64,000 bases of DNA from contig NZ_FVZB01000006.1 of NCBI RefSeq assembly GCF_900166655.1, positions 620,001 to 684,000 on the forward strand, written 5' to 3'. The notes under the pieces are model-generated. The model ran no database searches, was not told the DNA's origin, and saw nothing but the letters and a program-made list of their open reading frames with translations. The position numbers and the translations under genes were made by a program. The stretch comes from Halobacillus hunanensis (GTDB taxonomy: Bacteria > Bacillota > Bacilli > Bacillales > Halobacillaceae). How positions within the stretch are numbered: the stretch's first letter is position 1; each line of letters starts with the position of its first letter. Positions 1 through 64,000 of this stretch are shown here, piece by piece.

Positions 1-633
1 ATGATGGTCAGCAATCTTGCTGATCGTTTCATTTTGTAACACGTCATTAGCTCGAGCTAACGGACTCCAGGATTCTGTTTTAACATTATTTTCTTCGTGC
101 CATATTCTCTGTTGTTCCTGATTGAAAAACGGGTGTAATTCGATTTGATTGATGCTCGGCTTAACACCGGTTTCCTTTTCTAGTCGCTCCATATGCTCGG
201 GCAAAAAGTTACAAACACCAATCGAACGAATCAGCCCCCATTTTTTAGCGTCAATTAATGCTTGCCAGGCTTCTACATAAAGACCTTGTTTTGGGTTTGG
301 CCAATGGATCAAGTATAAATCATAATAATCCAAATTCGCGCGATACAAGGATTCCTGAATGGCAGTGACAGCTTTATCGTATTCCTGATAACGACCTGGT
401 AGTTTAGAGGTAATTCTTAATTCTTCCCTTGGAATCGAACTGCGCCGTACGGCTTCACCTACAGTGCCTTCATTTTCATAATTATAAGCCGTATCAATCA
501 GTCGATACCCTGTATCAATTGCACTATTGATCGCCTGGGCACCTGCATTTCCATTAAGCTTGTATGTACCCAACCCTATAACTGGCAAAGTTACACCATC
601 ATTAAGGGTAATCTCTGGGATAGATCTACCCAT
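1..633 (-). CDS. Aldo/keto reductase, 3' end cut by window edge
   Basis: NADPH-dependent aldo/keto reductase that would reduce aldehydes or ketones in the cytoplasm. The open frame runs from ATG at 633 to base 1 without a stop, giving 211 residues of a family usually about 270-280 long, so the C-terminal third is outside the window. Family landmarks are in order: VIGLGTYKLN near the start, DTAYNYENEG with the catalytic Asp and Tyr, ITSKLP with the catalytic Lys, and YLIHWPNP with the active-site His. A GGAG site lies 9 bases before the ATG. The true substrate cannot be told. It resembles the Bacillus YvgN/YtbE group, but this is inference. Confidence 0.9.
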   Translation of the reverse strand, partial: MGRSIPEITLNDGVTLPVIGLGTYKLNGNAGAQAINSAIDTGYRLIDTAYNYENEGTVGEAVRRSSIPREELRITSKLPGRYQEYDKAVTAIQESLYRANLDYYDLYLIHWPNPKQGLYVEAWQALIDAKKWGLIRSIGVCNFLPEHMERLEKETGVKPSINQIELHPFFNQEQQRIWHEENNVKTESWSPLARANDVLQNETISKIADHH

Positions 634-811
634 GACCCATCACTCCTTTCTATTATATGTAAAGATTATCACCTACCTGGGTTGAAAAACAATTATTCGT
701 CACATGAAGATACGCAAATCAAACAAGAGCTGGCCTACAAGTCGTAAAATAAGACTTGCGGGACAGCTCCCATTTTGAGATCTATTCTATTCCTCAAACT
801 TGCGTGTTTGA

Positions 812-1078
812 TTAATCCAAGTCGTCTCTAATAAAAATCAACCCATGCCCATGGATCACCATATCTCCTTTCTGAACGTTCAACGCATCGATTACACCAG
901 TGATTCCAGCTGCAATTTGCTCTAAACCACCCTGTTCCTTTTTTATGACTAATAAAGGCTGCCCTTCATAAATTCTCTCCCCAAATTTGACACAGACGTC
1001 TTCAACTTTCCCGATAATAGGGCTGGTTACAATCTCCCTGCTATCCCACTTGATGGGCATCACTTCATGAATCGTCAT
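812..1078 (-). CDS. Biotin/lipoyl-like single-domain protein without the acceptor lysine
   Basis: An 88-residue protein with the two-hairpin biotinyl/lipoyl fold. The TSPIIGKVEDVCVKFGERI segment is followed by GQPLLVIKK and then AAGITGVIDALNVQKGD, the pattern of biotin carboxyl carrier domains. The hairpin that normally carries EAMKM reads KKEQGG, so the modified lysine is not in its usual place and the domain is probably not biotinylated. I chose the ATG at 1078 because GGAAGG lies 8 bases upstream; the GTG at 1087 overlaps that site. Role unknown. It could be a scaffold or a degenerate carrier domain. It stands alone, with no carboxylase gene nearby. Confidence 0.6.
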   Translation of the reverse strand: MTIHEVMPIKWDSREIVTSPIIGKVEDVCVKFGERIYEGQPLLVIKKEQGGLEQIAAGITGVIDALNVQKGDMVIHGHGLIFIRDDLD

Positions 1079-1231
1079 GGGGCTCACCTTCCTTTTACTA
1101 AGATCTTCACTGCACTAGACTACATCGTCCATATTTACATATTTATGTTTTCCAATCCTGACAAATCCCTCTCCTTTTTAAAAATTTGTTTACATCCTAT
1201 ATCCAAAATTATGAATTTTATTACAAGTGAA

Positions 1232-1518
1232 ATGAAATTATTCAAAGTTGGAAAGAACTTATATTTTCAGGTGATTGAGGATCAAGCGATCTCCAATGAA
1301 GAATTTTCCACTCATTTAATTGATCGAAAAACCGGTTTAACTTTTCCTTACTTAGTGGATTTCATAATGAGGGGTGTATCAAAGAATCTAAAGGGAAGTC
1401 TTTTGCAAGAGGGTATCAGATGTTGCTCAACAATAAAAATGTTCCTTTTACAGAAGAACAACGACCAGATGCAAATAATGGAAATATTATAAAAAGCGAA
1501 CAAGAAGATTTCGATTAA
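1232..1518 (+). pseudogene. Unassigned short gene broken by a frameshift
   Basis: Two adjoining reading frames both look coding. The first starts at ATG 1232 (MKLFKVGKNLYFQVIED) and runs cleanly to about 1370. The second takes over near the G-run at 1371-1376 and ends at TAA 1518 with GYQMLLNNKNVPFTEEQRPD and a typical charged tail. One frameshift joins them into a protein of about 95 residues. The family was not recognised. It may be a real pseudogene or a single sequencing slip. The long upstream extension to 1067 is out of character and I do not include it. Confidence 0.4.
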
Positions 1519-1576
1519 TAAAGGTTGGATTAAGGGGGAGCAGTCCTATTTAAGTATTCCTATTCATTCATTATCC

Positions 1577-1613
1577 GGGCGCTTTTCTATAATAAGGATT
1601 AGCGCTCTTTTTC
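1577..1613 (+). terminator. Weak rho-independent terminator
   Basis: A GCGCT...AGCGC stem is followed by CTTTTTCG. It lies 60 bases after the frameshifted gene on the same strand. The stem is only 5-6 bp, so this is tentative. Confidence 0.4.
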
Positions 1614-1738
1614 GTTTAAAAAGGCAAGATTGTGTAGGAGAACCATACCATAATTAACTACTATGTTCTCATTTACTTCTCGATAACAACTCTTGGACAT
1701 ATTATATACTAACTATCCGTATGAAATGAGGTTTTAGG

Positions 1739-2122
1739 ATGAAAAAAATCCTTCTTGGAGTTTTAGCAGTTAGTTTGATTCTTGGAGTTATGTTCATCTT
1801 TATGAGTAATGATGAGACGGGGCATAATCAAGTTAATGCAGAAAACTCTACAGAAATTGAAAGTGTAGATAAAACTCACTCTGATCTTAGGAAACAAGCC
1901 GAATTTACAGAAGCAGTTTCTAATAGATTAAATTCTAAAGGTTATGATTCGACTGGGGTAATCATGAGTCAGGACTATGGAAAAAAGGTAAACTATATTG
2001 TGCTAATCTCCAAAGTTGAACATAAAGGTAAAAAAAGTGAAAAGATTATAAAACAAACCTTTGAGGAAGTAGCTAAATTATATGATGTTAAGCCATTTAC
2101 TGTTCAGTTGCAGCAAAAGTAA
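1739..2122 (+). CDS. Membrane-anchored hypothetical protein
   Basis: A 127-residue protein with one N-terminal hydrophobic segment (residues 4-22) after two lysines and no lipobox cysteine. It is likely anchored in the membrane with its polar domain outside. The outer part (residues 25-127) is rich in Lys and Glu and ends in a compact domain with the strand YIVLISKVEH. A GAGG site sits a few bases before the ATG. No family was recognised. It is a single gene flanked by intergenic DNA on both sides. Confidence 0.6.
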   Translation: MKKILLGVLAVSLILGVMFIFMSNDETGHNQVNAENSTEIESVDKTHSDLRKQAEFTEAVSNRLNSKGYDSTGVIMSQDYGKKVNYIVLISKVEHKGKKSEKIIKQTFEEVAKLYDVKPFTVQLQQK

Positions 2123-2201
2123 TAGAAACTTTAGGCGAACAGAGAATATAAGGAAGCCTTAGGGGATGAGGGTTTCTCTAAGCCTTTGGTTAAAGAGCAT
2201 T

Positions 2202-2771
2202 TTATGATTGTTTTAACTTATATATGTCTTTTTCTAATTGCTGAACTTTGCTGGATAAAAACTTCAATTCATTAGAATGATTTTCAATTACAGCATTACT
2301 TGTTTGTTTCGTGAGTAAATCTATTTTCTCGTTTAACTTTTTGAATCCAGCCTGTGTTTCTTGTCTAAAATCATTTATTTTTTGACTAAAACCATTCAAT
2401 TCTAACTTTGTGTCTTGCCTAAACTCATTCATTTCTTGTCTGGAATCCTTTAATTCTGTTTTGGTTTTTTGTCTAAAGTCACTCATTTCCTGCCTAAAAC
2501 CATTCAATTCTATCTTTGTGTCTCGCTTAAAATCATTCATTTCTTGTCTGGAATCCTTTAATTCTGTTTTGGTTTCTTGTCTAAAGTCACTCATTTCCTG
2601 TCTAAAATCATTCAATTCTATCTTTGTGTCTTGCCTAAACTCATTCATTTCCTGTCTAGAATCATTCATTTCTAGTCTAAAATCGTTCATTTCCGCTTTG
2701 AAGTCCTGCTGTCCTTTTTCCAGTGTTTCTAATTTTTCAAAGATACGACTCACCAATGTTTCATTTTCCAA
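2202..2771 (-). CDS. Coiled-coil protein with 18-residue tandem repeats
   Basis: A long, charged alpha-helical protein of 189 residues from a TTG start. The start is set by AGGGAGGTGA 5-8 bases before TTG 2771; an ATG at 2792 lies upstream of that site and is unlikely to be used. Residues 41-130 are five copies of an 18-residue unit of the type EMNDFRQDTKIELNDFRQ, in which alternate copies match best, giving a 36-residue super-period. A looser copy follows. The C-terminus (from about residue 145) is a second coiled coil (SSKVQQLEKDIYKLK). There is no signal or membrane segment. Related proteins in bacilli are annotated only as hypothetical or coiled-coil proteins; function unknown. Confidence 0.75.
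   Translation of the reverse strand: MENETLVSRIFEKLETLEKGQQDFKAEMNDFRLEMNDSRQEMNEFRQDTKIELNDFRQEMSDFRQETKTELKDSRQEMNDFKRDTKIELNGFRQEMSDFRQKTKTELKDSRQEMNEFRQDTKLELNGFSQKINDFRQETQAGFKKLNEKIDLLTKQTSNAVIENHSNELKFLSSKVQQLEKDIYKLKQS
2382..2651 (-). repeat. Tandem 54-bp coding repeats
   Basis: Five in-frame 54-bp units encode the 18-residue coiled-coil repeats. Copies two apart are most alike, so the DNA period is also seen at 108 bp. The array may change copy number by slippage. Confidence 0.75.
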
Positions 2772-2873
2772 CAAAATCACCTCCCTGTTCATATTTTATA
2801 TTATTCTACTCCAGCATTCCAGCTGAATTGTGGAAAGAAAATTCTAGATAGACTTTGATGAATCTATATTAAG

Positions 2874-2907
2874 AGGAATCCATTTTGCTCAAAATGGATT
2901 CCTTTTT
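2874..2907. terminator. Strong hairpin after cobT
   Basis: A 14-bp perfect inverted repeat (AGGAATCCATTTTG and its complement) lies between the end of cobT and the next minus-strand gene. The T-run is on the plus strand, so its efficiency for cobT is uncertain. Confidence 0.6.
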
Positions 2908-2957
2908 CAGAAGATGTAATGTTAACCAGCCAATTCACGTGTTACCTCCCAGCCTAT

Positions 2958-4016
2958 TTACTTTTTGTCTTTTGAAGAAACACCTGCCGAATCAAATGTA
3001 GCCATTTCCTTCAACAATAAAGTAGCTGACTTTAAGATTGGGAAAGCAACTGCTGCTCCCGTTCCTTCACCAACTCCCATCCTCATATTAATCAGTGGTT
3101 GCTTTCCGAGTAATTCAATCGCTTTTCTATGACCAGGTTCAATAGACTGGTGACCGACAAACATATAATCTATTACTCTTGGCGAAATCAATTTTGCAAT
3201 AACCGCCGACGTAGTTGAGATAAAGCCGTCCACCAGTATCGGAACACGGTAACTGGCTGCAGCAAGCATGGCTCCCGCGATACCGGCAATTTCTAAACCA
3301 CCAACTTTCGATAATAGATCAATCGGGTCATGTCGATCAGGTTTTCTGTCTTCAATCGCCTTCTCTATGATGTTCTTTTTATGTATGAGGCTTTCTTTTG
3401 TAAGACCTGTTCCCCTTCCAACAAGAGTATCAATTTGTTCACCGCTCACCACTGAAATAATAGCTGAACTAGCAGACGTATTTCCAATACCCATATCACC
3501 GAGAATCAGGCACTTCGCCCCTTGTTCAATCATCTTTTTCCCTTGATCATAACCTATTTCCAGCGTTTCGATGGCTTCATTCCGTGTCATCGCATTTTCT
3601 TTTGCAAAATTCCCAGTCCCATATCGTACCTTTTGAACAGTTAATCCTTCCTCTTTAAATTCCGAATCAATTCCAATATCGACAATGTCAAAATAAGCAT
3701 CGATGGACCGGCTGAGAACATTTATGGCCGCTCCATTGTTCAAGAAGTTTCGGACCATTTGTTCGGTTACCTCTTTTGGATAAGCGGATACCCCTTCAGC
3801 TGTCACACCATGGTCGGCTGCAAATACGATTACACCAGGTCTAGAAACTTCTGGAACTGTACTTCCGGTCATCTCAGCTAACTCAACGACCAACTCCTCA
3901 AGCCGGCCTAAGCTGCCAAGCGGTACGGTGAGCGAGTCTACATGGCTTTTCACTCGTCTACCGACATCCTTATCCAATTCAGGGATGGAAAAAGCCGATA
4001 ATTTAGTTGCTGTCAA
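2958..4016 (-). CDS. cobT: Nicotinate-nucleotide:dimethylbenzimidazole phosphoribosyltransferase
   Basis: CobT makes alpha-ribazole phosphate, the lower nucleotide loop of cobalamin, from NaMN and a lower-ligand base in the cytoplasm. The protein is 352 residues, the family norm, from TTG 4016, with GGAGGGG 6 bases upstream. Landmarks are LTVPLGSLGRLEELVVELA near the N-terminus, the FAADHGVTAEGVSAYP motif, GDMGIGNTSASSA, GRGTG, and MGVGEGTGAA with Glu317, the catalytic base in Salmonella CobT. No other cob or cbi gene is in the window, so this may be a salvage function. No B12 riboswitch was seen, and the upstream gap is under 70 bases. A B12-dependent regulator is encoded at 49 kb. Confidence 0.93.
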   Translation of the reverse strand: MTATKLSAFSIPELDKDVGRRVKSHVDSLTVPLGSLGRLEELVVELAEMTGSTVPEVSRPGVIVFAADHGVTAEGVSAYPKEVTEQMVRNFLNNGAAINVLSRSIDAYFDIVDIGIDSEFKEEGLTVQKVRYGTGNFAKENAMTRNEAIETLEIGYDQGKKMIEQGAKCLILGDMGIGNTSASSAIISVVSGEQIDTLVGRGTGLTKESLIHKKNIIEKAIEDRKPDRHDPIDLLSKVGGLEIAGIAGAMLAAASYRVPILVDGFISTTSAVIAKLISPRVIDYMFVGHQSIEPGHRKAIELLGKQPLINMRMGVGEGTGAAVAFPILKSATLLLKEMATFDSAGVSSKDKK

Positions 4017-4046
4017 TTTAATCCCCTCCAAAATCTGAATCCTTCA

Positions 4047-4077
4047 GTAAAAAAGGAGTTGTAGAAACCACTCCTTA
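4047..4077 (-). terminator. Terminator after the DUF1801 gene
   Basis: An AAGGAGT...ACTCCTT stem on the minus strand is followed by a T6 run. It ends the DUF1801 gene before cobT. Confidence 0.7.
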
Positions 4078-4084
4078 AATTAAG

Positions 4085-4453
4085 CTAATTCTCGTTCAAG
4101 GCTATTGCACCTTGAATTAATGAAGTAAAAGCTTCTGGCTGAATATCTTCAGCCTTCTTTACTTTTATATGGCGCATTGTTTTCCCCGTACCTTGTAATA
4201 ACTTGTTCATGTCCTTATCTTGAAGTTCATTACCTCTATGAAAGCCAAGATTAACATGTTTCTTGGCAGGTTGCAGATAACAAACTAAACCATTATACGA
4301 GTAGTTAGGCATAGACCATTTGTACTCTTCTATAAGCCAAGGGGAAGAATTAAGGATGATCTTTCTCAAAGTAAGTACAATAGTTTGTATATCATTTGGC
4401 AATTCTTCAATCAACTGATCAACTTCCTCAGTTGTTCTTTCTTTATCAGCCAT
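4085..4453 (-). CDS. DUF1801 domain protein
   Basis: A 122-residue cytoplasmic protein of the DUF1801 (YdhG-like) family. Typical features are a helical N-terminus ending LRKIILNSSP, then EEYKWSMPNYSYNG, where the W-x-M-P box is the family hallmark, and a late HVNLGFHRGNEL segment. Function is unknown for the family; the fold is frataxin-like. The start has AAGGAG at good spacing. It lies 21 bases downstream of a VOC-family gene on the same strand and may share its transcript. The C-terminus is complete. Confidence 0.8.
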   Translation of the reverse strand: MADKERTTEEVDQLIEELPNDIQTIVLTLRKIILNSSPWLIEEYKWSMPNYSYNGLVCYLQPAKKHVNLGFHRGNELQDKDMNKLLQGTGKTMRHIKVKKAEDIQPEAFTSLIQGAIALNEN

Positions 4454-4473
4454 CTTTTGTCTCCTTCACTATA

Positions 4474-4869
4474 TTATTTTGTAAAGTTCAATTCCCAGGA
4501 TATTCCGTTTCTGTCCTTAACAATCGCGTGTTTAGCTCCCCAGAATGTATCTTGCAGTTCCATTTGAACTTCTCCGTCCTTCGCAAGCTCGTCGTAAATT
4601 CTGGTGATCTCTTCTTCGCTATCGAGGTCAGGGCCAAGAAGGAGGTCACTGCCTTGAACGGTCTTTTTACCAAATACATCAGCCATGTATAAGATGCAAT
4701 GCTCGTTGATATGTAACTCTGCGTGAATATATTTCCCCTCATGGCCTTTAAACATTTCAATGCCGTCAGATAGCTGTGTATTCTTAATTTCTCCACCGAA
4801 AACTTTTTGATAGTACTCAATTTCTTCCTTACAACTCTCTATTCTGAGATGAGGCACAATTTTTTTCAT
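4474..4869 (-). CDS. VOC (glyoxalase-fold) family protein, PhnB-like
   Basis: A 131-residue protein with two beta-alpha-beta-beta-beta halves of the vicinal oxygen chelate superfamily, closest to the PhnB-like group. It begins PHLRIESCKEEIEYYQKVFG, the common opening of this group, and ends DRNGISWELNF, the conserved C-terminal strand. The substrate is unknown; the family includes glyoxalases, resistance proteins and many uncharacterised enzymes. GGGAGGAAAAAGTA precedes the ATG. It probably forms a two-gene unit with the DUF1801 gene. Confidence 0.8.
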   Translation of the reverse strand: MKKIVPHLRIESCKEEIEYYQKVFGGEIKNTQLSDGIEMFKGHEGKYIHAELHINEHCILYMADVFGKKTVQGSDLLLGPDLDSEEEITRIYDELAKDGEVQMELQDTFWGAKHAIVKDRNGISWELNFTK

Positions 4870-5008
4870 TACTTTTTCCTCCCTTGAAAGTTTTATGGTC
4901 CATTGTACTATGCATTATATAGAACATTACTCGCTATTCAAAATTTGTTGATAGCAGAAAAATCACTTCCTAATCCAGTACAACGAGCACAATTACAAAG
5001 CCTCGCCC

Positions 5009-5179
5009 TTAACGGTAAATAATCGTAATGGCAAAATAAAAAACCATGACTACGGAGATAAACGTGATAGCTTCAATAGTTTCCTGTGTCGTATATTCCG
5101 ATAAGTACAATAAAAAATAAAGTATCCAGGAAACGTATGAAACGCCGCCTAGTATGTAAAAAAACTTTTTATCCTTCAT
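5009..5179 (-). CDS. Small two-TM membrane protein
   Basis: A 56-residue protein not recognised as a known family. It starts MKDKKFFYILGGVSYVSWIL, has two hydrophobic segments (about 7-26 and 37-54) and ends ITIIYR. An AAGGGG ribosome site lies 8 bases before ATG 5179. The clean start, hydrophobic pattern and positive N-terminus support it as a real small membrane protein. Confidence 0.6.
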   Translation of the reverse strand: MKDKKFFYILGGVSYVSWILYFLLYLSEYTTQETIEAITFISVVMVFYFAITIIYR

Positions 5180-5245
5180 AAAAATACCCCTTACAACTTT
5201 ACTAATTGCTGCTGGTAGAATATACGATTGAATTCTATATCGGTT

Positions 5246-5362
5246 TCATTTAGCAAAAATTAAAAAGACCGCCCCTAAAATCCCGCTTAAAATTGGGTGC
5301 AAAATTGACTTCCATATAATCAAATAATCACTTCGATCATGAGTTACATTATGAACAAACAT
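5246..5362 (-). CDS. Possible 38-residue single-TM protein
   Basis: A short frame beginning MFVHNVTHDRSDYLIIWKSI with a hydrophobic C-terminal half ending VFLIFAK. It begins 15 bases after the stop of the upstream GNAT gene on the same strand, so it could be translated by coupling. Its own ribosome site is poor. It may be a real small protein or a remnant. Confidence 0.35.
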   Translation of the reverse strand: MFVHNVTHDRSDYLIIWKSILHPILSGILGAVFLIFAK

Positions 5363-5377
5363 AATAACCAATCGACA

Positions 5378-5791
5378 TTATTGTGGGATTGAACAGACAC
5401 ATATAAACCGTTCCACACCTGGATATTTTTCAGCTAAACTTGTTATTTCAAATCCATAATTCCGATAGAAATCCACTGCGTCGATATCCGTCTCAGCAAA
5501 AATCGAACGTAAGGCGTGTTTGTTACAAACGTAATCAACCATTTTACTGCCCAGCTTTCTTCCCCTTTCAACCGGTGACACAGCAATATGTTTAATTTCA
5601 CAAATGCCTGTACTAGCAAACTCAATACCAATACATCCAACTATTACTCCTTTGAGTTCAAGTACATATAGCTTTCTTTTAGTTAATTGGATATATTTCT
5701 CTAATTCCTGTTCAACCCTCTCTTCAGATGTCGCATAGGTTAAGAGCACTTTTATAGTTGGATGAATAATTGTAGAATTAACTTCTTTCAT
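5378..5791 (-). CDS. GNAT-family N-acetyltransferase
   Basis: A 137-residue acetyl-CoA-dependent acetyltransferase with unknown acceptor. The core is present: a middle strand IVGCIGIEF, then IKHIAVSPVERGRKLGSKMV, the V-x-x-x-x-R-G-x-G/K-x-G/S acetyl-CoA loop (here RGRKLGS), then AETDIDAVDFYRNYGFEI. I use ATG 5791, which has AGAGG 9 bases upstream; an in-frame TTG at 5800 overlaps that site. A cytoplasmic enzyme. It may be cotranscribed with the small frame downstream. Confidence 0.8.
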   Translation of the reverse strand: MKEVNSTIIHPTIKVLLTYATSEERVEQELEKYIQLTKRKLYVLELKGVIVGCIGIEFASTGICEIKHIAVSPVERGRKLGSKMVDYVCNKHALRSIFAETDIDAVDFYRNYGFEITSLAEKYPGVERFICVCSIPQ

Positions 5792-5827
5792 AATCACCAA
5801 CCTCTTAGAATAACTGACGACTTTTAC

Positions 5828-6370
5828 TTATTTGATTGGAAGAACATCTACCACAACATTTCCAGATAGTTCATCATTAATATAAACTAATAAATTCCAT
5901 ACCCCTGCGGATGGAAGCTTTAGATGCGATGGCATGTTCACTTCCTTCTCCTTAATTTGGGCACCTTCGTAGAATTTTCCTGAAAACACCTTGTTCAATT
6001 CATCCGATCCTTTTTTATAGGCCATTACTTTTACTGGCTGATTCTTGATGTTTTCTTCTCCCCAATAAAACCAAAAATACTTTTCACTTTCACCGGCCAC
6101 TATTGGGAATTTACCAGTTATGCCAAAGCCATGTTTATTTCCGATAACTTCGTAAGTTATGCTTTCACCACTATAGGATTTAGTTTGATAATCAAATTTT
6201 GAAGATAAGTTCCACTCACTATACTCGTCTTTTATTTTTATAGTAGATCCTGCGTATTCCACATCAGTATGTTTAGAATTCTCTTTTTCAGTATTACCTT
6301 CCGTTTCACAACCGGCTACAAGCAGCAATAAAAGAATTAAAATAGCTAAATAAACAGTCGATTTTCTCAA
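5828..6370 (-). CDS. Lipoprotein with an Ig-like C-terminal domain
   Basis: A 180-residue lipoprotein. The signal peptide MRKSTVYLAILILLLLLVAG is followed by the lipobox cysteine (LVAGC), so it should be lipid-anchored to the outer face of the membrane. The rest is a beta-rich domain ending SAGVWNLLVYINDELSGNVV, typical of an Ig-like fold. It recalls the DUF4871 proteins of Bacillus, but I am not certain. The start is TTG 6370, preceded by GGAGGTGCAAGG. No operon partner. Function unknown. Confidence 0.75.
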   Translation of the reverse strand: MRKSTVYLAILILLLLLVAGCETEGNTEKENSKHTDVEYAGSTIKIKDEYSEWNLSSKFDYQTKSYSGESITYEVIGNKHGFGITGKFPIVAGESEKYFWFYWGEENIKNQPVKVMAYKKGSDELNKVFSGKFYEGAQIKEKEVNMPSHLKLPSAGVWNLLVYINDELSGNVVVDVLPIK

Positions 6371-6660
6371 CTACCTTGCACCTCCTGATTCATTAGCAGC
6401 TTTGTACGTAGCAGAACATTCTATAGAATGGTTCGACTTACCTACTCAAAATTCCTTTATAAAAAAGCTTTCAACCTTAATCTCGAATGAATTTTTCAAA
6501 CCCCACCATCTGCACATTTACTCCACAGCATCACCCTTCATCCAACTAGGGAGTACCCCCTTTTCCAAAATAGTCTATTAATCTTTATCTCTATAATGGA
6601 TTTAAGAAAAGCCTTCCTTTACATTAAAATAGGAGATAGTATTACAAAAGGGGCGAGAAC

Positions 6661-7314
6661 ATGAAGCAAACAAAGGATTTATTAAGAAACTTAAAGTCTT
6701 TGGCCGGTCCTTTCCCTGATTTTCCTACTGAAGATGTAACTGATAACCCTACAGATTTATTCTTGCAATGGCTGCATATCGCGATTAAAGAAGGTGTTCA
6801 TGAACCTCATGCGATGACATTATCTTCTGTTGATGAGAATGGGGCACCTGATGCGAGGGTACTCATTCTAAAAGATGTTTCTCGTAATGAATGGTATTTT
6901 TCAACATCATCCACTAGTAGAAAAGGTGAACAGTTGACATCAAACCAAAAAGTTGCTTTAACATTTTATTGGCCAGAAATGGGGAGACAGGTTCGGATAC
7001 GCGGGACCGCTTCCGAAATGACCCCAGAGGAAAATTCAAAAGATTTCTTGGAAAGGTCAAGCGAGGCTCGAGCTCTAGCTTTACTAGGGAAACAAAGCAA
7101 AGAAATGATACAACGCGAAGATCTGGATGAAGCATTATTGGAAACGAATGAATGGTTAACACAAAACCCCAATATGGTAAGCCCAAACTGGAAGCTGTTT
7201 GCTGTTCGAGCAGACGAAGTTGAATTTTGGCAGGGGGATCCAGGCCGCAAACACAAAAGGGTGCAATATCTTCGTAATGGTGGTCATTGGAATCATCGTT
7301 TGTTATGGCCTTGA
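6661..7314 (+). CDS. pdxH: Pyridoxamine 5'-phosphate oxidase family protein
   Basis: An FMN-dependent oxidase that converts pyridoxamine or pyridoxine 5'-phosphate to PLP in the salvage of vitamin B6. It has 217 residues, the usual length. Landmarks are AMTLSSVDENGAPDARVLILKD, the FMN-binding N-terminal strand pair, then FYFSTSS-like YFSTSSTSRKGEQL, ALTFYWPEMGRQVRIRG, and the C-terminal EFWQGDP and HWNHRLLWP, which match the family's conserved tail W-x-x-x-R-L-x-P. Start ATG 6661 follows AAAAGGGGCGAGAAC. It is a single plus-strand gene. Some members of this fold act on other substrates, so the exact role is inferred. Confidence 0.85.
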   Translation: MKQTKDLLRNLKSLAGPFPDFPTEDVTDNPTDLFLQWLHIAIKEGVHEPHAMTLSSVDENGAPDARVLILKDVSRNEWYFSTSSTSRKGEQLTSNQKVALTFYWPEMGRQVRIRGTASEMTPEENSKDFLERSSEARALALLGKQSKEMIQREDLDEALLETNEWLTQNPNMVSPNWKLFAVRADEVEFWQGDPGRKHKRVQYLRNGGHWNHRLLWP

Positions 7315-7383
7315 AAGTTAGAAAAATCCCCCCTCAAGAATCTGACCCAAAAGACGCGTTTAAGAGAAACGCGCCAGCATATG

Positions 7384-7426
7384 TAAGTGAGGAGGTTACC
7401 TTTATTCAAGGTAACCTCCTCACTTA
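7384..7426. terminator. 19-bp perfect inverted repeat between convergent genes
   Basis: Arms 7384-7402 and 7408-7426 are exact complements with a 5-base loop. It lies between pdxH and the convergent GNAT gene and includes the latter's stop codon. There is no T-run, but the placement suggests a bidirectional transcript end. Confidence 0.6.
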
Positions 7427-7897
7427 ATCAATCAATAAACTATAATAAAAATGTTCCTCGTCCTTCTCATACCCAATTAACTCATATAAATCTTGTGCCT
7501 TGTGGTTGCTGCTGGCTGTTTCAAGTGTTAATTCTTTTGCACCTGTTTCTAAGGCATGTTCCTTTGCTCTTTGCATTAAGCTCTTAGCTACTCCCATTCG
7601 CCTCGCAGATTGATCAACGTACAGATCGTTGAGAATCCATATTTTTGCTAGATTGACTGAGGAAAAGGATGGAAAAAGCTGCACAAATCCTAATGGTTTT
7701 ACAGAGCTTTCTTGTTGTTCGATGGCCAAAAAAATTACAGATTGTTGCTTTGCCATTCTTTCACGAATAAACTTTTTTCCTTCCTCTACGTTTGATGGTT
7801 GTTCGTAAAAGACCCGATATTTGTCAAAAAGTTCGGCAACTAAATCTATTTGATCCAGGTCTGCTTTTATAAGCACAATGTTTTCATCATTCGTCAT
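7424..7897 (-). CDS. GNAT-family N-acetyltransferase
   Basis: A 157-residue acetyltransferase. After an N-terminal substrate region it shows the strand FLAIEQQ, then WILNDLYVDQSARRMGVAKSLM, which is the acetyl-CoA pyrophosphate loop (R-R-M-G-V-A), and ELTLETASSNHKAQDLYELIGY near the C-terminus. GGAGG lies 8 bases before the ATG. The acceptor is unknown. A single gene with its stop inside a strong hairpin. Confidence 0.85.
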   Translation of the reverse strand: MTNDENIVLIKADLDQIDLVAELFDKYRVFYEQPSNVEEGKKFIRERMAKQQSVIFLAIEQQESSVKPLGFVQLFPSFSSVNLAKIWILNDLYVDQSARRMGVAKSLMQRAKEHALETGAKELTLETASSNHKAQDLYELIGYEKDEEHFYYSLLID

Positions 7898-7969
7898 AAT
7901 ATTTCCTCCAAGGTTAAAGTTGAGAGTTAATTTGGATGGTCTGCAAGTACTGATAACATTAGAATAACT

Positions 7970-9067
7970 TTAGTCTACAGAATTTTTTAATTGATGGTCT
8001 GCTTTGTGGCGCTCAATACCCAATTCGATTAACCTTTCAATCAGTTCAGAATACTGGATTCCACTTATTTCCCACAACTTAGGATACATACTGATTTTTG
8101 TAAAACCAGGCAACGTGTTGACCTCATTAATCACAAGCTCTCCATTTTCCAAAAGGAAGTAGTCAACTCTTGCTAAGCCTTGGCATTCTAATGTTTCAAA
8201 TGCTTTCACAGAGTTTTCACGTATCATATCCTCTTGTTCTTTGCTTACATCAGCTGGTATTTTTAAAATAGCTCCACTCTCATCAATGTACTTTGTTTCA
8301 TAAGAATAAAAGTCTCCATTCGTAAGAATCTCTCCGGGTAATGATGCTTCGGGGTCTTCATTACCTAATACTCCACATTCTATTTCTCTACCTATCACGT
8401 TTTCTTCAAGTAATACCTTGTGATCGTATAACATAGCCGTCTTTAATCCATTTACGTAATCTGTTTCGTTTCGAACTTTACTTACACCAACTGAAGAGCC
8501 TTGATTTGCAGGTTTAATAAAAAACGGCGTACCAATTTTCTCTTTTACCTGTTCAAATGCAGGGTATTTTTTCTCGGACTTTTTCACAGAGATCCATTTG
8601 GCCACGTTGAATCCTGAGGCAGCTAAAAGCCTTTTTGCTATATCCTTATCCATACAGATAGCTGAGCTAAGAACATTAGGCCCCACACAAGGGATGTTGG
8701 CCATACGAATCATGCCTTGCACACTTCCATCCTCACCTAAAGGACCATGTAAAATAGGAAAGATAACATCTAATTGTTCATAAGCCTCCGCACTATTCAC
8801 ATTTAGAATTTGATTATTTTCTCTGCCTGGTACGACAGCAATATTCTTATTCGTTTTATTTAGTTTAATTAATTTAGGATTTTCTTCATTGAGCAAATAC
8901 TGTGTGTTGTTCGTTAAGTGCCAGTTCCCTTGTTTATCAACGCCAATAAGTGTGACTTCATATTTGTCATGATCGATGGCTTCCATAATATTTTTAGCAG
9001 ATTGAAGAGACACTTCATGTTCTGAAGATTTCCCTCCAAACAGTAAGCCGACTTTAATTTTCCCCAT
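7970..9067 (-). CDS. ddl: D-alanine--D-alanine ligase
   Basis: An ATP-grasp enzyme that joins two D-alanines for the peptidoglycan stem peptide in the cytoplasm. It has 365 residues from ATG 9067, preceded by AAGGAG at 9 bases; an upstream GTG at 9100 has no such site. Motifs in order are GLLFGGKSSEHEVSL, FPILHGPLGEDGSVQGM, PFFIKPANQGSSVGVSKV (ATP-grasp, Lys and Ser loop), and VINEVNTLPGFTKISMYP (Mg binding Glu and Asn). It is of the long DdlA type with the Omega-loop region. It stands alone rather than beside murF. Confidence 0.95.
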   Translation of the reverse strand: MGKIKVGLLFGGKSSEHEVSLQSAKNIMEAIDHDKYEVTLIGVDKQGNWHLTNNTQYLLNEENPKLIKLNKTNKNIAVVPGRENNQILNVNSAEAYEQLDVIFPILHGPLGEDGSVQGMIRMANIPCVGPNVLSSAICMDKDIAKRLLAASGFNVAKWISVKKSEKKYPAFEQVKEKIGTPFFIKPANQGSSVGVSKVRNETDYVNGLKTAMLYDHKVLLEENVIGREIECGVLGNEDPEASLPGEILTNGDFYSYETKYIDESGAILKIPADVSKEQEDMIRENSVKAFETLECQGLARVDYFLLENGELVINEVNTLPGFTKISMYPKLWEISGIQYSELIERLIELGIERHKADHQLKNSVD

Positions 9068-9525
9068 TTTATCTGACTCCTTTTTCGTTAAAATGCTCAC
9101 AAATAAAGACTTCTACATACAAGCTTACTCCACAGGACTTCCCGCTCTTAATGTACTTATTCAAATTATGCAGTTGCCATTCTCCTTATTTTGATCCCCT
9201 AATCATGTGCTTAGATTTTTACTTGCCACATAAAATCCCTGTGTGTCTGTAACTTATAACTTTAATTAGACAGGTATTCGAGAAACAGATCAGATTTAAT
9301 ATTACTGCAAATTTTATTGTGTTAACATCACTTCAAATGACTTAAAAGATGGGAGTGGTGATAAATATCACATTATACTGTTTACGAAAAGCTCAAATAG
9401 CCCACTTTATCGCTCAGAATTTATTATTTTCGCTCGCTTTCATCTCCCAAAAACTCCTCTTCCAGCCTTAAGCGCTCACACTCCGCCCAACTTCGCTCCG
9501 CTTCCTGATGCCCATAAACTCTTAT
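9068..9525. other. Intergenic region with a GC-richer block
   Basis: No coding frame was found. Bases 9365-9500 read, on the minus strand, as a purine-rich, higher-GC block (GAAGCGGAGCGAAGTTGGGC and onward) that abuts the broken SDR gene. It looks like an inserted or dispersed repeat, but only one copy is in this window. Confidence 0.35.
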
Positions 9526-9711
9526 CTATAGAAAATCAACCATTATGTGGTCGGTACCGCTCTCTGTCTTGGCCTTTTGCAAAGCATTTTCTCCACGTTC
9601 AGGGTTCCGGCAAACCATAATAACCTGGAACCCTTTCTTAGCCATGGCAACGGTTGTGGCTAGCCCCATTCCTGAATTTGCGCCAGTGATTATGGCAATT
9701 TTATCCCGCAT
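9526..9711 (-). pseudogene. N-terminal fragment of a short-chain dehydrogenase
   Basis: A 61-residue piece of an SDR. It has the NAD(P)-binding TGANSGMGLATT motif (TGxxxGxG) and MVCRNPERGENAL, the following strand and helix, then stops at DHIMVDFL where a full enzyme of about 250-300 residues would continue. The rest of the gene is absent downstream, where the sequence changes character. GGAGGG precedes ATG 9711. The start overlaps the end of the upstream membrane-protein gene. Unlikely to be active. Confidence 0.8.
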
Positions 9712-10006
9712 AATCTATCCCTCCTCTATTACACAGCTGAAAGTCTGCACGGTACATTTTTTTCAATAGGTCCCTTGCCAAAAGGCAAACCAGTACACAA
9801 ATAATGAAGGACATCGAAATCCAATAAGGGACAAATTTTAACAGCCAAAAAGAAACAGTGATCGTTGCAATCCCTAAGTAACCTATCATTTCTTCACGTT
9901 CCCAATCTTTCCGGTGAAGAAAAACATGTATATAACCAATGGGCGGCGTAACAAAACATAAAATACAAACCCATCCTATTTTCAAATACCACGGCTTCTT
10001 TTGCAT
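9701..10006 (-). CDS. Three-TM membrane protein
   Basis: A 101-residue protein with hydrophobic segments at about residues 9-30, 44-62 and 63-81, ending in a positively charged tail. The first loop carries FLHRKDWEREE. No family was recognised. The last codons overlap the start of the SDR fragment by 11 bases, so the two were once translationally coupled. No clear ribosome site was seen before ATG 10006. Confidence 0.55.
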   Translation of the reverse strand: MQKKPWYLKIGWVCILCFVTPPIGYIHVFLHRKDWEREEMIGYLGIATITVSFWLLKFVPYWISMSFIICVLVCLLARDLLKKMYRADFQLCNRGGIDYAG

Positions 10007-10214
10007 TGTATGTATTCACAACAGCTTATCTATAAGTATATAGACTATCATCTCAAGAACAGCATAGTGATCCAAGTGAAAACTGAAATATTATTTCTCC
10101 TCTAAGGTGGGAACTTGCGATTGTATCAAAAATAAAGGAGAACCCAATAGATTATGGATTCTCCTTTTAATGAACGAGGACAGCCTGCCATCTTTTTCTC
10201 AATCATCTTGTGTA

Positions 10215-10808
10215 CTAATCATTTAATCCTTTTCCATCGAGAATGTGCGGCATATATTTTTCAACTCTTGATTCTCGAGTTTGTGGTTTTTTGGCTTTCG
10301 AAAAATAAAGAATGTACGCTCTTTGCCGGCCAGGCGTCAATTCTTCGAAAGCCGTTTTCAAGTTAGGAACCTCATCGAATTTAGCTTGAAGTTCTTCAGG
10401 AATTGTGAATTCATTATCCTTTTTAGGAACTTCCAGCCCGGCCTTTTCAACTTCAATCGCTTCCTTAATATATTCCTTCAGGATGGTTTTCTTATCCACG
10501 ACTTCTTGCACATTGGTGAACCGAATCTGGCGCGCCGACTGTACATTCTCCGTTTGTTGAATTAAAATCCCTTGGGAATCCCGTAACAAAGCACCTTTGT
10601 GAAACAGAAACGCACAATATTCCTTAAATCCATGAATTAGAACTATGTTTTTTCCATCAAGGGTGTAACAAGGATGACCCCACTTAAATTCTTCGGTCAG
10701 ATCATCACAATCAAGAGCGATATTTCGCATCTTCTCAAATTCTTCCTGCCATTTGGCAGCCTTTTTTAAATAGTCATCTACCTTAGGATTCATTTTACTA
10801 TGTGTCAT
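10215..10808 (-). CDS. YdeI/OmdA-type DUF1801 protein
   Basis: A 197-residue protein with two parts. Residues 1-110 are a DUF1801-like domain (EEFKWGHPCYTLDGKNIVLI and FLFHKGALL). The C-terminal 70 residues are the OmdA/YdeI domain with PEELQAKFDEVP and FEELTPGRQRAYILYFSKAK, then the basic TRESRVEK. The family is described as bacteriocin-protection/OmpD-associated; the biochemical role is unknown. AAAGGGG precedes the ATG. A single cytoplasmic gene. Confidence 0.85.
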   Translation of the reverse strand: MTHSKMNPKVDDYLKKAAKWQEEFEKMRNIALDCDDLTEEFKWGHPCYTLDGKNIVLIHGFKEYCAFLFHKGALLRDSQGILIQQTENVQSARQIRFTNVQEVVDKKTILKEYIKEAIEVEKAGLEVPKKDNEFTIPEELQAKFDEVPNLKTAFEELTPGRQRAYILYFSKAKKPQTRESRVEKYMPHILDGKGLND

Positions 10809-10956
10809 AAAGGAACACCCCTTTCTATTTTTTTCGATTATCCGACAGTGATCATTCTCTAATTATTTCGGCTTCTTCTTACAAATATCCTGCCCACCTT
10901 CAGATGAAAAATGAGCACTCATCTTAGTTCTAGAAAAGCACTCAATTTTGGCATAG

Positions 10957-11331
10957 TTATCCGTTACCTTTTCTCCCCAGCGATAACGCTCCAACAATCA
11001 GTGGAAGTTGCAGAGGTAAACGCAGCCATAGGATCCAAGGATTCGCTTCTTCTCCGGGCCGGAATGATATCCTTTTCACAGCCATAAAAACATTTGCTGG
11101 AAAAACAGCTGTCATAAAAAGTGCTAAGAGTTTTCCGGTGATCTCTTGTCCTTTTTTCACCCAGAGCAAGACGGAAAAAATCATTTCAGAAACACCTGAG
11201 ACTAGCACGATAGTTCGTCTGAAGGGAAGTGTTTTCGGGACAATTCTACGGAAGCCTTTTTCATGGGTGAAATGCAAGACCCCCGCCCCAAATAAGAGGA
11301 TCGAATATAGGGATCGTAAAAATAATTTCAT
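10957..11331 (-). CDS. DoxX-family membrane protein
   Basis: A 124-residue, four-TM protein of the DoxX/DoxD-like superfamily. The first helix LFLRSLYSILLFGAGVLHFT, the charged loop with the family-typical FRRIVPKTLPFRR, and the later helix pair ending WLRLPLQLPLIVGALSL fit the YozB/DoxX pattern. The function in bacilli is unclear; some members are redox-linked. GAGAGG lies before ATG 11331. A degenerate GAGTGC hairpin lies just downstream. Confidence 0.75.
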   Translation of the reverse strand: MKLFLRSLYSILLFGAGVLHFTHEKGFRRIVPKTLPFRRTIVLVSGVSEMIFSVLLWVKKGQEITGKLLALFMTAVFPANVFMAVKRISFRPGEEANPWILWLRLPLQLPLIVGALSLGRKGNG

Positions 11332-11405
11332 ATATATACGTCCTCTCCATTTACTAATTTTTTACTCTTCAATGGTCCAAATATTTCAAAAGAATCTAGT
11401 AAACT

Positions 11406-12185
11406 TCAGTACTGCGGATTTCCATAGTACGGCGGCGATCCTCCTGTACTTCCTTTTAATGTTAAACTTCCCCGGCTAACTTTGTAAGAAAGAGTCCTAG
11501 AACCTTTCTCTTGACCATTGCTCCACTGTTCAGTGAACTTAACGATATACACTTCCTCTTTAATTTCTTTGATGCTCGTTTCTTTTTTGACTTGATATCC
11601 TCCAACATTGCTTACCCTCTGTCCAATTTCTTTAGGAAAATCATCAATTACTGTACCTTCACCCTTCGTAGCAAAATCGACCGCATCTTCCTTTGTGAAA
11701 GGGGGCAATGAGGGAGAGCTTATTTGCAAAACTCCCCAGGATATTAGTAAGGAACCAATAGGGATGAGAAGGATCAATCTCACTCTCTTGTTCCCCCGAA
11801 GTCTCTGGTGAGCCCACTTGTCAATGATCCCATAAAGAATAGCAGCTGCCATACCACAATACGCAAGGAGCATCTCCTGAAAAAAGACGCCATTCACTAA
11901 GCCAAACACTCCGAGGATTAATACATACAGCCAATCCAGATTCCTAAACCACTTCCTTTGCAGGTACTCTATTCCAGCAGAAACCAGGTTTCCATAGACC
12001 AGAATAATAGCCCCGATATAAACAAAATAGACAAAAAACCAAGCTATCAATTTATTACCTTGATTATATGTAGGATTAGGCTCTTTCAATATGTAAAACA
12101 ATGCAAAGAAGAACGAAATAATGGTTGTTGATACAATTGTTGCTATAAATTTTCTTTGAAAAAACTTTTTTCTCTCTCTATCCAT
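11406..12185 (-). CDS. Membrane protein with an extracytoplasmic C-terminal domain
   Basis: A 259-residue protein. The N-terminal 160 residues hold about five hydrophobic segments (near 14-30, 46-66, 83-103, 105-120 and 137-153). The last 100 residues are soluble and likely outside: PPFTKEDAVDFATKGEGTVI followed by a beta-rich part ending in Gly, Pro and Tyr. The soluble part recalls small PepSY-like or inhibitor-type domains, but this is a guess. GGG at 7 bases precedes the ATG. No family was recognised. Confidence 0.6.
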   Translation of the reverse strand: MDRERKKFFQRKFIATIVSTTIISFFFALFYILKEPNPTYNQGNKLIAWFFVYFVYIGAIILVYGNLVSAGIEYLQRKWFRNLDWLYVLILGVFGLVNGVFFQEMLLAYCGMAAAILYGIIDKWAHQRLRGNKRVRLILLIPIGSLLISWGVLQISSPSLPPFTKEDAVDFATKGEGTVIDDFPKEIGQRVSNVGGYQVKKETSIKEIKEEVYIVKFTEQWSNGQEKGSRTLSYKVSRGSLTLKGSTGGSPPYYGNPQY

Positions 12186-12230
12186 ACCTCGTCCCTTCTT
12201 CTTGCGGCAGTAATTTATGTACCATTTTTT

Positions 12231-12277
12231 AAAAGACTACACCTTTCTGTGAGCGACTGGAAAGTGTAGTCTTTTTT
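12231..12277. terminator. Bidirectional terminator
   Basis: AAAAGACTACAC (12231-12242) pairs with GTGTAGTCTTTT (12264-12275), with A- and T-runs on the two sides. It serves the minus-strand gene at 12370. Confidence 0.8.
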
Positions 12278-12369
12278 GTAATGTATCAATTCAGAGGTGA
12301 AAATAAGATTAACTTCTTCAATTATATTGCTTTTTAACAGAAGACTGGATTTAATTTCATATTCTCAGA

Positions 12370-12648
12370 TCATCGCTCCAGTCTTGAAACTAGCTTCTTT
12401 TTAGTTGCCATAATAAAAGACACGATGGCAAAACAAATCAGGAAGAAAGCCAGAATCACGTAGGCTCCCCCTTCAAACCCCCTGATGTTTACGAAACCGA
12501 TGTAAAACAAGATGATTGCGGCAATGACGGTTAGAATAGTTGGGATTATTCGTACAAATAAGGGAAAGTTTAATCTTCTAAACCACCAGGTAAGCAAGAT
12601 AACGAGTGCCCCTGGTACAATGGCTACGAGAAACGGCCCTTCAATCAT
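12370..12648 (-). CDS. Small three-TM membrane protein (YesK-like?)
   Basis: A 92-residue protein with three hydrophobic segments (about 5-23, 32-52 and 60-82) and a basic C-terminus (TKKKLVSRLER). It resembles the small YesK-like membrane proteins of Bacillus in size and layout, but the match is by eye only. GAGGAGGGG lies before the ATG. It forms a single-gene unit with a terminator at 12231-12277. Confidence 0.6.
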   Translation of the reverse strand: MIEGPFLVAIVPGALVILLTWWFRRLNFPLFVRIIPTILTVIAAIILFYIGFVNIRGFEGGAYVILAFFLICFAIVSFIMATKKKLVSRLER

Positions 12649-12751
12649 TTGTCATCCCCTCCTCGTTTGAAGAATATGAAAATCCACCTTATTTTAACAC
12701 AAATTGGAAAAGGGTTTACCACTTTTCTGTAAAACAAAATGACCCTCAAAT

Positions 12752-12790
12752 AAAAAATGAGCGCTAATCTTAAATACAGAAAAGCGCTCG
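12752..12790 (-). terminator. Terminator, GAGCGC-family hairpin
   Basis: A GAGCGCT...AGCGCTC stem is followed on the minus strand by a T6 run. It lies downstream of the decayed dehydrogenase gene. Confidence 0.7.
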
Positions 12791-12816
12791 TTCTTTAGGA
12801 AATCATATCAAGTTGT

Positions 12817-13280
12817 TTAAGAAACAATTTTCGCTGCAAACTCTTTATACTTCGCCATCATCTCAAGGGCAATTTCATAACTATCTTCTGGTTCGAAAGA
12901 TTTTCGATCAAATCCAATCATATCCTTCAAAATCTCATGTGCGTAATCTGCAAAGACTACCGTACCATCAGACTCTACTCTCTCCATTCCATCAAGTTTA
13001 ACGGACGGTCATTAATTTGTAAGAAAGAGCCAACTGCCATGGAAGCCATGCTCCTAGAGTAGCAGAACTTAATCTTTCATATTGCTTTTTCTGGCAATTT
13101 AAGATTAACATGCCAAGTCTGCTTAACTGCGAAGTTAATCACTACATCAGGGTTATGTTCGGAGATCGTTTTAGCAGCGCTATCTATCTCAGAAAATATA
13201 CATTCTTTCAAAAGTGACTCTTTAATAACTTGATCCTGATCACTTATGGAAGATGAAGCATATTTTACTAGGATTTTCAT
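12817..13280 (-). pseudogene. Decayed Rossmann-fold dehydrogenase gene
   Basis: Three coding-like pieces lie in different frames. The first is an ATG frame from 13280 to 13077, with DSAAKTISEHNPDVVINFAV typical of an NAD-binding strand. A short middle piece (TLGAWLPWQLALSYKLM) follows around 13010-13070. The C-terminal piece runs from 12987 to a stop at 12817, ending EDSYEIALEMMAKYKEFAAK. Together they fit one dehydrogenase-like protein, possibly of the saccharopine-dehydrogenase type, that has lost parts by frameshift and deletion. None of the pieces has a good ribosome site. The family assignment is weak; the decay is clear. Confidence 0.5.
12997..13014. promoter_or_regulatory. TetR-operator-like sequence inside the decayed gene
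   Basis: On the minus strand TAATGACCGTCCGTTAAA matches 12 of 18 positions of the operator-like sites at 20000 and 20686. It lies inside a decayed coding region, so it may be chance. Confidence 0.2.
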
Positions 13281-13384
13281 TTTAGTGGTAACAGTTGTTA
13301 ATCATCTCAATTAACATAATCTCCAAAAGTTACTCGATGTTTTTCCATAAAGTTCTTCCTGTCATGTTCTAGTCAAAAGTATAA

Positions 13385-14200
13385 TTAGAATCTTAATTCC
13401 TTTCTTGAAGATGCATTTATTTTTGCTATATTTTTATAAATCATACTTTTTTCTAATTCTATGTGTTCTTCTTTGGTTAAATCACCCATATTAGGCTGCA
13501 AAGAAATTCTTTCGACATTTTTTCGATGCTCTTCTTCATTTACCGAAAATTCACCCAAATAACCATCAATAGTTGCAGTTATATACTTTTTCACTTCCGG
13601 ATTATTCATTTCTTTTATGTACCTAAACTTGGGTATATATTCGTAAACTGCAACCACCTGTCTATATTGAATAAAACCAACTTCACCAAGATTATTTGCA
13701 GCTTCTTCTATGTCTTGTTTTGTAAGCTCTTCTTCAACTCCATCACGATACCTTTTAGCTTTTTGTTCAAATTCACCATACATTTCCTGTAAACGACCTT
13801 GAAGTTCTAACATTAAATTAATTCTTTCAAGACAATAATCAAAGACGTTCTTTTCCTCTGAAGTTAAACAACCTTCTCCTAAAACATCCATCAAAAATTT
13901 CTGCATCAGAGTATGTGGATACATATATGCATTTACCCTTTTTTCAGCATGATCTATAAATAGCGAGGTTAGTACGGAGAATTCCAATAATGCATCAAAC
14001 GCTTCCAAATACTCCTTTTTTCCAGCATTAGAATTCGGTGAAACTACAGCACAACCAGTTATTGTTTTTCCTCTCTGATAATTCACCAAAAAATAATCAC
14101 AATTGTTTATTCGAAAGGAGCACGGATCAATGATAAATGACTCTAAAAGTTTTTTATGTTTCTTAGCCTCTTTCTTAACCGATGGATGATTATAGTACAC
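13385..14200 (-). CDS. Hypothetical cytoplasmic protein
   Basis: A 271-residue protein with no recognised family. It is mostly helical and charged, with an N-terminal alpha/beta part (residues 20-80) containing SFRINNCDYFLVNYQRGKTI and a long central coiled-coil-like stretch (residues 120-170) with LELQGRLQEMYGEFEQKAKR. No signal or membrane segment. Two GTG codons can start it; I take 14200, with AAGAG 8 bases upstream, over 14209, which overlaps that site. AT-rich, standing alone between decayed regions, so it may be a recent arrival. Confidence 0.6.
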   Translation of the reverse strand: MYYNHPSVKKEAKKHKKLLESFIIDPCSFRINNCDYFLVNYQRGKTITGCAVVSPNSNAGKKEYLEAFDALLEFSVLTSLFIDHAEKRVNAYMYPHTLMQKFLMDVLGEGCLTSEEKNVFDYCLERINLMLELQGRLQEMYGEFEQKAKRYRDGVEEELTKQDIEEAANNLGEVGFIQYRQVVAVYEYIPKFRYIKEMNNPEVKKYITATIDGYLGEFSVNEEEHRKNVERISLQPNMGDLTKEEHIELEKSMIYKNIAKINASSRKELRF

Positions 14201-14545
14201 AGATATCACTCTTTTCTATTCTTTAATTAGGTTAACAGAAATAAGTAAGAGCTCATCTCCATCAACTAAATGATCCTGTAAATGCTTTAGTTGCACTTGT
14301 TATTCAGTTGTTAGCCGGAATATTAAACCCATTCGCTTTCAAGCATATAAATTCACATCCTTTTCGCTAATTATCATTAGTATCCAAATAATTAAACGAG
14401 GTAGTAGATTACCTTATGCTTGTCTTCAAGAATATGCCCCGTTTCATATATAAAGAGCACAATCTTAATAGGGCCTATAAGCCAATATCAACCGTTTTTT
14501 ATCTCTGATAAGCACCCGTTCTTATTGGGGTAATATCAAGACAGC
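14201..14545. other. Intergenic region, no gene seen
   Basis: AT-rich. I found no coding frame on either strand. It holds a degenerate member of the GAGCRCAATC hairpin family near 14455. Confidence 0.4.
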
Positions 14546-14773
14546 CTATTTATCAAATAATCCTCTTCCAATCAAATTTGCAGTCACCGGTTCCTTTCCC
14601 AATTCACGCGAAAGCAAAGTGTACAAAACAGCCCAAAACCAAAACGATGAATTAAATAGTGTAAAAATCACAACGATTTATTTTCTATCTTTGAAAGTAA
14701 CAAATACATAAAAGGAAAAAAGTACGAATAAAACAACACCAACATTAATCAGTACATTAATAATCATTTCCAT
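14546..14773 (-). pseudogene. Small membrane protein gene with an in-frame stop
   Basis: From ATG 14773 (AGGGTGA ribosome site upstream) the frame encodes 31 residues with one hydrophobic segment (MEMIINVLINVGVVLFVLFS), meets TAA at 14678-14680, and then continues in the same frame for 43 more residues with a second hydrophobic segment and a well-formed end (RELGKEPVTANLIGRGLFDK) to TAG 14546. One nonsense change in a 74-residue two-TM protein explains this best. Two separate tiny proteins are the alternative. Family unknown. Confidence 0.5.
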
Positions 14774-15161
14774 AAGAAATCACCCTAACTATTCCTGCCT
14801 AGTATTACAATAATTCTATAATTCCTTATCCACTCTTTAACCTATTAACAATTATTTCAAATTTCTCTCATTGGAACAATACGTTATTTCAGAATATGGA
14901 CCTATTGTATGAACATTAAGCTTCTATTAGCCGGGTATTATGGAAGGTCGTTGTATAAGGATTAGTATTCACAGTTACGCTCGGTATCTAAAATTCTATA
15001 CAAAAAAGTGGGGATAGACAGGTTTGAAGTGTCCCCCATACAATGGACAGTTTTTTAAAAAAGGACCTAGGCAATTACCCGCCCTCACCCCTTTACTCAA
15101 TAACTAATATTGTAGCTAAGTAATTTGCTTTTAAGTTTTTCTATGAAGGGAGGTTTTTATT

Positions 15162-15536
15162 GTGCGTAAAATTAGTGCTGCATTATTAGCATTAACTTTA
15201 ACAGTTACTTTGTTTATACCCTTTTCATCTGCATTTGCAAGCGGGGGATGGGATTATGTAGGGCATTCCACATTTCGTGAATATACTGGAGTGGCGGAGT
15301 CTACAGGGGGGGATTTCATGTTCGTATTAAATGCTGGACCAAGTGGCTGGTACCATCTTTGGGAAGATGATCCTGCTGTAAACGATTATGTGGGGAAGAA
15401 ATATTTATCTCATGGCGAAAGTGCAATCTTTCGAAATATCGGTGGTTTTGTGGATGGGTCTAACGATGAGGCAGAATTCTTTGTTAAGAAACACCATAAT
15501 CAAAACACAAAATCATATATGATCTTTTTTGATTAG
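15162..15536 (+). CDS. Small secreted protein
   Basis: A 124-residue exported protein. The signal peptide runs MRKISAALLALTLTVTLFIP to AFA, with likely cleavage before SGGWDYVG. The mature part (about 97 residues) is rich in Gly, aromatic and acidic residues (FREYTGVAESTGGDF, GWYHLWEDDPAVNDYVGKKY) and has no cysteine. Start GTG 15162 with GGGAGG 8 bases upstream. No family was recognised; the size and make-up allow a secreted antimicrobial or surface protein, but nothing proves it. A single gene. Confidence 0.65.
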   Translation: MRKISAALLALTLTVTLFIPFSSAFASGGWDYVGHSTFREYTGVAESTGGDFMFVLNAGPSGWYHLWEDDPAVNDYVGKKYLSHGESAIFRNIGGFVDGSNDEAEFFVKKHHNQNTKSYMIFFD

Positions 15537-15844
15537 ATTTAGGGGCATAGTCTGTTTCAAATGAGCTAAACTGATTATCAAATGTCTAGGAGGGGCAGCG
15601 TCAAGATTTTGACAATTTACAACGTTAAGAGAAAAACCTTAGGGACTGGGACATGACTAATTTTTTTAAGTAAAAAGACGAATGATATGCAGTTGAAGCG
15701 GAGAAAATATACGTAGACTCTCTCCGGAATTGTTGATACATCAAGGTTTATAAGCTGTTTTTTCTATCAAAAAATTTTTTTGAACTAAACTCACCAATCA
15801 GTGTATTCCTTTTCTTCAATTTTATGGGGGTTGCGACGACGCGT
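15537..15844. other. Intergenic region with repeat-like fragments
   Basis: No gene seen. Bases 15650-15665 read GGGACTGGGACATGAC and 15690-15730 read GTTGAAGCGGAGAAAATATA and onward. Both recall dispersed sequences common in Bacillaceae genomes, from memory only. Confidence 0.3.
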
Positions 15845-15877
15845 TGAGTTCCCTAATTGGGTTAGGGGCTCTTTTTT
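15845..15877 (+). terminator. Rho-independent terminator
   Basis: A GAGTTCCCTAA / TTAGGGGCTC stem is followed by T6. It lies about 310 bases after the secreted-protein gene on the same strand. Confidence 0.75.
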
Positions 15878-15909
15878 CTAAAAATTGGATAAACTACATT
15901 AATTAAAAC

Positions 15910-15946
15910 ACCCTGGAAACGACAATGATAGTTCGTTTTCAGGGGG
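15910..15946 (-). terminator. Terminator of the duplicated secreted-protein gene
   Basis: CCCTGGAAACGA pairs with TCGTTTTCAGGG. On the minus strand TGTTTTAATT follows. Confidence 0.7.
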
Positions 15947-15953
15947 AAGTTAT

Positions 15954-16595
15954 TTATTCGAGGATTCCGTTATATACAAGGCCTTCGTGGAAGTTAATGA
16001 TTTTCAGCCTACTTGTATCCTTAACGTAGATGCTTTTGAATTGTTGCTGTCCATGGTCGCCTTTTAAAACTATGACACGTTTGTGCGGGTTGTTCTGTAC
16101 AACTTCTGCATTATATCCATTTACATCAACGTGATTTGCAAGTGTAGAATATTCAACTAACCCTTCAAGTTCAGTTTCTTGTTCTGTAGCTTCGGTGTCC
16201 TGATCGCTTTCTTCAACATCTTCTTCTTTATCACTGAGAATTTTATTGAACACCAATCCATCTTTGAAGTCGATAACTTTTAACCTGTTTGTATCTTTAA
16301 CATAGATACTTTTGAACTGTGGCTGACCGTTATCACCTGTTAATAGAATAACACGTTTGTGATTATTGTTTTCCATAATTTGAGCACTGAAGTCATCAGC
16401 GTCAACCACCTCATCGAGTGTGTCGTATTCAAGGAGACCGTCAATGTTTTCTGCATCGGTTTGATATTCTTGGTAGTTCATTGAAATGTTTTTCTCTGAT
16501 ACAGGTGTTGTGTCTGAATTTGCGTGAGCCGCGCAGACAATACCTCCGCTTGTTAGAAGTAGTGCGCTTGCTGTTGTAAGTACGAATGTTTTCAT
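15954..16595 (-). CDS. Secreted protein with two tandem 69-residue repeats
   Basis: A 213-residue exported protein. Signal peptide at residues 1-25 (ends CAAHANS). Residues 52-120 and 144-212 are two copies of one domain: DGLLEYDTLDEVVDADDFSA and EGLVEYSTLANHVDVNGYNA open them, both contain NNxHKRVIxLxGDxGQxQF followed by KSIYVKDT, and both close with LVFNKIL or LVYNGIL. An acidic linker (SDKEEDVEESDQDTEATEQE) joins them. The make-up is acidic, as expected for an exported halophile protein. Family unknown; a duplicated ligand- or surface-binding domain is the simplest reading. TTT-rich GGAG site upstream. Confidence 0.7.
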   Translation of the reverse strand: MKTFVLTTASALLLTSGGIVCAAHANSDTTPVSEKNISMNYQEYQTDAENIDGLLEYDTLDEVVDADDFSAQIMENNNHKRVILLTGDNGQPQFKSIYVKDTNRLKVIDFKDGLVFNKILSDKEEDVEESDQDTEATEQETELEGLVEYSTLANHVDVNGYNAEVVQNNPHKRVIVLKGDHGQQQFKSIYVKDTSRLKIINFHEGLVYNGILE

Positions 16596-16710
16596 GTTTT
16601 TTCTCTCCTTTATTTTAATTACTTTTATCTTAAAGCCGCCAAGTTAAATCCCAATGTGAAGAAGATTAAAATTGGATGAGAAAAAATGGATTTCGTTTGA
16701 GCGCTGGTGA

Positions 16711-17192
16711 TATTTTACAAATGAACGTATTGTAAAGCCATTGGGACTGGTAGCTAAGGGAAGCCGCTGGTATTTCATTGCTTCCAAGGAAAATGATGAG
16801 ATCCGAAATTACAGAGCATCACGTATTCGTTCTTCAATGCCCATGGAAGAAACATTTAAAAGACCGGAGGATTTTAATCTCGCTCTGTATTGGGAGTCCT
16901 CTACAAAAACTTTTACAAAAAATTGCCTCGTTACGAAGTGTCGGTAAAGGTAGCGCCGTCTATTTTGACATGGCTAAAATTCTCAAGTCGATTTGTTCAA
17001 ATTGTTGAAGTCGACAATTGTGCTCAGAATGACTGGATACCTGTGAAGCTTTCTTTTGATACCGAAGATGAGGCTAAGGGATATATACTAGGTTTTGCCA
17101 ATCGAATAAAATTGATTGAACCTAAAGAAATACACGATAAGATTCTTAAAATGGCCGAAGACACTTTAGCGTTTTATAAACATGGAAAATGA
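16711..17192 (+). pseudogene. WYL-domain regulator fragment with a frameshift
   Basis: The C-terminal half of a DeoR/HTH-WYL transcriptional regulator. It opens with NERIVKPLGLVAKGSRWYFI, the typical WYL segment, then IRNYRASRIRS. At the A6 run 16917-16922 the frame shifts by one base, after which LPRYEVSVKVAPSILTWLKF and the C-terminal IPVKLSFDTEDEAKGYILGF continue to TGA 17192. The N-terminal helix-turn-helix part is missing. So the gene is both truncated at its 5' end and frameshifted, and is not functional as it stands. Confidence 0.75.
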
Positions 17193-17258
17193 TGTTTCTT
17201 ATTTTCTGCTCGTCATTTGTCACTTATCATTGCAGATGAAATAGCTAATTGACCTGTA

Positions 17259-17635
17259 TCAATCTTTAGGGTTAATGATGGCTAAAACCTGATGGTCTTC
17301 CCACTATCCATTTATTTTAGTGTTTTTTTTAGCAATACCTTCTCTCGATGAAATCCTGATTTTTCTAATACCCTTATAGAGCCAATGTTATGAGGCTGCA
17401 CCCCAGCTTCGATACGATGCAATTTCAATTCATTAAATGCATATTTTACAATCAATTTTGTAGCCTCAGTAGTGTATCCTTTACCATTATGTTTTTTGTC
17501 CAAGAAGTATCCGATAAAAGCACTTTGAGATGACCTTCGAAGAATATGAAAGAGATTAATTGTGCCTACTAATTCTTTTTCATCATTTTTAAATATCCCA
17601 AAATAAACGGTTACTAACCTTTTTGAACTAAGCAC
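17259..17635 (-). pseudogene. RimJ-like GNAT acetyltransferase remnant
   Basis: The C-terminal two thirds of a ribosomal-protein-type acetyltransferase. Coding from 17635 gives ELVGTINLFHILRRSSQSAF, GYFLDKKHNGKGYTTEATKL (acetyl-CoA loop) and HNIGSIRVLEKSGFHRE. It then shifts frame, and the normal ending (KKNTKING, stop, WEDHQVLAI) continues with an added TAG to TGA at 17259. The first 70 or so residues are missing; the CPBP gene abuts instead. Three lesions make this a true pseudogene. Confidence 0.75.
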
Positions 17636-17637
17636 AT

Positions 17638-18549
17638 TTAATTGAATAAAATCTCAAATAGTTGCTGTGGATGTGCATTTAATAATCCATGGACAATAAT
17701 AATCACCCACACACTGCGATAACGTGCCCACAAATACCCCAAAAATAGTCCTACGATTCCATGGTTTGTAATAACCGTCGCCATATCAACATTCCATTGA
17801 CCAGATCCATGTACCGCAAAATGCCAGCTCGCCCATAAGAGTGATGTAAGAAGAATTGCCGGCCAAGTACCTAGTATTAATTCCAGACGTGTTTGCAACC
17901 AAACTCTATAAAAGAGCTCTTCGAGTAGACTATTAATAAGAAAACCTACGAGTAAAGTGACGATTAACATCGTTGGATCAGTTATACCCAATGAAACAAA
18001 GGGTGTAGAAAATACAGAAAAGAAGTTAAGGTAAACCCATATTATAATGACTATAAGCGGTATAAGCCAATACCATTTAATACTAACTGTTGATTTTATA
18101 GGTTTTGATCGCTGTTGTTTGGGGTTACTTCTATAAAACAAAAAAAGCATTAGTGGAGTGAACAATAATAAAATTATTTTACATATCATAAACCACAATT
18201 GGAACGCCATACCTTGAAAGTTCACAATGAGAAGGCAAATCGTGAAAAGAGCTCCACACAAGAATAAGACAACGTTTTGGATTATGATACTCTTTGGATC
18301 AAAATGTTGAAGGGGATTGTATTTATTACGTTGAAACGGTAAGAATCGGATGAGGAGTATACCGACAATTAAAGGTATCCACTTGTTCCAAACGGGCATT
18401 GTTCCCTTATGATCCCCACTATAACGTATATTTGTTTCCCCAATCCATATTAGCCAAAGTGATGATAGTAAAATGACAAGCATACTTATAACGCCAATTA
18501 TCTTCCCCGTTCTGGGAAAATAACTACTCATAAAAACCCGACCTTTCAT
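17638..18549 (-). CDS. CPBP family intramembrane metalloprotease
   Basis: A 303-residue membrane protein with about eight hydrophobic segments. The C-terminal half carries the CPBP (CAAX protease and bacteriocin-processing) motifs: EELFYRVWLQTRLE (EExxxR), SLLWASWHFAVHG (second motif with His) and NHGIVGLFLGYLWARYRS (third motif), then VIIIVHGLLNA. These form the metal site in the membrane. Members process peptides or prenylated proteins or give self-immunity to bacteriocins; the substrate here is unknown. The start at 18549 or the inner ATG at 18531 are both possible; ribosome sites are weak. Confidence 0.85.
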   Translation of the reverse strand: MKGRVFMSSYFPRTGKIIGVISMLVILLSSLWLIWIGETNIRYSGDHKGTMPVWNKWIPLIVGILLIRFLPFQRNKYNPLQHFDPKSIIIQNVVLFLCGALFTICLLIVNFQGMAFQLWFMICKIILLLFTPLMLFLFYRSNPKQQRSKPIKSTVSIKWYWLIPLIVIIIWVYLNFFSVFSTPFVSLGITDPTMLIVTLLVGFLINSLLEELFYRVWLQTRLELILGTWPAILLTSLLWASWHFAVHGSGQWNVDMATVITNHGIVGLFLGYLWARYRSVWVIIIVHGLLNAHPQQLFEILFN

Positions 18550-18652
18550 TCCATTATTGCAAACCAGATACAGGTGACTTGCGTTTTTTACTTAAATATT
18601 ATTTAAATGGGCTTTTGTTACTCCACAATCTGGCCAAACAAATCAAGGAAAC

Positions 18653-19276
18653 TTATTCTAAAGTCTGCATTAAGGTGTAGAAATATTTTGCATCACCAGT
18701 ATTAAAGTAGTTATACCATGCCTCAAGAGTATCTTCAGCAAATACATCTAACTTCTCTAATACAATTCTAGCGAAAAGCAAACCACCTGCTGAACTACCT
18801 GTAATCAAACCTCCATCCGCCATTGCCTTCACATTTTTATAATATTGCTCACCTTTATAATTTGGACATACCATCTTAAGAAATTCAAGACTATTGCTGG
18901 TATGAATACGTGCGTCTAAAACTCCAGTCTCAGCAAGTGTAGTTGTTGCTCCACAAATTGCAGCAACTGTTGCCCCACATTGTATAAATTCGGTAGCCTT
19001 TTCAATAATCGGAGTATGCTTTGGATCATTCCAAGTATCAGCCCCTGGTAATAATAAAACTGCTGAAGGCTGAGAAATAACTTCATCAACAGTTATGTCA
19101 GGCGTAACCGTTAAACCGCCCATTGTTGTTATGGATTCCCTTGTAGGCCCCACGGTTTTCATAGAAACATTGGGACTCTGCTTTTTAAAGTATCGTCTGG
19201 AATGAAGTTCTGCCGTCACATACCCAAGTTCCCAATCTGATAATGTGTCTAACACGTAATTGTATACGTTAATCAC
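18653..19276 (-). CDS. DJ-1/PfpI family protein
   Basis: A 207-residue cytoplasmic protein of the type 1 glutamine amidotransferase-like DJ-1/PfpI superfamily. The nucleophile elbow is AAICGATTTLAETGVLD (Cys in A-I-C-G-A), preceded by the strand AVLLLPGADTW and followed by ITGSSAGGLLFARIVLEKL. I start it at GTG 19276, which has GGGAGGGG 6 bases upstream, not at the longer frame to 19306. It resembles Bacillus YdeA-like proteins; enzymatic role (protease, glyoxalase or hydratase) not known. Confidence 0.85.
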   Translation of the reverse strand: MINVYNYVLDTLSDWELGYVTAELHSRRYFKKQSPNVSMKTVGPTRESITTMGGLTVTPDITVDEVISQPSAVLLLPGADTWNDPKHTPIIEKATEFIQCGATVAAICGATTTLAETGVLDARIHTSNSLEFLKMVCPNYKGEQYYKNVKAMADGGLITGSSAGGLLFARIVLEKLDVFAEDTLEAWYNYFNTGDAKYFYTLMQTLE

Positions 19277-19372
19277 GATATTCCCCTCCCTGATAACCGC
19301 AGTCAAGTGTAACTCTTAATCCGTTTCTCGCGCCCCGTTAATTAAACAAGCATTTTTGTTAGATGCCATATT

Positions 19373-19978
19373 TTAATTCTTATTGGCGACATACAATTCC
19401 ATATAAATGCTATGTTTAAAGCCTTTCATCTTTGAAAAACTCTCCTTTTTTCGCTCAAACTCTGTAAAACCGAACTTTTTATATAATCGATGAGCAACCT
19501 CATTTGTATCCACAACTTCTAGGATGTAACGATGATAACCCTCATTCTCTAATACGTAACTCATCAGTGCAGTTGAAACACCTTTACCTCTCGCTTTAAC
19601 TGTGGTAGCAACACATTCAATATAACCTGTGTCATCTTGGTAAGACAATTTTTTATTAAACTCATCTTTCATAAAATGATAAGCCATACTCCCTTTCACG
19701 TAGCCAAATGAATCTCTCAAAATTGTTTTATCAATTGTCAATGCTCGATTCTGGTTATTGGAACAAGCAAGAATTCCAACAACTTCACCTTCTAAAGTGG
19801 CAAAGTAAAAAACTTCTGGACAGATCATTTTCTGAAACGCTTCAATTAACTTTCCCCGATTGTTTGAGAGAAACGCTAAGTCTTTCTCGTAACCATCAAC
19901 GAAAACAGCTGCTACCTCACGAGATACATCTCTGTTACACTCTCTCATTGGCATTACTCTAATTTCATAGCTTTCCAT
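19373..19978 (-). CDS. GNAT-family N-acetyltransferase
   Basis: A 201-residue acetyltransferase. Core motifs are VFYFATLEGEVVGILACS, then YIECVATTVKARGKGVSTAL (acetyl-CoA loop R-G-K-G-V-S) and VVDTNEVAHRLYKKFGFTEF. AAGGAGGGAG precedes the ATG. It lies downstream of a TetR regulator but after a terminator, with an operator-like palindrome (20000-20017) in the gap. So it is probably transcribed on its own and controlled by that regulator. Acceptor unknown. Confidence 0.85.
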   Translation of the reverse strand: MESYEIRVMPMRECNRDVSREVAAVFVDGYEKDLAFLSNNRGKLIEAFQKMICPEVFYFATLEGEVVGILACSNNQNRALTIDKTILRDSFGYVKGSMAYHFMKDEFNKKLSYQDDTGYIECVATTVKARGKGVSTALMSYVLENEGYHRYILEVVDTNEVAHRLYKKFGFTEFERKKESFSKMKGFKHSIYMELYVANKN

Positions 19979-19999
19979 TTAACTCCCTCCTTGATATTT

Positions 20000-20017
20000 A
20001 ACTGACCGTACGGTTTA
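20000..20017. promoter_or_regulatory. Candidate TetR operator before the GNAT gene
   Basis: AACTGACCGTACGGTTTA holds the palindrome ACCGTACGGT and matches the site at 20686-20703 at 15 of 18 positions. It lies in the 70-base gap upstream of the GNAT gene. Confidence 0.6.
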
Positions 20018-20030
20018 TTAACATGTGTTT

Positions 20031-20053
20031 AAAAACCCCTTGAGTAGGGGTTT
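20031..20053 (-). terminator. Terminator after the TetR gene
   Basis: AAACCCCT pairs with AGGGGTTT on the minus strand and is followed by TTAAA. It overlaps the TetR stop codon. Confidence 0.65.
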
Positions 20054-20648
20054 ACTTTTTAGATATTCCATTCAAAAAAACGTCGATCGCATTTTCGTAA
20101 AGGAGATAAAACTTTTCCTCATCGTAACCGAGAAATTGTGTAACACTCATACCAGTGAGTGTACTATAAAGTATATAGGCTAAATCATCAACTGTTTTAT
20201 TACTTACAAACTCTTTATCACGTATACCTTCCTCGATGATCTGATAAAATATATCATATTCAGGCTGAAAAAGATGGATAATCTTTTCTTTCACCATATC
20301 TTCGATGTTCTCCGTGCCCATATACTCTGGAACGGTTTTAGACAGTGGATTTTGCATATCCGAAGCATAGTATTGGGCCAGCAAGTATAATTTCTCTGTA
20401 GCCGTCGTAACTTGATTGGCTTGAGCCTCCCATTCTTGCCTCCAGAATTTATTGGCTGTTTCAACAGTGTACAAAAATAATTCTTCTTTGCTTTTAAAGT
20501 GATAATAAATGCTACCTTTGCTAATTTCTGTGAATTCACGGATTTCTTCCATGGAAGTGGCAGCATAACCCTTTTGTTCAAAAAGAACTTTGGCTTTTTC
20601 TGCAATGTGTTTTTTCGTTTTTTCGCCTTGACCAACAGGTCTCGCCAT
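20052..20648 (-). CDS. TetR/AcrR family regulator
   Basis: A 198-residue repressor. The N-terminal helix-turn-helix reads AEKAKVLFEQKGYAATSMEE, then EISKGSIYYHFKSKEELFLY, the TetR signature. The C-terminal ligand domain is helical. I take ATG 20648 (MARPVGQGEK), with GGGG 8 bases upstream, not the longer frame to 20711. Sites of the same palindromic type lie upstream of this gene (20686) and of the next gene (20000), so it likely represses itself and the acetyltransferase. The ligand is unknown. Confidence 0.9.
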   Translation of the reverse strand: MARPVGQGEKTKKHIAEKAKVLFEQKGYAATSMEEIREFTEISKGSIYYHFKSKEELFLYTVETANKFWRQEWEAQANQVTTATEKLYLLAQYYASDMQNPLSKTVPEYMGTENIEDMVKEKIIHLFQPEYDIFYQIIEEGIRDKEFVSNKTVDDLAYILYSTLTGMSVTQFLGYDEEKFYLLYENAIDVFLNGISKK

Positions 20649-20685
20649 AATGATTACCCCATCATTCTTGATTTTATAATGAATA

Positions 20686-20703
20686 AACTGACCGATCGTT
20701 TTA
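20686..20703. promoter_or_regulatory. Candidate TetR operator upstream of its own gene
   Basis: AACTGACCGATCGTTTTA lies 38 bases before the TetR start and matches the site at 20000-20017 at 15 of 18 positions. Confidence 0.55.
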
Positions 20704-20954
20704 TTAAACATAAATGATGTACCTTAAAATTGCAACCTCATCTAAAAATTATCCTTCTAAACCTTTCATTTATCTTGAAACGTTATTGCGTTAAATGGCC
20801 CTTCGTATTAACAGAAGACTTGTTTTCAAGATAAACTTAAAAGAACATCATACCGACCTTCCGCATCTGCCACTTTATTTGGGAGATTCGAATCAAGACA
20901 TGACTTCTCATTTTTGTGATTATAAGAAAACCAACTCTATCCACCACATTTTCT

Positions 20955-21330
20955 CTACCTAGTTGTTTCTTCAAAGCTATTTCCATCCAAACTTTTCACA
21001 AACAGTTCACCCTCTATAGCACCCAACCCTACCATTATATACGGTTTAGGAGCAATCACAGATACGAGTGTGACACCAAACCAATAATCAGCAGTTTCAA
21101 ATTCTTTCGTCTGCTTTCTTGTGCCTCTTAAAGGATCTCCTTGCTTAGATTTTCAGGCGAACTAAACGATTCCACAGTTTGTTTTACTAGTTGATTATCT
21201 TCCTCCGTTAATTCCAATAGATGTCCCTAATCTCATTAATGTGATGGCTCCGTTCATCAGCTGGTAAGATTTAATTGATTTAGAGGAACCCAACCCGTAT
21301 AAAGTACCATAGATGATTTTGTTTCTTAAA
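20955..21330 (-). pseudogene. Degraded coding region, family unknown
   Basis: Three minus-strand stretches look coding but lie in different frames. Around 21210-21330 is IIYGTLYGLGSSKSIKSYQL then MNGAITLMRLGTS. Around 21140-21215 is ELTEEDNQLVKQTVESFSSP. From about 21145 down to TAG 20955 is GTRKQTKEFETADYWFGVTL followed by APKPYIMVGLGAIEGELFVK. At least two frameshifts separate them, so the gene is dead. I do not recognise the family. Confidence 0.4.
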
Positions 21331-21348
21331 ATATGGAGAAATTTAAAA

Positions 21349-21366
21349 TGTAATGTTTACATTACA
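21349..21366. promoter_or_regulatory. Operator 1 of the XRE unit
   Basis: TGTAATGTTTACATTACA is a perfect 8-2-8 inverted repeat that covers the -35 element (TTTACA). Confidence 0.75.
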
Positions 21367-21384
21367 TTTATTTTAGAATATAAT
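21356..21384 (+). promoter_or_regulatory. Sigma-A promoter of the XRE-membrane protein operon
   Basis: TTTACA (21356-21361), a 17-base spacer, then TATAAT (21379-21384). It is flanked by two related palindromes. Confidence 0.8.
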
Positions 21385-21391
21385 CAAGTTA

Positions 21392-21409
21392 TGTAAGGTG
21401 CACATTACA
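21392..21409. promoter_or_regulatory. Operator 2 of the XRE unit
   Basis: TGTAAGGTGCACATTACA is the same palindrome as operator 1 with one mismatched pair. It lies over the expected transcription start, 43 bases from the first site. Confidence 0.7.
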
Positions 21410-21429
21410 TTTCAGAAAGGTCGTAAACG

Positions 21430-21642
21430 ATGAAACATGGAGTACGTAATTCCATAAAAGAGATGAGAAAAGAGAAGGGGTTCACCCAGGACCAATTAGC
21501 TGAAAAGATCCTGGTCACTAGACAAACGATTATTGCCATAGAAAAACAACGTTATGAACCATCCATTGGCACAGCTATTAAATTAGCTACTGTATTAGAT
21601 TGCTCATTAGACAGTTTATTTTGGATTGAAGGAGAGGAATGA
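21430..21642 (+). CDS. XRE-family helix-turn-helix regulator
   Basis: A 70-residue single-domain DNA-binding protein of the Cro/CI type. The five-helix HTH is complete: IKEMRKEKGFTQDQLAEKIL, then VTRQTIIAIEKQRYEPSI, and SLDSLFWIE at the end. It matches the small YozG/YgzD-like regulators that sit before an integral membrane protein gene. AAAGG precedes ATG 21430. Two TGTAAtGT palindromes flank its promoter, so it very likely represses its own operon. Confidence 0.9.
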   Translation: MKHGVRNSIKEMRKEKGFTQDQLAEKILVTRQTIIAIEKQRYEPSIGTAIKLATVLDCSLDSLFWIEGEE

Positions 21643-21643
21643 A

Positions 21644-22045
21644 ATGAATCTGACCTACAGAACAAACTTCCTATTGAAAATGGGGATTCCATTAATTTTA
21701 TTTTATCTTTATTTTTTCCATTCTAGCTCTACAGCGACCTTAGTTGCTGCGATTATAGCTACAATTCACTACGGGGCATATGGAATTGATATTCATAAAA
21801 AGGGAAATTGGACCAAAGTTAACCTTGAGCATGATCAACGCACTCGTTCTAATGCTCACTTTGCCGGATATATAACCTGTTGGGCAATGATTTTTCTCTT
21901 ACTCATAGGCAGTGTACTTATACTAAACACGGATATACCTCTGACTTTTCCTAACCTTATCGCCTATACGATTCTAGCCAGTTTCGTTTTAAGATGGATT
22001 ATACGTGACTATCTTAATTTTCTCCCTTTAGCGGAGGAAGGATAA
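21644..22045 (+). CDS. Four-TM membrane protein paired with the XRE regulator
   Basis: A 133-residue protein with hydrophobic segments near residues 9-25, 28-46, 75-97 and 103-122. It resembles the DUF2178-like membrane proteins often encoded after a small XRE regulator. The ATG at 21644 begins one base after the regulator's stop, with GGAGAGG inside the regulator's last codons, so the two are coupled. Function unknown; such pairs may sense membrane stress, which is inference. Confidence 0.7.
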   Translation: MNLTYRTNFLLKMGIPLILFYLYFFHSSSTATLVAAIIATIHYGAYGIDIHKKGNWTKVNLEHDQRTRSNAHFAGYITCWAMIFLLLIGSVLILNTDIPLTFPNLIAYTILASFVLRWIIRDYLNFLPLAEEG

Positions 22046-22058
22046 ATGTCCTTTCACA

Positions 22059-22097
22059 CAAAAAGAGCGCAAGTCTTTTCCAGATTTGCGCTCTTAT
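22059..22097 (-). terminator. Terminator, GAGCGC-family hairpin
   Basis: AAGAGCGCAA (22063-22072) pairs with TTGCGCTCTT (22086-22095). On the minus strand a T-run follows, ending the MFS gene; it may also stop the plus-strand operon. Confidence 0.8.
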
Positions 22098-22121
22098 CAT
22101 GAAGACTCGATAATTAAGATT

Positions 22122-23252
22122 TTAACTCTTTTTTGGGGCTATAAGGGCAGCCACAATACCTACTAATCCATAAAGTATAAAGGAAATAACATAGCCCCAT
22201 GTCCCAATAAACCAGCCCGCGAGTACTGAACCGATTACCTGGCCCATTGCCAAAGTTAAAAAGGGTACGCCGATCCCTAATGATGCATTTGTAATAAATA
22301 CACGGATTCCCCAGACAAGAAGGACTCCGGTTAAAAATATATAGGAGCAGCCGAAAATTCCAGCTGATAAGTACGACATCAACAAATTTTCAGGTGCAAT
22401 AGAAAGAATAATCGATGATGAAGCAATCAACAAACTCCCTACCTTATAAGCTAAAGACAGTCCCCACTTTTCAACTAGAGAACCAGAAAATCCTCCTAGC
22501 ACACCGAATAGCCCTATAATGACCCAAAATCCTGAAAGCTGCCAATCATTATAATTACCAGCCACTTCAATAAAAGATCTGGAAAACGTCCAAAAGGCTG
22601 CTGTGGAAATTCCCAAGGTAAGAGATGCCAAAATTAAAGGCATCGCTCCTTTTACTCCTCGTATAGAGAGGTTTCCTTTTTTAAACCTCACCCCCGAACT
22701 CATACCATTTTTCGGAATCGCTTGGAAGTTCCATATCAATATCATGAATGTCAGGATAGCATAGATCAAATATGTCAGTCTCCAATTCGGTGCTAATAAA
22801 ATCGCTCCTGCTCCAGAAAGGGCTATGCCAAAACTGGTTCCTGAATTGACCCATGTATTTGCTTTTCCTTGATTACTCTCTTTAATCCATAGCGATATCG
22901 CGGCGCCATAAGGGGGAGATACCAAACCTGTACTTCCTCCAGCCAATAACACCCCTAGCGCAAGCAACCATACATTAGGAGTGACACCTATCAGCAGCAA
23001 TCCAGCAAAAGCTGACAGCCCAGCTGAGATAATCATTCTTCTCGGCCCTTCTTTTGTCGTAATGACAGTGGATAGGATGATTGTGAGGCAATAGGCTAAA
23101 TAAAACAGCGAAGAAATCATCCCCGATACAAACTCGGACATTTCAAGTGATTCATTGATTGCAGGCAGAAGCAACCCAAAACTAAACCTCGCCAATCCAT
23201 AAGTAGCAGCAATCATGGTAGCACCAGGTAAAACTAATTTTGAAAATTTCAT
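22122..23252 (-). CDS. MFS transporter
   Basis: A 376-residue major facilitator protein with 12 predicted membrane segments. The N-terminal half has ATYGLARFSFGLLLPAINES and the loop TTKEGPRRMIISAG between helices 2 and 3, as in the YbfB/YjiJ and CynX-like groups. The likely role is efflux or uptake of a small molecule; the substrate is unknown. Its TetR gene lies directly upstream on the same strand, and the 58-base gap carries the same operator-like palindrome found before the TetR gene. Start ATG 23252 has AGG 9 bases upstream; 23261 is the alternative. Confidence 0.85.
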   Translation of the reverse strand: MKFSKLVLPGATMIAATYGLARFSFGLLLPAINESLEMSEFVSGMISSLFYLAYCLTIILSTVITTKEGPRRMIISAGLSAFAGLLLIGVTPNVWLLALGVLLAGGSTGLVSPPYGAAISLWIKESNQGKANTWVNSGTSFGIALSGAGAILLAPNWRLTYLIYAILTFMILIWNFQAIPKNGMSSGVRFKKGNLSIRGVKGAMPLILASLTLGISTAAFWTFSRSFIEVAGNYNDWQLSGFWVIIGLFGVLGGFSGSLVEKWGLSLAYKVGSLLIASSSIILSIAPENLLMSYLSAGIFGCSYIFLTGVLLVWGIRVFITNASLGIGVPFLTLAMGQVIGSVLAGWFIGTWGYVISFILYGLVGIVAALIAPKKS

Positions 23253-23277
23253 GGTATTCATCCTAACTTAAATTATA

Positions 23278-23293
23278 TAGAACGACCTTTCTA
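23278..23293. promoter_or_regulatory. Candidate TetR operator before the MFS gene
   Basis: TAGAACGACCTTTCTA is near-palindromic and differs at one base from the site at 23891-23906. Confidence 0.65.
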
Positions 23294-23310
23294 ATTTTCA
23301 GGTAAAAAAA

Positions 23311-23865
23311 TTACGATGTATGTAGGACAAGTGTCCTCGCCATCGCAATAGAGTGTTCCGTTGCTTTCTCTGCACCAATCAATGTCGTCATAGAAGTGGT
23401 TCCTTCAAGCAGCAATGTAAATCGGTGAGCTAAATCTCGTTCGTTATCTTTCCCTTTCCTTTGAGCCAATTGCTGAAAGTATTTAAGCAATTTGGATTTG
23501 TGACCTCTTGCAATACTTTCAATTTCATTATCTGTTCCTGCATAATCTTCTATTGCTCTTAAGAACATGCATCCTCTGTAAGATTGTTCGTTTAACCAAC
23601 GACCGTGAGCTTCAACAGCAAGAATAAAAGGCGAATCTGAATCCATTTCGACTTGTGAATCCAAATAAGACCAATAGCGTTCTTCCCGCTGTTTAAGTAC
23701 TTCTTCAACTAAATTGTCCTTGGAAGAAAAATGATTATAAAGCGTCATCGTTGCTACATTCGCTTCACTGATAATTTGCTTTAATCCTACTCCATGAAAT
23801 CCGTGCTCATAAAATAACCGTTCAGCTACGCTGAGTAGTGTATCTTTTTTTACAGATCGACCCAT
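23311..23865 (-). CDS. TetR family regulator of the MFS gene
   Basis: A 184-residue repressor. The HTH reads LLSVAERLFYEHGFHGVGLK, then EANVATMTLYNHFSSKDNLV. The C-terminal domain fits the TetR_C group seen with efflux pumps. Start ATG 23865 (MGRSVKKDT) has AGGAG 11 bases upstream; the longer frame to 23925 would read through the operator and is unlikely. The same 16-base near-palindrome sits upstream of this gene and of the MFS gene, so it likely represses both. Confidence 0.9.
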   Translation of the reverse strand: MGRSVKKDTLLSVAERLFYEHGFHGVGLKQIISEANVATMTLYNHFSSKDNLVEEVLKQREERYWSYLDSQVEMDSDSPFILAVEAHGRWLNEQSYRGCMFLRAIEDYAGTDNEIESIARGHKSKLLKYFQQLAQRKGKDNERDLAHRFTLLLEGTTSMTTLIGAEKATEHSIAMARTLVLHTS

Positions 23866-23890
23866 GTCATGCACTTCTCCTTCCATTAGA

Positions 23891-23906
23891 TAGAATGACC
23901 TTTCTA
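23891..23906. promoter_or_regulatory. Candidate TetR operator upstream of its own gene
   Basis: TAGAATGACCTTTCTA has 15 of 16 bases in common with the site before the MFS gene. Confidence 0.65.
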
Positions 23907-24026
23907 ATATTAGAATATCAGCCACTCAATCTTACCGTCAACCAATTAATCAAATACAATAATGGCCAGTACCCTTTAACAGAAAATAAATAAAGAGATT
24001 CATCTATACTTGGCCATTTTTCATGC

Positions 24027-24061
24027 AAAAAGACGCATATCCTTTATTCCGGAAGTGCGCC
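24027..24061 (-). terminator. Terminator, GAGCGC-family hairpin
   Basis: GACGCATATCC pairs with GGAAGTGCGCC (with wobble). A T5 run follows on the minus strand. It ends the Clp_N-GNAT gene. Confidence 0.65.
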
Positions 24062-24123
24062 CAATCGTATTGCTGAGGATTATCATTCTCTTTAATAACT
24101 CATACTTAAAAAATGATTTTCTC

Positions 24124-24948
24124 TTATGCTGAAGGAATTACAACTGCATTACACGCTCTTTCGTAAAACTCAATGGGGCCGGCGCCACCAATAATTGCGT
24201 ACTCGTAACCAATATCTTTCATATCTTTTAGACAATGATGGAGTAACGAATAACCAATCCCATTCATTCTATTAGATTCAGAAACACCCATAGGACCAAA
24301 ATAGCTTTTTTTATTTTTATAGACGTCAAAAGCGGCGAACCCGACTATTTCTTCCTCATTATTCAACGCTATGTATATTGATGGATTTCTTGATTTAAAA
24401 CCACCTTTTAAAGTTTGTGACCATTCGTATGAGAAATTTTGTTCTACATACTTTACTAGTTTATCAGAATCGGTCTGCTTCACTTTTCGAACAAAATGAG
24501 AATTTATGTTTGGAAAAGTGTAATTACCAAGATGCGTAATCATATCACGGGATGTTGTACCGAGAGTTAGTATGATTTCTTTGTTATAATCATTTAAATA
24601 TTTATCGATAAGATCAGTGTTAATTAATGCTTTGAGGACATGACCTTCATTTAGATAAACTTGGTTATATTTTTTCATTATACTAATGGCAACCTCAAAA
24701 ACCTGTTTTATCTCCTCTGTTACATTAACGTTAAACAGGGGGCTTTTAGTCCTGTTTTGGTTTGCGGTATTTTCTACATCTTCAATCTGGGCCCTTAAAA
24801 AAGCAGCATCCAAGGTACATTTCAAAGAAACCTCCCCGAGCGCACCTTTTTTTTCACTAATACAAGCGATCAGTAAATGTATCGGTTCTAATACATTACT
24901 TTTTGAAACTTCAACCTCGCTTTCCGCATTCCTCATTATTCTTAACAT
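24124..24948 (-). CDS. Clp_N-GNAT fusion protein
   Basis: A 274-residue protein joining two domains. Residues 1-115 look like the Clp N-terminal (ClpN) repeat pair: LRIMRNAESEVEVSKSN then LEPIHLLIACI, and later FEVAISIMKKYNQVYLNEGH then VLKALIN. From about residue 155 to the end is a GNAT acetyltransferase with EEIVGFAAFDVYKNKKSYF, GVSESNRMNGIGYSLLHHCL (acetyl-CoA loop) and GPIEFYERACNA. The first helix seems to begin before ATG 24948: a CTG at 24975 has AGGGGGAG 5 bases upstream and keeps the frame, so translation may start there. A cytoplasmic enzyme; perhaps the Clp_N part recruits a substrate. Confidence 0.75.
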   Translation of the reverse strand: MLRIMRNAESEVEVSKSNVLEPIHLLIACISEKKGALGEVSLKCTLDAAFLRAQIEDVENTANQNRTKSPLFNVNVTEEIKQVFEVAISIMKKYNQVYLNEGHVLKALINTDLIDKYLNDYNKEIILTLGTTSRDMITHLGNYTFPNINSHFVRKVKQTDSDKLVKYVEQNFSYEWSQTLKGGFKSRNPSIYIALNNEEEIVGFAAFDVYKNKKSYFGPMGVSESNRMNGIGYSLLHHCLKDMKDIGYEYAIIGGAGPIEFYERACNAVVIPSA

Positions 24949-25025
24949 CCTATTAGTGATCTTTAAATTATCCAGTTTTACTCCCCCTTCTGAAAACTAT
25001 AGAGTTCATAAACCATCTTTCCTCC

Positions 25026-25496
25026 TTACTTATATCTACTTAAAATTTCTTCTGGAATATGACAATAATCATTAGGACATCTAGCTAACCTATCTTGATG
25101 TTCTTCTGCACTTCTCACATAGTTTGTTAGAGGTAATACTTCAACAACTATAAGGTCGTCATCATTTCTCGCCCCAAGAAATGCCTTCGCCTCTTTTAAG
25201 TGTTCCGGCTTTTCACTATACACCCCTGTTCTATATTTCTCGCCAACATCCTGCCCTTGTTTATTCAAACTGTATGGATCAATGATTTCAAATAAATATC
25301 CCATTAAGTCCCTGATTGTTACAACCGTCGGATCAAATCCTGTTTTCACACATTCTGCGTACCCATCATAATCACCCTCAAGTGTGTGACTTGTTCCATT
25401 AGCTCTTCCCGCTTGTGTAGACTTAACTCCAGGTAAAGTTTTTATAAAAGCTTGTACTCCCCATAAACACCCACCTGCTAAATATACCACTTCCAT
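25026..25496 (-). CDS. msrA: Peptide methionine sulfoxide reductase A
   Basis: MsrA reduces methionine-S-sulfoxide in proteins. It has 156 residues. The active-site motif reads AGGCLWGVQAF, with the catalytic Cys10 in G-C-L-W-G (usually G-C-F-W-G). The family blocks QAGRANG, YDGYAECVKTGFDPTVVT and EKYRTGVYS follow. Further cysteines (in RCPNDYCHIP) may resolve the sulfenic acid. GGGAGAG precedes the ATG. It belongs to the short MsrA-like branch of bacilli. The neighbouring flavin disulfide reductase suggests an oxidative-stress pair. Confidence 0.9.
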   Translation of the reverse strand: MEVVYLAGGCLWGVQAFIKTLPGVKSTQAGRANGTSHTLEGDYDGYAECVKTGFDPTVVTIRDLMGYLFEIIDPYSLNKQGQDVGEKYRTGVYSEKPEHLKEAKAFLGARNDDDLIVVEVLPLTNYVRSAEEHQDRLARCPNDYCHIPEEILSRYK

Positions 25497-25594
25497 ATAG
25501 TTCTCTCCCTATCATTCATTTCTTCAGAATCACACAAATTTCATCATCTGTGATCCTACATAAAGTCTATTGAGATATTCCTTTTGTACAATTA

Positions 25595-26923
25595 TCAATC
25601 GATCGCAAATAGAGCATTGAATGATTCGCTCATGACCGGGTGATTATATATTTGATCTCTTAAATACGTATAAGGAGCTTCCAAATCCATTGCTAGCTTT
25701 ACAAGATTAATCAATTCTGGGGACTCAGGTCCAAACAAGCTGGCACCTAGAATTTTATCTGTTTTTTTATCGATGACAACTTTAAATAAGCCTCGAAGGT
25801 CGTTGATGACATGTGCTCGCGGATGTGACGCAACCAACAATTTTCCTTCAGCGATTTCATAACCCTTTTCTTCTGCTTCTTTGGCTGTTATCCCTACCCT
25901 GGATAAAGGAGGATCAATAAACATGGAATTGGGAACATGTTTACGACTCTCGAGAGAATATTTTTTGTCACCAAACAAGTAGTTCTCAACAATACGGTAA
26001 TCATCCAGGGATATATACGTAAATTGCATACCGCCTTTTACATCACCTAGAGCCCATACATTACCCACCGTTGTTTCAAGATGATCATTGACCTTAATTG
26101 CGCCATTTTCCGTAAGTTCAATGGATGTATTTTCAAGACCGAGGTGTTCCACATTCGGTTTTCGGCCAGTAGCAAGCAGCACTGCATTTGCACTTACCGT
26201 TTCACCATTGGATAATGACAACGACACCTTATCTTTACTTTCCTCTGTAATTTCCTGTGCTTTTGCCCCAAATATAATATGGATGCCCTTTTCTTCCATT
26301 ACTTTCTGAACTTCTGCTGCGATTTCACGATCTTCTCGAGTCAACAGCTCTTCTTCCGGTGTTATCACCGTTACTTCCGCTCCAAAGGTTTTATACATAG
26401 AAGCATATTCCAGCCCTATATATCCGCCACCTATAATTGCCAATTGTCGCGGCAGCTGTTTACGATCTATCAGAGACGTACTTGTGTAGACTTTATCCGA
26501 ATTCAGGTCACCTTTCAACGGTGGAATATTGCTGGTGGCACCTGTATTGATAAAAATATGTTCAGCAGTTAAGACTTCAGTTTTACCATCTAATTCTAAT
26601 TCCACTTCTTTATCTGAACGAAAACTTGCTTCCGATTCGTAAATCGTAACATTCTCATGTTCAGCTAAGTTTTTATAATTTTTTTCTCGTAACTTTTCCA
26701 CCACCTTATCTTTTCTTTCAATGGCGTCTCGATAAGGGACACCTTTCAAGCCATCTTGGACAAGTGATTTTGTCGGGATGCATGCGATGTTAATACAAGT
26801 TCCGCCATACATGTCTGGATCTTTCTCAATCATTGCTACGTTCCAATTGTTATTGGCGAGCCTCCCAGCTAATGTTTTCCCTGCTTTGCCAAAACCAATT
26901 ATTATTGCGTCATAAGTAATCAT
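25595..26923 (-). CDS. FAD-dependent pyridine nucleotide-disulfide oxidoreductase (RclA/hypothiocyanite-reductase type)
   Basis: A 442-residue cytoplasmic flavoenzyme. The FAD motif is AIIIGFGKAGKTLAGRLA, the redox disulfide YGGTCINIACIPTKSL (Cys pair four residues apart), the NAD(P) motif AIIGGGYIGLEYASMYKTFG, and the FAD-closing WALGDVKGG. The C-terminal dimer domain has QIYNHPVMSESFNALF, with a His in place of the usual H-P-T. This fits the group of RclA and hypothiocyanous acid reductases, which protect against reactive chlorine; the exact substrate is inferred. Start ATG 26923 has GGAGA upstream. Confidence 0.85.
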   Translation of the reverse strand: MITYDAIIIGFGKAGKTLAGRLANNNWNVAMIEKDPDMYGGTCINIACIPTKSLVQDGLKGVPYRDAIERKDKVVEKLREKNYKNLAEHENVTIYESEASFRSDKEVELELDGKTEVLTAEHIFINTGATSNIPPLKGDLNSDKVYTSTSLIDRKQLPRQLAIIGGGYIGLEYASMYKTFGAEVTVITPEEELLTREDREIAAEVQKVMEEKGIHIIFGAKAQEITEESKDKVSLSLSNGETVSANAVLLATGRKPNVEHLGLENTSIELTENGAIKVNDHLETTVGNVWALGDVKGGMQFTYISLDDYRIVENYLFGDKKYSLESRKHVPNSMFIDPPLSRVGITAKEAEEKGYEIAEGKLLVASHPRAHVINDLRGLFKVVIDKKTDKILGASLFGPESPELINLVKLAMDLEAPYTYLRDQIYNHPVMSESFNALFAID

Positions 26924-27067
26924 ATACACACTCTCCTATCAAATTCATTACGTATTGTGTCCAAGAATCTCTAAGCTACAATTTCCATTCTTAAGTACTA
27001 TACCCGTTTAAGTTAAATTAAACTAAATCTGATTTATAAGCTTCAAGGAAGCCCTACAAATTACATA

Positions 27068-27106
27068 CAAAAAAACTCCGACAACCTTTTCAAAAGGTGC
27101 CGGAGT
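27068..27106 (-). terminator. Terminator of the BCCT gene
   Basis: A stem of ACTCCG plus CCTTTT and their partners AAAGG and CGGAGT, with T7 after it on the minus strand. Confidence 0.8.
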
Positions 27107-27125
27107 GCTTAAACAATACTATGAA

Positions 27126-28679
27126 TTATTTTTCCACGTTTTCTTCAATGATTCCTTGGGCTTTCGCCATCTCTTTCGCAATCCGCGGTGCGTGCCACAA
27201 TAACGAAAGCATTAAAATCGAGACAGGAACAGCGGCAATCACAACAAATGACTGTAAGGCCCCGATTCCTCCCCCGCCAATTTTTATTAAAATCGTGGCA
27301 ATTACTGCCATGATCACTGCCCAGAACACACGAACCATTTTCGGTGGATTCCCGGCCCCTGTTACACTCATCGAAATCGAGTAGGCCATTGAGTCAACGG
27401 TCGTGACGACAAAGAGCATCGTTAAAATGAGAAAGACGAATGGCATCATAAATCCTAATGGCATTTCTTCTGCAATGGCGATAATCGCCGCTGGCAGTCC
27501 GCCTTCCATTAGAGGTCCACTGATCGATCCCGCATTCTTCAACTCCTGAAGAATGCCTGTCCCGCCTAAAATGGTAAACCAAAAGTTGGCGGCTAGTGGT
27601 GCGATAATAGCGACCACGAGAAATACTTCTCTAATCTTGCGCCCTCCGGCGATTCTCGCGACAAGCAGCGAAACTAATGGGCCAAAGCCGATAAACCAGC
27701 CAAAGAAGAAAAGCATCCAGCTGCCCAGCCATTCTTGATCAGCCCGAAACGTACTAATCGAAATAAATTCGCTCGTGTACATTCCAAAGGATGAAATAAA
27801 GGAATCTATAATAAACCCGCCAGGTCCAAACAACAATAAGAAGAAGGCTATGGCCACCGCCATCACAACGTTTGCCTTACTTAACCACTGAATTCCTTTT
27901 TCAATACCTGTTAATGTAGAGAATAAAACAATTGTAATGAGAGCTACTATAATGAACACTTGTGTTGTAAAGGTATCAGGCCATCCAAACACCGAGTTGA
28001 CACCATAACTTACTTGCAACCCAAGAAACCCAATCGGCCCGATGGTTCCAGCCGCTGCCCCAATGATACAAAAAACATCGGCCAGTGTTCCCCAAATGCT
28101 GTCACGAATTTTTTCACCAAAGATAGGGTACAAAAGTGTTCTCGGCTTTAGCGGCATGCCCTTATGATGATGGGCATACATAATCACGATTGTACTGATC
28201 GCACCATATACCGACCAGGCCGTGAATCCCCATGACATATAACTTTGAGCAAGCGCGGGCGCCACCGCTTCTTTCGTCCCCGCAATAATCCCCGTGTGCA
28301 TCGGTGGGACTTCCATAAAATAATACATCGGCTCAGCGGCTGCCCAGAACACCCCGCCAGCTCCGAGCCCGGAAGTCACGACAATCGCAATAAATTTGAA
28401 CAAGCTCATATCCGGCTGTTGACCTGGATTGCCAAGCCGCACTCTTCCATATTTGGAAAAAGCAATCGCAGCTCCTACAATAAAAGTGGCTAACAAAAGC
28501 AACTGCCAATACGCTCCAAAATAACGAATCGATAAGGCAAAACCTATGTCTACGTAATGTTTAACCATATCTACTTTAACAATCGAAAGTAAAACAAATA
28601 GAAGAAGCAGGCCGCCGCTTAGTATAAAAACGGGCCAATTCACTTTCTCCTTTAACGAAATCTGATCACTCTTTGACAT
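27126..28679 (-). CDS. BCCT family transporter
   Basis: A 517-residue, 12-TM betaine/carnitine/choline-type carrier. Family features are TSGLGAGGVFWAAAEPMYYF in helix 3 and the long amphipathic loop, and the helix 8 block SWMLFFFGWFIGFGP followed by LLVARIAGGRKIREV. The latter keeps a Trp-Phe-Trp pattern but differs from the usual glycine-betaine box, so the substrate may not be glycine betaine. In a halophile such carriers import compatible solutes with Na+. GGGGTGAATGG lies before the ATG. Single gene with its own terminator. Confidence 0.9.
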   Translation of the reverse strand: MSKSDQISLKEKVNWPVFILSGGLLLLFVLLSIVKVDMVKHYVDIGFALSIRYFGAYWQLLLLATFIVGAAIAFSKYGRVRLGNPGQQPDMSLFKFIAIVVTSGLGAGGVFWAAAEPMYYFMEVPPMHTGIIAGTKEAVAPALAQSYMSWGFTAWSVYGAISTIVIMYAHHHKGMPLKPRTLLYPIFGEKIRDSIWGTLADVFCIIGAAAGTIGPIGFLGLQVSYGVNSVFGWPDTFTTQVFIIVALITIVLFSTLTGIEKGIQWLSKANVVMAVAIAFFLLLFGPGGFIIDSFISSFGMYTSEFISISTFRADQEWLGSWMLFFFGWFIGFGPLVSLLVARIAGGRKIREVFLVVAIIAPLAANFWFTILGGTGILQELKNAGSISGPLMEGGLPAAIIAIAEEMPLGFMMPFVFLILTMLFVVTTVDSMAYSISMSVTGAGNPPKMVRVFWAVIMAVIATILIKIGGGGIGALQSFVVIAAVPVSILMLSLLWHAPRIAKEMAKAQGIIEENVEK

Positions 28680-28909
28680 CCATTCACCCCTATAAATAAT
28701 ACCCTGATGTTCAGGTTTCGTCCCTGACCATCAAGTTTTCATTGCCTCTGAAAAAGAACTTCGACTCCCGATCAATCTCGGATATTCCTTTCCTTCACTC
28801 CTGGTCGTGTAGCATAGATACAAGCCCAATTTAGTCGACAGCTTACCATTATACAGCAATAGCAACTCCAATCAAGTGGTAATGGAATGGATATAAGAAA
28901 ACAGCCACA

Positions 28910-28945
28910 CAAAAAGAGCGCCATTCACTACCTTGAATGGCGCTC
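28910..28945 (-). terminator. Terminator of the exported hydrolase gene
   Basis: A perfect 12-bp stem (GAGCGCCATTCA / TGAATGGCGCTC) is followed by T5 on the minus strand. Another GAGCGC-family hairpin. Confidence 0.85.
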
Positions 28946-28961
28946 CTCCTTCTTCGTTCAT

Positions 28962-30299
28962 CTATTTTATAAATCCAGCATTTTTGAAAAAGCTTACGAT
29001 CCCTTTGACCAGCCCATCTGCTAACGGCAAGTCCGGATCAGAGTACGTCTGTAAATTTCCGGCTCTGTCCTCAGGAGCCTCTTTTAGGACATGATTCATC
29101 TTGTCAATCACTAACAATTCAGCTTCCGGTTTCGCTTCTTGAAGCATTTCGGCCTCTTGAACTGGTACTTGAAGATCTCGTTTTCCGTTGACAAGCAGGA
29201 CAGGAATAGTTAACTTCTGGATTACCTTAGCAGGATCATACTGCATCCACGAAGACAGAAATGGTTGAACAGATGGACGAAATACGCTTTGTAATTCCTT
29301 TGGTACATTGTCCACTTGTTCGCCTGCCTTTAGCTGTTCTAAAATTTGCTTACTTTGCTTTTTCAGATCCTCAGGAAGGTTAACTTTTAACTGATCATAA
29401 AGGACTTCATTGATCGGCCGGCCAGCCCCTGCTAACGATACAAAGGCATCAACGTCCGCTTCGGCAGCTGCCAGCATACCAACGAGAGATCCTTGGCTGT
29501 GCCCAATCACGCCTACTTTTGAAAATTGGTCCTCCCCATTTAACATGTTTACCCACGCCTGAGCATCCTGAGCAAATTGGTCAAAGCGAAGTTCTTTTTC
29601 CGGAATCGTCGCTTGTTGATTTTTCCCTACACCACGTTTATCGTACCTCACACTAGCTATACCTTCTTCAGCTAACGCCTCCGCCAAAAGCTTCAAACTG
29701 ATGTTTTTCCCTTGAACGGTGGCAGAATTACCGTTACGGTCAGTCGGACCGGAACCTGGAATAATCAACACAACTGGGTGCGGCCCCTCTTCATCAGGCG
29801 TCTCTAGCTCTCCAAGCAGTTTGCCTTCGTTCGTGTCGACACTGAGAAATTGTCCCTTTTCCTCTTTGGCAACATCACCCGTTTCAGCTTTTCCCTTTTT
29901 CAGTTCAAAAGGAAACGATTGACCTTGCTGAGTAAAGGTTCCAGCTATAGTATCTCCCTCTTTTTCTCCCTCAAAGCTGATCTTCTGACCTGCTAACTCC
30001 ATGTGAAAAGAGACCGCTGATCCATCAACCTTTACTTCCGCAAAAGGGTAGTCCTCTACACCTTGAACCGGAATACTGAGGGCTCCACTCCATCCGTCGC
30101 CTTTTTCAAAAGTAGTCATGATCGGTAATGGCTGGTTGGGCACATTAATACTTCCATTCCAACTGCCTGCTATACCTTCTGTGGACGCTTCTCCATCTTC
30201 TGATTTAGCCTGCTCCGTTTGGTTTTGATCGGATTTGCTGCTGCAGCCTACTAACAAAAGCATGATCGCGAACAATAAACCAATACTTTTCCCCTTCAT
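28962..30299 (-). CDS. Lipoprotein alpha/beta hydrolase
   Basis: A 445-residue lipid-anchored enzyme. The signal peptide ends LLVGCSS (lipobox cysteine). Residues 45-140 form a beta-rich domain with SWNGSINVPNQPLPIMTTFE and FTQQGQSFPFELKKG. The C-terminal hydrolase has VVLIIPGSGPTDRNGNS, the nucleophile GHSQGS, the acid in VNGKRDLQVP, and the His in KMNHVLKEAP. It resembles exported Bacillus hydrolases of the dienelactone/S9-like type; the substrate is unknown. GGAAGGATGAG precedes the ATG. A single gene. Confidence 0.85.
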   Translation of the reverse strand: MKGKSIGLLFAIMLLLVGCSSKSDQNQTEQAKSEDGEASTEGIAGSWNGSINVPNQPLPIMTTFEKGDGWSGALSIPVQGVEDYPFAEVKVDGSAVSFHMELAGQKISFEGEKEGDTIAGTFTQQGQSFPFELKKGKAETGDVAKEEKGQFLSVDTNEGKLLGELETPDEEGPHPVVLIIPGSGPTDRNGNSATVQGKNISLKLLAEALAEEGIASVRYDKRGVGKNQQATIPEKELRFDQFAQDAQAWVNMLNGEDQFSKVGVIGHSQGSLVGMLAAAEADVDAFVSLAGAGRPINEVLYDQLKVNLPEDLKKQSKQILEQLKAGEQVDNVPKELQSVFRPSVQPFLSSWMQYDPAKVIQKLTIPVLLVNGKRDLQVPVQEAEMLQEAKPEAELLVIDKMNHVLKEAPEDRAGNLQTYSDPDLPLADGLVKGIVSFFKNAGFIK

Positions 30300-30558
30300 C
30301 GACTCATCCTTCCAGCGATTTTATTACTTTCTAAAGGTACGAGTGAAGGACAAGAAGGTTTCATAGAAAAGTTGAAAATCGCAAAAATGAGGCAATAGAA
30401 TGAGGTAAACCCTTCATTATGCAAATTTGTTGGAATACGGCTATTCGCACTCATGTCCACTAAAACAAGAAAAACACGTATTTATTAAATGTATAAATTG
30501 CTCAACCTTCTATGGGACATACTAACAAATATACATAGATGAGTGAGGAGGTTAACAA

Positions 30559-32376
30559 GTGGTTGATTCTTTATTATTTCAAGTAGTCATGATCGGGGTC
30601 CTCGGGATCGGCGCCCAATGGCTAGCCTGGCATTTTCGTTTTCCAGCCATTGTAGCGATGTCCCTTGCCGGCTTACTTGCTGGACCGCTTTTCGGCATTT
30701 TGACCCCTAAAGATGCATTTGGGGATACCTTTCAGATATTTATTTCCATTGCGGTAGCGATCATTCTGTTTGAAGGGAGCTTAAACCTCAATTTCAAGGA
30801 AATTCGCGGGATTGGGCGTCCCATAGTGCGAATCATAACAGTAGGTGCCTTTATTGCATGGATCTTGGGTTCATTTGCTGCACATTATGTAGCTGGGCTG
30901 TCTTGGGCTGTTGCTTTTGTCATTGGTGGTCTGTTCATCGTCACTGGCCCTACGGTTATTTTACCTCTTTTACGGCAGGCAAAATTGAAACAACGACCTG
31001 CATCGATTTTAAAATGGGAAGGCATTATTGTTGACCCAATTGGAGCATTACTTGCTGTTTTTGCATTTGAAATCATTGTTTTTCTTACATCTGAGGAAGT
31101 TTCAGCAGCCATACTGCTCTTTTTTTTCCTATCGTCTCTATTGGCCGCCTTGATAGGTTGGTTGACAGGAGTTATCGTAGGGTGGATCTTCGAAAAAGGT
31201 TATGTTCCTGAGTTTTTGCGCTCCCCCGTTGTCCTATCCATGGTGACAGCTTGCTTTATGGTGACCGATGAGATTAAACATGAAACAGGCTTACTCGCGG
31301 TCACTGCGATGGGAATCAAATTGGCTAATATGAATATATCATCGTTTAGTGATATGCGTCACTTTAAGGAAAATATGTCTGTACTGCTTATGTCAGTGGT
31401 CTATGTCATGATTACAGCAGGGGTAACAAGAGAGACATTGCTGGATATATTAAGTTGGAATATCATCGGCTATATCCTGTTAATGATCTTCCTTGTTCGT
31501 CCCTTATCCATTTGGCTTTCAACCATTAATACAGATATTACCAATCAGGAGAAAGCACTAGTCGGGTGGATCGCCCCCCGAGGAATTGTCGCGTTAGCCG
31601 TTTCCAGTTATTTTGCTCATGTGCTGTTAGATGCTGGGTATGCTGATGCAAACCTTGTCATTCCCATGACGCTCGGTCTCGTTTTTTCAACGGTGGTGGC
31701 ACATGGATTTTCAATCCGATGGGTATCGGAAAAACTTGGTCTCGCTGTCAACAGTCAGCCTGGTGTCCTAATTGTCGGCAGTAATCCATTTAGTGTCAGT
31801 ATGGCAAAAGTGATGCGGGAGTTAGATATTCCAATATTATTGGCGGATTCATCAAAGCAGCGGCTAAAGGCTGCTCAAGGAACAGGTATTGACACTTTTC
31901 ATGGCGAAATATTGTCTGAACTATACGATCATGAGTTAGACATCACACCATATGAATACATGGTTGCAGCATCTAATCTGAACTCTTATAACGCTTTAGT
32001 TTGTAGATCCTTTGTTCAGGAAATGGGCCGAAATAACATCTTTAGTCTGCACAATGAGAACGGAGAAGGACTGACGGACCTCGTTGACAAATATGACAAA
32101 CGAATCTTAACAAAGGAAAATATTTCGTGGGGCGATCTGAACGACCGTATTGAACGTGGTTTCCAATTTAACACAACAGAATTAACTAAAAAAAGCTTTT
32201 CCCAATGCGTAGAAGAACGCAGTGAACAAAGCTTAATCCTATTTGTTTTAAAATCATCTGGAAAAATCGAGTTTTCAACACACGAAGGACAGGTCATAGG
32301 GAAACAAGGAGATACAGTTGTAAGCCTTGATCCGCCAGACACTCTAAGCAAGAACACTGAAGAAATAGAGGAATAG
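30559..32376 (+). CDS. Cation:proton antiporter, NhaP type with a TrkA-N domain
   Basis: A 605-residue membrane protein. The first 390 residues are a CPA1 Na+(K+)/H+ exchanger of 12-13 helices with FIVTGPTVILPLLRQAKL and KWEGIIVDPIGALLAVF (the transport-site Asp), and GWIAPRGIVALAVSSYF. From about residue 400 a Rossmann domain (GVLIVGSNPFSVSMAKVM) of the TrkA-N/RCK kind regulates transport by nucleotide binding. It would expel Na+ or K+ in exchange for protons, important for salt and alkali tolerance. GTG start with GAGGAGG. Single gene. Confidence 0.9.
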   Translation: MVDSLLFQVVMIGVLGIGAQWLAWHFRFPAIVAMSLAGLLAGPLFGILTPKDAFGDTFQIFISIAVAIILFEGSLNLNFKEIRGIGRPIVRIITVGAFIAWILGSFAAHYVAGLSWAVAFVIGGLFIVTGPTVILPLLRQAKLKQRPASILKWEGIIVDPIGALLAVFAFEIIVFLTSEEVSAAILLFFFLSSLLAALIGWLTGVIVGWIFEKGYVPEFLRSPVVLSMVTACFMVTDEIKHETGLLAVTAMGIKLANMNISSFSDMRHFKENMSVLLMSVVYVMITAGVTRETLLDILSWNIIGYILLMIFLVRPLSIWLSTINTDITNQEKALVGWIAPRGIVALAVSSYFAHVLLDAGYADANLVIPMTLGLVFSTVVAHGFSIRWVSEKLGLAVNSQPGVLIVGSNPFSVSMAKVMRELDIPILLADSSKQRLKAAQGTGIDTFHGEILSELYDHELDITPYEYMVAASNLNSYNALVCRSFVQEMGRNNIFSLHNENGEGLTDLVDKYDKRILTKENISWGDLNDRIERGFQFNTTELTKKSFSQCVEERSEQSLILFVLKSSGKIEFSTHEGQVIGKQGDTVVSLDPPDTLSKNTEEIEE

Positions 32377-32381
32377 ATCGA

Positions 32382-32409
32382 GGCGCTTATCTTACTAGAG
32401 ATGAGCGCC
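32382..32409. terminator. Hairpin after the antiporter gene
   Basis: GGCGCTTATC pairs with GATGAGCGCC (one wobble). No T-run. It lies between convergent genes and belongs to the GAGCGC-type hairpins. Confidence 0.55.
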
Positions 32410-32433
32410 CGTTAGTGAAGGAATTTGAAGCAT

Positions 32434-32991
32434 TTAAACCCTTAGTGAGCCACGGAAACCCCTTGCAGCATAGTAAGACTCTGCTCCATTGTGGTACACA
32501 AAGACAGTGTCATAGCGACGATCACAAAAGATCGCTCCACCAAGTTTTCGAATAGCAGCAGGTGTTTGCACCCAGCTCGACGTTTTCTTATCGACATGAT
32601 CCATTTCCTGCAGCTCCCGATACTGTTCCTCCGTTAAAAGTTCAATGCCCATTCCAGCTGCCATATCTATAGCGTTATTCTCTGGTTTGTGTTTTTTCCT
32701 AGACTCCAGGGCTTCACGGTCGTAACAAACACTTCTGCGCCCTTTAGGACTCTCCGCTGAACAATCATAAAAAATGTATTCGTCCGTCTTTTTATCAAAA
32801 CCCACAACATCCGGTTCACCGCTGGTTGTTTCCATTTCATTGAGCGACCATAGCTTTTCAGTATTAACCTCGAGCTTTGCTTCAACTTCACCCCATTTAA
32901 GATCTTTATGGCGGTGCATGTTTTTCTCAAAACGGTCTTTCAATGCTCTAAGTAACTCTTCTCGTTGTTCCAGTGACAACTCTTTTGTCAT
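32434..32991 (-). CDS. DUF4256 family protein
   Basis: A 185-residue cytoplasmic protein that matches DUF4256 across its length: RALKDRFEKNMHRHKDLKW, EANxEKLWSLNEMETTSGEPD-like WSLNEMETTSGEPDVVG, IFYDCSAESPKGRRSVCYDR, and the C-terminal GGAIFCDRRYDTVFVYHNGA and SYYAARGFRGSL. No function is established for the family. GGAGG precedes the ATG. Single gene convergent with the antiporter. Confidence 0.88.
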   Translation of the reverse strand: MTKELSLEQREELLRALKDRFEKNMHRHKDLKWGEVEAKLEVNTEKLWSLNEMETTSGEPDVVGFDKKTDEYIFYDCSAESPKGRRSVCYDREALESRKKHKPENNAIDMAAGMGIELLTEEQYRELQEMDHVDKKTSSWVQTPAAIRKLGGAIFCDRRYDTVFVYHNGAESYYAARGFRGSLRV

Positions 32992-33159
32992 GTTACTTCC
33001 TCCTTACTATGTTTACTTATAATGGTCTAAGTATATCATTCCACTCAACACTGACATATGATCACTAGTGCTTCCTAAATACTATCATAAAATTAATAGC
33101 GCATATCCTGATTTAACGGGGAGTACCAATTGTGCTTCCGTCTAAAAAAGCATCTCAAA

Positions 33160-33879
33160 TTACTTCATATATCTTGCAACTAACTCATAACATCTTTCTC
33201 TCGTAAGACTTGCTTGCGTAGCCACATATTCTAATTCTTCCGTTGATCCACCTTCATATTTCAGTGATGCCTCTTTAGCGGCTTTATCTCTATGTTCTAC
33301 CCAATCCCGTTGCTTTTCTCTTAATTTATCCATCTGGTCTGGAGGAAGCTGTTCTTCCAACACACCATAAATTTTGTTCAATTCCTCATCCCATTTTTTA
33401 TACCTTTCCTTTTCTTGTGCCACCATTTCTGGCATTGTTTCTACAACTTCTGCATATCTATCTGCCTCCTCCATTTTATTAAGTTTCTCGAGATATTCTC
33501 CTTTACTAAGTTCAGCAGCTTCACTGTTACCTTTATTGGATGTCGATGACTTTTCATCATTTGAATTTGTATGTTCAGAAGTGGATTCTTGGTCATTTAT
33601 CTGGGTGTCGCCGGTATCTTCTGTGCTGGTATTCTCGATAGAATAATATTTAGTACCTTTTTCATACACGTTAGAGAAATTTCCGGAGTACTGTTCCATT
33701 TCTGAATACTTAGTGACTTGCCCAATTTCGCTATCTATTTCTGTTACGTATTCATCACTTACTACATAAATGTATCCATCCCATACCACAAAAGGATAAG
33801 CCCAAGATGTGGCGAAAGATGGATCGGGAAACACTAAAGAAAATACTATTGCAAAAGAAATTAAATGCTTAACCTTCAT
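33160..33879 (-). CDS. Secreted protein with an LprI-like C-terminal domain
   Basis: A 239-residue exported protein. Signal peptide MKVKHLISFAIVFSLVFPDP with cleavage after SFA. A Ser/Thr/Glu-rich linker (about residues 90-125) leads to a C-terminal domain with KKWDEELNKIYGVLEEQLPP, REKQRDWVEHRDKAAKEAS and TRERCYELVARYM, which is the LprI/DUF1311 pattern (lysozyme-inhibitor type). The start is ATG 33879, with GGGGAGAG 7 bases upstream; the longer frame to 33933 lacks such a site. The role in a Gram-positive is not settled. Confidence 0.8.
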   Translation of the reverse strand: MKVKHLISFAIVFSLVFPDPSFATSWAYPFVVWDGYIYVVSDEYVTEIDSEIGQVTKYSEMEQYSGNFSNVYEKGTKYYSIENTSTEDTGDTQINDQESTSEHTNSNDEKSSTSNKGNSEAAELSKGEYLEKLNKMEEADRYAEVVETMPEMVAQEKERYKKWDEELNKIYGVLEEQLPPDQMDKLREKQRDWVEHRDKAAKEASLKYEGGSTEELEYVATQASLTRERCYELVARYMK

Positions 33880-34259
33880 AATAATACTCTCCCCTCTTAT
33901 AAGTAAGACGTATATTATCCTGTTAAGTTTCATTACTAAATTCCTTACCTTTTTAAAAGAGCCCTATAGATCATTAAAGGGCACAATCCTACTCCAGAAG
34001 TGCGGACATTAAATGTTAAAGTACTCTGATTATGGAAATGCGGACTTTTTTCAGATTCCATACCTATAATGGAGAAGTCTCCCTTCTTCCAAAAAAGTGT
34101 AATCCAGAATCTATGAAATGACCCTGGCCTTTTCTTCATTATTTGAATTCAAGTTAATAAAACCGTTTGAGCTGCAATAACATAGATTGAATGTGCAGGT
34201 GATTGAAAAGAAGAGATATTTAAAATTTGTGAAATGAATGCTGGAGAGAAAATGAACTA
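33880..34259. other. Intergenic region, no gene supported
   Basis: A minus-strand frame at 33945-34139 has no ribosome site and an improbable composition. Around 33975-34010 is a degenerate copy of the GGGCACAATCC-type hairpin. Confidence 0.4.
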
Positions 34260-34286
34260 AAAACAGCTCTGTGTTAGAGCTGTTTT
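34260..34286. terminator. Bidirectional terminator
   Basis: AAAACAGCTCT pairs with AGAGCTGTTTT, with a 5-base loop. Confidence 0.85.
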
Positions 34287-34302
34287 AGTTTGAGGACCTT
34301 AT

Positions 34303-34524
34303 TCAAATTATGAGCCTTTTATAACTTCCGGATAGGAAACTATTCTTCCCCGAATAATAAGACATAAATCCCACAAAAGAGGCCAAGGCAAGTGATTTTG
34401 CAACAAACGATTCTTTGTTCAATAGAACAACTGATAGATCAACCAATAAAAAAGTTGTAATTATCGTCCCAGCAATTATCAAAACAACCTTTTTATTGTT
34501 GGCACTTGGCTTATTGAGTTCCAT
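34303..34524 (-). CDS. Small two-TM membrane protein
   Basis: A 73-residue protein with two hydrophobic segments (about 13-34 and 43-56). It starts MELNKPSANNKKVVLIIAGT and ends in a basic tail (YKRLII). The ribosome site is modest (AGTGGGTT). It may be cotranscribed with the upstream lipoprotein gene, 15 bases away. No family recognised. Confidence 0.6.
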   Translation of the reverse strand: MELNKPSANNKKVVLIIAGTIITTFLLVDLSVVLLNKESFVAKSLALASFVGFMSYYSGKNSFLSGSYKRLII

Positions 34525-34539
34525 AAATTAACCCACTTA

Positions 34540-35055
34540 TCATTGGTTTTCATTTATTTTCAATACAAAAGCCTTTGAAATGGATCCGATAAACTCATCC
34601 CCTTTGTACCAACTAGCTATCAGTAAATAATGTTTTTTTGCGCCTTCTTCGTGAAGTGGAATTTTACTATCTTCAAGGCTATGATCTTCTAAGCTTGCTC
34701 CTGTACCGTTAAGTTCAACTTCTTGAACAAAATAACCCATTTTTGTCGGCTTTGGACCATCTACTTTTATTGAGATATCTTTACCTGCTTCAACATTTGC
34801 GGGGTGAATATTATCTGTTATTTCAAGTAAATCAATCCCCTCAAACATTGCCGATTGCTCTGTACAATTTTCTGCCCAACATTCTTTTACCAATTTGGCG
34901 GTAATTTCTTTATTTCCTTGACTTAAGGTGATGGTAGGTTTTTTCTCATCATTTCCTTTCTCCCCATTGGCGTTGGAATTATTTGAAGCCTTGGAATCAC
35001 CGGATTGACAAGCAGTTAAAAAGAGAATTAGCAATAAAAAAATCAGTTTTTTCAA
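34540..35055 (-). CDS. Lipoprotein
   Basis: A 171-residue lipoprotein from a TTG start with GGGGAGTACATA upstream. Signal peptide KKLIFLLLILFLTAC, with the lipobox LTAC. An Asn/Gly/Lys linker leads to a beta-rich domain with LVKECWAENCTEQSAMFEGI (two cysteines four residues apart that could form a disulfide) and VEAGKDISIKVDGPKPTKMG. Family not recognised; the same-size lipoprotein at 5828 has a similar layout. Probably first gene of a two-gene unit with the small membrane protein downstream. Confidence 0.7.
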   Translation of the reverse strand: MKKLIFLLLILFLTACQSGDSKASNNSNANGEKGNDEKKPTITLSQGNKEITAKLVKECWAENCTEQSAMFEGIDLLEITDNIHPANVEAGKDISIKVDGPKPTKMGYFVQEVELNGTGASLEDHSLEDSKIPLHEEGAKKHYLLIASWYKGDEFIGSISKAFVLKINENQ

Positions 35056-35111
35056 TATGTACTCCCCTTCAATCCCGATTTCAGAAATTCTTTTGTACCT
35101 TGAATATGCCC

Positions 35112-35309
35112 TTAAGAACTTTCGTCGTTTTTGTCTAGCAGCTTATCAACTCTTTCTTCCAACTGCCTTGATTTCTTACTCTGTTTCCTGAAGCTTACGA
35201 ATAGGAAAACTATAGATACAGGAACAGATAATAGCACTAAAAATAAAATTAATTGAACGATAGCATCTCCTGTATTAAAGCTGCTTTGACCTGCCACAAA
35301 TAAAAACAA
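35112..35309 (-). CDS. Small membrane protein, DUF4083-like
   Basis: A 65-residue protein with one long hydrophobic segment (residues 14-42) and a charged coiled-coil tail (RKQSKKSRQLEERVDKLLDK). This layout matches the DUF4083 family of small Bacillus membrane proteins. The start is TTG 35309, with GAGGAGG 7 bases upstream. Function unknown. Confidence 0.65.
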   Translation of the reverse strand: MFLFVAGQSSFNTGDAIVQLILFLVLLSVPVSIVFLFVSFRKQSKKSRQLEERVDKLLDKNDESS

Positions 35310-35375
35310 TAATCATCCTCCTCTAATTGTACACAATTATTCGATTAGCTCGCCCGTTATTGAAATTGATAGTAT

Positions 35376-35660
35376 TTATCCTTTATCCATCCTTTCAACT
35401 CTCCGCCTATGATTTAAATCTATCACAATATCTCCAATACCCATTGCCATAAATCCATTTAGTAAACCGAATAATGGAAGAGTTAAATCCCCATAACTAT
35501 TTGCAAAAGGAATCATAAAGAATACAAGTGTACTAAAGAAAACAAAAGCCATTCCTAATAAAAATAAAATTCTACCAACAAACAATATTATCCACTCCTG
35601 TAAAAGCATCAACTTTTCTAAACTGGAAAAAGCCACAATTCCAAAAATGAATTGTAGCAC
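35376..35660 (-). CDS. Small membrane protein
   Basis: A 94-residue frame with three hydrophobic segments and a basic tail (NHRRRVERMDKG). The GTG at 35660 has no clear ribosome site; an inner ATG at 35609 (MLLQEWIILFVGRILFLLGM) may be the real start, giving a 77-residue, two-TM protein. No family recognised. Confidence 0.5.
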   Translation of the reverse strand: MLQFIFGIVAFSSLEKLMLLQEWIILFVGRILFLLGMAFVFFSTLVFFMIPFANSYGDLTLPLFGLLNGFMAMGIGDIVIDLNHRRRVERMDKG

Positions 35661-35944
35661 ATATATAATATTGACGCAGACAATCTCGGCTCCTTTTATA
35701 ATTTACGAGTGTTGTAAAGGAATCAGTTCCTATAGGCTAATCTAAGGCGAAGATGTAGCTGATGCAAAGTTATGTTAGTCAGGTTAAATCCTGCTTGTAA
35801 TCCTAATGGAATTGATATCCATGTGATAATGAAATTAACAGTGCGATAAATCCACTTACATATTGTCCCTTTCATAGATTCTTGATAGAATTAACGTTTA
35901 TTCCTTCAGAGAGCACAAAAATACAGCAAGAGAGGGACATGCAT

Positions 35945-37327
35945 ATGAAACAGAAAACATCATTCTTTACCTACGCCTCTATCGGGACTATGCTCTTCGG
36001 GCTGTTTTTCGGAGCAGGAAATTTGATCTTTCCTATTCATCTGGGACAGCTCGCCGGAACTTCCTTTTGGCCTGCGTTAATTGGATTTCTTGTGACAGCC
36101 GTCGGTCTTCCATTTATGGGGATTCTGGCAATTGGATTGTCGGGCAGCCAGGGATTACACGATTTAGCGAGCCGAGTCCACCCTTTATTTGGAATAATAT
36201 TCTCTATCATTCTTTATTTAACCATCGGGCCGTTCTTCGCCATTCCAAGAACAGCGACTGTCCCTTTTGTAGTCGGCTTTGAACCGTTTATTCAGCCCGA
36301 ACAGAGCAGTCTGTGGCTTGCCCTGTTCAGTTTCCTGTTCTTTTCCATTGTCTATTATCTCTCACTGAACTCTGCAAAAGTTATGGATATCGTCGGAAAA
36401 TACTTAACCCCTTCTTTTTTACTGTTCTTATCTATTTTAATTATTACAGCCTTAGCTAAACCGATGGGCAGTTTCGGAGAACCGACAGGCGACTATGGAA
36501 CCCTGCCATTTATGACAGGGTTTACAGAGGGATATAACACGATGGATGCCCTCGGTGCGCTCGCATTCGGAATTGTCGTCATCCATGCCATTAAAAAAAT
36601 GGGGATTACCGATACGAAGGCGATTGCAAAAACGACTTGGAAATCAGGCTTATTTGCAATGGGACTAATGATGCTGATTTATGGATTAATTACGTACATG
36701 GGTGCCTCCAGTGTCTCAAGCGTTGGTAAACTTGAAAATGGAGGACTCATCTTTGCGGCTGTTTCCCAAAATTATTTCGGTGTGTCCGGTTCGATCTTAT
36801 TGGCAGTTATTATTATACTGGCATGTTTAAAAACGAGCATTGGATTAATCATCGCCTGCAGCGAATTTTTCCATACGATCTATCCCAAAATCAGCTACAA
36901 AACATTCGTACTGATTCTATCGTTGATGTCGTTTATGATCGCCAACTTTGGACTAACGAATATTATTCAATACGCCGTACCCGTGCTTATGTTCTTGTAC
37001 CCACTGGCTATCGTTCTAATCTTACTAGGTCTCAGCTCAAGTTTGTTTAAACATAAGCGCATGGTCTATGCCGGCGCTATGATTTTGACGTTTTTAGTAA
37101 GCATGATAGATGGCTATAATGCATTGGTGAAGACGCTCCCAGGCGTTGCCAATTCATTCTTTGAAGCCATCAGCCATTTCTATTATTCCTACCTGCCCCT
37201 GTACGATATCGGGCTTGGCTGGATTCTGCCGTCGCTCATCGGTGCCGTCATAGGTTACTTGTGGAAAGACGGAAATAAAACTCAATCTCCGGTTCTGCAT
37301 AGGAGTACCGAAAACCTTTCCCATTAA
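35945..37327 (+). CDS. brnQ: Branched-chain amino acid carrier
   Basis: A 460-residue, 12-TM Na+ (or H+) coupled importer for Leu, Ile and Val of the LIVCS family. The N-terminus FLFGAGNLIFP-like LFGLFFGAGNLIFPIHLGQ and the block GPFFAIPRTATVPFVVGFEP are diagnostic. I take ATG 35945 (MKQKTSFFTYASIG), with AGGG 8 bases upstream, not the frame start at 35882. A strong terminator follows. No T-box leader was recognised in the 285-base upstream gap. Single gene. Confidence 0.93.
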   Translation: MKQKTSFFTYASIGTMLFGLFFGAGNLIFPIHLGQLAGTSFWPALIGFLVTAVGLPFMGILAIGLSGSQGLHDLASRVHPLFGIIFSIILYLTIGPFFAIPRTATVPFVVGFEPFIQPEQSSLWLALFSFLFFSIVYYLSLNSAKVMDIVGKYLTPSFLLFLSILIITALAKPMGSFGEPTGDYGTLPFMTGFTEGYNTMDALGALAFGIVVIHAIKKMGITDTKAIAKTTWKSGLFAMGLMMLIYGLITYMGASSVSSVGKLENGGLIFAAVSQNYFGVSGSILLAVIIILACLKTSIGLIIACSEFFHTIYPKISYKTFVLILSLMSFMIANFGLTNIIQYAVPVLMFLYPLAIVLILLGLSSSLFKHKRMVYAGAMILTFLVSMIDGYNALVKTLPGVANSFFEAISHFYYSYLPLYDIGLGWILPSLIGAVIGYLWKDGNKTQSPVLHRSTENLSH

Positions 37328-37335
37328 AGAACACA

Positions 37336-37374
37336 GAAAAAGACCAAACCCTGAATGAAGGATTGGTCTTTTTC
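37336..37374 (+). terminator. Terminator of brnQ
   Basis: GAAAAAGACCAA pairs with TTGGTCTTTTTC. Usable in both directions. Confidence 0.88.
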
Positions 37375-37451
37375 TAATTTAACTAATTGGTATCGAGCCA
37401 TATAATAATAAAGAAAGAAGTATGACAACAGTTCTGTCTATTAAACTCCTA

Positions 37452-37850
37452 TTACTGAGAAGTAAGTCCGTCTTCCATTTTATATGCAGATCGCCAAGCC
37501 TTTTGACTAACTACAATTGACATCCAGAATATTAACAGAGCGATTACAGGATGAAATGCCCCCGCATGAGGTATATTGGCAGTAGCATACATTAGAATAA
37601 TTAGCGTAAATAACCCGAAACTCTGCCACTTCATGCTTGGTGTCAGCTTTCCCGGAAAGCTGAAAATCAGCATAAGAATTGGTACATATTCAAAGATTTT
37701 CACAAAATTCGTATGCTTAGTCCACTTAGCTGGATCCACAAAAATAGCAAATCCGGCTAGAAAAACTTGTATAGCAACAGTTAATACAAAAATCACTGCC
37801 AGAAAAAAGAATGTTTTCCTCCACAAACGCACCTTTCCTGTTATTTCCAA
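37452..37850 (-). CDS. Four-TM membrane protein, DUF6220-like
   Basis: A 132-residue protein with four hydrophobic segments. VAIQVFLAGFAIFVDPAKWT in the first part and the repeated pattern of the later helices (HPVIALLIFWMSIVVSQKAW) fit the DUF6220 group. It lies 25 bases downstream of the DUF4097 gene on the same strand and may be the last gene of that operon. The start (TTG 37850, GGGGAAG upstream) is uncertain; a GTG six codons on is possible. Confidence 0.65.
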   Translation of the reverse strand: MEITGKVRLWRKTFFFLAVIFVLTVAIQVFLAGFAIFVDPAKWTKHTNFVKIFEYVPILMLIFSFPGKLTPSMKWQSFGLFTLIILMYATANIPHAGAFHPVIALLIFWMSIVVSQKAWRSAYKMEDGLTSQ

Positions 37851-37875
37851 GACCTTCTTCCCCTTTCATAATCAA

Positions 37876-38676
37876 TTATTTTGCCACGTTAATATTCCCA
37901 TTGTTCGTTGTTAATTTTATTAGATTATCCCCATCACCAGTGACGGTGTTCCAGTTAGAACTACCGAAAACAGTCGCTTCGCCATTATCAGTTTTGATAT
38001 CCAAAACTGCATTTGTCGGCTCTTTATCCGTTTCAATTTCAATATTTCCGTTATCAGACTCCAATGTGATTGGACGATCCAAGTGATTTGTTTTAAGATA
38101 AATTTCGCCGTTGTTTACTTCGCCGTTAATTTTGCCTTCGATATTTTCAAGAGAAATCACTCCGTTATCTGCCTCAACATTTAACATAGTCGCTGCGATA
38201 TTGTTCATTTCAATATGGCCATTATCCGCTTCGGCTTTGACATTGTTTATGCTTAACTGCTCAGCCTGAAAACTTCCATTGTCAATGTCAACCTGCAATG
38301 AATCATATACTTTTTCAGGCAAATATACTTTCAACGTTAAAGATGTTCCAACAAAATTAAAGATATCAAACATTCTTTCATCCCTTAGTTTGATCGATAA
38401 TGTGCTGCCTGCCACATTGGCGGATAAATAATTTTCAATCTCCTCAGAACTGGTTCCAGTCAGCTCCACTTTTGTCGTTGAATCCTCAGTAGAAATGATT
38501 TCCACCTCGTCGTTATTTGCACTGATTTCAATGTCTGTAATGTTATTATCCGAAAATGTTTTCTCTTCACTAACTGAAGCAGAATCATTTAATGATTGAA
38601 ATGAAATTAAACTCCCAAGTGCACCAACCACCAATAGAACTAAAGCGATTATCGATATTTTTTTAGTATTAGTCAT
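37876..38676 (-). CDS. DUF4097 family membrane-anchored beta-helix protein
   Basis: A 266-residue protein with one N-terminal membrane anchor (residues 8-27) and a repetitive beta-helix domain outside (DUF4097, adhesin-like; B. subtilis LiaG is related). Repeats of the form V-x-x-D-N-G-x-I-x-x-x-N are easy to see: KAEADNGHIEMNNI, NVEADNGVISLENI, GEVNNGEIYLKTNH, LESDNGNIEIET, IKTDNGEATVFG and LTTNNGNINV. It overlaps the DUF1700 gene by 8 bases. With PadR and DUF1700 it makes the common Firmicute envelope-related module. Precise role unknown. Confidence 0.88.
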   Translation of the reverse strand: MTNTKKISIIALVLLVVGALGSLISFQSLNDSASVSEEKTFSDNNITDIEISANNDEVEIISTEDSTTKVELTGTSSEEIENYLSANVAGSTLSIKLRDERMFDIFNFVGTSLTLKVYLPEKVYDSLQVDIDNGSFQAEQLSINNVKAEADNGHIEMNNIAATMLNVEADNGVISLENIEGKINGEVNNGEIYLKTNHLDRPITLESDNGNIEIETDKEPTNAVLDIKTDNGEATVFGSSNWNTVTGDGDNLIKLTTNNGNINVAK

Positions 38677-39229
38677 GCTCTAAACCTCCCTTCACAAGTG
38701 AAACGTTGTATTTTAAATAACGTACAAATAGATTTTTCAGTACCTTTGTCACGTATAACATGCCCATTGCAATGAACAAGCCAATTCCACAAAGCATTAA
38801 TGAGAAGAACAGGTCAAAAAATTCGAACGTTCCTGGATTAATGATTACAGAAAACACGAGCAATAATGGGGAGGAAATAAATGCAACCCCTGTCCACCAT
38901 CCTGCAAATACCAATGCCAGTAATGCAACAAACGGTCCAAACACGATTACAAAATTAAAAAATCCTAACCCTATAACGGCCCATACGGCACGGAAAATAT
39001 TAGTCGTAGTTGCTGTGGCCTCCACTTTTTCGATACGGGAAGTTGCAACCAGTTCTTTGGATATCTGCTTTGGTGATCCAAGAGATTCAGAAATTTGCTC
39101 TTCTGTTTTGCCATCTGTTAAGCCAATGGAAAAATGCTCTTCAAAATCGTGCATAATATCCTCACGCTCTTCGTGAGAGAGCTTTTTCAGTCCTTTTTCA
39201 AGACTCGTCAGGAATTGTTTTTTATTCAT
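38669..39229 (-). CDS. DUF1700 (HAAS-domain) membrane protein
   Basis: A 186-residue protein. The N-terminal 65 residues are the HAAS signalling domain ([20 protein letters not shown], then [20 protein letters not shown] and [11 protein letters not shown]). Three or four membrane helices follow. This family is usually coupled to a PadR regulator and a DUF4097 protein, as here: it overlaps both neighbours by 8 bases. It may pass membrane or envelope signals; inference from the family. Confidence 0.9.
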
Positions 39230-39545
39230 TTAAATCTCCTTCCTTTATTAGTTGATTTACTCCTTCTGAAAACTGCTTCCACTCTTCGTTAAGAACTTGA
39301 AGATGGTCTCTGCCTTGATCGGTGAGCTTGTAATATTTTCGAGAGGGACCCTCTTTTGACTCCTGTAAATAAGTCGTCAAGTAACCCTCTTTTTTTAGTC
39401 TCCTCAGCAATGGATATACGGAGCCTTCAGAAATAACTATCTGATCCGAAATTTTTTGAACGATCTCATATCCATAACGATCCTGCTTATATAGCAGTGC
39501 CAGTACGCATAGTTCTAATGCTCCTTTTTTAAACTGTATGTTCAT
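39222..39545 (-). CDS. PadR family regulator
   Basis: A 107-residue winged-helix repressor. Key segments: [60 protein letters not shown] and [18 protein letters not shown]. First gene of a three- or four-gene operon with the DUF1700 and DUF4097 genes; the overlaps imply coupled translation. Inverted repeats upstream (39567-39585 and 39598-39648) may be its operators. Confidence 0.92.
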
Positions 39546-39566
39546 TGGATGTTCACCTCATTTAAC

Positions 39567-39585
39567 TACTGTTCATTAAACAGTA
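39567..39585. promoter_or_regulatory. Inverted repeat upstream of padR
   Basis: TACTGTT and AACAGTA, 5 bases apart, 22 bases before the PadR start. A candidate PadR operator. Confidence 0.4.
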
Positions 39586-39597
39586 CTGTAATATAAA

Positions 39598-39648
39598 AGT
39601 ACCTTGCAAAGAAAATGTACCACACACTACTGTCCATTGCAAGGTACT
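39598..39648. repeat. Wide 12-bp inverted repeat upstream of padR
   Basis: AGTACCTTGCAA (39598-39609) and TTGCAAGGTACT (39637-39648) are exact complements, 27 bases apart. Either two operator half-sites for looping or a transcript hairpin. Confidence 0.5.
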
Positions 39649-39867
39649 ATATAAAATATTTATTCCCCCCCTCCTTCTTCAATAATCTGACTCAATTTAG
39701 AAGGAAGTACTTTTCGTACAGCGCACGTCCGATTACTTTTTAATACTTTCGCAGTTTGCCTAATTTATAACTGTTTCGCAATATTACCCTTTAGCTGGAT
39801 TAAGACAAAAAATGGACTGTGGTTGTAATAAATGACTGAAAACAAAAAGCATTTTTCTTCGTTACCT

Positions 39868-40296
39868 TCATTTATTCTTTTCTAAAAAATCTTCTTGTAG
39901 TAATGAGTACATGTATAAGTCATCAAATTTGCCTGCTGTTCGCTCCTATTTTCTTAGTAGACCTTCACGAACAAAATTATGTTTTTCCAATAGTTTTAGA
40001 GTGGCAATTCCTTTGTTCCAGAAACCCCGATGTAACTCATAACCAATCTCAGCGCGATAATTTTGCTTACTTATATTTATAAATCCACATAACATTTTCT
40101 GACCCCTTTAAGGTTATTCCCCCTCTTATTCCTGTATTTCCCCTCAAGATTCTCTCATACCATTGTAATTCTTCATGGGTCTCTTTCTTGGATATGAAAG
40201 GGGCCAAACCCATGTATTTTACTACCTCAGGGTCCGGTAGGTATGTATAACGTCCGCTGATTGTACTTGTTTTAGAAACAATCTATCTGTCTCCAT
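39868..40296 (-). pseudogene. Decayed RimJ-type GNAT acetyltransferase gene
   Basis: Reading the minus strand, METDRLFLKQVQSADVIHTY comes first, then in another frame DPEVVKYMGLAPFISKKETH and GNTGIRGGITLKGSENV, then in a third frame GFINISKQNYRAEIGYELHR and GFWNKGIATLKLLEKHNFVREG, a stop (TAG), and FDDLYMYSLLQEDF. The acetyl-CoA loop region is fused directly to LKLLEKHNFVREG, so about 30 residues have been deleted. At least two frameshifts, one stop and one deletion: a true pseudogene. Confidence 0.8.
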
Positions 40297-40371
40297 AACT
40301 GAAAATTTTTCAGGAAAATAAAATGATCTGCTTTGCAAAGGTTTTCTCCTAAAAACTTACCTTTGGTTTTC

Positions 40372-40622
40372 TACAAACTGTTGCTTCTTTCGTAGGGTCC
40401 TGTAATGTCTTTTTCGAATACTCGGCTAATATCTTCCGGCTTAATTCCGATTACCGTATCCTAAATTAAAAGCCGCTTTTCTTTGCGGTCTTCCTGAAAT
40501 TGCACGGAAGTTTCCCCTTCTTCACCTGTATGCTGAATCTTATCCATCTCAAACCGAATTTGCTAATTAATAAAGGGTTTAGCATATTTTTTCACACATT
40601 ATTAATAGCTTTACCTAACTGT
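40372..40622 (-). pseudogene. BceS/GraS-type histidine kinase remnant, C-terminal part
   Basis: The ATPase end of a peptide-sensing histidine kinase. On the minus strand it reads VKKYAKPFIN, stop, QIRFEMDKIQHTGEEGETSV, a stop, and DTVIGIKPEDISRVFEKDIT (the G1 box region, normally D-T-G-I-G-I), then TAG. The N-box part (about 50 residues) is missing. The IS21 element inserted at its upstream edge. Upstream half of the same gene lies at 43132-43283. Confidence 0.75.
40618..40622. repeat. Target-site duplication, left copy (ACTGT)
   Basis: ACTGT abuts the left end of the IS21 element. The right copy is 43132-43136. Confidence 0.75.
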
Positions 40623-40658
40623 TGTGACCGTCAAGTAAAATGACACAATTTCTGCTTG

Positions 40659-41423
40659 TTAATTTGAAACACTTTGCTGCCCAAATATGGTTTTTCGGTG
40701 CTTCATTCGCCAACTGTCTTCATTTAAATGAATGATTTCCACTCGATGTAATATACGATCTAGAATCGCGGTTGTAATTGCCTGATCTCCTAATAATTCA
40801 CCCCATTCTTTAGGGCCTTTATTGGACGTTAATATAATCGATGTTTGATTGTACAGATCATTGATCAAATGAAAAAACATATTGGATTCCTGTTTGTCCA
40901 TTGCCATAAACATTAAATCGTCAATGATAACTAGATCTGCTTCTCGTATTCTCTTCATTCTCGTTTTCGATTTCCTTGTGATTTCTTCTGTCTTTAATAC
41001 ATGAATGAGGTCACCCATCGTAGTAAAAATCACTTTATATCCTTGATTGAGAGCCTCAATGCCTAGCCCAATCGATAGGTGGGTTTTGCCGACACCTGGC
41101 GGTCCAAGGAAAATAATATTATATAGCTGCTCCATCCACGTTAAGTCCTTTAACTGATTTAGTTTCTTTGAACTTAATGCTTTCTGTTCTTTTAAATCGT
41201 ATTCTTCCAGAGTGCTGAAAAACGGGAACGTTGCCCATTTAAACCGTTTCTCTAATAGCTTTTCTTCTCTGCGCTTTTGTTCATAGGTTGCCACATCCAG
41301 GAGAAACTGAGTAAAGGATGCGTCCTTTTGCTCAGCTTCTCTTATGAGTGTAGGAAGATGGTTAGCTGTTTCGGTCAGGCGGAGGGTTTTCATCAAATCT
41401 TGTAATTGATTCAGCTGACTCAA
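40659..41423 (-). CDS. istB: IS21-family helper ATPase IstB
   Basis: A 254-residue AAA+ ATPase that helps the IS21 transposase select targets. The Walker A motif is FLGPPGVGKTHLSIGLG, Walker B ADLVIIDDLMFM, with the sensor region SIILTSNKGPKEWGELLGD and the conserved RILHRVEIIHLNEDSWRMKH at the end. It overlaps istA by 4 bases (ATGA type), the usual coupled arrangement. Confidence 0.95.
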   Translation of the reverse strand: MSQLNQLQDLMKTLRLTETANHLPTLIREAEQKDASFTQFLLDVATYEQKRREEKLLEKRFKWATFPFFSTLEEYDLKEQKALSSKKLNQLKDLTWMEQLYNIIFLGPPGVGKTHLSIGLGIEALNQGYKVIFTTMGDLIHVLKTEEITRKSKTRMKRIREADLVIIDDLMFMAMDKQESNMFFHLINDLYNQTSIILTSNKGPKEWGELLGDQAITTAILDRILHRVEIIHLNEDSWRMKHRKTIFGQQSVSN

Positions 41424-42988
41424 TTAGACTCACCCTCCAATATTTCAGTATAGGCATTTACTGTTCTCTTTTGGGCTTCCGTATCCATGAGCCAGCCTGA
41501 AATCTTATTTATTGATGATACAGCCCGGGCGTTATCGTTTACTGTATCATCAGCTTGGCGTTGTCGTTTGATGTATGAAACGATATCGCTAAAATCTGTC
41601 GCACTATAAAGATTTCTTTTCACACATTCTTTCAGTGCTGCTGATAAGATTGCCCCATTGTTCTCCTTTGTCTGCTTTAAAATAATTTGCAGCTGATCTC
41701 TAATATACCGAGGGTAGTTTTGCCGGATGATATTGAGATAGTCGTATGCGGAATCTACCTCTTCAAACCGTTTCGCAACCGTATCCATAAATGCATTGAT
41801 GCCTTTTGTCCGATCGCGCGAATGGCTTCTATCCTTCACTAATTGGCCTTTTCCTTCAGGGATAGTGTGTTTTGCAATCAATTCTCCTGTATCGGTAATA
41901 TAGATAAATAGTTGTTTATCTTCCGTTTCCTTGATACCGACGGTATCATATTTATGGAATGTTCCAAGTGGAAGAGAATACCGATTCGACAAATAACGAA
42001 TTGTATTGTCCTTATGGACGCTTCTTGTTATACTATTTTCATAATTGCTTTTGATAGTTAATTTTTCTGTGACTGGTCTCAAGTGTTGCTTTTCCAAGGA
42101 GAACACTTCGACCGGTCTTTTTTTTGTTGTGTTATGGATTTTATAGTTCCCTGTTCGGTTTAGCCACTGCCAACCCTGCTCATTCCAGGAATCAATGTTG
42201 TGAAACACTCTATGTCTCGCAAAGTTATGCTTGATAAAGCCAACCACATTTTCAATTTTCCCTTTACTTTCTGGGTCAGCTTTTCTACAAACCCGAAGGT
42301 TTAAACGCCTGGTTTCCTTATAATGTTGAAACTCTTTCGTTAAGATAAGATCCCCGCCATTTTCACTGACCACGATTAAATTATCCTGATCATAAACGAT
42401 TTCTCTTGGGATTCCGCCATACCACCGAAATGCATCTTCATGTGCTTCCATCACATCCTGGGTAGTGAAAGGTCGGTCTAACCATTTTTTATATTTGTAT
42501 CTCGAGTTAGACAAAACAAATGCGATAAAGCTTAGCTTCACCCCTTGATTGTCAGGTGTTCTTTGTTTTGTATGACCAAAATCAACCTGCATTTGTTCTC
42601 CCATTGGCTGGTCAGGAATAGCTTCATAATTCCGTGGTAGAGTCTCTTTCTCTATTCTATATTCAGTACGTAATTCTCTAACGTAAGCACGAACAGTGCT
42701 CTCGCCAATCTCCAGTGATTCATACCTTTCCTGTAACCAATCTTGCACTTGTGCTGCCGACATATCAGGATGTTCTCTCAGCCAGGATAAAATTAACGCT
42801 TTGTAAGGATCTAACTTTTTCTCTCTCGTTTTTATACTTTCTACCCATTCGGCCATCTCCGAAGGAGACTTCTGAAGGTTGCGGTACACCGTTGATCTTG
42901 ATACCCCCAACTTTTCCGCCACCTTCGATTTACTAAACCCTTGCTTAATTAACTGTTGAATCTCCATATACATTTCCCACTTATCCAC
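41420..42988 (-). CDS. istA: IS21-family transposase IstA
   Basis: A DDE transposase of about 522 residues. The N-terminal HTH is IQQLIKQGFSKSKVAEKLGV then SRSTVYRNLQKSP. The catalytic domain has MQVDFGHTKQR (first Asp), REIVYDQDNLIVV (second Asp) and DPESKGKIENVVGFIKHNF (Glu). The C-terminal Mu-type domain follows. I mark the GTG at 42988 (VDKWEMYMEI) as the start because a GGAGG site lies 11 bases before it; ATG codons at 43006 and 43036 are alternatives. Confidence 0.93.
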   Translation of the reverse strand: MDKWEMYMEIQQLIKQGFSKSKVAEKLGVSRSTVYRNLQKSPSEMAEWVESIKTREKKLDPYKALILSWLREHPDMSAAQVQDWLQERYESLEIGESTVRAYVRELRTEYRIEKETLPRNYEAIPDQPMGEQMQVDFGHTKQRTPDNQGVKLSFIAFVLSNSRYKYKKWLDRPFTTQDVMEAHEDAFRWYGGIPREIVYDQDNLIVVSENGGDLILTKEFQHYKETRRLNLRVCRKADPESKGKIENVVGFIKHNFARHRVFHNIDSWNEQGWQWLNRTGNYKIHNTTKKRPVEVFSLEKQHLRPVTEKLTIKSNYENSITRSVHKDNTIRYLSNRYSLPLGTFHKYDTVGIKETEDKQLFIYITDTGELIAKHTIPEGKGQLVKDRSHSRDRTKGINAFMDTVAKRFEEVDSAYDYLNIIRQNYPRYIRDQLQIILKQTKENNGAILSAALKECVKRNLYSATDFSDIVSYIKRQRQADDTVNDNARAVSSINKISGWLMDTEAQKRTVNAYTEILEGESN

Positions 42989-43131
42989 CTTTTCTGCGCC
43001 CTCCATTGATGTCTGTATAATAATCTTACATATCATACAATGGGAGAACTATATATTTTACTGGTATATTTGGGTAAATAAGTGTTTCTTCTAATCTAGC
43101 GGAAACTGTCTACTTTAGTTTAGCAGTCACA

Positions 43132-43136
43132 ACTGT
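43132..43136. repeat. Target-site duplication, right copy (ACTGT)
   Basis: Matches the left copy at 40618-40622. Confidence 0.75.
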
Positions 43137-43283
43137 ACCTCTGTAATGAAATAGTCTTTGGAAAATGAATCAATTCGGGAACAGTAAAGAGCCTGCTCCA
43201 CATAATTTTCGATTTTATCCAGTCCATCTTCAAACTTGTCGACTCGGGAGATGTTTTCCCATAGTTTCCTTTGTTTTGTACCC
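43132..43283 (-). pseudogene. BceS/GraS-type histidine kinase remnant, N-terminal side
   Basis: On the minus strand a clean frame reads QRKLWENISRVDKFEDGLDK then IENYVEQALYCSRIDSFSKD and YFITEVQ, which is the dimerisation region of BceS-like sensor kinases, up to the IS21 edge. Joined across the element (removing one ACTGT) it continues LGKAINNV and the remnant at 40372-40622. The sensor helices at the start of the gene are missing. Confidence 0.7.
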
Positions 43284-43287
43284 GATT

Positions 43288-43335
43288 ATATAATTAAGAC
43301 AGGGCATTTAAGTCTCTGCCCTGTCTTAATTATAT
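43288..43335. terminator. 18-bp perfect hairpin
   Basis: ATATAATTAAGACAGGGC pairs exactly with 43318-43335 across a 12-base loop. It lies downstream of the MFS gene and probably ends its transcript in both directions. Confidence 0.75.
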
Positions 43336-43394
43336 ATGCAAAAATCTTTCGTATCCTTTCATTAATTAAATGGAGAAAATTGAAGGTCTGATGT

Positions 43395-44645
43395 TTATAG
43401 ATGTTTAAGATTATGTCCTTTTTCGTTGTTTTCTTCTTGATAAAAACATTTTTTACTTGGCTTTAAGACTAAAATTGAAAAGATAAAGGATGAAAGCAAC
43501 ATCACAAGTGCCAAAGTAGCGATTGTAAGTCGTAACGAAACAAGATCTGCTAGGACCCCAATAGCAAGAATAAAGATTATTTGGATAGAACTTTGGACTA
43601 ACTGAAAAATACTTGTGACTCTCCCCATTATTTCAACAGAGACGTTATTTTGATAGAAAGTCATGATTCCCGCATTTAAAAACACGTTAAAGAAGCCCAA
43701 GATTACAAACCCAACCACAATTGATGAAAAAGACCAAGAAAATGCATAAATCACATAACCAATCGTCATCATGATCAGACCAATGGTAATCATATACCTA
43801 AGTGAGAATTTATTCGAAAACACCGATAATAAAATGGCACCAACAACAGAGCCGATTCCAGTTATACTAATTAATAAGCTGTAATCAAATTCAGAAAGTC
43901 CGATCACTTGTTGTGTAAAGACAACTTCTTGTGTATCCATGGCGAAGGAGAAAATCATAATCATAATAAAACCAAGGTAAATAAAAGATACATATTTATT
44001 GTTGGATATAAACTCACGAACGATTGTAAAGTCATAAAGTACTTGCGAAACTGTCAATTTCGGAATAGTTTTTTTATCAATATTTTCTTTTTCCGGAAGA
44101 AATAATAATAAAATAGCCGAGATCACAAAGAATATTGCGTTAAGCCATAATGTCGTTTCGATAGATGTTAATAATATAAGTGAACCACCAATTGCAGGCC
44201 CAATAATAAACGCTCCAGAAGTCATAAATGAACGAATTGAGTTGAAGCGTTTTCTTTTTTCTTTTGGAACAAGAATTGCAACGTATGTCATTGATGATGG
44301 ATTAAAAAAGGCATCCGCCATCTTTAAGACAACAAGAATCCCATAGATCACCACCATATTTGGCGCAAACGGAATCATACCAATGAACACCGCTCTAATT
44401 ATGTACGTTACCATCATTACTTTTCGCTTGCTTCGATAATCGATAAAACTCCCAGTCCAAAGCTTCGTTACAATGTTCGTTAATGGTCCGATAATCCAAA
44501 GTCCGGCAACAGCAGCTGCTGAACCAGTAATCTGAAAGACAATGATATTTACAGCTACTAAGTAAATAAAATCACCGATATTTGAAATCCCAATTGAAGA
44601 CAGCAATATTGCAGGATGTTTCCAATCCCCTAGGTTTTTTATCAT
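43395..44645 (-). CDS. MFS transporter, DHA3 (macrolide-efflux) type
   Basis: A 416-residue, 12-TM efflux-type carrier. The start MIKNLGDWKHPAILLSSIGI, then GDFIYLVAVNIIVFQITGSA and LWTGSFIDYRSKRKVMMVTY (the helix 2-3 loop G-x-x-x-D-R/Y-x-x-R/K-R) match the MefA/DHA3 group. The N-terminal GSAAAVAGLWIIGPLTNIV helix is typical. Substrate unknown. Start ATG 44645 has GGGAG 7 bases upstream; the frame extends to 44678 without another good site. Single gene. Confidence 0.85.
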   Translation of the reverse strand: MIKNLGDWKHPAILLSSIGISNIGDFIYLVAVNIIVFQITGSAAAVAGLWIIGPLTNIVTKLWTGSFIDYRSKRKVMMVTYIIRAVFIGMIPFAPNMVVIYGILVVLKMADAFFNPSSMTYVAILVPKEKRKRFNSIRSFMTSGAFIIGPAIGGSLILLTSIETTLWLNAIFFVISAILLLFLPEKENIDKKTIPKLTVSQVLYDFTIVREFISNNKYVSFIYLGFIMIMIFSFAMDTQEVVFTQQVIGLSEFDYSLLISITGIGSVVGAILLSVFSNKFSLRYMITIGLIMMTIGYVIYAFSWSFSSIVVGFVILGFFNVFLNAGIMTFYQNNVSVEIMGRVTSIFQLVQSSIQIIFILAIGVLADLVSLRLTIATLALVMLLSSFIFSILVLKPSKKCFYQEENNEKGHNLKHL

Positions 44646-44846
44646 AAACATGCTCCCTATTATGACCTTTATTACCAATCCGGATTCTTAGCAATCATTT
44701 TAAATTTTTGTTATTGTCGCAGAAGTTGCTCTATTAAATGACCTGTTTATATAGGATACGATTTAAAGATATTCAAGTTTCAAAATGTCTGCTTTTTGGT
44801 TTTTTCACAAAACTCACTTTTCTCCATCAAATGCCCCTAAACATAA
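44646..44846. other. Intergenic region before the terminator
   Basis: AT-rich, no coding frame found. It should hold the promoter of the MFS gene, which I cannot place with confidence. Confidence 0.35.
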
Positions 44847-44884
44847 GGAAAGAACGCAATTCATTACCTCAGAATTGCGTTCTA
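44847..44884 (-). terminator. Terminator, GAGCGC-family hairpin
   Basis: AGAACGCAATTC pairs perfectly with GAATTGCGTTCT. It lies downstream of the GNAT gene at 45018. Confidence 0.75.
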
Positions 44885-45017
44885 ATGTGGAATATGAAGA
44901 TATTATGAACATATAAAAAGCCATCTTTATCTTGTTAACTTTTGTTTTATTTACCCAAAATCACTAGTATGTAATATATTGATTATTAGCATAGTTGCAG
45001 GCACTTGATCAGGTTTC

Positions 45018-45548
45018 TCATCTTCTTTGTTCTAAAAAAGTGTACCTAATGTAGTCACTAACCTCTTCTGTCCTTTTGTACTCCATCCCGATCTTTTTAG
45101 CAACTCTAATGGACCCTTTATTCATTTTATGAATTTCAGCAATTACCTCTTCTAATTTAAGACTTTCAACAGCATATTGTAGAATCATATTTGCTGCTTC
45201 TGTAGCATAACCCTTTCCCCAATATCTTGGTCTTAACCTCCACCCGATTTCGACTTCCGGCCCAAATGTATCAAGAGGAATTAACAACACCCACCCCACA
45301 AATGGTTTATGCACCTCTTTTGTCTCTATAGTCCAGTATCCCATTCCTTCTGGATATTCTACCTCAAATCTTTTTTTAACAAATTCCTGATGCTTTTTTT
45401 CACTAGATGATGTACCATTCACAACTTTTTTAAGTTCTGGAATATAAGTCACAACTTCTGGTTCACGATCCATTTCAATACAATCATTAAAATCCTCAAG
45501 TATTCGTTCACGTAAAATTAATCTATCTGTTTCAAAAGTTTTCAACAT
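45018..45548 (-). CDS. GNAT acetyltransferase, RimJ/RimL type
   Basis: A 176-residue enzyme of the ribosomal-protein-alanine acetyltransferase group. It begins MLKTFETDRLILRERILEDF and has GYWTIETKEVHKPFVGWVLL, EIGWRLRPRYWGKGYATEAA (acetyl-CoA loop) and EVIAEIHKMNKGSIRVAKKI with GMEYKR. ATG 45548 has AGAGGTGAT upstream. Intact, in contrast to the broken RimJ-type copies at 17 and 40 kb. Acceptor unknown. Confidence 0.88.
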   Translation of the reverse strand: MLKTFETDRLILRERILEDFNDCIEMDREPEVVTYIPELKKVVNGTSSSEKKHQEFVKKRFEVEYPEGMGYWTIETKEVHKPFVGWVLLIPLDTFGPEVEIGWRLRPRYWGKGYATEAANMILQYAVESLKLEEVIAEIHKMNKGSIRVAKKIGMEYKRTEEVSDYIRYTFLEQRR

Positions 45549-45662
45549 GGGATCACCTCTAAGCAAATTGTCTCAAATACGGCCTCGTAATAACCAGTGT
45601 ATTTTATTTTGCTACAGACATTATAATCAATCGTTTCGGTGAATTAGTTACACACAAGTAAA

Positions 45663-45689
45663 CCTTGTATCAATCAGATTGGTACAAGG
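45663..45689. terminator. Hairpin between the GNAT and DUF2200 genes
   Basis: CCTTGTATCAATC and its complement GATTGGTACAAGG form a long near-perfect stem with almost no loop. It lies downstream of the DUF2200 gene. Confidence 0.55.
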
Positions 45690-45751
45690 CTTACTTGTTT
45701 CATATATGTTTTGATAACTTCATGATTAGTCTAATTGGTACGTTTATCATC

Positions 45752-46102
45752 TTATTTCCTCAAAATCTTCTCCATCGCTTTTCCCTTTGCTAACTCATCG
45801 ATCAGCTTATCCATATAGCGAATTTCCTGCATGGTTGGTTCTTCGATGTCTTCCACTCGAACACCGCAGATCACGCCTTTAATTAAAGTCCGTGAAGAAT
45901 TCAGTTGGGGAGCTTCCGCAAAGAAGGTTTCAAAATCTGTCTGTTTTTCCAATTGCGCCTCCAACTCTTCCTGGCTATACCCTGTCAGCCAACGGATGAT
46001 TTCATCGACTTCTGCTTTCGTACGTCCTTTTTTCTCCGCCTTCGTAATATAATGGGGATAGACTTTTGCAACACTCATTGTATAGATCTTATGTTTGGGC
46101 AT
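45752..46102 (-). CDS. DUF2200 family protein
   Basis: A 116-residue cytoplasmic protein that matches DUF2200 in full: [80 protein letters not shown] and [19 protein letters not shown]. The family is widespread and uncharacterised. AAGGGAAGG precedes the ATG. A single gene. Confidence 0.92.
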
Positions 46103-46230
46103 GATATACCTTCCCTTCCATGTATTTTCGATAACTTATTTTCCAATTGTATCATGAAATACAGTTCCTTCTCTGGATGTTCAGTTATGAAGAGGCTCAA
46201 TGTCATTTTCGAATATAAATCCTTTAGAAA

Positions 46231-46827
46231 TCACTTTTCACTACTAGATATAAACATGGAAGCATCTTGATTCATAAAAATTCGATTCCCATGATAGAAT
46301 GTTTTGATTTCATTGGATTTAAATCCAACCTCGGACAATATTTTTTCCAAGCCTTCATGTGAAAAACCATTATGAACTTTTGGATGATTGATTTTATCGT
46401 TTTTGTCAAAATCAACAATAAGTAACTTGCCGCCATGATTTAAAACGTTGAACAACATTTGCAAGATTACCTTAGTATCCGGAATATGAAGAAGGACCAA
46501 AGACATTAAAATGATGTCTGCCTTAAGTTCAGGAATCTCTTGAGTGAAATCTGATTTAAGTACCTTTGAATTGGTAATACCCTTTTGAGAAATTTTAGCC
46601 TTTGCTACCTCCAACATTTGCTCTGATGAATCTACCAACACAATAGAATCTACTAAGTCCGATAATTCTAAACTAATTAGACCTGTTCCGCTCCCATAGT
46701 CTAGTAAAGATTTTGATTGACTATTTCGCAACTCTGGCTTTACTTCGTCAACTATAATCTTAGCTAATTCCATTCGTTCTTCTGTATCATATTTTTTTGC
46801 CAACTGTTCAAAAACGTTATCTTCCAT
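46231..46827 (-). CDS. Class I SAM-dependent methyltransferase
   Basis: A 198-residue enzyme. Motif I is LLDYGSGTGLISLELS, then SIVLVDSSEQMLEVAKAK (acidic loop), ADIILMSLVLLHIPDTK and the post-motif KLLIVDFDKNDKINHPKVHN. The target is unknown. Start ATG 46827 (MEDNVFEQLA) has GGAG 7 bases upstream. An Rrf2-type regulator is encoded upstream on the same strand; both promoters carry the sequence TATCTATAATTGG, so the methyltransferase is probably its target. Confidence 0.88.
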   Translation of the reverse strand: MEDNVFEQLAKKYDTEERMELAKIIVDEVKPELRNSQSKSLLDYGSGTGLISLELSDLVDSIVLVDSSEQMLEVAKAKISQKGITNSKVLKSDFTQEIPELKADIILMSLVLLHIPDTKVILQMLFNVLNHGGKLLIVDFDKNDKINHPKVHNGFSHEGLEKILSEVGFKSNEIKTFYHGNRIFMNQDASMFISSSEK

Positions 46828-46901
46828 ATTCATACTCCTTTTTATATGTTGTAACGCGAACTTTATCTTCTTGTTCAATTCCGATATGTTAGATATATAA
46901 T

Positions 46902-46914
46902 ATCTATAATTGGA
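46902..46914. promoter_or_regulatory. Shared motif upstream of the methyltransferase gene
   Basis: TATCTATAATTGG, identical to 47407-47419 upstream of the Rrf2 gene. A candidate Rrf2 operator. Confidence 0.5.
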
Positions 46915-46972
46915 ATAAAATTTTTAGCTAGATATTGTTTTAGCGAAATTAACCGTAATTAAAATCTCAAAT

Positions 46973-47365
46973 TTAACCCATTTCATTGGCAATGTCGATG
47001 AGAAATTTATGATCAAGGGTGTCTTTCATGTTTTCTTCAGCCTCTGTCATCACACTTTCAATCATGCAGCCTTCGTTATGATCCATAGAGCAATTAAATA
47101 AATTGGAATCCCCCTCAACTGCTTTTATGACGTCTAGAAATGAAATTTCACTTCTGGGCTTAGAAACCTTATACCCTCCCTTAACCCCAGGTGTTGACTC
47201 AATCAATCCGCCTTTAGCAAGTTTCGTTAATATCTTTGACAGATAGGTTGGTGAAAGGTTTTGTGTTTCCGCCAAGTTTTGAACACCTATCGTATTTCCT
47301 CTGGGTAAGGTAAGTAAGTACACCATCGTGTGTAATGCATAGTTCGTAGCTTTGGAATACTTCAT
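46973..47365 (-). CDS. Rrf2 family regulator, NsrR-like
   Basis: A 130-residue winged-helix regulator. The HTH is GVQNLAETQNLSPTYLSKIL with the wing TPGVKGGYKVSKP. Cys92 and Cys100 sit in NCSMDHNEGC, the spacing of the first two iron-sulfur cysteines of NsrR, but the third (position 106) is Met. So a normal [Fe-S] site is doubtful; a redox disulfide is possible. AGGAGGG precedes the ATG. It likely regulates itself and the methyltransferase downstream. Confidence 0.88.
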   Translation of the reverse strand: MKYSKATNYALHTMVYLLTLPRGNTIGVQNLAETQNLSPTYLSKILTKLAKGGLIESTPGVKGGYKVSKPRSEISFLDVIKAVEGDSNLFNCSMDHNEGCMIESVMTEAEENMKDTLDHKFLIDIANEMG

Positions 47366-47406
47366 AATTCCCTCCTGTTTTTATCGGAGATATTAAAGAC
47401 TCTTAT

Positions 47407-47419
47407 TATCTATAATTGG
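47407..47419. promoter_or_regulatory. Shared motif upstream of the Rrf2 gene
   Basis: TATCTATAATTGG, 42 bases upstream of the Rrf2 start and identical to the copy before the methyltransferase gene. Confidence 0.5.
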
Positions 47420-47538
47420 TTTTTATATTATCAATCCAGAATAATTAAGTCAACTCAGACACTTTAAAACTACTTCAATGCTGGTTTCGGAACAGATTTA
47501 AAACTCCTATCCGAATAATTGGTCCACATTCATACAGC

Positions 47539-47571
47539 AAAAAAGTGCCGCCCTTATCCCGGATCAGCACC
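47539..47571 (-). terminator. Terminator of the glycine-zipper gene
   Basis: GTGCTG pairs with CGGCAC on the minus strand and T6 follows. Confidence 0.6.
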
Positions 47572-47590
47572 CTTTAGTTGAAGTTTTTAG

Positions 47591-47760
47591 TCATTCCTTA
47601 TTTGCCTTCCGCTTAAAGCTATACTCTAGAAGCAATCCTATCAAAGCCCCCAACGAAATACCGATGGCAAGATGATCCAACACAACACTAAAGTCACACC
47701 TAAACCAATGCCAATTGCCAGCCCACTTCCATTTACTTTCCGCTTTGTATCAGAAACCAT
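47591..47760 (-). pseudogene. Glycine-zipper small membrane protein gene with a frameshift
   Basis: From ATG 47760 (AAGAGGTGGTG upstream) the frame reads MVSDTKRKVNGSGLAIGIGL with G-x-x-x-G spacing. Near 47690 the frame shifts by one base and continues LDHLAIGISLGALIGLLLEY and SFKRKANKE to TGA 47591. Repaired, this is a 56-residue two-TM protein of a type common in bacilli. One indel only, so sequencing error is possible. Confidence 0.6.
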
Positions 47761-47792
47761 CACCACCTCTTATAGATAAAACAAACAATTAT

Positions 47793-47903
47793 TCAATACT
47801 TCAGCCACTGACGAAAATACTTTGTCACGATATCTCCTTCTGTTTTATCAAAGTTTATCGTAACTTCTTCCCCCAAACTTATAACTCCAGAATATCGCCA
47901 TAT
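47793..47903 (-). pseudogene. Short unassigned coding remnant
   Basis: QYGDILEL in one frame is followed, after a shift, by ISLGEEVTINFDKTEGDIVT and KYFRQWLKY to TGA 47793. No start or family recognised. Confidence 0.3.
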
Positions 47904-47925
47904 TGATTAATTAAACTTACTCATC

Positions 47926-48666
47926 TCACATAAAATCAGTGATTTGACGATACAGCTTCTCCGGATGGGTGAGATTAATCATGTGGTCAGCACCCGGAAT
48001 TTCTATGACTCGGGCGTCTGAGTTCTTTCGAAAGTAATTGGCAACTCGAAGGTTATCGTGTGAATCCTCCTTACCAATGATCAATAATGTTTTGGCCTTC
48101 AAATCTCCTAATCTTTCAATGGCCGGTGGTTGTGGCCAAATCAATTTTACAGCCGGCCATTCAAACATTCGATTCATATGGTGTCGGAGCATTTGAACCA
48201 TCAAATTGCGGTGAGGGCTCTTCGTTACAACACGATACGATGAATCATTGAGCAAAAGCTCAACCATCTTATCTATATCAGGAGCCGCCTCATGAATCGT
48301 CTTCATATTCTCTTCAAATTCCTTTGAATAGCTAAACCCGGATAATCCGGGCGCAAGCAAAACAAGTTTTGAAACCCTTTCAGGATAATTTAGAGCAAAT
48401 TCAGTGGCAATTTGGCCACCCATTGAGTGACCGATGAGTGTTGCTCGATCGATTCCCAGGTGATTTAGCAGCGAAATCAAATCTTCAACATGGTTGATAT
48501 CTTCTGAAGGGGACGGTGATTTTCCAGTCCCACGTCCGTCAAAAGCAACGACCTTGTAGTGTTTTGCTAAAAGAGATGCAACAAATGTCCAGTTCCGTAC
48601 ATCAGCACCACCTGTCAGAAGAATCACAGGATGACCATTACCATTAACTTCATAATACAAGTCCAT
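47926..48666 (-). CDS. Alpha/beta hydrolase
   Basis: A 246-residue cytoplasmic hydrolase. Features: PVILLTGGADVRNWTFVASL (oxyanion strand), VVAFDGRGTGKSPSPSED, LIGHSMGGQIATEFALNYPE with the nucleophile Ser in G-H-S-M-G-G, the acid in LIIGKEDSHDN, and the His in IPGADHMINLTHPE. It may be an esterase, haloperoxidase-like or C-C hydrolase; the substrate is unknown. GGGAGG precedes the ATG. A single gene. Confidence 0.88.
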   Translation of the reverse strand: MDLYYEVNGNGHPVILLTGGADVRNWTFVASLLAKHYKVVAFDGRGTGKSPSPSEDINHVEDLISLLNHLGIDRATLIGHSMGGQIATEFALNYPERVSKLVLLAPGLSGFSYSKEFEENMKTIHEAAPDIDKMVELLLNDSSYRVVTKSPHRNLMVQMLRHHMNRMFEWPAVKLIWPQPPAIERLGDLKAKTLLIIGKEDSHDNLRVANYFRKNSDARVIEIPGADHMINLTHPEKLYRQITDFM

Positions 48667-48821
48667 AGAAATTCCTCCCTTCCCTTACAATTTAATAATA
48701 CTAACTCATCATTAAATATATTATCTTTTTATATTATCCACCTTTTTATGGCTTAACTTAAAATTCAAGAACTACCTTATAACTTCCTCATTGTTCCAGG
48801 GTATCGGCCCTATACATAAAT
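48667..48821. other. Intergenic region, no gene seen
   Basis: AT-rich and without coding frames. It should contain the promoter of the hydrolase gene. Confidence 0.3.
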
Positions 48822-48857
48822 AACGAGCACAATCATTACTTTAGAATTGCGCCCGTT
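48822..48857 (-). terminator. Degenerate GAGCGC-family hairpin
   Basis: AACGAGCACAAT pairs with ATTGCGCCCGTT with two mismatches. It lies 120 bases after the MerR-B12 regulator gene. Confidence 0.45.
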
Positions 48858-48977
48858 CGTATTTTGGAATAATTCGGGGAAGCGCTAAGCAATCTTGTTA
48901 ATTAGGAGCTTCCCCTTTGAATTTTTAATAGAAAAAGCATTTCCACAGCCTGGACATTTTTTTAAATGGCTAACAGA

Positions 48978-49859
48978 CTATGAAATAATATCCTCAATTG
49001 TAAAGGAAATATCCATGTGTTTTAGGTTCACTATTGACTTGTAATTATAAACACCCCTTCCTCCAATATAAAAAGAAGTGTACATATACCTTTCGGCCAG
49101 TTGATCAAGCTTTTCCAACAGATTTTCATCCTGTTGAAAAGGAATCCCGGTTGATGCAGAAAACAAGACCTTCTGCGGCCGCATATGTTCAATAAGTCTT
49201 TCAATTGATGAGAATTTAGGGGAGGCTCCAACTCTTGTAGTTCTCCATCCCTTCACCTGCAATTGAAGTAATAATATTTGCAAGGGGATTTCATGTAATT
49301 CTCCAGGCAGGCAAAAACCAACAGCATGTGGAGCTTCCAAGTTATGATTGAAGTTTCGGCCTATCTGCGTTAGAAAATCTTTTACGACCAGGCTCGATAC
49401 TGTTTCCTGGCTTTCATCCCACTCGCCGTTTTCCCACAGACCACCAATCTCTTCCAGAAAAGGCTGTACAGTGTTTTGTAAAAATAAATCAAGACCATAT
49501 TGATGATGGGATTGCTGCAACAGAAACTCTAACCCTTTTTCATCGTATATGGTTCCTTTCTCAATCATCTTCTCAACATTGGGGCTCTTCTCCACTGATC
49601 TCAGTGTATAGGTTGAGCTTTTTTCAGCTACGACACTATGAATAGCTTGCTTCATGGATTTCCCCTGGTCCCTCAACGCTTTTAATTCTTTTAAAGTTGA
49701 AAGATCATCAAATGTATACAGACGATACCCGTTGTCTAACCTTTGCGGTTGTATAACGTGATATCGGTTTTCCCACTTACGAATAAGCTGCTCAGAAAGA
49801 CCCGTCAATCCAGCAACTTCTTTAATATAATAATATCGACCTTGTAATTCCTCCATCAT
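48978..49859 (-). CDS. MerR-type regulator with B12-binding domain (CarH/LitR-like)
   Basis: A 293-residue regulator. Residues 8-75 are a MerR DNA-binding domain (YYIKEVAGLTGLSEQLIRKW, then NGYRLYTFDDLSTLKELKAL). Residues 95-170 fit the four-helix B12-cap domain, and 178-290 the Rossmann B12 domain with GELHEIP (His189, the expected lower cobalt ligand) and YIGGRGV. In light sensors of the CarH type the cap holds W-x9-E-H; here Trp142 and Glu152 are present but the next residue is Thr153. It is divergent from the crt operon, as CarH/LitR genes often are, so it probably represses the operon in the dark. Whether it still senses light is open. Confidence 0.85.
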   Translation of the reverse strand: MMEELQGRYYYIKEVAGLTGLSEQLIRKWENRYHVIQPQRLDNGYRLYTFDDLSTLKELKALRDQGKSMKQAIHSVVAEKSSTYTLRSVEKSPNVEKMIEKGTIYDEKGLEFLLQQSHHQYGLDLFLQNTVQPFLEEIGGLWENGEWDESQETVSSLVVKDFLTQIGRNFNHNLEAPHAVGFCLPGELHEIPLQILLLQLQVKGWRTTRVGASPKFSSIERLIEHMRPQKVLFSASTGIPFQQDENLLEKLDQLAERYMYTSFYIGGRGVYNYKSIVNLKHMDISFTIEDIIS

Positions 49860-49890
49860 ATCCGCCCTCTAAAGATATATTCTAACTATA

Positions 49891-49927
49891 GTATAACATT
49901 GTACAAGTATAAAATATGCTGTATAAT
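49891..49927. promoter_or_regulatory. Candidate regulator-binding region between the regulator and crt operon
   Basis: GTATAA occurs three times in the same orientation (49891, 49907, 49921), with the palindrome TTGTACAA (49899-49906) between. It lies 30-70 bases upstream of the MerR-B12 gene, where autoregulation would act. Confidence 0.4.
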
Positions 49928-50022
49928 GTTTTTCAATAACAAAATTATTACCAACAAGGGGTAATATTACCACAACGATGTTGGTTGAATTCATTATATC
50001 AATAGCAGCCAAACGTTCTAAG

Positions 50023-50047
50023 GTTTATTGCTCAATATCCTGGGATA
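50023..50047 (+). promoter_or_regulatory. Possible sigma-B-like promoter of the crt operon
   Basis: GTTTAT, 13 bases, then GGGATA, against the sigma-B consensus GTTTAA-N12-15-GGGTAT. It lies about 95 bases before crtM. The -10 match is 4 of 6, so this is tentative. Confidence 0.35.
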
Positions 50048-50139
50048 AAATAGGTATTAAACAACCTTAATAGATCGGAAAAAAATAAAAGCATGCCAAG
50101 CCATTCGACTATGTATGAATAGTTCAGGAGGAAATTGTT

Positions 50140-51036
50140 ATGGACACAAAGCAACGGCAAGCGGATTTTTATTATTGTGAAAAGATAATAAAAAAGCATT
50201 CCAAAAGCTTTTATTACGCTTTTTCAAAACTCCCCTCTGAAAAAGCAAATGCCGTGTATGCAATCTATGCTTTTTGCAGGACCGCAGACGATTGTGTAGA
50301 TGGAAATTATTCACCCGTGGAAAAGCGTCAGGCACTCAAACAATTAGAAAAAGAGTTGGATTTATTCAAGGATCATGCGGAATTGGATAAACCACTATGG
50401 CGTGCGCTCAGATATGTATTTACTAAGTATGATATGGATATCGAGCCTTTTTACGACCAGTTAACAGGACAATCCATGGATGTGGATTTTAATATCCCGA
50501 AAACAATGCAAGAACTGGAAAAATACAGTTATTACGTAGCTGGTTCTGTCGGTTTGATGCTTCTGCCTGTCATTGCTTCAGAATCTTCTGCTGATCTGCA
50601 TTCATCAGCAATAGATCTTGGCATCGCCATGCAAATCACGAATATCCTGCGTGATATTGGAGAAGATTTTCATGAGAAAAACCGCATCTACCTTCCAAAA
50701 GATGAATTAAGTCATTTTCAATATACTCAGAATGATTTACATAAGGGTACCATCAATGTAAACTTCATTAACCTATGGGAAAAGATGGCCACGCGTGCTG
50801 AATCATTATATAGTCATTTCTTATTCAACATTAACCACTTTGACGATGACAGCCGTTTACCCGTCTACCTGTCTGCCCAAGTGTACAGGGGAATACTAGA
50901 CGTTGTGCGAAACAATGAATACCAGTGTTTATCCAAACGGAACTATGTTACCCAAGGAAAAATGGCAGAATTAAAGCTTCTATCAGCTGCTGCCTTAGAT
51001 TTACAGAAAGGTAGTGTGTTACATGTTGAAAAATAA
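50140..51036 (+). CDS. crtM: Dehydrosqualene (4,4'-diapophytoene) synthase
   Basis: First enzyme of the C30 carotenoid pathway: condenses two farnesyl diphosphates to dehydrosqualene. It has 298 residues, of the squalene/phytoene synthase family. The two aspartate-rich motifs are AFCRTADDCVDGN (Asp50, Asp54) and NILRDIGEDFHEKNRIYLP (Asp172, Asp176). GTGQSMD-like LTGQSMDVDF and the YVAGSVGLMLLPV helix also fit. GGAGG lies 8 bases before ATG 50140. First gene of the crt operon; overlaps crtN by 14 bases. Confidence 0.95.
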   Translation: MDTKQRQADFYYCEKIIKKHSKSFYYAFSKLPSEKANAVYAIYAFCRTADDCVDGNYSPVEKRQALKQLEKELDLFKDHAELDKPLWRALRYVFTKYDMDIEPFYDQLTGQSMDVDFNIPKTMQELEKYSYYVAGSVGLMLLPVIASESSADLHSSAIDLGIAMQITNILRDIGEDFHEKNRIYLPKDELSHFQYTQNDLHKGTINVNFINLWEKMATRAESLYSHFLFNINHFDDDSRLPVYLSAQVYRGILDVVRNNEYQCLSKRNYVTQGKMAELKLLSAAALDLQKGSVLHVEK

Positions 51037-52525
51037 AAACGTACTGATCATCGGAGGCGGACTCGGTGGCCTATCCGCTGCCATTTCACTTGCGCAAAGA
51101 GGGTATGATGTCTCTCTATATGAAAAAAACGATCACATAGGGGGGAAATTAAACCGGCTTGAGCAGGATGGTTTTGGTTTTGACCTTGGTCCATCCATTC
51201 TTACGATGCCGAAGGTCTTTGAAAAATTCTTTACCGCCAGCGGAAAAAAAATGGAGGACTATGTCCCGCTTGAAAAGCTGGATCATCAATGGCGCTCTTT
51301 TTTCCCTAATGGCAATGTAATTGATTTATATCAAGATTTAGAAGAGATGCAAGCGAAGAACTCAACCCTGAAAAAAAAGGATATGCGTCAGTATCAAAAG
51401 CTACTTACATATTCAAAAAAGCTTTATGATATGACTGAGAAAACTTACTTTCAGCATGGCGTTGATAACACGAAAGGAATCATCCAATATTCAGGCGCGC
51501 TAAGTGCTTTGAGGAACTTTGATTTATTTTCCACAGTGCATCAGGCCATAGATAAACGAATAAGTAATAAGCAATTAAGAGACATGCTCTCCTATTTTAT
51601 TAAATACGTTGGTTCTTCCCCTTACGATGCACCAGCCGTATTGAATATGATGATTTACATGCAGCATGCCCAGGGCGTATGGTATGTGCCCGGGGGGATG
51701 CATCTACTCGCCAAAGGCCTGGTACAGCTGGCTGAAGAAATCGGTGTTACATTTCATACAGGAAAGAAAATTGTCAGACTTGAAAAAAAGAAAGGCGAAA
51801 TAGCCGGCGCTCTTTTGGAAGATGGGACAATACGAACCGCAGATTATTATATTGCTAATATGGAAGTCATACCAGCTTACGAGCAATTACTCCAGGAAAA
51901 TAAGCGTTATGTAAAAAAATTAAAAAAGAAATTCGAGCCCTCCAGTTCCGGCCTTGTTATGCATTTGGGAGTTAAAAAAAGCTATCCACAGCTCCATCAT
52001 CACAATTTCTTCTTCGCAAAAAATATGAAGAAGCAAATGGATAAAATATTCCATCGTCATCAACTGCCGGATGACCCTGTTATTTATTTGGTGAATGTCA
52101 ATAAAACAGATCCGGCACAGGCACCTGCAGGATACGAAAATTTAAAAGTACTACCCCACATTCCCTATATCAAGGATAAACCTTTAACCCAGCAAGACTA
52201 TGATCAATTCGCAGAGAGCGTACTCATCAAATTGGAAAAAATGGGGCTGGATGATTTACGGGATAACATTGTGACAAAGGATATATGGACACCAGAAGAT
52301 ATTAAACGTGTCTATGGTTCTGACCACGGTTCCATTTACGGGACACTATCAGATCGCAAGAAAAATAAAGGCTTTAAGCATCCGAAGCAGAGTGAACGCT
52401 ATAACAATCTGTATTTTGTCGGTGGAACTGTAAACCCGGGAGGAGGAATGCCAATGGTTACATTAAGCGGTCAGCAGGTAGGAGATAAAATTGCTCAGAG
52501 GGATACGCACCATGGCAGACAATGA
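51023..52525 (+). CDS. crtN: 4,4'-Diapophytoene desaturase
   Basis: Introduces double bases of conjugation into diapophytoene to give diaponeurosporene or diapolycopene. A 500-residue FAD enzyme. The dinucleotide motif is VLIIGGGLGGLSAAISLAQR, then LYEKNDHIGGKLNRLEQDGF, FDLGPSILTMPKVFEKFF and the C-terminal LYFVGGTVNPGGGMPMVTLS. ATG 51023 lies inside the end of crtM; a GTG at 51014 is less likely. It overlaps aldH by 14 bases. Membrane-associated by family. Confidence 0.95.
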   Translation: MLKNKNVLIIGGGLGGLSAAISLAQRGYDVSLYEKNDHIGGKLNRLEQDGFGFDLGPSILTMPKVFEKFFTASGKKMEDYVPLEKLDHQWRSFFPNGNVIDLYQDLEEMQAKNSTLKKKDMRQYQKLLTYSKKLYDMTEKTYFQHGVDNTKGIIQYSGALSALRNFDLFSTVHQAIDKRISNKQLRDMLSYFIKYVGSSPYDAPAVLNMMIYMQHAQGVWYVPGGMHLLAKGLVQLAEEIGVTFHTGKKIVRLEKKKGEIAGALLEDGTIRTADYYIANMEVIPAYEQLLQENKRYVKKLKKKFEPSSSGLVMHLGVKKSYPQLHHHNFFFAKNMKKQMDKIFHRHQLPDDPVIYLVNVNKTDPAQAPAGYENLKVLPHIPYIKDKPLTQQDYDQFAESVLIKLEKMGLDDLRDNIVTKDIWTPEDIKRVYGSDHGSIYGTLSDRKKNKGFKHPKQSERYNNLYFVGGTVNPGGGMPMVTLSGQQVGDKIAQRDTHHGRQ

Positions 52526-53909
52526 CGGTTCAAGTTTAAAGGGATTACTAGAAAGGCAGCGAGAGGACTTACGCACCAGCGCCATTCCTTCGGTAGACAT
52601 TCGAAAGAAAAAGCTTTTGCAACTAAAAACCATTCTTATAGAACATGAAGCAGCATTTATTCAAGCTCTCTATTCAGATATGGGAAGGCCGGCATTCGAA
52701 GCTTTTTCTTTTGAAATCGCAGTCTTATTGAATGAAATTGATTATGTATGCAAGCATTTAGAAAAATGGGCCCGACCTGTCCGCTCCCGTCATATAAAAT
52801 TCGGATACGTGGAAGCGATCCAAAAGATGAGGAACCCATACGGCAGTGTATTGATCATCAGCTCGTGGAATTATCCGCTCCAGCTCGCACTCATGCCTGC
52901 TATTAGTGCGATAGCGGGCGGAAACAGCTGTGTGATCAAACCATCGGAACATGCACCGGCAACAAGCGAACTGCTGGAAAAGACGATCAATCAAGTGTTT
53001 TCTCCCAAACAGCTGGTCGTAGTTACTGGGGATGCACATACCGCCAAGTTCTTGACTTCCTCACCTTTTGATCTGATTTTTTTTACAGGCAGCCAGCAGA
53101 CAGGAAAAGCCGTAGCACAGCAGGCCGCCCACCAGCTCACACCGGTAATACTGGAACTCGGCGGAAAAAATCCCTGTGTCATAGATGAGACAGGCTTTTC
53201 AAAAGCGGCAATCCAGGAAATTGTCTGGGGTAAATTTCTTAACGCGGGACAGACCTGTATTGCGCCGGACACACTTTTTGTCCATGAATCTATTTATGAA
53301 CAAACATTATCTGAAATTTCATCGACGCTTTCAACTTTCTATGGAGATCAAACTGAGGACAGCAATGATTATGGGAGAATTTGTAACGATGCCCATTTTC
53401 AAAAAGTGGTTCATTTCATCGAACAAGGCGATGTATGGCATGGTGGTGCATATGATGAAGATGATTTGTTCATTGAACCAACAGTGGTTACAGACATGAG
53501 GCAAGGAAGTTCCATCCTGCAAGAAGAGATTTTTGGGCCGGTCCTTCCTGTCATCCCATATACAGACTTTACTACATTATTATCGAAGCAGATTATTCAA
53601 CGTGATGCTCTGACAGGGTATATCTTTAGTAAAAACAAGCATCATATTCGTTTATTCAAGCAATACATGCAATCACCAACGACCAGTGTCAATCAAGTGA
53701 TTCATCACGCCGCAAATCCTCACGTCGCTTTTGGCGGTGTTGGGCGAAGCGGATACGGCTCCTATCATGGCAAAGCGGGTTTTTTAGCCTTCAGCTATGA
53801 CAAGACAAATTATAAAGCACATCATTACTTGCATGTTCAAGACAAATTTCCGCCGTACACGGATAGAAATATGAATATAGTAAAGAAGTTTAGAAAGTGG
53901 CTGTTGTAA
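52512..53909 (+). CDS. aldH: Diaponeurosporen-aldehyde dehydrogenase
   Basis: Oxidises the terminal aldehyde of the C30 carotenoid to the carboxylic acid. A 465-residue aldehyde dehydrogenase: SSWNYPLQLALMPAISAIAG, VIKPSEHAPATSELLEKT, FTGSQQTGKAVAQQAAHQ, the glutamate in VILELGGKNPCVI, and the catalytic Cys in NAGQTCIAPDTL. The C-terminus has a basic amphipathic tail that may bind the membrane. Start ATG 52512 with AGAGGG upstream, overlapping crtN. In S. aureus this gene lies outside the crt operon; here it is inside. Confidence 0.9.
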   Translation: MADNDGSSLKGLLERQREDLRTSAIPSVDIRKKKLLQLKTILIEHEAAFIQALYSDMGRPAFEAFSFEIAVLLNEIDYVCKHLEKWARPVRSRHIKFGYVEAIQKMRNPYGSVLIISSWNYPLQLALMPAISAIAGGNSCVIKPSEHAPATSELLEKTINQVFSPKQLVVVTGDAHTAKFLTSSPFDLIFFTGSQQTGKAVAQQAAHQLTPVILELGGKNPCVIDETGFSKAAIQEIVWGKFLNAGQTCIAPDTLFVHESIYEQTLSEISSTLSTFYGDQTEDSNDYGRICNDAHFQKVVHFIEQGDVWHGGAYDEDDLFIEPTVVTDMRQGSSILQEEIFGPVLPVIPYTDFTTLLSKQIIQRDALTGYIFSKNKHHIRLFKQYMQSPTTSVNQVIHHAANPHVAFGGVGRSGYGSYHGKAGFLAFSYDKTNYKAHHYLHVQDKFPPYTDRNMNIVKKFRKWLL

Positions 53910-53966
53910 ACACTGCACTCGTTGTGACATGGATAGGAAATAAAGAATTATTTTAGGAGAATTGCC

Positions 53967-54440
53967 ATGCCGATTGTTTCATTACCCGTCATGTGGGTCA
54001 TTTTCATTAATGTTATTGCATGGACATTTTTTCATCTGTTCATTTCTGCGATTTGTATGCGACTGCCTTTAGCATTTTTTCTGAAAGATCGCCTCTTGTT
54101 TCAAATTTTCTCTTGGGAAAAGTCAGGAGAGTTGTGGCAACGATTATTTCGGGTGAAAACATGGAAAGGTTTTCTTATAGATGGCACGATTTTTCTTAAA
54201 AAAGGGTACAGTAAAAAGGGATTGCATAGCAACAGATTAAGTGACTTAAAAATTTTTGCTGCGGAAACAAAACGCGCGGAGTTGACACATTGGCTCTCCA
54301 TTCTGCCCGCTCCGTTGTTTTTCTTATGGAACCCGTTATGGGCGGGCTGGGTAATGATTTTGTATGCCTTTGTATTCAACCTTCCCATTATTGTTGTTCA
54401 GCGCTACAATCGCGGACGTATTGCTGCAATCACAGCATGA
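53967..54440 (+). CDS. crtO: Glycosyl-diaponeurosporenoate acyltransferase
   Basis: Esterifies the sugar of the glycosylated C30 carotenoid with a fatty acid, the last step to a staphyloxanthin-type pigment. A 157-residue membrane protein with three or four helices. Family marks are SWEKSGELWQRLFRVKTWKG, the TKRAELTHWLSILPAPLFFL block and VVQRYNRGRI at the end (R-Y-N-R-x-R). TAGGAGAATTGCC precedes ATG 53967. Located 57 bases after aldH in the same operon. Confidence 0.9.
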   Translation: MPIVSLPVMWVIFINVIAWTFFHLFISAICMRLPLAFFLKDRLLFQIFSWEKSGELWQRLFRVKTWKGFLIDGTIFLKKGYSKKGLHSNRLSDLKIFAAETKRAELTHWLSILPAPLFFLWNPLWAGWVMILYAFVFNLPIIVVQRYNRGRIAAITA

Positions 54441-54545
54441 ATTCTTATGAACAACGGCATTATCTTGGGGTATAGAGCAGTATTTTTGTCCGTAACCAAA
54501 TTCACCGCAAATGAACAAATAAGGATTGGAAATGAGGGAAGTTAG

Positions 54546-56060
54546 ATGAGAAAGAAGGTCATAGTTGTTGGTGCGGGTGTTGCAGGTCTTGCCAGTGCAA
54601 TTAGACTGCAGCATGCCGGCTACCAGGTAGAACTATATGAAAAAGAGTCAAAGCCTGGAGGAAAAATGAATCAAATTGAAATAGATGGCTACAAATTTGA
54701 TTTGGGACCAAGTATCGTCATGATGCCAGAATTGTATCGGGAAATATTTGAACTGTGCGGCCGCAATCCTGACGATTATATTCCCATGGAAAAATTGGAC
54801 CCGATCTACCGGGCTTACTTCAGTGATATGCCCGACAACCCTTTTGATATCTCTTCAGACCTTACCGAATTAACGAAGACGATTGAATCCATCAGTGAAG
54901 AAGATACCGAGGGATTTTTTAAATATCTTCATGAAATTTACAAACGCTTTATCGTTGCAAAGCATGATATCCTCCAAAGACCGTTTCGAAAACAAACTGA
55001 CTTTTACAACCTGCCCATGTTGAAGAAGGCCATGAAGCTGAAAACATTCGACACTGCGGATCAATTTATCGGTAAATATATAAAGAACGAGCGGCTGAAG
55101 CAGTTAATTAGTTTTCAAACGTTGTACATAGGAATCTCTCCGATAAAAAGCCCATCTTTTTATACGATGATTCCCATGATTCAATTTTTATATGGGGTAT
55201 GGTTTATTAAAGGCGGTATGTACACAATGGCACTGGCTATGGAAAGACTTTTTAAAGAACTTGGGGGAACGGTTTACTATAACAAGAATGTTCAGGAAAT
55301 ATGTGTTGAAAATCATAAAGCGACCGGCATTATGGTAGATGATCAGAAAGCTCCTGCAGATTTAGTAGTCTGCAATGCAGATTTCCCATATGCCATGAAA
55401 AATCTCGTCAAGGACCCGTCGGCCAAAGGGAAATATACCGACCGAAAGATTGACCGCATGAAATACTCCTGTTCTTGTTTTCTATTATATCTGGGCATGG
55501 ATAGGAAATATGAAGAAGTTGAGCATGTTCACAATTTTATCTTCAATGAAAAGCTGGATCAAAATTTGCAAGATATTTTTGATGGAAAGAAACTGACGAA
55601 TGCCTCTTTTTATGTGTATATAGCATCGAAAATGGATCCCTCCCTCGCACCCGAGGGAAAAGACGGGTTGTATATCCTTATGCCTGTCTCCAATGTAGCT
55701 TCTGCGAATTATGAATGGAACGAGGAAACGATTCAATATTACCGCAGCTACATTTTAAATGAACTTAAGAAATTAAAAGGTTTTGAAAATATTGATCATG
55801 AGATTGTAACTGAAACTTGTATAACACCACTGGACTTTGAATCAAAATTCAATGCTTATAATGGTGCCACTTTTGGTTTACAGCCAACTCTTTCTCAAAG
55901 TAACCACATGCGCCCGCAAAGTAAGGCGACGCATTGTGACAACCTGTATTTCACCGGGAGCAGCACACATCCGGGTGCTGGTGTTCCCATTGTGCTATTG
56001 TCCGCCAAGATCACCACACAGGAACTTATAAAAGACGACCAAGGTATTTTATTTGGCTAA
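54546..56060 (+). CDS. crtP: 4,4'-Diaponeurosporene oxygenase
   Basis: Oxidises the terminal methyl group of diaponeurosporene to the aldehyde. A 504-residue relative of CrtN (CrtNb/CrtP group). FAD motif VIVVGAGVAGLASAIRLQHA, then YEKESKPGGKMNQIEIDGYK, FDLGPSIVMMPELYREIFEL and the C-terminal NLYFTGSSTHPGAGVPIVLL. The ending G-S-S-T-H-P-G-A-G-V-P distinguishes it from CrtN (G-T-V-N-P-G-G-G-M-P). GAGGGAAG precedes the ATG. Gap of 105 bases from crtO without a clear promoter. Confidence 0.93.
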   Translation: MRKKVIVVGAGVAGLASAIRLQHAGYQVELYEKESKPGGKMNQIEIDGYKFDLGPSIVMMPELYREIFELCGRNPDDYIPMEKLDPIYRAYFSDMPDNPFDISSDLTELTKTIESISEEDTEGFFKYLHEIYKRFIVAKHDILQRPFRKQTDFYNLPMLKKAMKLKTFDTADQFIGKYIKNERLKQLISFQTLYIGISPIKSPSFYTMIPMIQFLYGVWFIKGGMYTMALAMERLFKELGGTVYYNKNVQEICVENHKATGIMVDDQKAPADLVVCNADFPYAMKNLVKDPSAKGKYTDRKIDRMKYSCSCFLLYLGMDRKYEEVEHVHNFIFNEKLDQNLQDIFDGKKLTNASFYVYIASKMDPSLAPEGKDGLYILMPVSNVASANYEWNEETIQYYRSYILNELKKLKGFENIDHEIVTETCITPLDFESKFNAYNGATFGLQPTLSQSNHMRPQSKATHCDNLYFTGSSTHPGAGVPIVLLSAKITTQELIKDDQGILFG

Positions 56061-56128
56061 AGGAATGCCAACAAGGAAGGGAAATTATTATTCAGCGTAT
56101 CGCGGCTATGATGAAGGAGGTATATTAA

Positions 56129-57253
56129 ATGACAGCTGTAGAGGTAGTTAATCTTGTTATCGGTTTGCTTGCCGTTTTGATTGCCATTCTGATGTTCTGG
56201 TCTTTGCCAGTTCCAGGTTTCTCCTCCAGTGATCATACCAGTCTTCCGTTTCTATCCATCATTATTCCTGCCAGAAACGAAAGCAGCCGGATCGCACCAT
56301 TATTGCAATCATTGCAGGAACAAAAATTCCAATCATTTGAGGTTTTGGTTGTGGATGACAATTCCTCTGACAATACAGCCGCTGTCGCGAAAGCTTATGG
56401 TACAAAGGTTATACAGAATAAAACAAATGATTTGGAATCGGGAGCCGGAAAGTCATTGGCATGCTGGTATGGGGCTAAATACGCAAAAGGGAAATGGCTC
56501 TTGTTTTTAGATGCAGACACTTATTTCACCAATGCGGACAGCATGAAACATTTACTGCTTTACTACCAGCAAAAAGGAGCCAAGGGCATTGTATCATTAC
56601 AGCCATTTCATACAGTTCACCGCCTGTATGAAAATTTCTCCGCAATCTTTAATATTATTGTTGTTGTGGGAATGAATATATTTACATTTTGGAGATACCG
56701 TTTTAAAACCGCTGGCTCATTCGGCCCGTGCATTTTATGTAACAGAGACGATTACTTTTTGTCGGGTGGCCATAAAAAGATCCAAGGAGCAATTATGGAT
56801 GACCTGGCATTGGGACAGGCGTTTCTGGACAAAAATCTTCCGGTTTATTGCTTAGGCGGTAAAGGAGTCATATCTTTCCGCATGTACCCGGAAGGATTAA
56901 AAAGCCTTATCGAGGGCTGGTGTAAAAGCTTTGCTGTAGGTTCAAAGTCTACAAATCCAGTCGTTATGTTGATGACCATCATTTGGATTTCCGGCAGTTT
57001 TATCATTACAGGAGCACTGTTCTCTTCCATTACTGCCCTGAATCCTGCCGCCATAATTTTCAGTGCTATATTGTATATTCTTTATACTTTTCAAACTGCA
57101 TGGTTTGCTCGTAGGTGCGGTGATTTCAAATGGTTTATTTTCCCTTTCCACCCGGTTTTGTTTTTATTTTTCACAGGAATTTTTTTATATTCCTTATTCC
57201 GAGTAAACATCCTACATTCTGTAAAATGGAAGGATCGCAAAATAAATGTCTAA
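56129..57253 (+). CDS. crtQ: 4,4'-Diaponeurosporenoate glycosyltransferase
   Basis: Adds glucose to the carotenoid carboxylic acid. A 374-residue membrane GT2 enzyme: N-terminal anchor (residues 7-25), SIIIPARNESSRIAPLLQSL, VLVVDDNSSDNTAAVAK, KWLLFLDADTYFTNAD (D-x-D metal site), the acceptor region GPCILCNRDDYFLSGGHKKI and IMDDLALGQAFLD, then three C-terminal helices. GAAGGAGG lies before ATG 56129. Matches CrtQ of staphylococci and Halobacillus-type clusters. Confidence 0.93.
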   Translation: MTAVEVVNLVIGLLAVLIAILMFWSLPVPGFSSSDHTSLPFLSIIIPARNESSRIAPLLQSLQEQKFQSFEVLVVDDNSSDNTAAVAKAYGTKVIQNKTNDLESGAGKSLACWYGAKYAKGKWLLFLDADTYFTNADSMKHLLLYYQQKGAKGIVSLQPFHTVHRLYENFSAIFNIIVVVGMNIFTFWRYRFKTAGSFGPCILCNRDDYFLSGGHKKIQGAIMDDLALGQAFLDKNLPVYCLGGKGVISFRMYPEGLKSLIEGWCKSFAVGSKSTNPVVMLMTIIWISGSFIITGALFSSITALNPAAIIFSAILYILYTFQTAWFARRCGDFKWFIFPFHPVLFLFFTGIFLYSLFRVNILHSVKWKDRKINV

Positions 57254-57286
57254 AAGGACGTGGTATTCGGTTAGGAGGGAAGCAAT

Positions 57287-57958
57287 ATGGACACTTTTCT
57301 TTTCACCTTTCTTACAATTGCTTATACGACCCTTTCAGTGCTAGCAATAAGAGTTGTTAGAAATTATAAAGTTCTCAGTACATTGCTATTACTGCCTGTT
57401 ATCGTCGGTCTTATCTATGACAACGGGATTATTTCAGCCGGCCGCTTTATAGGAGAAGGTCCTCTCTTAGAAGGTCTAAACCTCGCTAGGTTTTGGATAC
57501 ATGCCTTTTTCACACCACTCCTAGTCCTGTATGCTTGGAAAACGCTTGAACAGGCAAATGTTCAGTGGGCGAGTAAAAACTGGGTAAGGATCTCTGCTTT
57601 TCTTTTAACAGCTGTGCTTATATTAGTGGAGTTATTTACTGTAGTAATTGGCCTCAACATAGAAGCAAGGTTGGAATACGGAGTTTTAAGTTACAGTAGT
57701 ACCGAACCTTCAAGTGGTCCGCCCATCATGGTACTGGTTGTTTCAGTGGTGCTGCTAGCCTCTTCCTTGATCATTTGGCGCCGTCAAAAATGGATATGGT
57801 TTTTCGTTGGTTCCCTTTTAATGATCGTAGGAAGTGCTATCCAGCTGCCAGTAAATAGTGGTGCTATTACAAACTTCTTTGAACTAATTCTAATAAGCTC
57901 ATTGCTTGGCACGGCTTACTTTCAAGGAAAAGTTTATAAATCATTAAAAGGAGGGTAA
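57287..57958 (+). CDS. Seven-TM membrane protein in the crt operon, function unknown
   Basis: A 223-residue integral membrane protein with seven hydrophobic segments (near residues 2-21, 31-52, 70-86, 98-123, 144-164, 168-190 and 193-210). I do not recognise the family. It has no rhodopsin retinal lysine in the last helix region, and the shape (DNGIISAGRFIGEGPLLEGL, WIHAFFTPLLVLYAW) recalls small lipid or carotenoid-modifying membrane enzymes only loosely. GGAGGGAAGC precedes the ATG. It lies 33 bases after crtQ and 3 bases before the glycosylase gene, so it is part of the operon. It may modify, bind or place the pigment. Confidence 0.75.
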   Translation: MDTFLFTFLTIAYTTLSVLAIRVVRNYKVLSTLLLLPVIVGLIYDNGIISAGRFIGEGPLLEGLNLARFWIHAFFTPLLVLYAWKTLEQANVQWASKNWVRISAFLLTAVLILVELFTVVIGLNIEARLEYGVLSYSSTEPSSGPPIMVLVVSVVLLASSLIIWRRQKWIWFFVGSLLMIVGSAIQLPVNSGAITNFFELILISSLLGTAYFQGKVYKSLKGG

Positions 57959-57961
57959 CGT

Positions 57962-58375
57962 ATGCGATTATGGCATGAGAATCTCATCCCCTACTTACCT
58001 AGACAACAGCTTCTCGGGCAACACCGCGAATGTTGTGCGCTCAGAGGAAAAGGATGGGGCAAAGAACATTCAACGGTGAATTACGTTTTCAAATACAGTC
58101 CCTATTACCTGTATTTGTATCATATGAAAGTCATGGAAGAAATGAGTAACAGAGGGTACAACTGTGACCCCCTTTGGTATGACATGTTTTACCGTGGCAA
58201 GCAATGTACCCCCTATAGCAATGACCAACTTGATGATGTTAATTCATCTGCACCTGTTTCCGAAGTTACTATTTATCCGGAGCATGACCAAACCTACCTG
58301 GACGAATGCCTTTCAAACCTTAAAGAAAAAGGGATAAACCTGAATCGAAATACGACAAAAACAGTAAACCTTTAA
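57962..58375 (+). CDS. Pyrimidine-dimer DNA glycosylase-like protein (TIGR02328/Pyr_excise type)
   Basis: A 137-residue cytoplasmic protein. It starts MRLWHENLIPYLPRQQLLGQ and has HRECCALRGKGWGKEHSTVN, then YVFKYSPYYLYLYHMKVMEE and MSNRGYNCDPLWYDMFYRGK, the pattern of the TIGR02328 proteins related to T4 endonuclease V (DenV). By family it would recognise UV photoproducts or similar lesions, but this branch is little tested. AAAGGAGGG precedes the ATG, 3 bases after the 7-TM gene. It ends the operon and ties pigment formation to DNA repair. Confidence 0.8.
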   Translation: MRLWHENLIPYLPRQQLLGQHRECCALRGKGWGKEHSTVNYVFKYSPYYLYLYHMKVMEEMSNRGYNCDPLWYDMFYRGKQCTPYSNDQLDDVNSSAPVSEVTIYPEHDQTYLDECLSNLKEKGINLNRNTTKTVNL

Positions 58376-58381
58376 CAAAAA

Positions 58382-58418
58382 CAATCCAACATCGTTTGCG
58401 ATACGCGATGTTGGATTG
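58382..58418 (+). terminator. Hairpin ending the crt operon
   Basis: CAATCCAACATCG pairs exactly with CGATGTTGGATTG (11-base loop). No T-run follows. Confidence 0.75.
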
Positions 58419-58543
58419 CTGATCAGGTTGACTTCTTGTAACGCACATTCAATTCAATTATAGTACAGACTGAGATATAATGGAAAAAAGCATTTATTCT
58501 GACCTTTAGAGATGCTCGCGCATTTGAAGACACCCAGGAGTCT

Positions 58544-59572
58544 TTACGTGAAATACTCTAACCTTGCATAAGGAAAATACTTATCAATATATCCACCGAG
58601 TGTATCTTTCATATCTTCCTGCTCCTCGTTCTGATACACGTATTTTCCAATCCCATATCGGCCCCACTTCCACTTTCTTTTAGACTCCTCAAGTTCGAGC
58701 TTACTCATAGGATAGTTTTTTTCAATTACACGCTTAGCTGGTTTAGTAAATCGATGCTGAATGAGCTCAAAAGTTAAATCCCTTACGGCGTGAGAAGGGA
58801 GTGCCTTTTTTAAATGTTTAAACATTTCCTCATATCCATCCTTCCACCCTTCATGCAGATAAATGGGCGCAACGATAAATCCCAAAGGATAACCTGCTTC
58901 AGCTATCTTTACAGCAGCTTTTATTCTGTCCTTGAGCTTTGACGTTCCAGGTTCAAAATACTTGATAACATAATCATCATTAATACTAAAACGAAACCGT
59001 GTTCGACCATTGTGCTTCGCATCAAGTAAATGGTCGACATGTTCGAATTTGGTCACGAAACGAAGCTTTCCATATTCAGACTTTCCGAAATACTCGATCG
59101 CATCTTTCAATGTATGGGTTAGATGATCTACTCCTACAATATCTGATGTACATGAAGCTTCAAAACGCGTGGGCTCCGGCGCCCGTTCTTTCATATATTC
59201 CTCTGCTGCAGCAAAAATCTCATCCGTATTTACATATGTTCGTATATACGGCTTGCTCCCCATCGTCGTTTGTAAATAACAATAATGACAGTGGCCCATA
59301 CACCCTGTTGCAAAAGGGATCGCATATTCTGCAGAAGGCTTCGAGGTATCAAATTTTAACGTTTTGCGGACACCGACGACGAGGGTAGACTTGGCAACAC
59401 GATATTTTTGAAAATCGTTCTCCCCAGGTAAATTCCTAATCTGATTGTGGGAAGTAGTACGTCTAATTTCGATGCCCATATCTTCAAACTTCTTGATAAG
59501 TTCCCTGCCCTTTGCATACTCTAGTGCTCGAGGCTCTACGTAAACAAGCTGAGGTACAAAAGGCTTAACCAT
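58544..59572 (-). CDS. splB: Spore photoproduct lyase
   Basis: A radical SAM enzyme that directly reverses the spore photoproduct (5-thyminyl-5,6-dihydrothymine) during germination. It has 342 residues, as in B. subtilis. The iron-sulfur motif is ATGCMGHCHYCYLQT (C-x3-C-x2-C), and the hydrogen donor Cys141 is in RFEASCTSDIVG. Start ATG 59572 (MVKPFVPQLV) has GGGGAGGG upstream and overlaps the end of splA; the frame extends further but without a site. The gene shows that the organism makes endospores. It converges on the crt operon. Confidence 0.95.
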   Translation of the reverse strand: MVKPFVPQLVYVEPRALEYAKGRELIKKFEDMGIEIRRTTSHNQIRNLPGENDFQKYRVAKSTLVVGVRKTLKFDTSKPSAEYAIPFATGCMGHCHYCYLQTTMGSKPYIRTYVNTDEIFAAAEEYMKERAPEPTRFEASCTSDIVGVDHLTHTLKDAIEYFGKSEYGKLRFVTKFEHVDHLLDAKHNGRTRFRFSINDDYVIKYFEPGTSKLKDRIKAAVKIAEAGYPLGFIVAPIYLHEGWKDGYEEMFKHLKKALPSHAVRDLTFELIQHRFTKPAKRVIEKNYPMSKLELEESKRKWKWGRYGIGKYVYQNEEQEDMKDTLGGYIDKYFPYARLEYFT

Positions 59573-59819
59573 AAAAGCCCTCCCCATTAGCTCCAAAAGC
59601 TTCCCTATAGGCTTGCTCAGCATGATCTTCCGTCTTATAAACGGCCACTTCATCTGTTAAAGGATAATATGTTTCGTATACAAATAAGGATAGCTCCCCA
59701 GGGTTTTCTGGGTTCTGAACAACTGCTGCCTCTTGTACATTCGCCACGTCTTGGGCATGAGGATTTCGAATAATCACATAAACAATTTCTCCAGCGTTAA
59801 ACGTTTCGTGTATATCCAT
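59565..59819 (-). CDS. splA: Regulator of spore photoproduct lyase
   Basis: An 84-residue TRAP-like protein that in B. subtilis lowers splB expression. It begins HETFNAGEIVYVIIRNPHAQ and continues DVANVQEAAVVQNPENPGEL and SLFVYETYYPLTDEVAVYKT, with the family's strand-rich layout. It overlaps splB by 8 bases, so the two form an operon. A sigma-G promoter is expected; I could not place one with confidence upstream of 59819. Confidence 0.92.
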   Translation of the reverse strand: MDIHETFNAGEIVYVIIRNPHAQDVANVQEAAVVQNPENPGELSLFVYETYYPLTDEVAVYKTEDHAEQAYREAFGANGEGFYG

Positions 59820-59864
59820 AATTCCACCTAACCTTTTTCAGTTTTTTCATTATAGGGATGATAG

Positions 59865-59902
59865 AAAGCCTCCTCTCTCAAAGTTAAAAAGAAGAGGCTT
59901 CT
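59865..59902 (-). terminator. Terminator between the three-TM gene and splA
   Basis: AGAAGCCTC on the minus strand pairs with GAGGCTTTC-type bases. It ends the gene at 59907. Confidence 0.6.
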
Positions 59903-59906
59903 GTAT

Positions 59907-60179
59907 TCATTGATAATTTTTATGATATTCTGCAGTTGAGTGGACTATATGAATGATCATCATAACCCAGGCCACTTCTGAAAGGATAAGCCCCAGGTAG
60001 AACGTTAACCATGGGATCGAGAGTACTGCAGGTGCCTCAACGAATAACGCCTGAAAATAGTAAACCCACATGCCCACAAGCAGAATGGTTTGAGCAACAG
60101 CAAGTGTCATTCTCTTCAGGTTCATAAACATGAAAGGAGCCACTGTTGCCAATAACAGAAAAATAAGCACAATATCCAT
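59907..60179 (-). CDS. Three-TM membrane protein
   Basis: A 90-residue protein with segments near residues 2-18, 28-43 and 55-78, ending in a His-rich tail (MMIIHIVHSTAEYHKNYQ). Start ATG 60179 has AGGAGGTGG 5-8 bases upstream; the longer frame to 60212 lacks it. No family recognised. It may be cotranscribed with nothing else. Function unknown. Confidence 0.65.
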   Translation of the reverse strand: MDIVLIFLLLATVAPFMFMNLKRMTLAVAQTILLVGMWVYYFQALFVEAPAVLSIPWLTFYLGLILSEVAWVMMIIHIVHSTAEYHKNYQ

Positions 60180-60319
60180 TGAAACCACCTCCTCTTTAAA
60201 AAGTGTCCCCATGCAGCGTATTTTTATGATAAAACGGACACATGAGGCTTAGCTTATAAAAAAGAACGTATTTTGATTTAAAGATTGTTACGAACTATGC
60301 ACTTTTGTTGATAGAATAA

Positions 60320-60359
60320 GGGATCCTACATGTTAATCAGGACTCACATGTAGGATCCC
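60320..60359. terminator. 13-bp perfect hairpin
   Basis: GGGATCCTACATG pairs exactly with CATGTAGGATCCC (14-base loop). T-run (CTTTTTC) close by on the plus strand. It lies downstream of the gene at 60472. Confidence 0.7.
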
Positions 60360-60471
60360 CTGCTTTTTCATGCAAAATAAAGATTAAATCCTAAATTAAT
60401 TACCAGCATCTAACCTAATAATTTTGACATGAATAAAACTTATTTTTTTATAAAAAGAGTTGAACACAACC

Positions 60472-61731
60472 TTATGTTTGCTTTTCTTCAGCTTTCCGTT
60501 TCTCTTGTTCTGCTTCCAGCTTCTCTTCAGCTGCCTCTTGTTTCTCTTCCTTGGCCTCCTTCTTCTCTTCTTCAGATTTCTTAATCTTTTCATAACGCTG
60601 GCGCTGACGGTAGCCATAAGTGGAAGCTAGAACAACCTCTTCATTTTCAAGAGCAGACCCCAGTGCACCAATGATGGTGGAGACACTTGTTGCAGTCCAA
60701 GCAATGTAGAAATAGTTGATGTATCCTATACTTCCGGATAACTGAGACTCCAGCATCCCCATTGGAATCAGTATGATGACGGCAGCAGAAAACAGAATGA
60801 ATAATATAAAGTAATACATGATTACCGTGAATAATAGCGTGAAAAAAGTAGCAGCATTATATAATTTTCTTATATAATCGTTTCCTCCATCGCTCTTTTT
60901 TTCCCATAACTGGTGTGCCAGAATGATCCAAATGACCATGGCCAATATGCAAATGATCGAAAGTATGAACATGCGCCATGTGCTGTAATTATTACTGAGC
61001 TTCCATAATGTCGGAAAAACAAGAGCGTATGAACCAGTCGTAAAGGCAAAAATGATGACCTTCATAAAAGCTGGAAACATAGACCACGGGCGGTTGGCAC
61101 GCACCATTCCCGACAAGACTCGTAAAGCACCGCTTATACGTGACTTTATAGTGAATCGCACATCGATCTTCGATTCATTTTCTTCCGGGGTTTCCCGTTG
61201 AATAGGAGACAACATTTCAAATGCGCGTTTTCCGACTAACCTCGTGGATTCTTTATTTTTCAACTCTTCGTGTGCGTCATCGTCTTTAGACTGGATCCGC
61301 TCTTCTGCCTGCTCTCGATCCTCATCTGAAACTCCATAGTACATCTCATTCACTAATTGTAAGATCGATTCTCGTATTCGCTTGTACATGGCAGCAGATC
61401 CAAGACCCGGAAGACTGATTAAGGCGACATTCTCCTCTTCAAACGCTTCAGCGACAATCGGTTTCTTTCCTTTGAATAACGGTAAATCGGTTAGGCTGAT
61501 CGCAAAGTCCCATTCCTTATTGTTCTTTTTATCTAGGGTGGCTCCTATTACTTCCGATGAATTTCCCGTTCCTCCAGTAAGAGCGTCCTCTATATACTCC
61601 AGATTCCACTCGTATTTTTCATTTACATAGTATTTAAGTAAATCGGGGAGTTCATTTTTCAAACTTTTTACTAATGAATTCGGATACCCCGGGGCTGTAA
61701 TTAATCCAAGTGTTTTGATTGATTGGCTCAT
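60472..61731 (-). CDS. Large membrane protein with soluble N-domain and charged tail
   Basis: A 419-residue protein. Residues 1-215 are soluble: an alpha/beta part (KTLGLITAPGYPNSLVKSLK, WDFAISLTDLPLFKGKKPIV, NVALISLPGLGSAAMYKRIR) is followed by a charged helical linker. Residues 218-370 hold four hydrophobic segments. The last 45 residues are a lysine/glutamate coiled coil (EEKKEAKEEKQEAAEEKLEA). Related Bacillus proteins carry the name 5,10-methylene-tetrahydrofolate dehydrogenase in some genomes, but I see no support for that activity. GAGGAGAGG lies before ATG 61731. Single gene. Function unknown. Confidence 0.7.
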   Translation of the reverse strand: MSQSIKTLGLITAPGYPNSLVKSLKNELPDLLKYYVNEKYEWNLEYIEDALTGGTGNSSEVIGATLDKKNNKEWDFAISLTDLPLFKGKKPIVAEAFEEENVALISLPGLGSAAMYKRIRESILQLVNEMYYGVSDEDREQAEERIQSKDDDAHEELKNKESTRLVGKRAFEMLSPIQRETPEENESKIDVRFTIKSRISGALRVLSGMVRANRPWSMFPAFMKVIIFAFTTGSYALVFPTLWKLSNNYSTWRMFILSIICILAMVIWIILAHQLWEKKSDGGNDYIRKLYNAATFFTLLFTVIMYYFILFILFSAAVIILIPMGMLESQLSGSIGYINYFYIAWTATSVSTIIGALGSALENEEVVLASTYGYRQRQRYEKIKKSEEEKKEAKEEKQEAAEEKLEAEQEKRKAEEKQT

Positions 61732-62138
61732 CTCCCTTTACCTCTCCTCGTATAACTTTCAATTTATTCATTACTATATAACCATCATTTATTCTACCTA
61801 AACGTGGAGAGGGACAAGGCTGTACTTGGTATGGGCGAGAATAGCTGGCCCTTTTTGAATAATGGTATGTATGGTCCGGGTACAAGAATCTACAGAATAC
61901 CTTAATCCATACAAGCCGTGGTTTTGTTGCGCCTAAATAACAGTAGAGTTTGACAAATAGTGCTCTTTGAGATAAAACCCTTAATACCGTGGCCTAAAGA
62001 AATTCATTTATCTTTCAATTCCTCTCGTATTTTGCTGCTGTTATCCATTTTTCAAATTAAGACCAGTTTCTATATACTTAAAAGTAGATTATCCACCGCT
62101 TCCTGAGGGTACAATGGTTAAAAAAAGTGAGGTCACCT
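61732..62138. other. Intergenic region between divergent genes
   Basis: No supported gene. A short minus frame at 61652-61885 overlaps the larger gene's start and is not convincing. Promoters for both flanking genes must lie here; none stands out. Confidence 0.35.
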
Positions 62139-63020
62139 ATGTTCACTACTCCTATTGCAAAATTACTGCGACTTGTTCCTAATCAAGCAAAAAAGAACCC
62201 TATGATCCCCTTACAACAAGTAAAAATGAAAACAGAAGTTATAGTTGAAACATCCGTTCAGCTTACCCATATATCTTTTTACTATCCTTTAGGAGCCGAA
62301 AAGAAGAAGCTCCCTGTCTACATCAACTTCCATGGCGGAGCATTCATAATGAATGAAAAGGAGATGGATGATCCTTATTGCCGATTTCTGGCCAACCAGA
62401 CTGGGTGTGTCATTCTAAATGTCGATTATGCGAAAGCGCCGGAGTACCCTTTTCCTAAACCAATTGAACAGTGCTATGAAATTATCCAATGGATGAAGAG
62501 AAAAGCGGATGGTTTGAATATCAATCCGGAAAAAGTCATGGTAGGCGGTCAAAGTTCCGGTGCAAATATCGCAGCAGCTCTCTGTCTTTACCTAGAAGAG
62601 AAAGGGGGAAACCAGCCACTCCTCCAAGTATTATCTTGCCCTATGCTGGACTTTGTAACCTCGCATGCAGATAAACCAGAACCAGATCAGTGGCGTTCTA
62701 GATACCCTCAGGTCGCAAGTTTTTTAAACACGTGCTATGTACCTGAAAAAGAACAGGCAGAACATCCTCTTGCTTCCCCTGTACGTGCTGATGTAAGTGA
62801 CCGTCTAGCTCCTGCTCTTATTGTAACCGCCGAGTATGACGCTTTTAGACCAGAAGCCGAATTTTATGCTGAGAAATTAAAGAAAGCAGGGGTAAAGGTT
62901 CAAGAAAAGCTATTCAAAGACTGTTTACATGCTTTTACCCATCTTGGCCCGAAAGAAGAAGCCGAGGAGGCTTGGAACTTGATAGCAAATAAAATCAGAG
63001 AAGCGGCAGAATCCCTATGA
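62139..63020 (+). CDS. HSL-type alpha/beta hydrolase (esterase/lipase)
   Basis: A 293-residue cytoplasmic esterase of the hormone-sensitive lipase family. Oxyanion motif NFHGGAFIMNEKEMDD (H-G-G-A), nucleophile VGGQSSGANIAAAL (G-x-S-x-G), acid ALIVTAEYDAFRPEAEFYAE (Asp in E-Y-D-A-F-R-x-E), and catalytic His in DCLHAFTH. Start ATG 62139 with GAGGT 5 bases upstream; a GTG at 62127 overlaps. Short-chain acyl esters are the likely substrates. Single gene. Confidence 0.9.
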   Translation: MFTTPIAKLLRLVPNQAKKNPMIPLQQVKMKTEVIVETSVQLTHISFYYPLGAEKKKLPVYINFHGGAFIMNEKEMDDPYCRFLANQTGCVILNVDYAKAPEYPFPKPIEQCYEIIQWMKRKADGLNINPEKVMVGGQSSGANIAAALCLYLEEKGGNQPLLQVLSCPMLDFVTSHADKPEPDQWRSRYPQVASFLNTCYVPEKEQAEHPLASPVRADVSDRLAPALIVTAEYDAFRPEAEFYAEKLKKAGVKVQEKLFKDCLHAFTHLGPKEEAEEAWNLIANKIREAAESL

Positions 63021-63284
63021 AAATTGGAACAAGGAAGGAAAGAAGTAATTGATGAGAAAAATGAGGCAGCCAGCTGAAGAATAAAGATGGATAGAAGGTG
63101 TGGTCAAGGCTTTCTCCCCCATTCAGGGGAGACTGAGGGGAAGACATCACATAATCTATAAACCCTTCCTTAAAAACTTTATAACAAAGATAATTCTATT
63201 AACGATCTTCCGGTTTTGCCCTCACTTTTTTTAAAAAGCAGGGAACTTCTATTAGCTGGTATTGTGGAAAATCCTATTTAAATA
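63021..63284. other. Intergenic region, no gene seen
   Basis: No coding frame. A TCTCCCC/GGGGAGA hairpin lies at 63112-63132. Bases 63244-63269 repeat a motif also at 14919-14946 (CTTCTATTAGCYGG and onward). Confidence 0.35.
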
Positions 63285-63325
63285 AAAATAAGCAGTACTT
63301 CTCTAGGGAAGTAGCTGCTTATTTT
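63285..63325. terminator. Bidirectional terminator
   Basis: AAAATAAGCAG pairs with CTGCTTATTTT, with ACTTC/GAAGT extending the stem. It separates the esterase gene from glpX. Confidence 0.85.
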
Positions 63326-63404
63326 ATAGAGGTATGAAATGGTTTATAAGAACGATGGAGTATTATCTCAATAATTCTCTTGCTTCTTTACACCATTCCC
63401 AACC

Positions 63405-64000
63405 TTAAACCCGACTTCCTTCACGCTCATGTTTCCTGTGTTTGCTTTCTATTAACCTGAACTGACGTTCTGTCCCGTCAATTAAAATAGAATGCGTTAC
63501 ATGACAGTCCGAGTAAGACTGGATGCCTTTTAAAAACATATTTTCTGTAATACCTGTAGCAGCGAAAATGCATTTATCTGTACTGACAAGTTGATGATGA
63601 GTTAGCTTAGCTTCTGGATGATGAAGTCCCATTTCTATACAGCGCGCATATTCTGCATCACTTCTTGGCAATAACTTTCCTTGCATTTCCCCTCCCAATC
63701 CTTTGATCGCCACGGCTCCTAGAACTCCTTCAGGTGCTCCGCCAATTCCTAAAAACAGATCAACTTCTAAGTGGTCTAAACAAGTAGCTGTTTCGTAAAT
63801 AACATCTCCATCTTTAAACAAATGTACTTTGGCTCCCATTTGTCTGATCTCATCAACATATCTTTGATGTCTGGGTCTATCTTGGATAAGTACATGTAAT
63901 TCGTTCATTTCTTTACCTTTCGCGCCAGCCACTTTTTTTATATTCTCGGATAAAGGAGCATCAATATCGATGTGACCTTTCGCTGCCGGTCCTACGGCTA
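63405..64000 (-). CDS. glpX: Fructose-1,6-bisphosphatase class II, 5' end outside the window
   Basis: A gluconeogenic enzyme that removes the 1-phosphate from fructose-1,6-bisphosphate. The open frame runs to base 64000 without a start, so about the last 198 residues of a roughly 320-residue protein are here. Landmarks: VGPAAKGHIDIDAPLSENIK, then VDLFLGIGGAPEGVLGAVAI (the GlpX signature), GLGGEMQGKLLPRSDAEYAR, and CIFAATGITENMFLKGIQ. The C-terminus EREGSRV is complete. The window contains no glp partner. Bacilli often hold two GlpX-type genes. Confidence 0.92.
   Translation of the reverse strand, partial: AVGPAAKGHIDIDAPLSENIKKVAGAKGKEMNELHVLIQDRPRHQRYVDEIRQMGAKVHLFKDGDVIYETATCLDHLEVDLFLGIGGAPEGVLGAVAIKGLGGEMQGKLLPRSDAEYARCIEMGLHHPEAKLTHHQLVSTDKCIFAATGITENMFLKGIQSYSDCHVTHSILIDGTERQFRLIESKHRKHEREGSRV

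Follow-up and report, generated by a model that had tools for sequence, protein, structure and literature searches.

Class I CarH/LitR regulators, as in Thermus thermophilus, Bacillus megaterium, and Myxococcus, consist of a MerR domain, a four-helix bundle, and a Rossmann B12 domain. AdoB12-dependent CarH proteins are described by an intact Wx9EH and the motif D/ExHx2G/P-x41-SxT/V-x22-27-GG (PMC9304148), and W131, E141, H142, and H177 are given as key to AdoCbl binding (PMC11796333). Class II LitR proteins, as in Pseudomonas, are described as keeping only the four-helix bundle, with repression relieved by a short LOV anti-repressor, and TGTACA-type boxes are reported for LitR relatives (PMC9758184). 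On the Thermus plasmid pTT27, the carH-crtB-phr cluster unites CarH, a phytoene/squalene synthase, and a photolyase. The staphyloxanthin-type C30 pathway comprises crtOPQMN plus aldH, splAB of B. subtilis is expressed in the forespore with sigma G, and glycosylases of the T4 endonuclease V type rely on Glu23 and an N-terminal Thr2 nucleophile.

The locus studied here lies in a 64,000-nucleotide stretch of Halobacillus hunanensis DNA (the window). An earlier note had proposed a block of pigment and UV-repair genes behind a B12 photoreceptor-like regulator. Every gene that it named was found in place, its gaps of -14 to 105 bases were reproduced, and the regulator gene is indeed divergent from the crt genes, with splA-splB converging on the operon end. 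The features are as follows.

48968..63031, unstranded: block common to the window and the congener G024, four collinear pieces, about 14 kb
48978..49859, minus: CarH-like MerR/B12-fold regulator (REG), divergent from crtM
49895..49930, unstranded: paired regulator boxes AACATTGTACAAGT (plus) and AACATTATACAGCA (minus), 17.7 and 12.9 bits
49899..49927, plus: predicted crt promoter TTGTAC-N17-TATAAT within the boxes, spacing conserved
50140..51036, plus: crtM, C30 (dehydrosqualene-type) synthase by context, SQS_PSY above cut-off
51023..52525, plus: crtN desaturase, crtI_fam above cut-off
52512..53909, plus: aldH aldehyde dehydrogenase, Aldedh above cut-off
53967..54440, plus: crtO, glycosyl-4,4'-diaponeurosporenoate acyltransferase, PF18927, 100.5 bits (cut-off 27.3)
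54546..56060, plus: crtP, oxidase role by context, crtI_fam above cut-off
56129..57253, plus: crtQ, GT2 glycosyltransferase, GT2 above cut-off
57287..57958, plus: predicted membrane protein (7TM in the earlier note), family not recognised
57962..58375, plus: pyrimidine-dimer DNA glycosylase family protein, PF03013/TIGR02328
58382..58418, unstranded: hairpin of 14-15 pairs separating the two convergent units, with its T-tail on the splB strand
58544..59575, minus: splB, spore photoproduct lyase, SPL above cut-off; equivalog 492 bits (cut-off 400)
59565..59819, minus: splA, PF11132 SplA, 103.8 bits (cut-off 25), overlaps splB
59907..60212, minus: small protein, family not recognised, adjoins splA in G029 too
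60472..61731, minus: protein, family not recognised, homologues elsewhere in G029 and G033
62127..63020, plus: HSL-type esterase, 76% relatives in Bacillus pinisoli and Litchfieldia salsa

The profile search recovered the complete staphyloxanthin-type enzyme set (CrtM, CrtN, CrtP, CrtQ, CrtO, and AldH), the same as in the known pathway including CrtO. Unlike in that pathway, aldH lies within the operon, the order is M-N-aldH-O-P-Q, and a CarH-like regulator is divergent from it. None of the NCBIfam synthase models scored above cut-off on crtM, and the assignment as a C30 enzyme using farnesyl diphosphate, not a C40 enzyme, was made by gene context. From crtM to the glycosylase the successive gaps are -14, -14, 57, 105, 68, 33, and 3 bases. 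The glycosylase reached 89.2 bits against Pfam Pyr_excise (PF03013; cut-off 23) and has Glu at position 23, while residue 2 is Arg; a PDB sequence search returned no relative, so that there was no T4 endonuclease V template. The 7TM gene had no match in Pfam or NCBIfam. A leader RNA or riboswitch ahead of crtM was considered and discarded, with no Rfam match in 44000-64000 and a folding z of -1.57. As with pTT27, pigment and repair genes stand together, but that cluster has a photolyase whereas the window has the C30 pathway, the dimer glycosylase, and spore photoproduct lyase. Carotenoid and repair clusters with CarH are already known from Thermus; the new elements here are the spore-repair genes carried along and the variant of the regulator.

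The regulator's two B12 domains fell below the Pfam cut-offs (22.4 of 23 and 19.7 of 32.1), and the protein reached 87.7 of 400 with the equivalog model for CarH. Because of these scores, the B12 fold was checked by alignment to the solved CarH and by predicted structure. The best PDB match was T. thermophilus CarH (E 2.4e-18), and the predicted structure has a MerR domain and the full cobalamin-binding fold with both B12 subdomains, in contrast to class II LitR with its four-helix bundle alone. Trp131, Glu141, and the axial His177 of class I are present in the window regulator, and these residues together with Glu175 are kept in at least 80 of the 81 rows of the regulator alignment. On the other hand, the protein is only 24-26% identical to T. 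thermophilus CarH, has lost His142, and has Pro in place of Gly after ExHxx. The stretch E187-L-H189-E-I-P192-x41-S234 fits the published motif and G266-G267 is present, with two departures, SxS for SxT/V and a last spacing of 29 instead of 22-27.

The loss of His142 is widespread: it is absent in 77 of 84 regulator rows (Thr in the window, W142-x9-E152-T153), and the rows lacking it form one side of a branch with a support of only 53. The EH motif is retained in seven of the 84, which branch near the base, and one row (L180, identical to L068) has lost the axial His as well. Wx9EH is replaced by Wx9E plus Ser, Ala, or Thr, and ExHxxG by ExHExP. The subfamily branches apart from the 11 ordinary Bacillales homologues compared, all of which keep Glu141 and ExHxxG and ten of which keep His142; the three whose neighbours were examined adjoin mecA- and glutamate-dehydrogenase-type genes, not crt. 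By alignment and tree, the regulator is a member of a separate CarH-like subfamily, and a literature search (titles and abstract starts) gave no description of this class among the matches listed. The CarH fold holds; with the EH motif disrupted, the earlier label 'B12 photoreceptor' is open to doubt.

At the predicted crt promoter, paired AACATTRTACAA boxes overlap the two hexamers, resembling LitR-type operators with TGTACA-type boxes. The promoter spacing is equal in G024, Peribacillus cavernae, Lentibacillus kapialis (CTGTAC), and one MAG (TACAAT), and TTGTACAA was found in 36 of 81 upstream regions, where 0.9 would be expected. Genome-wide, the paired site occurs once in G024 and once in G247, both at the crt promoter, and in the window genome (G000) at the crt promoter and inside a transport-permease gene; the reversed-pattern control gave 0. 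The strict box-promoter pattern is absent from 8 of 13 crt-linked regions, and the loose pattern occurs twice within the 64-kb window. Single boxes are not enriched in the window (21 versus 17-22 in shuffles), and a generic promoter scan returned 31 sites versus 31.2 expected. The paired boxes are likely the operator of the regulator, and the crt promoter is very likely under its control, in line with the earlier claim that it governs the carotenoid genes.

The four pieces of the block shared with G024 are 95%, 97%, 90%, and 91% identical in DNA, compared with 85.0% for rpoB of the same two genomes. The left edge lies 10 bases beyond the regulator stop and the right edge 11 bases beyond the esterase stop. 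The rpoB tree joins G000 to G028 (SH-aLRT 90) and G024 to G029 (SH-aLRT 99), and the crt part (48968-58423) is missing from both of these nearest relatives. The splB genes are 96.7% identical between the islands, but 79.5% between G028 and G000 and 83.7% between G029 and G024. A second, broken splB lies elsewhere in G024, with neighbours resembling those of the intact splB in G029. Since the block exceeds rpoB in identity and the nearest relatives lack its crt part, these comparisons indicate that the block, including splAB, is one unit of inheritance exchanged horizontally between species. As in splAB of Bacillus, splA overlaps splB, and SplB passes the equivalog cut-off; in contrast to Bacillus, the pair here lies within a pigment island and was transferred along with that island. 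A mobile element as the carrier was rejected: the two window block edges share no common stretch of at least 9 bases, no integrase or att repeats were found at them, and no repeats of at least 13 were found at the G247 island adjoining rpsI. An integrase fragment near rpsI occurs in the P. cavernae island only. An IS21-type gene pair (40659-43036) lies 6 kb to the left, outside the shared block; IstB scored 219 bits and the integrase domains of its partner scored below cut-off.

The regulator, C30 crt genes, an SRPBCC-like gene, the glycosylase, and splAB also occur together, in differing orders, in P. cavernae and L. kapialis. Among 80 named regulator loci, 66 of which cover about 10 kb on either side of the regulator, C30 carotenoid genes are near 13, a photolyase near 21, splB near four, and the glycosylase near two; within the window's own regulator clade, splB is near four of six. 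The gene-order comparison suggested earlier did not support a general association of repair with pigment genes: crtM is present in 35 of the 44 family genomes but the glycosylase in only two, and crtM and splB are at least 1.5 Mb apart in all eight other genomes with both on one contig. No crt-glycosylase-splAB island was described among the matches listed in the literature search (titles and abstract starts).

We consider it probable, at roughly 0.7, that this is a horizontally exchanged Bacillales photoprotection island with two transcription systems, a light-responsive crt unit and a separate splAB. The regulator would repress the crt operon in the dark, and probably its own gene, until the light response of its cobalamin, or of a partner, admits RNA polymerase to the crt promoter. 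The 7TM gene and the glycosylase would be co-transcribed with crt, so that vegetative cells acquire pigment and dimer repair jointly. Expression of splAB would follow the B. subtilis pattern, in the forespore and independently of the regulator, and joint transfer and selection for sunlight survival, not common transcription, would tie it to the island. Counting against this reading are the small share of named loci with splB or the glycosylase nearby, the differing gene orders, the rejection of a single clade for the island splBs, the crt-linked regions lacking the strict box-promoter pattern, the chance-level counts of single boxes and generic promoters, the lost His142, the lack of an integrase or repeats at the block edges, and the possibly shared right-hand neighbourhood.

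The earlier note proposed one light regulon including splAB, and its single block stands as regards joint inheritance and the recurrence of the set in two other genera; in P. cavernae, splA comes after the regulator gene, both on one strand. However, in none of the four islands (those of the window, G024, L136, and L137) is splA preceded by a regulator box of at least 10.5 bits, the paired operator is nearly unique to the crt promoter, and the hairpin (folding z -5.6 on the plus and -4.7 on the minus strand) separates the units. The hairpin is not in the terminator-scan list, as its loop exceeds the limit of the scan. The block is probably not one regulon, and a regulon embracing splAB is very improbable. 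A strict sigma-G pattern was uninformative, matching none of 20 splA upstream regions, the native copies among them. In SplB, the CxxxCxxC radical-SAM motif aligns to 4fhc, as does the Cys that we take to be the catalytic residue. The opposite view, that a mobile pigment operon ended up next to splAB and the glycosylase by chance, functionally unlinked, draws on the few loci concerned, the convergent orientation, the missing strong box at splA, and the 7TM gene, rejected as a light-linked gene since it sits alone among unrelated genes in 10 other neighbourhoods examined. It appears unlikely, as three genera show the association, in differing orders, and by our own estimate, with one splB per 4 Mb, about 0.5% of genomes would have it 10 kb or less from a given gene. 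A single clade for the four island splBs was rejected (p-AU 0.003), and hence splAB did not just descend alongside the crt cluster from a single founder; the splB tree suggests at least two separate joinings.

More serious, if still the less favoured view, is that the regulator does not itself sense light: it would bind cobalamin with no AdoB12 photochemistry, or bind no cobalamin at all, and another signal or a partner protein would relieve its repression. His142, one of the four residues key to AdoCbl binding, is missing here and in most of the subfamily, one row even lacks the axial His, and class II LitR with its LOV anti-repressor offers a precedent (PMC9758184), similar also in having a variant LitR near light genes with TGTACA boxes. 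A LOV gene is close to the regulator in two relatives: in the G024 block there is a LOV-STAS gene of the YtvA family (324.9 bits, cut-off 250), a 44% relative of which directly adjoins the regulator in Oceanobacillus manasiensis (L146), making two crt-linked loci in all. Against this, the fold is that of CarH with its other key residues conserved, and the LOV gene is found neither in the window nor in the remaining 79 of the 80 named loci. We would propose only tentatively a large Bacillales CarH-like class in which the AdoB12 upper-face motif has been replaced, light is sensed by other chemistry (through another cobalamin, another light-state ligand, or a LOV partner), and, on mobile islands, pigment and dimer repair are driven jointly, with spore photoproduct lyase attached more than once.

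If the two-system island is correct, spore UV repair, commonly counted among the core functions of sporulation, can also be carried as portable cargo along with sunlight pigments, which would explain how sporeformers could turn sun-hardy in a single step. This subfamily of regulators, with the same fold and axial His but EH both broken and kept, is a natural test of the residues that make a B12 protein a photoreceptor, and could yield a new optogenetic part.

The related block runs past the right limit of the earlier note, as far as 63031. The gene at 60472..61731 is not island-specific, given its homologues elsewhere in G029 and G033. Immediately to the right of the G024 block, a 0.5-kb piece matches the window genome at 84.7%, 7.5 kb further right, and thus the right-hand neighbourhood of the two genomes may be shared in part. 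The 76% relatives of the esterase adjoin C30 crt genes and the same regulator type in B. pinisoli and L. salsa.

The island, a CarH-like regulator joined to a C30 carotenoid (crt) operon and repair genes, is real and its individual enzymes are ordinary; regulator, pigment and repair are already known to occur together on pTT27, as carH, synthase and phr. Two features are unusual, namely a mobile spore-repair cargo and a class of CarH-like regulators with a broken AdoB12 motif. The genes, strands and gaps described in the earlier note were all borne out in the window, splA included:

48978-49859, minus: REG, the CarH-like regulator, divergent from the crt operon
50140-58375, plus: crt operon, crtM-crtN-aldH-crtO-crtP-crtQ-7TM-glycosylase
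58544-59575, minus: splB
59565-59819, minus: splA, converging with splB on the operon end

The previous assignment of REG as a MerR-B12 protein is supported by its alignment and predicted fold, but both B12 domains fall under the Pfam cut-offs (22.4 against 23 and 19.7 against 32.1). REG residues 9-242 aligned with Thermus thermophilus CarH in phmmer (E 3.5e-19 and 4.2e-19). CarH was also the best PDB match (E 2.4e-18) of an AlphaFold2 model built from 39 sequences (mean pLDDT 88.7, pTM 0.68), with an rmsd of 2.5-3.4 Å over about 200 alignment columns against CarH chains holding the B12 part alone; the large full-length rmsd (13-21 Å) is expected if the domains are differently placed.

Judged by its sequence, REG is not an ordinary Bacillales CarH. 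In the family of the window, 38 of 44 genomes matched REG at E 1e-15 or better, and the REG type was present only in the window genome and the congener G024 (93% identity), the other 36 matches being 23-30% identical. A sample of 397 genomes of the order gave 54 matches at E 1e-26 or better, of which 16, window included, were at least 41% identical and the rest at most 31%. A genome-contig scan matched 156 REG relatives, and the best 80 of these are the named loci. In a 97-row tree, built by a quick method and containing one identical pair and some long branches, the REG type splits from 11 ordinary Bacillales rows, T. thermophilus CarH and an Azoarcus homologue (SH-aLRT 99). The ordinary CarH-like genes L074-L084 have ExHxxG, and 10 of the 11 have Wx9EH. 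The three whose surroundings were read (L075, L081, L083) adjoin mecA-type and glutamate-dehydrogenase-type genes (Pfam-checked in L075), and no crt relative was found within the 20-kb stretches around these three.

One difference lies in the B12 residues (CarH numbering). Across the window and the best 80 of the 156 relatives (81 rows), Trp131, Glu141 and His177 are each kept in 80 rows and Glu175 in all 81; His142 occurs in only six, being otherwise Ala (32), Ser (31), Thr (7) or others (5), and in 72 rows Pro replaces the Gly that follows ExHxx. All 11 ordinary Bacillales rows have Trp, Glu141 and ExHxxG, and 10 of them have His142. With three further rows of the tree, His142 is absent from 77 of 84 REG-type rows; its loss maps as one change, though the branch concerned has a support value of just 53; the seven rows that keep it branch near the base of the type. 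In PMC9304148, Wx9EH, which contains Trp131, Glu141 and His142, is called crucial for CarH photoreceptor activity and is used with the B12 motif to separate CarH from CarA. The change in the REG type is a different one, since CarA lacks the Trp of Wx9EH whereas the REG type lacks the His. In the Anoxybacillus tepidamans homologue L180 (identical to L068) the axial His is Arg, a natural loss of the B12 ligand.

Among the best 80 of the 156 relatives, 66 loci cover about 10 kb on both sides of the regulator gene. Within these 80, crtM or crtN (at least 50% identity) lay near the regulator in 13 (L136, L137, L138, L139, L141, L146, L147, L159, L162, L165, L174, L183, L188), splB in four, the glycosylase in two and a photolyase, with a query gene from L186 itself, in 21, which are not independent because 16 are Sporosarcina. 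In all these crt-linked loci except L183 and L188, a crtP-like gene stands directly beside the regulator, before crtM; L136 and L137 carry a further crtP, and the window is without the crtP-like gene at this position. The L067 regulator gene diverges from an amino-oxidase gene and a DUF1365-cyclopropane-synthase gene, and the annotation of an Azoarcus plasmid shows a comparable group next to a MerR gene. The predicted membrane protein at 57287-57958 had no Pfam or NCBIfam match; its family occurs in 60 of 397 order genomes and stands among unrelated genes in 10 other places read.

An unbiased 8-mer count found TTGTACAA in 36 of 81 upstream regions against 0.9 expected. A 14-base matrix trained on other loci, with the window and L136 left out, predicted regulator boxes at 49895 (17.7 bits) and 49917 (12.9 bits) in opposite orientations. 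Only paired boxes are informative, because single boxes at a lower threshold showed no excess (21 in the window, 17-22 in shuffles) and one 17.4-bit site lies inside crtP. The G024 and Peribacillus cavernae (G247) genomes each have the paired pattern ATTRTACAN{11,15}TGTAYAAT once, at the predicted crt promoter; the window genome has it there and once more inside a transport-permease gene, and the reversed-pattern control gave none. The hexamers of the predicted promoter TTGTAC-N17-TATAAT fall within the two boxes, and steric repression of the crt promoter would follow naturally from this overlap. Of the 13 crt-linked regions considered, which do not include the differently laid out L183 and L188, five show the arrangement (window, G024, L136, L137, L138), and a loose form of it occurs twice in the 64-kb window. 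Support for the promoter comes from the boxes and from their conservation, as a generic scan of the region was at chance (31 against 31.2 expected), the crt site being among its four best. No box of at least 10.5 bits precedes splA in the window, G024, L136 or L137. Gene 60472 is preceded, at a distance of 21 bases, by a site of 11.2 bits. The leader of about 205 bases from the predicted crt promoter to crtM (49930-50139) matched nothing in Rfam and its folding was not significant; a perfect GGTAATATTACC palindrome within it is conserved in G024. Between the converging units, a hairpin of 14-15 pairs (58382-58418; z -5.6 and -4.7) has its T-tail on the splB strand; it was not listed by a terminator scan that was overall near chance (11 against 9.8).

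The block common to the window and G024 (48968-63031) has moved between genomes and consists of four pieces:

48968-58423: 95% DNA identity to G024
58538-60274: 97%
60270-62025: 90%
62029-63031: 91%

The rpoB loci of the two genomes are only 85.0% identical, and the rpoB tree pairs the window with the relative G028 (SH-aLRT 90; DNA 92.6%) and G024 with G029 (SH-aLRT 99; 93.3%). The stretch 48968-58423 is absent from G028 and G029, where a protein search found no REG, crtM, 7TM or glycosylase. No shared sequence was found in 18 kb of the left flanks; the right-hand neighbourhood may be partly shared, as 0.5 kb just right of the G024 block matches 70523-71049 of the window genome (84.7%). For splB, the islands are 96.7% identical in DNA, against 79.5% for the window and G028 and 83.7% for G024 and G029. 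At another locus G024 has a second, broken splB (L121 7719-8048), the matched third of which contains four stops (two TGA, two TAA). The genes around it correspond to those around the intact splB of G029. This suggests that splAB arrived with the island and that the native G024 copy then decayed. Some 6 kb to the left of the block is an IS21-type gene pair (40659-43036; IstB 219 bits).

The G024 block additionally holds Coat_F, an Mn-catalase fragment, a split SRPBCC-like gene (70% identical over 67 residues to the P. cavernae one; the intact gene scores 23.0 for Polyketide_cyc, cut-off 23.4) and a YtvA-family LOV-STAS blue-light receptor gene (L118 10517-11287; 325 bits, cut-off 250). The LOV gene is absent from the window; a 44% identical relative adjoins the regulator in L146 of Oceanobacillus manasiensis (11106-11837), and none was found in the other 79 of the best 80 of 156 loci.

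P. cavernae (L136, on the same contig as L059 of G247) and Lentibacillus kapialis (L137) also bring together a regulator of the window's clade, C30 genes, an SRPBCC-like gene, the glycosylase and splAB, in other gene orders. Counting the window and G024, glycosylase and splAB are joined in four of the six members of the clade (SH-aLRT 100); L138 and L139 have neither glycosylase nor splB in the stretches covered. In the splB tree, the window and G024 group with G028 and G029 (99/95), and P. cavernae and L. kapialis fall in another group (98/94), the P. cavernae gene being separated from the splB of G172, its rpoB partner. A single clade of the four island splBs was rejected (p-AU 0.003). The splB sequences read as at least two joinings of splAB to the island, although replacement of splB by recombination is a possible alternative to separate joinings. 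Phage-type integrase fragments lie between the P. cavernae island and rpsI (Ribosomal_S9; L059 14215-15013), where no att repeat was found, and a putative Dps-like reading frame, named by eye, lies at the outer end of the L. kapialis sequence (L137 1-231).

The block proposed in the earlier note as functional recurs as a gene set in P. cavernae and L. kapialis but is no general rule in the family, since crtM and splB are at least 1.5 Mb apart in the eight other genomes with both on one contig. Among the 44 family genomes, 35 have crtM, 38 splB and only two the glycosylase; the 33 other carriers have a crtM of 42-50% identity, which thus belongs to a different cluster.
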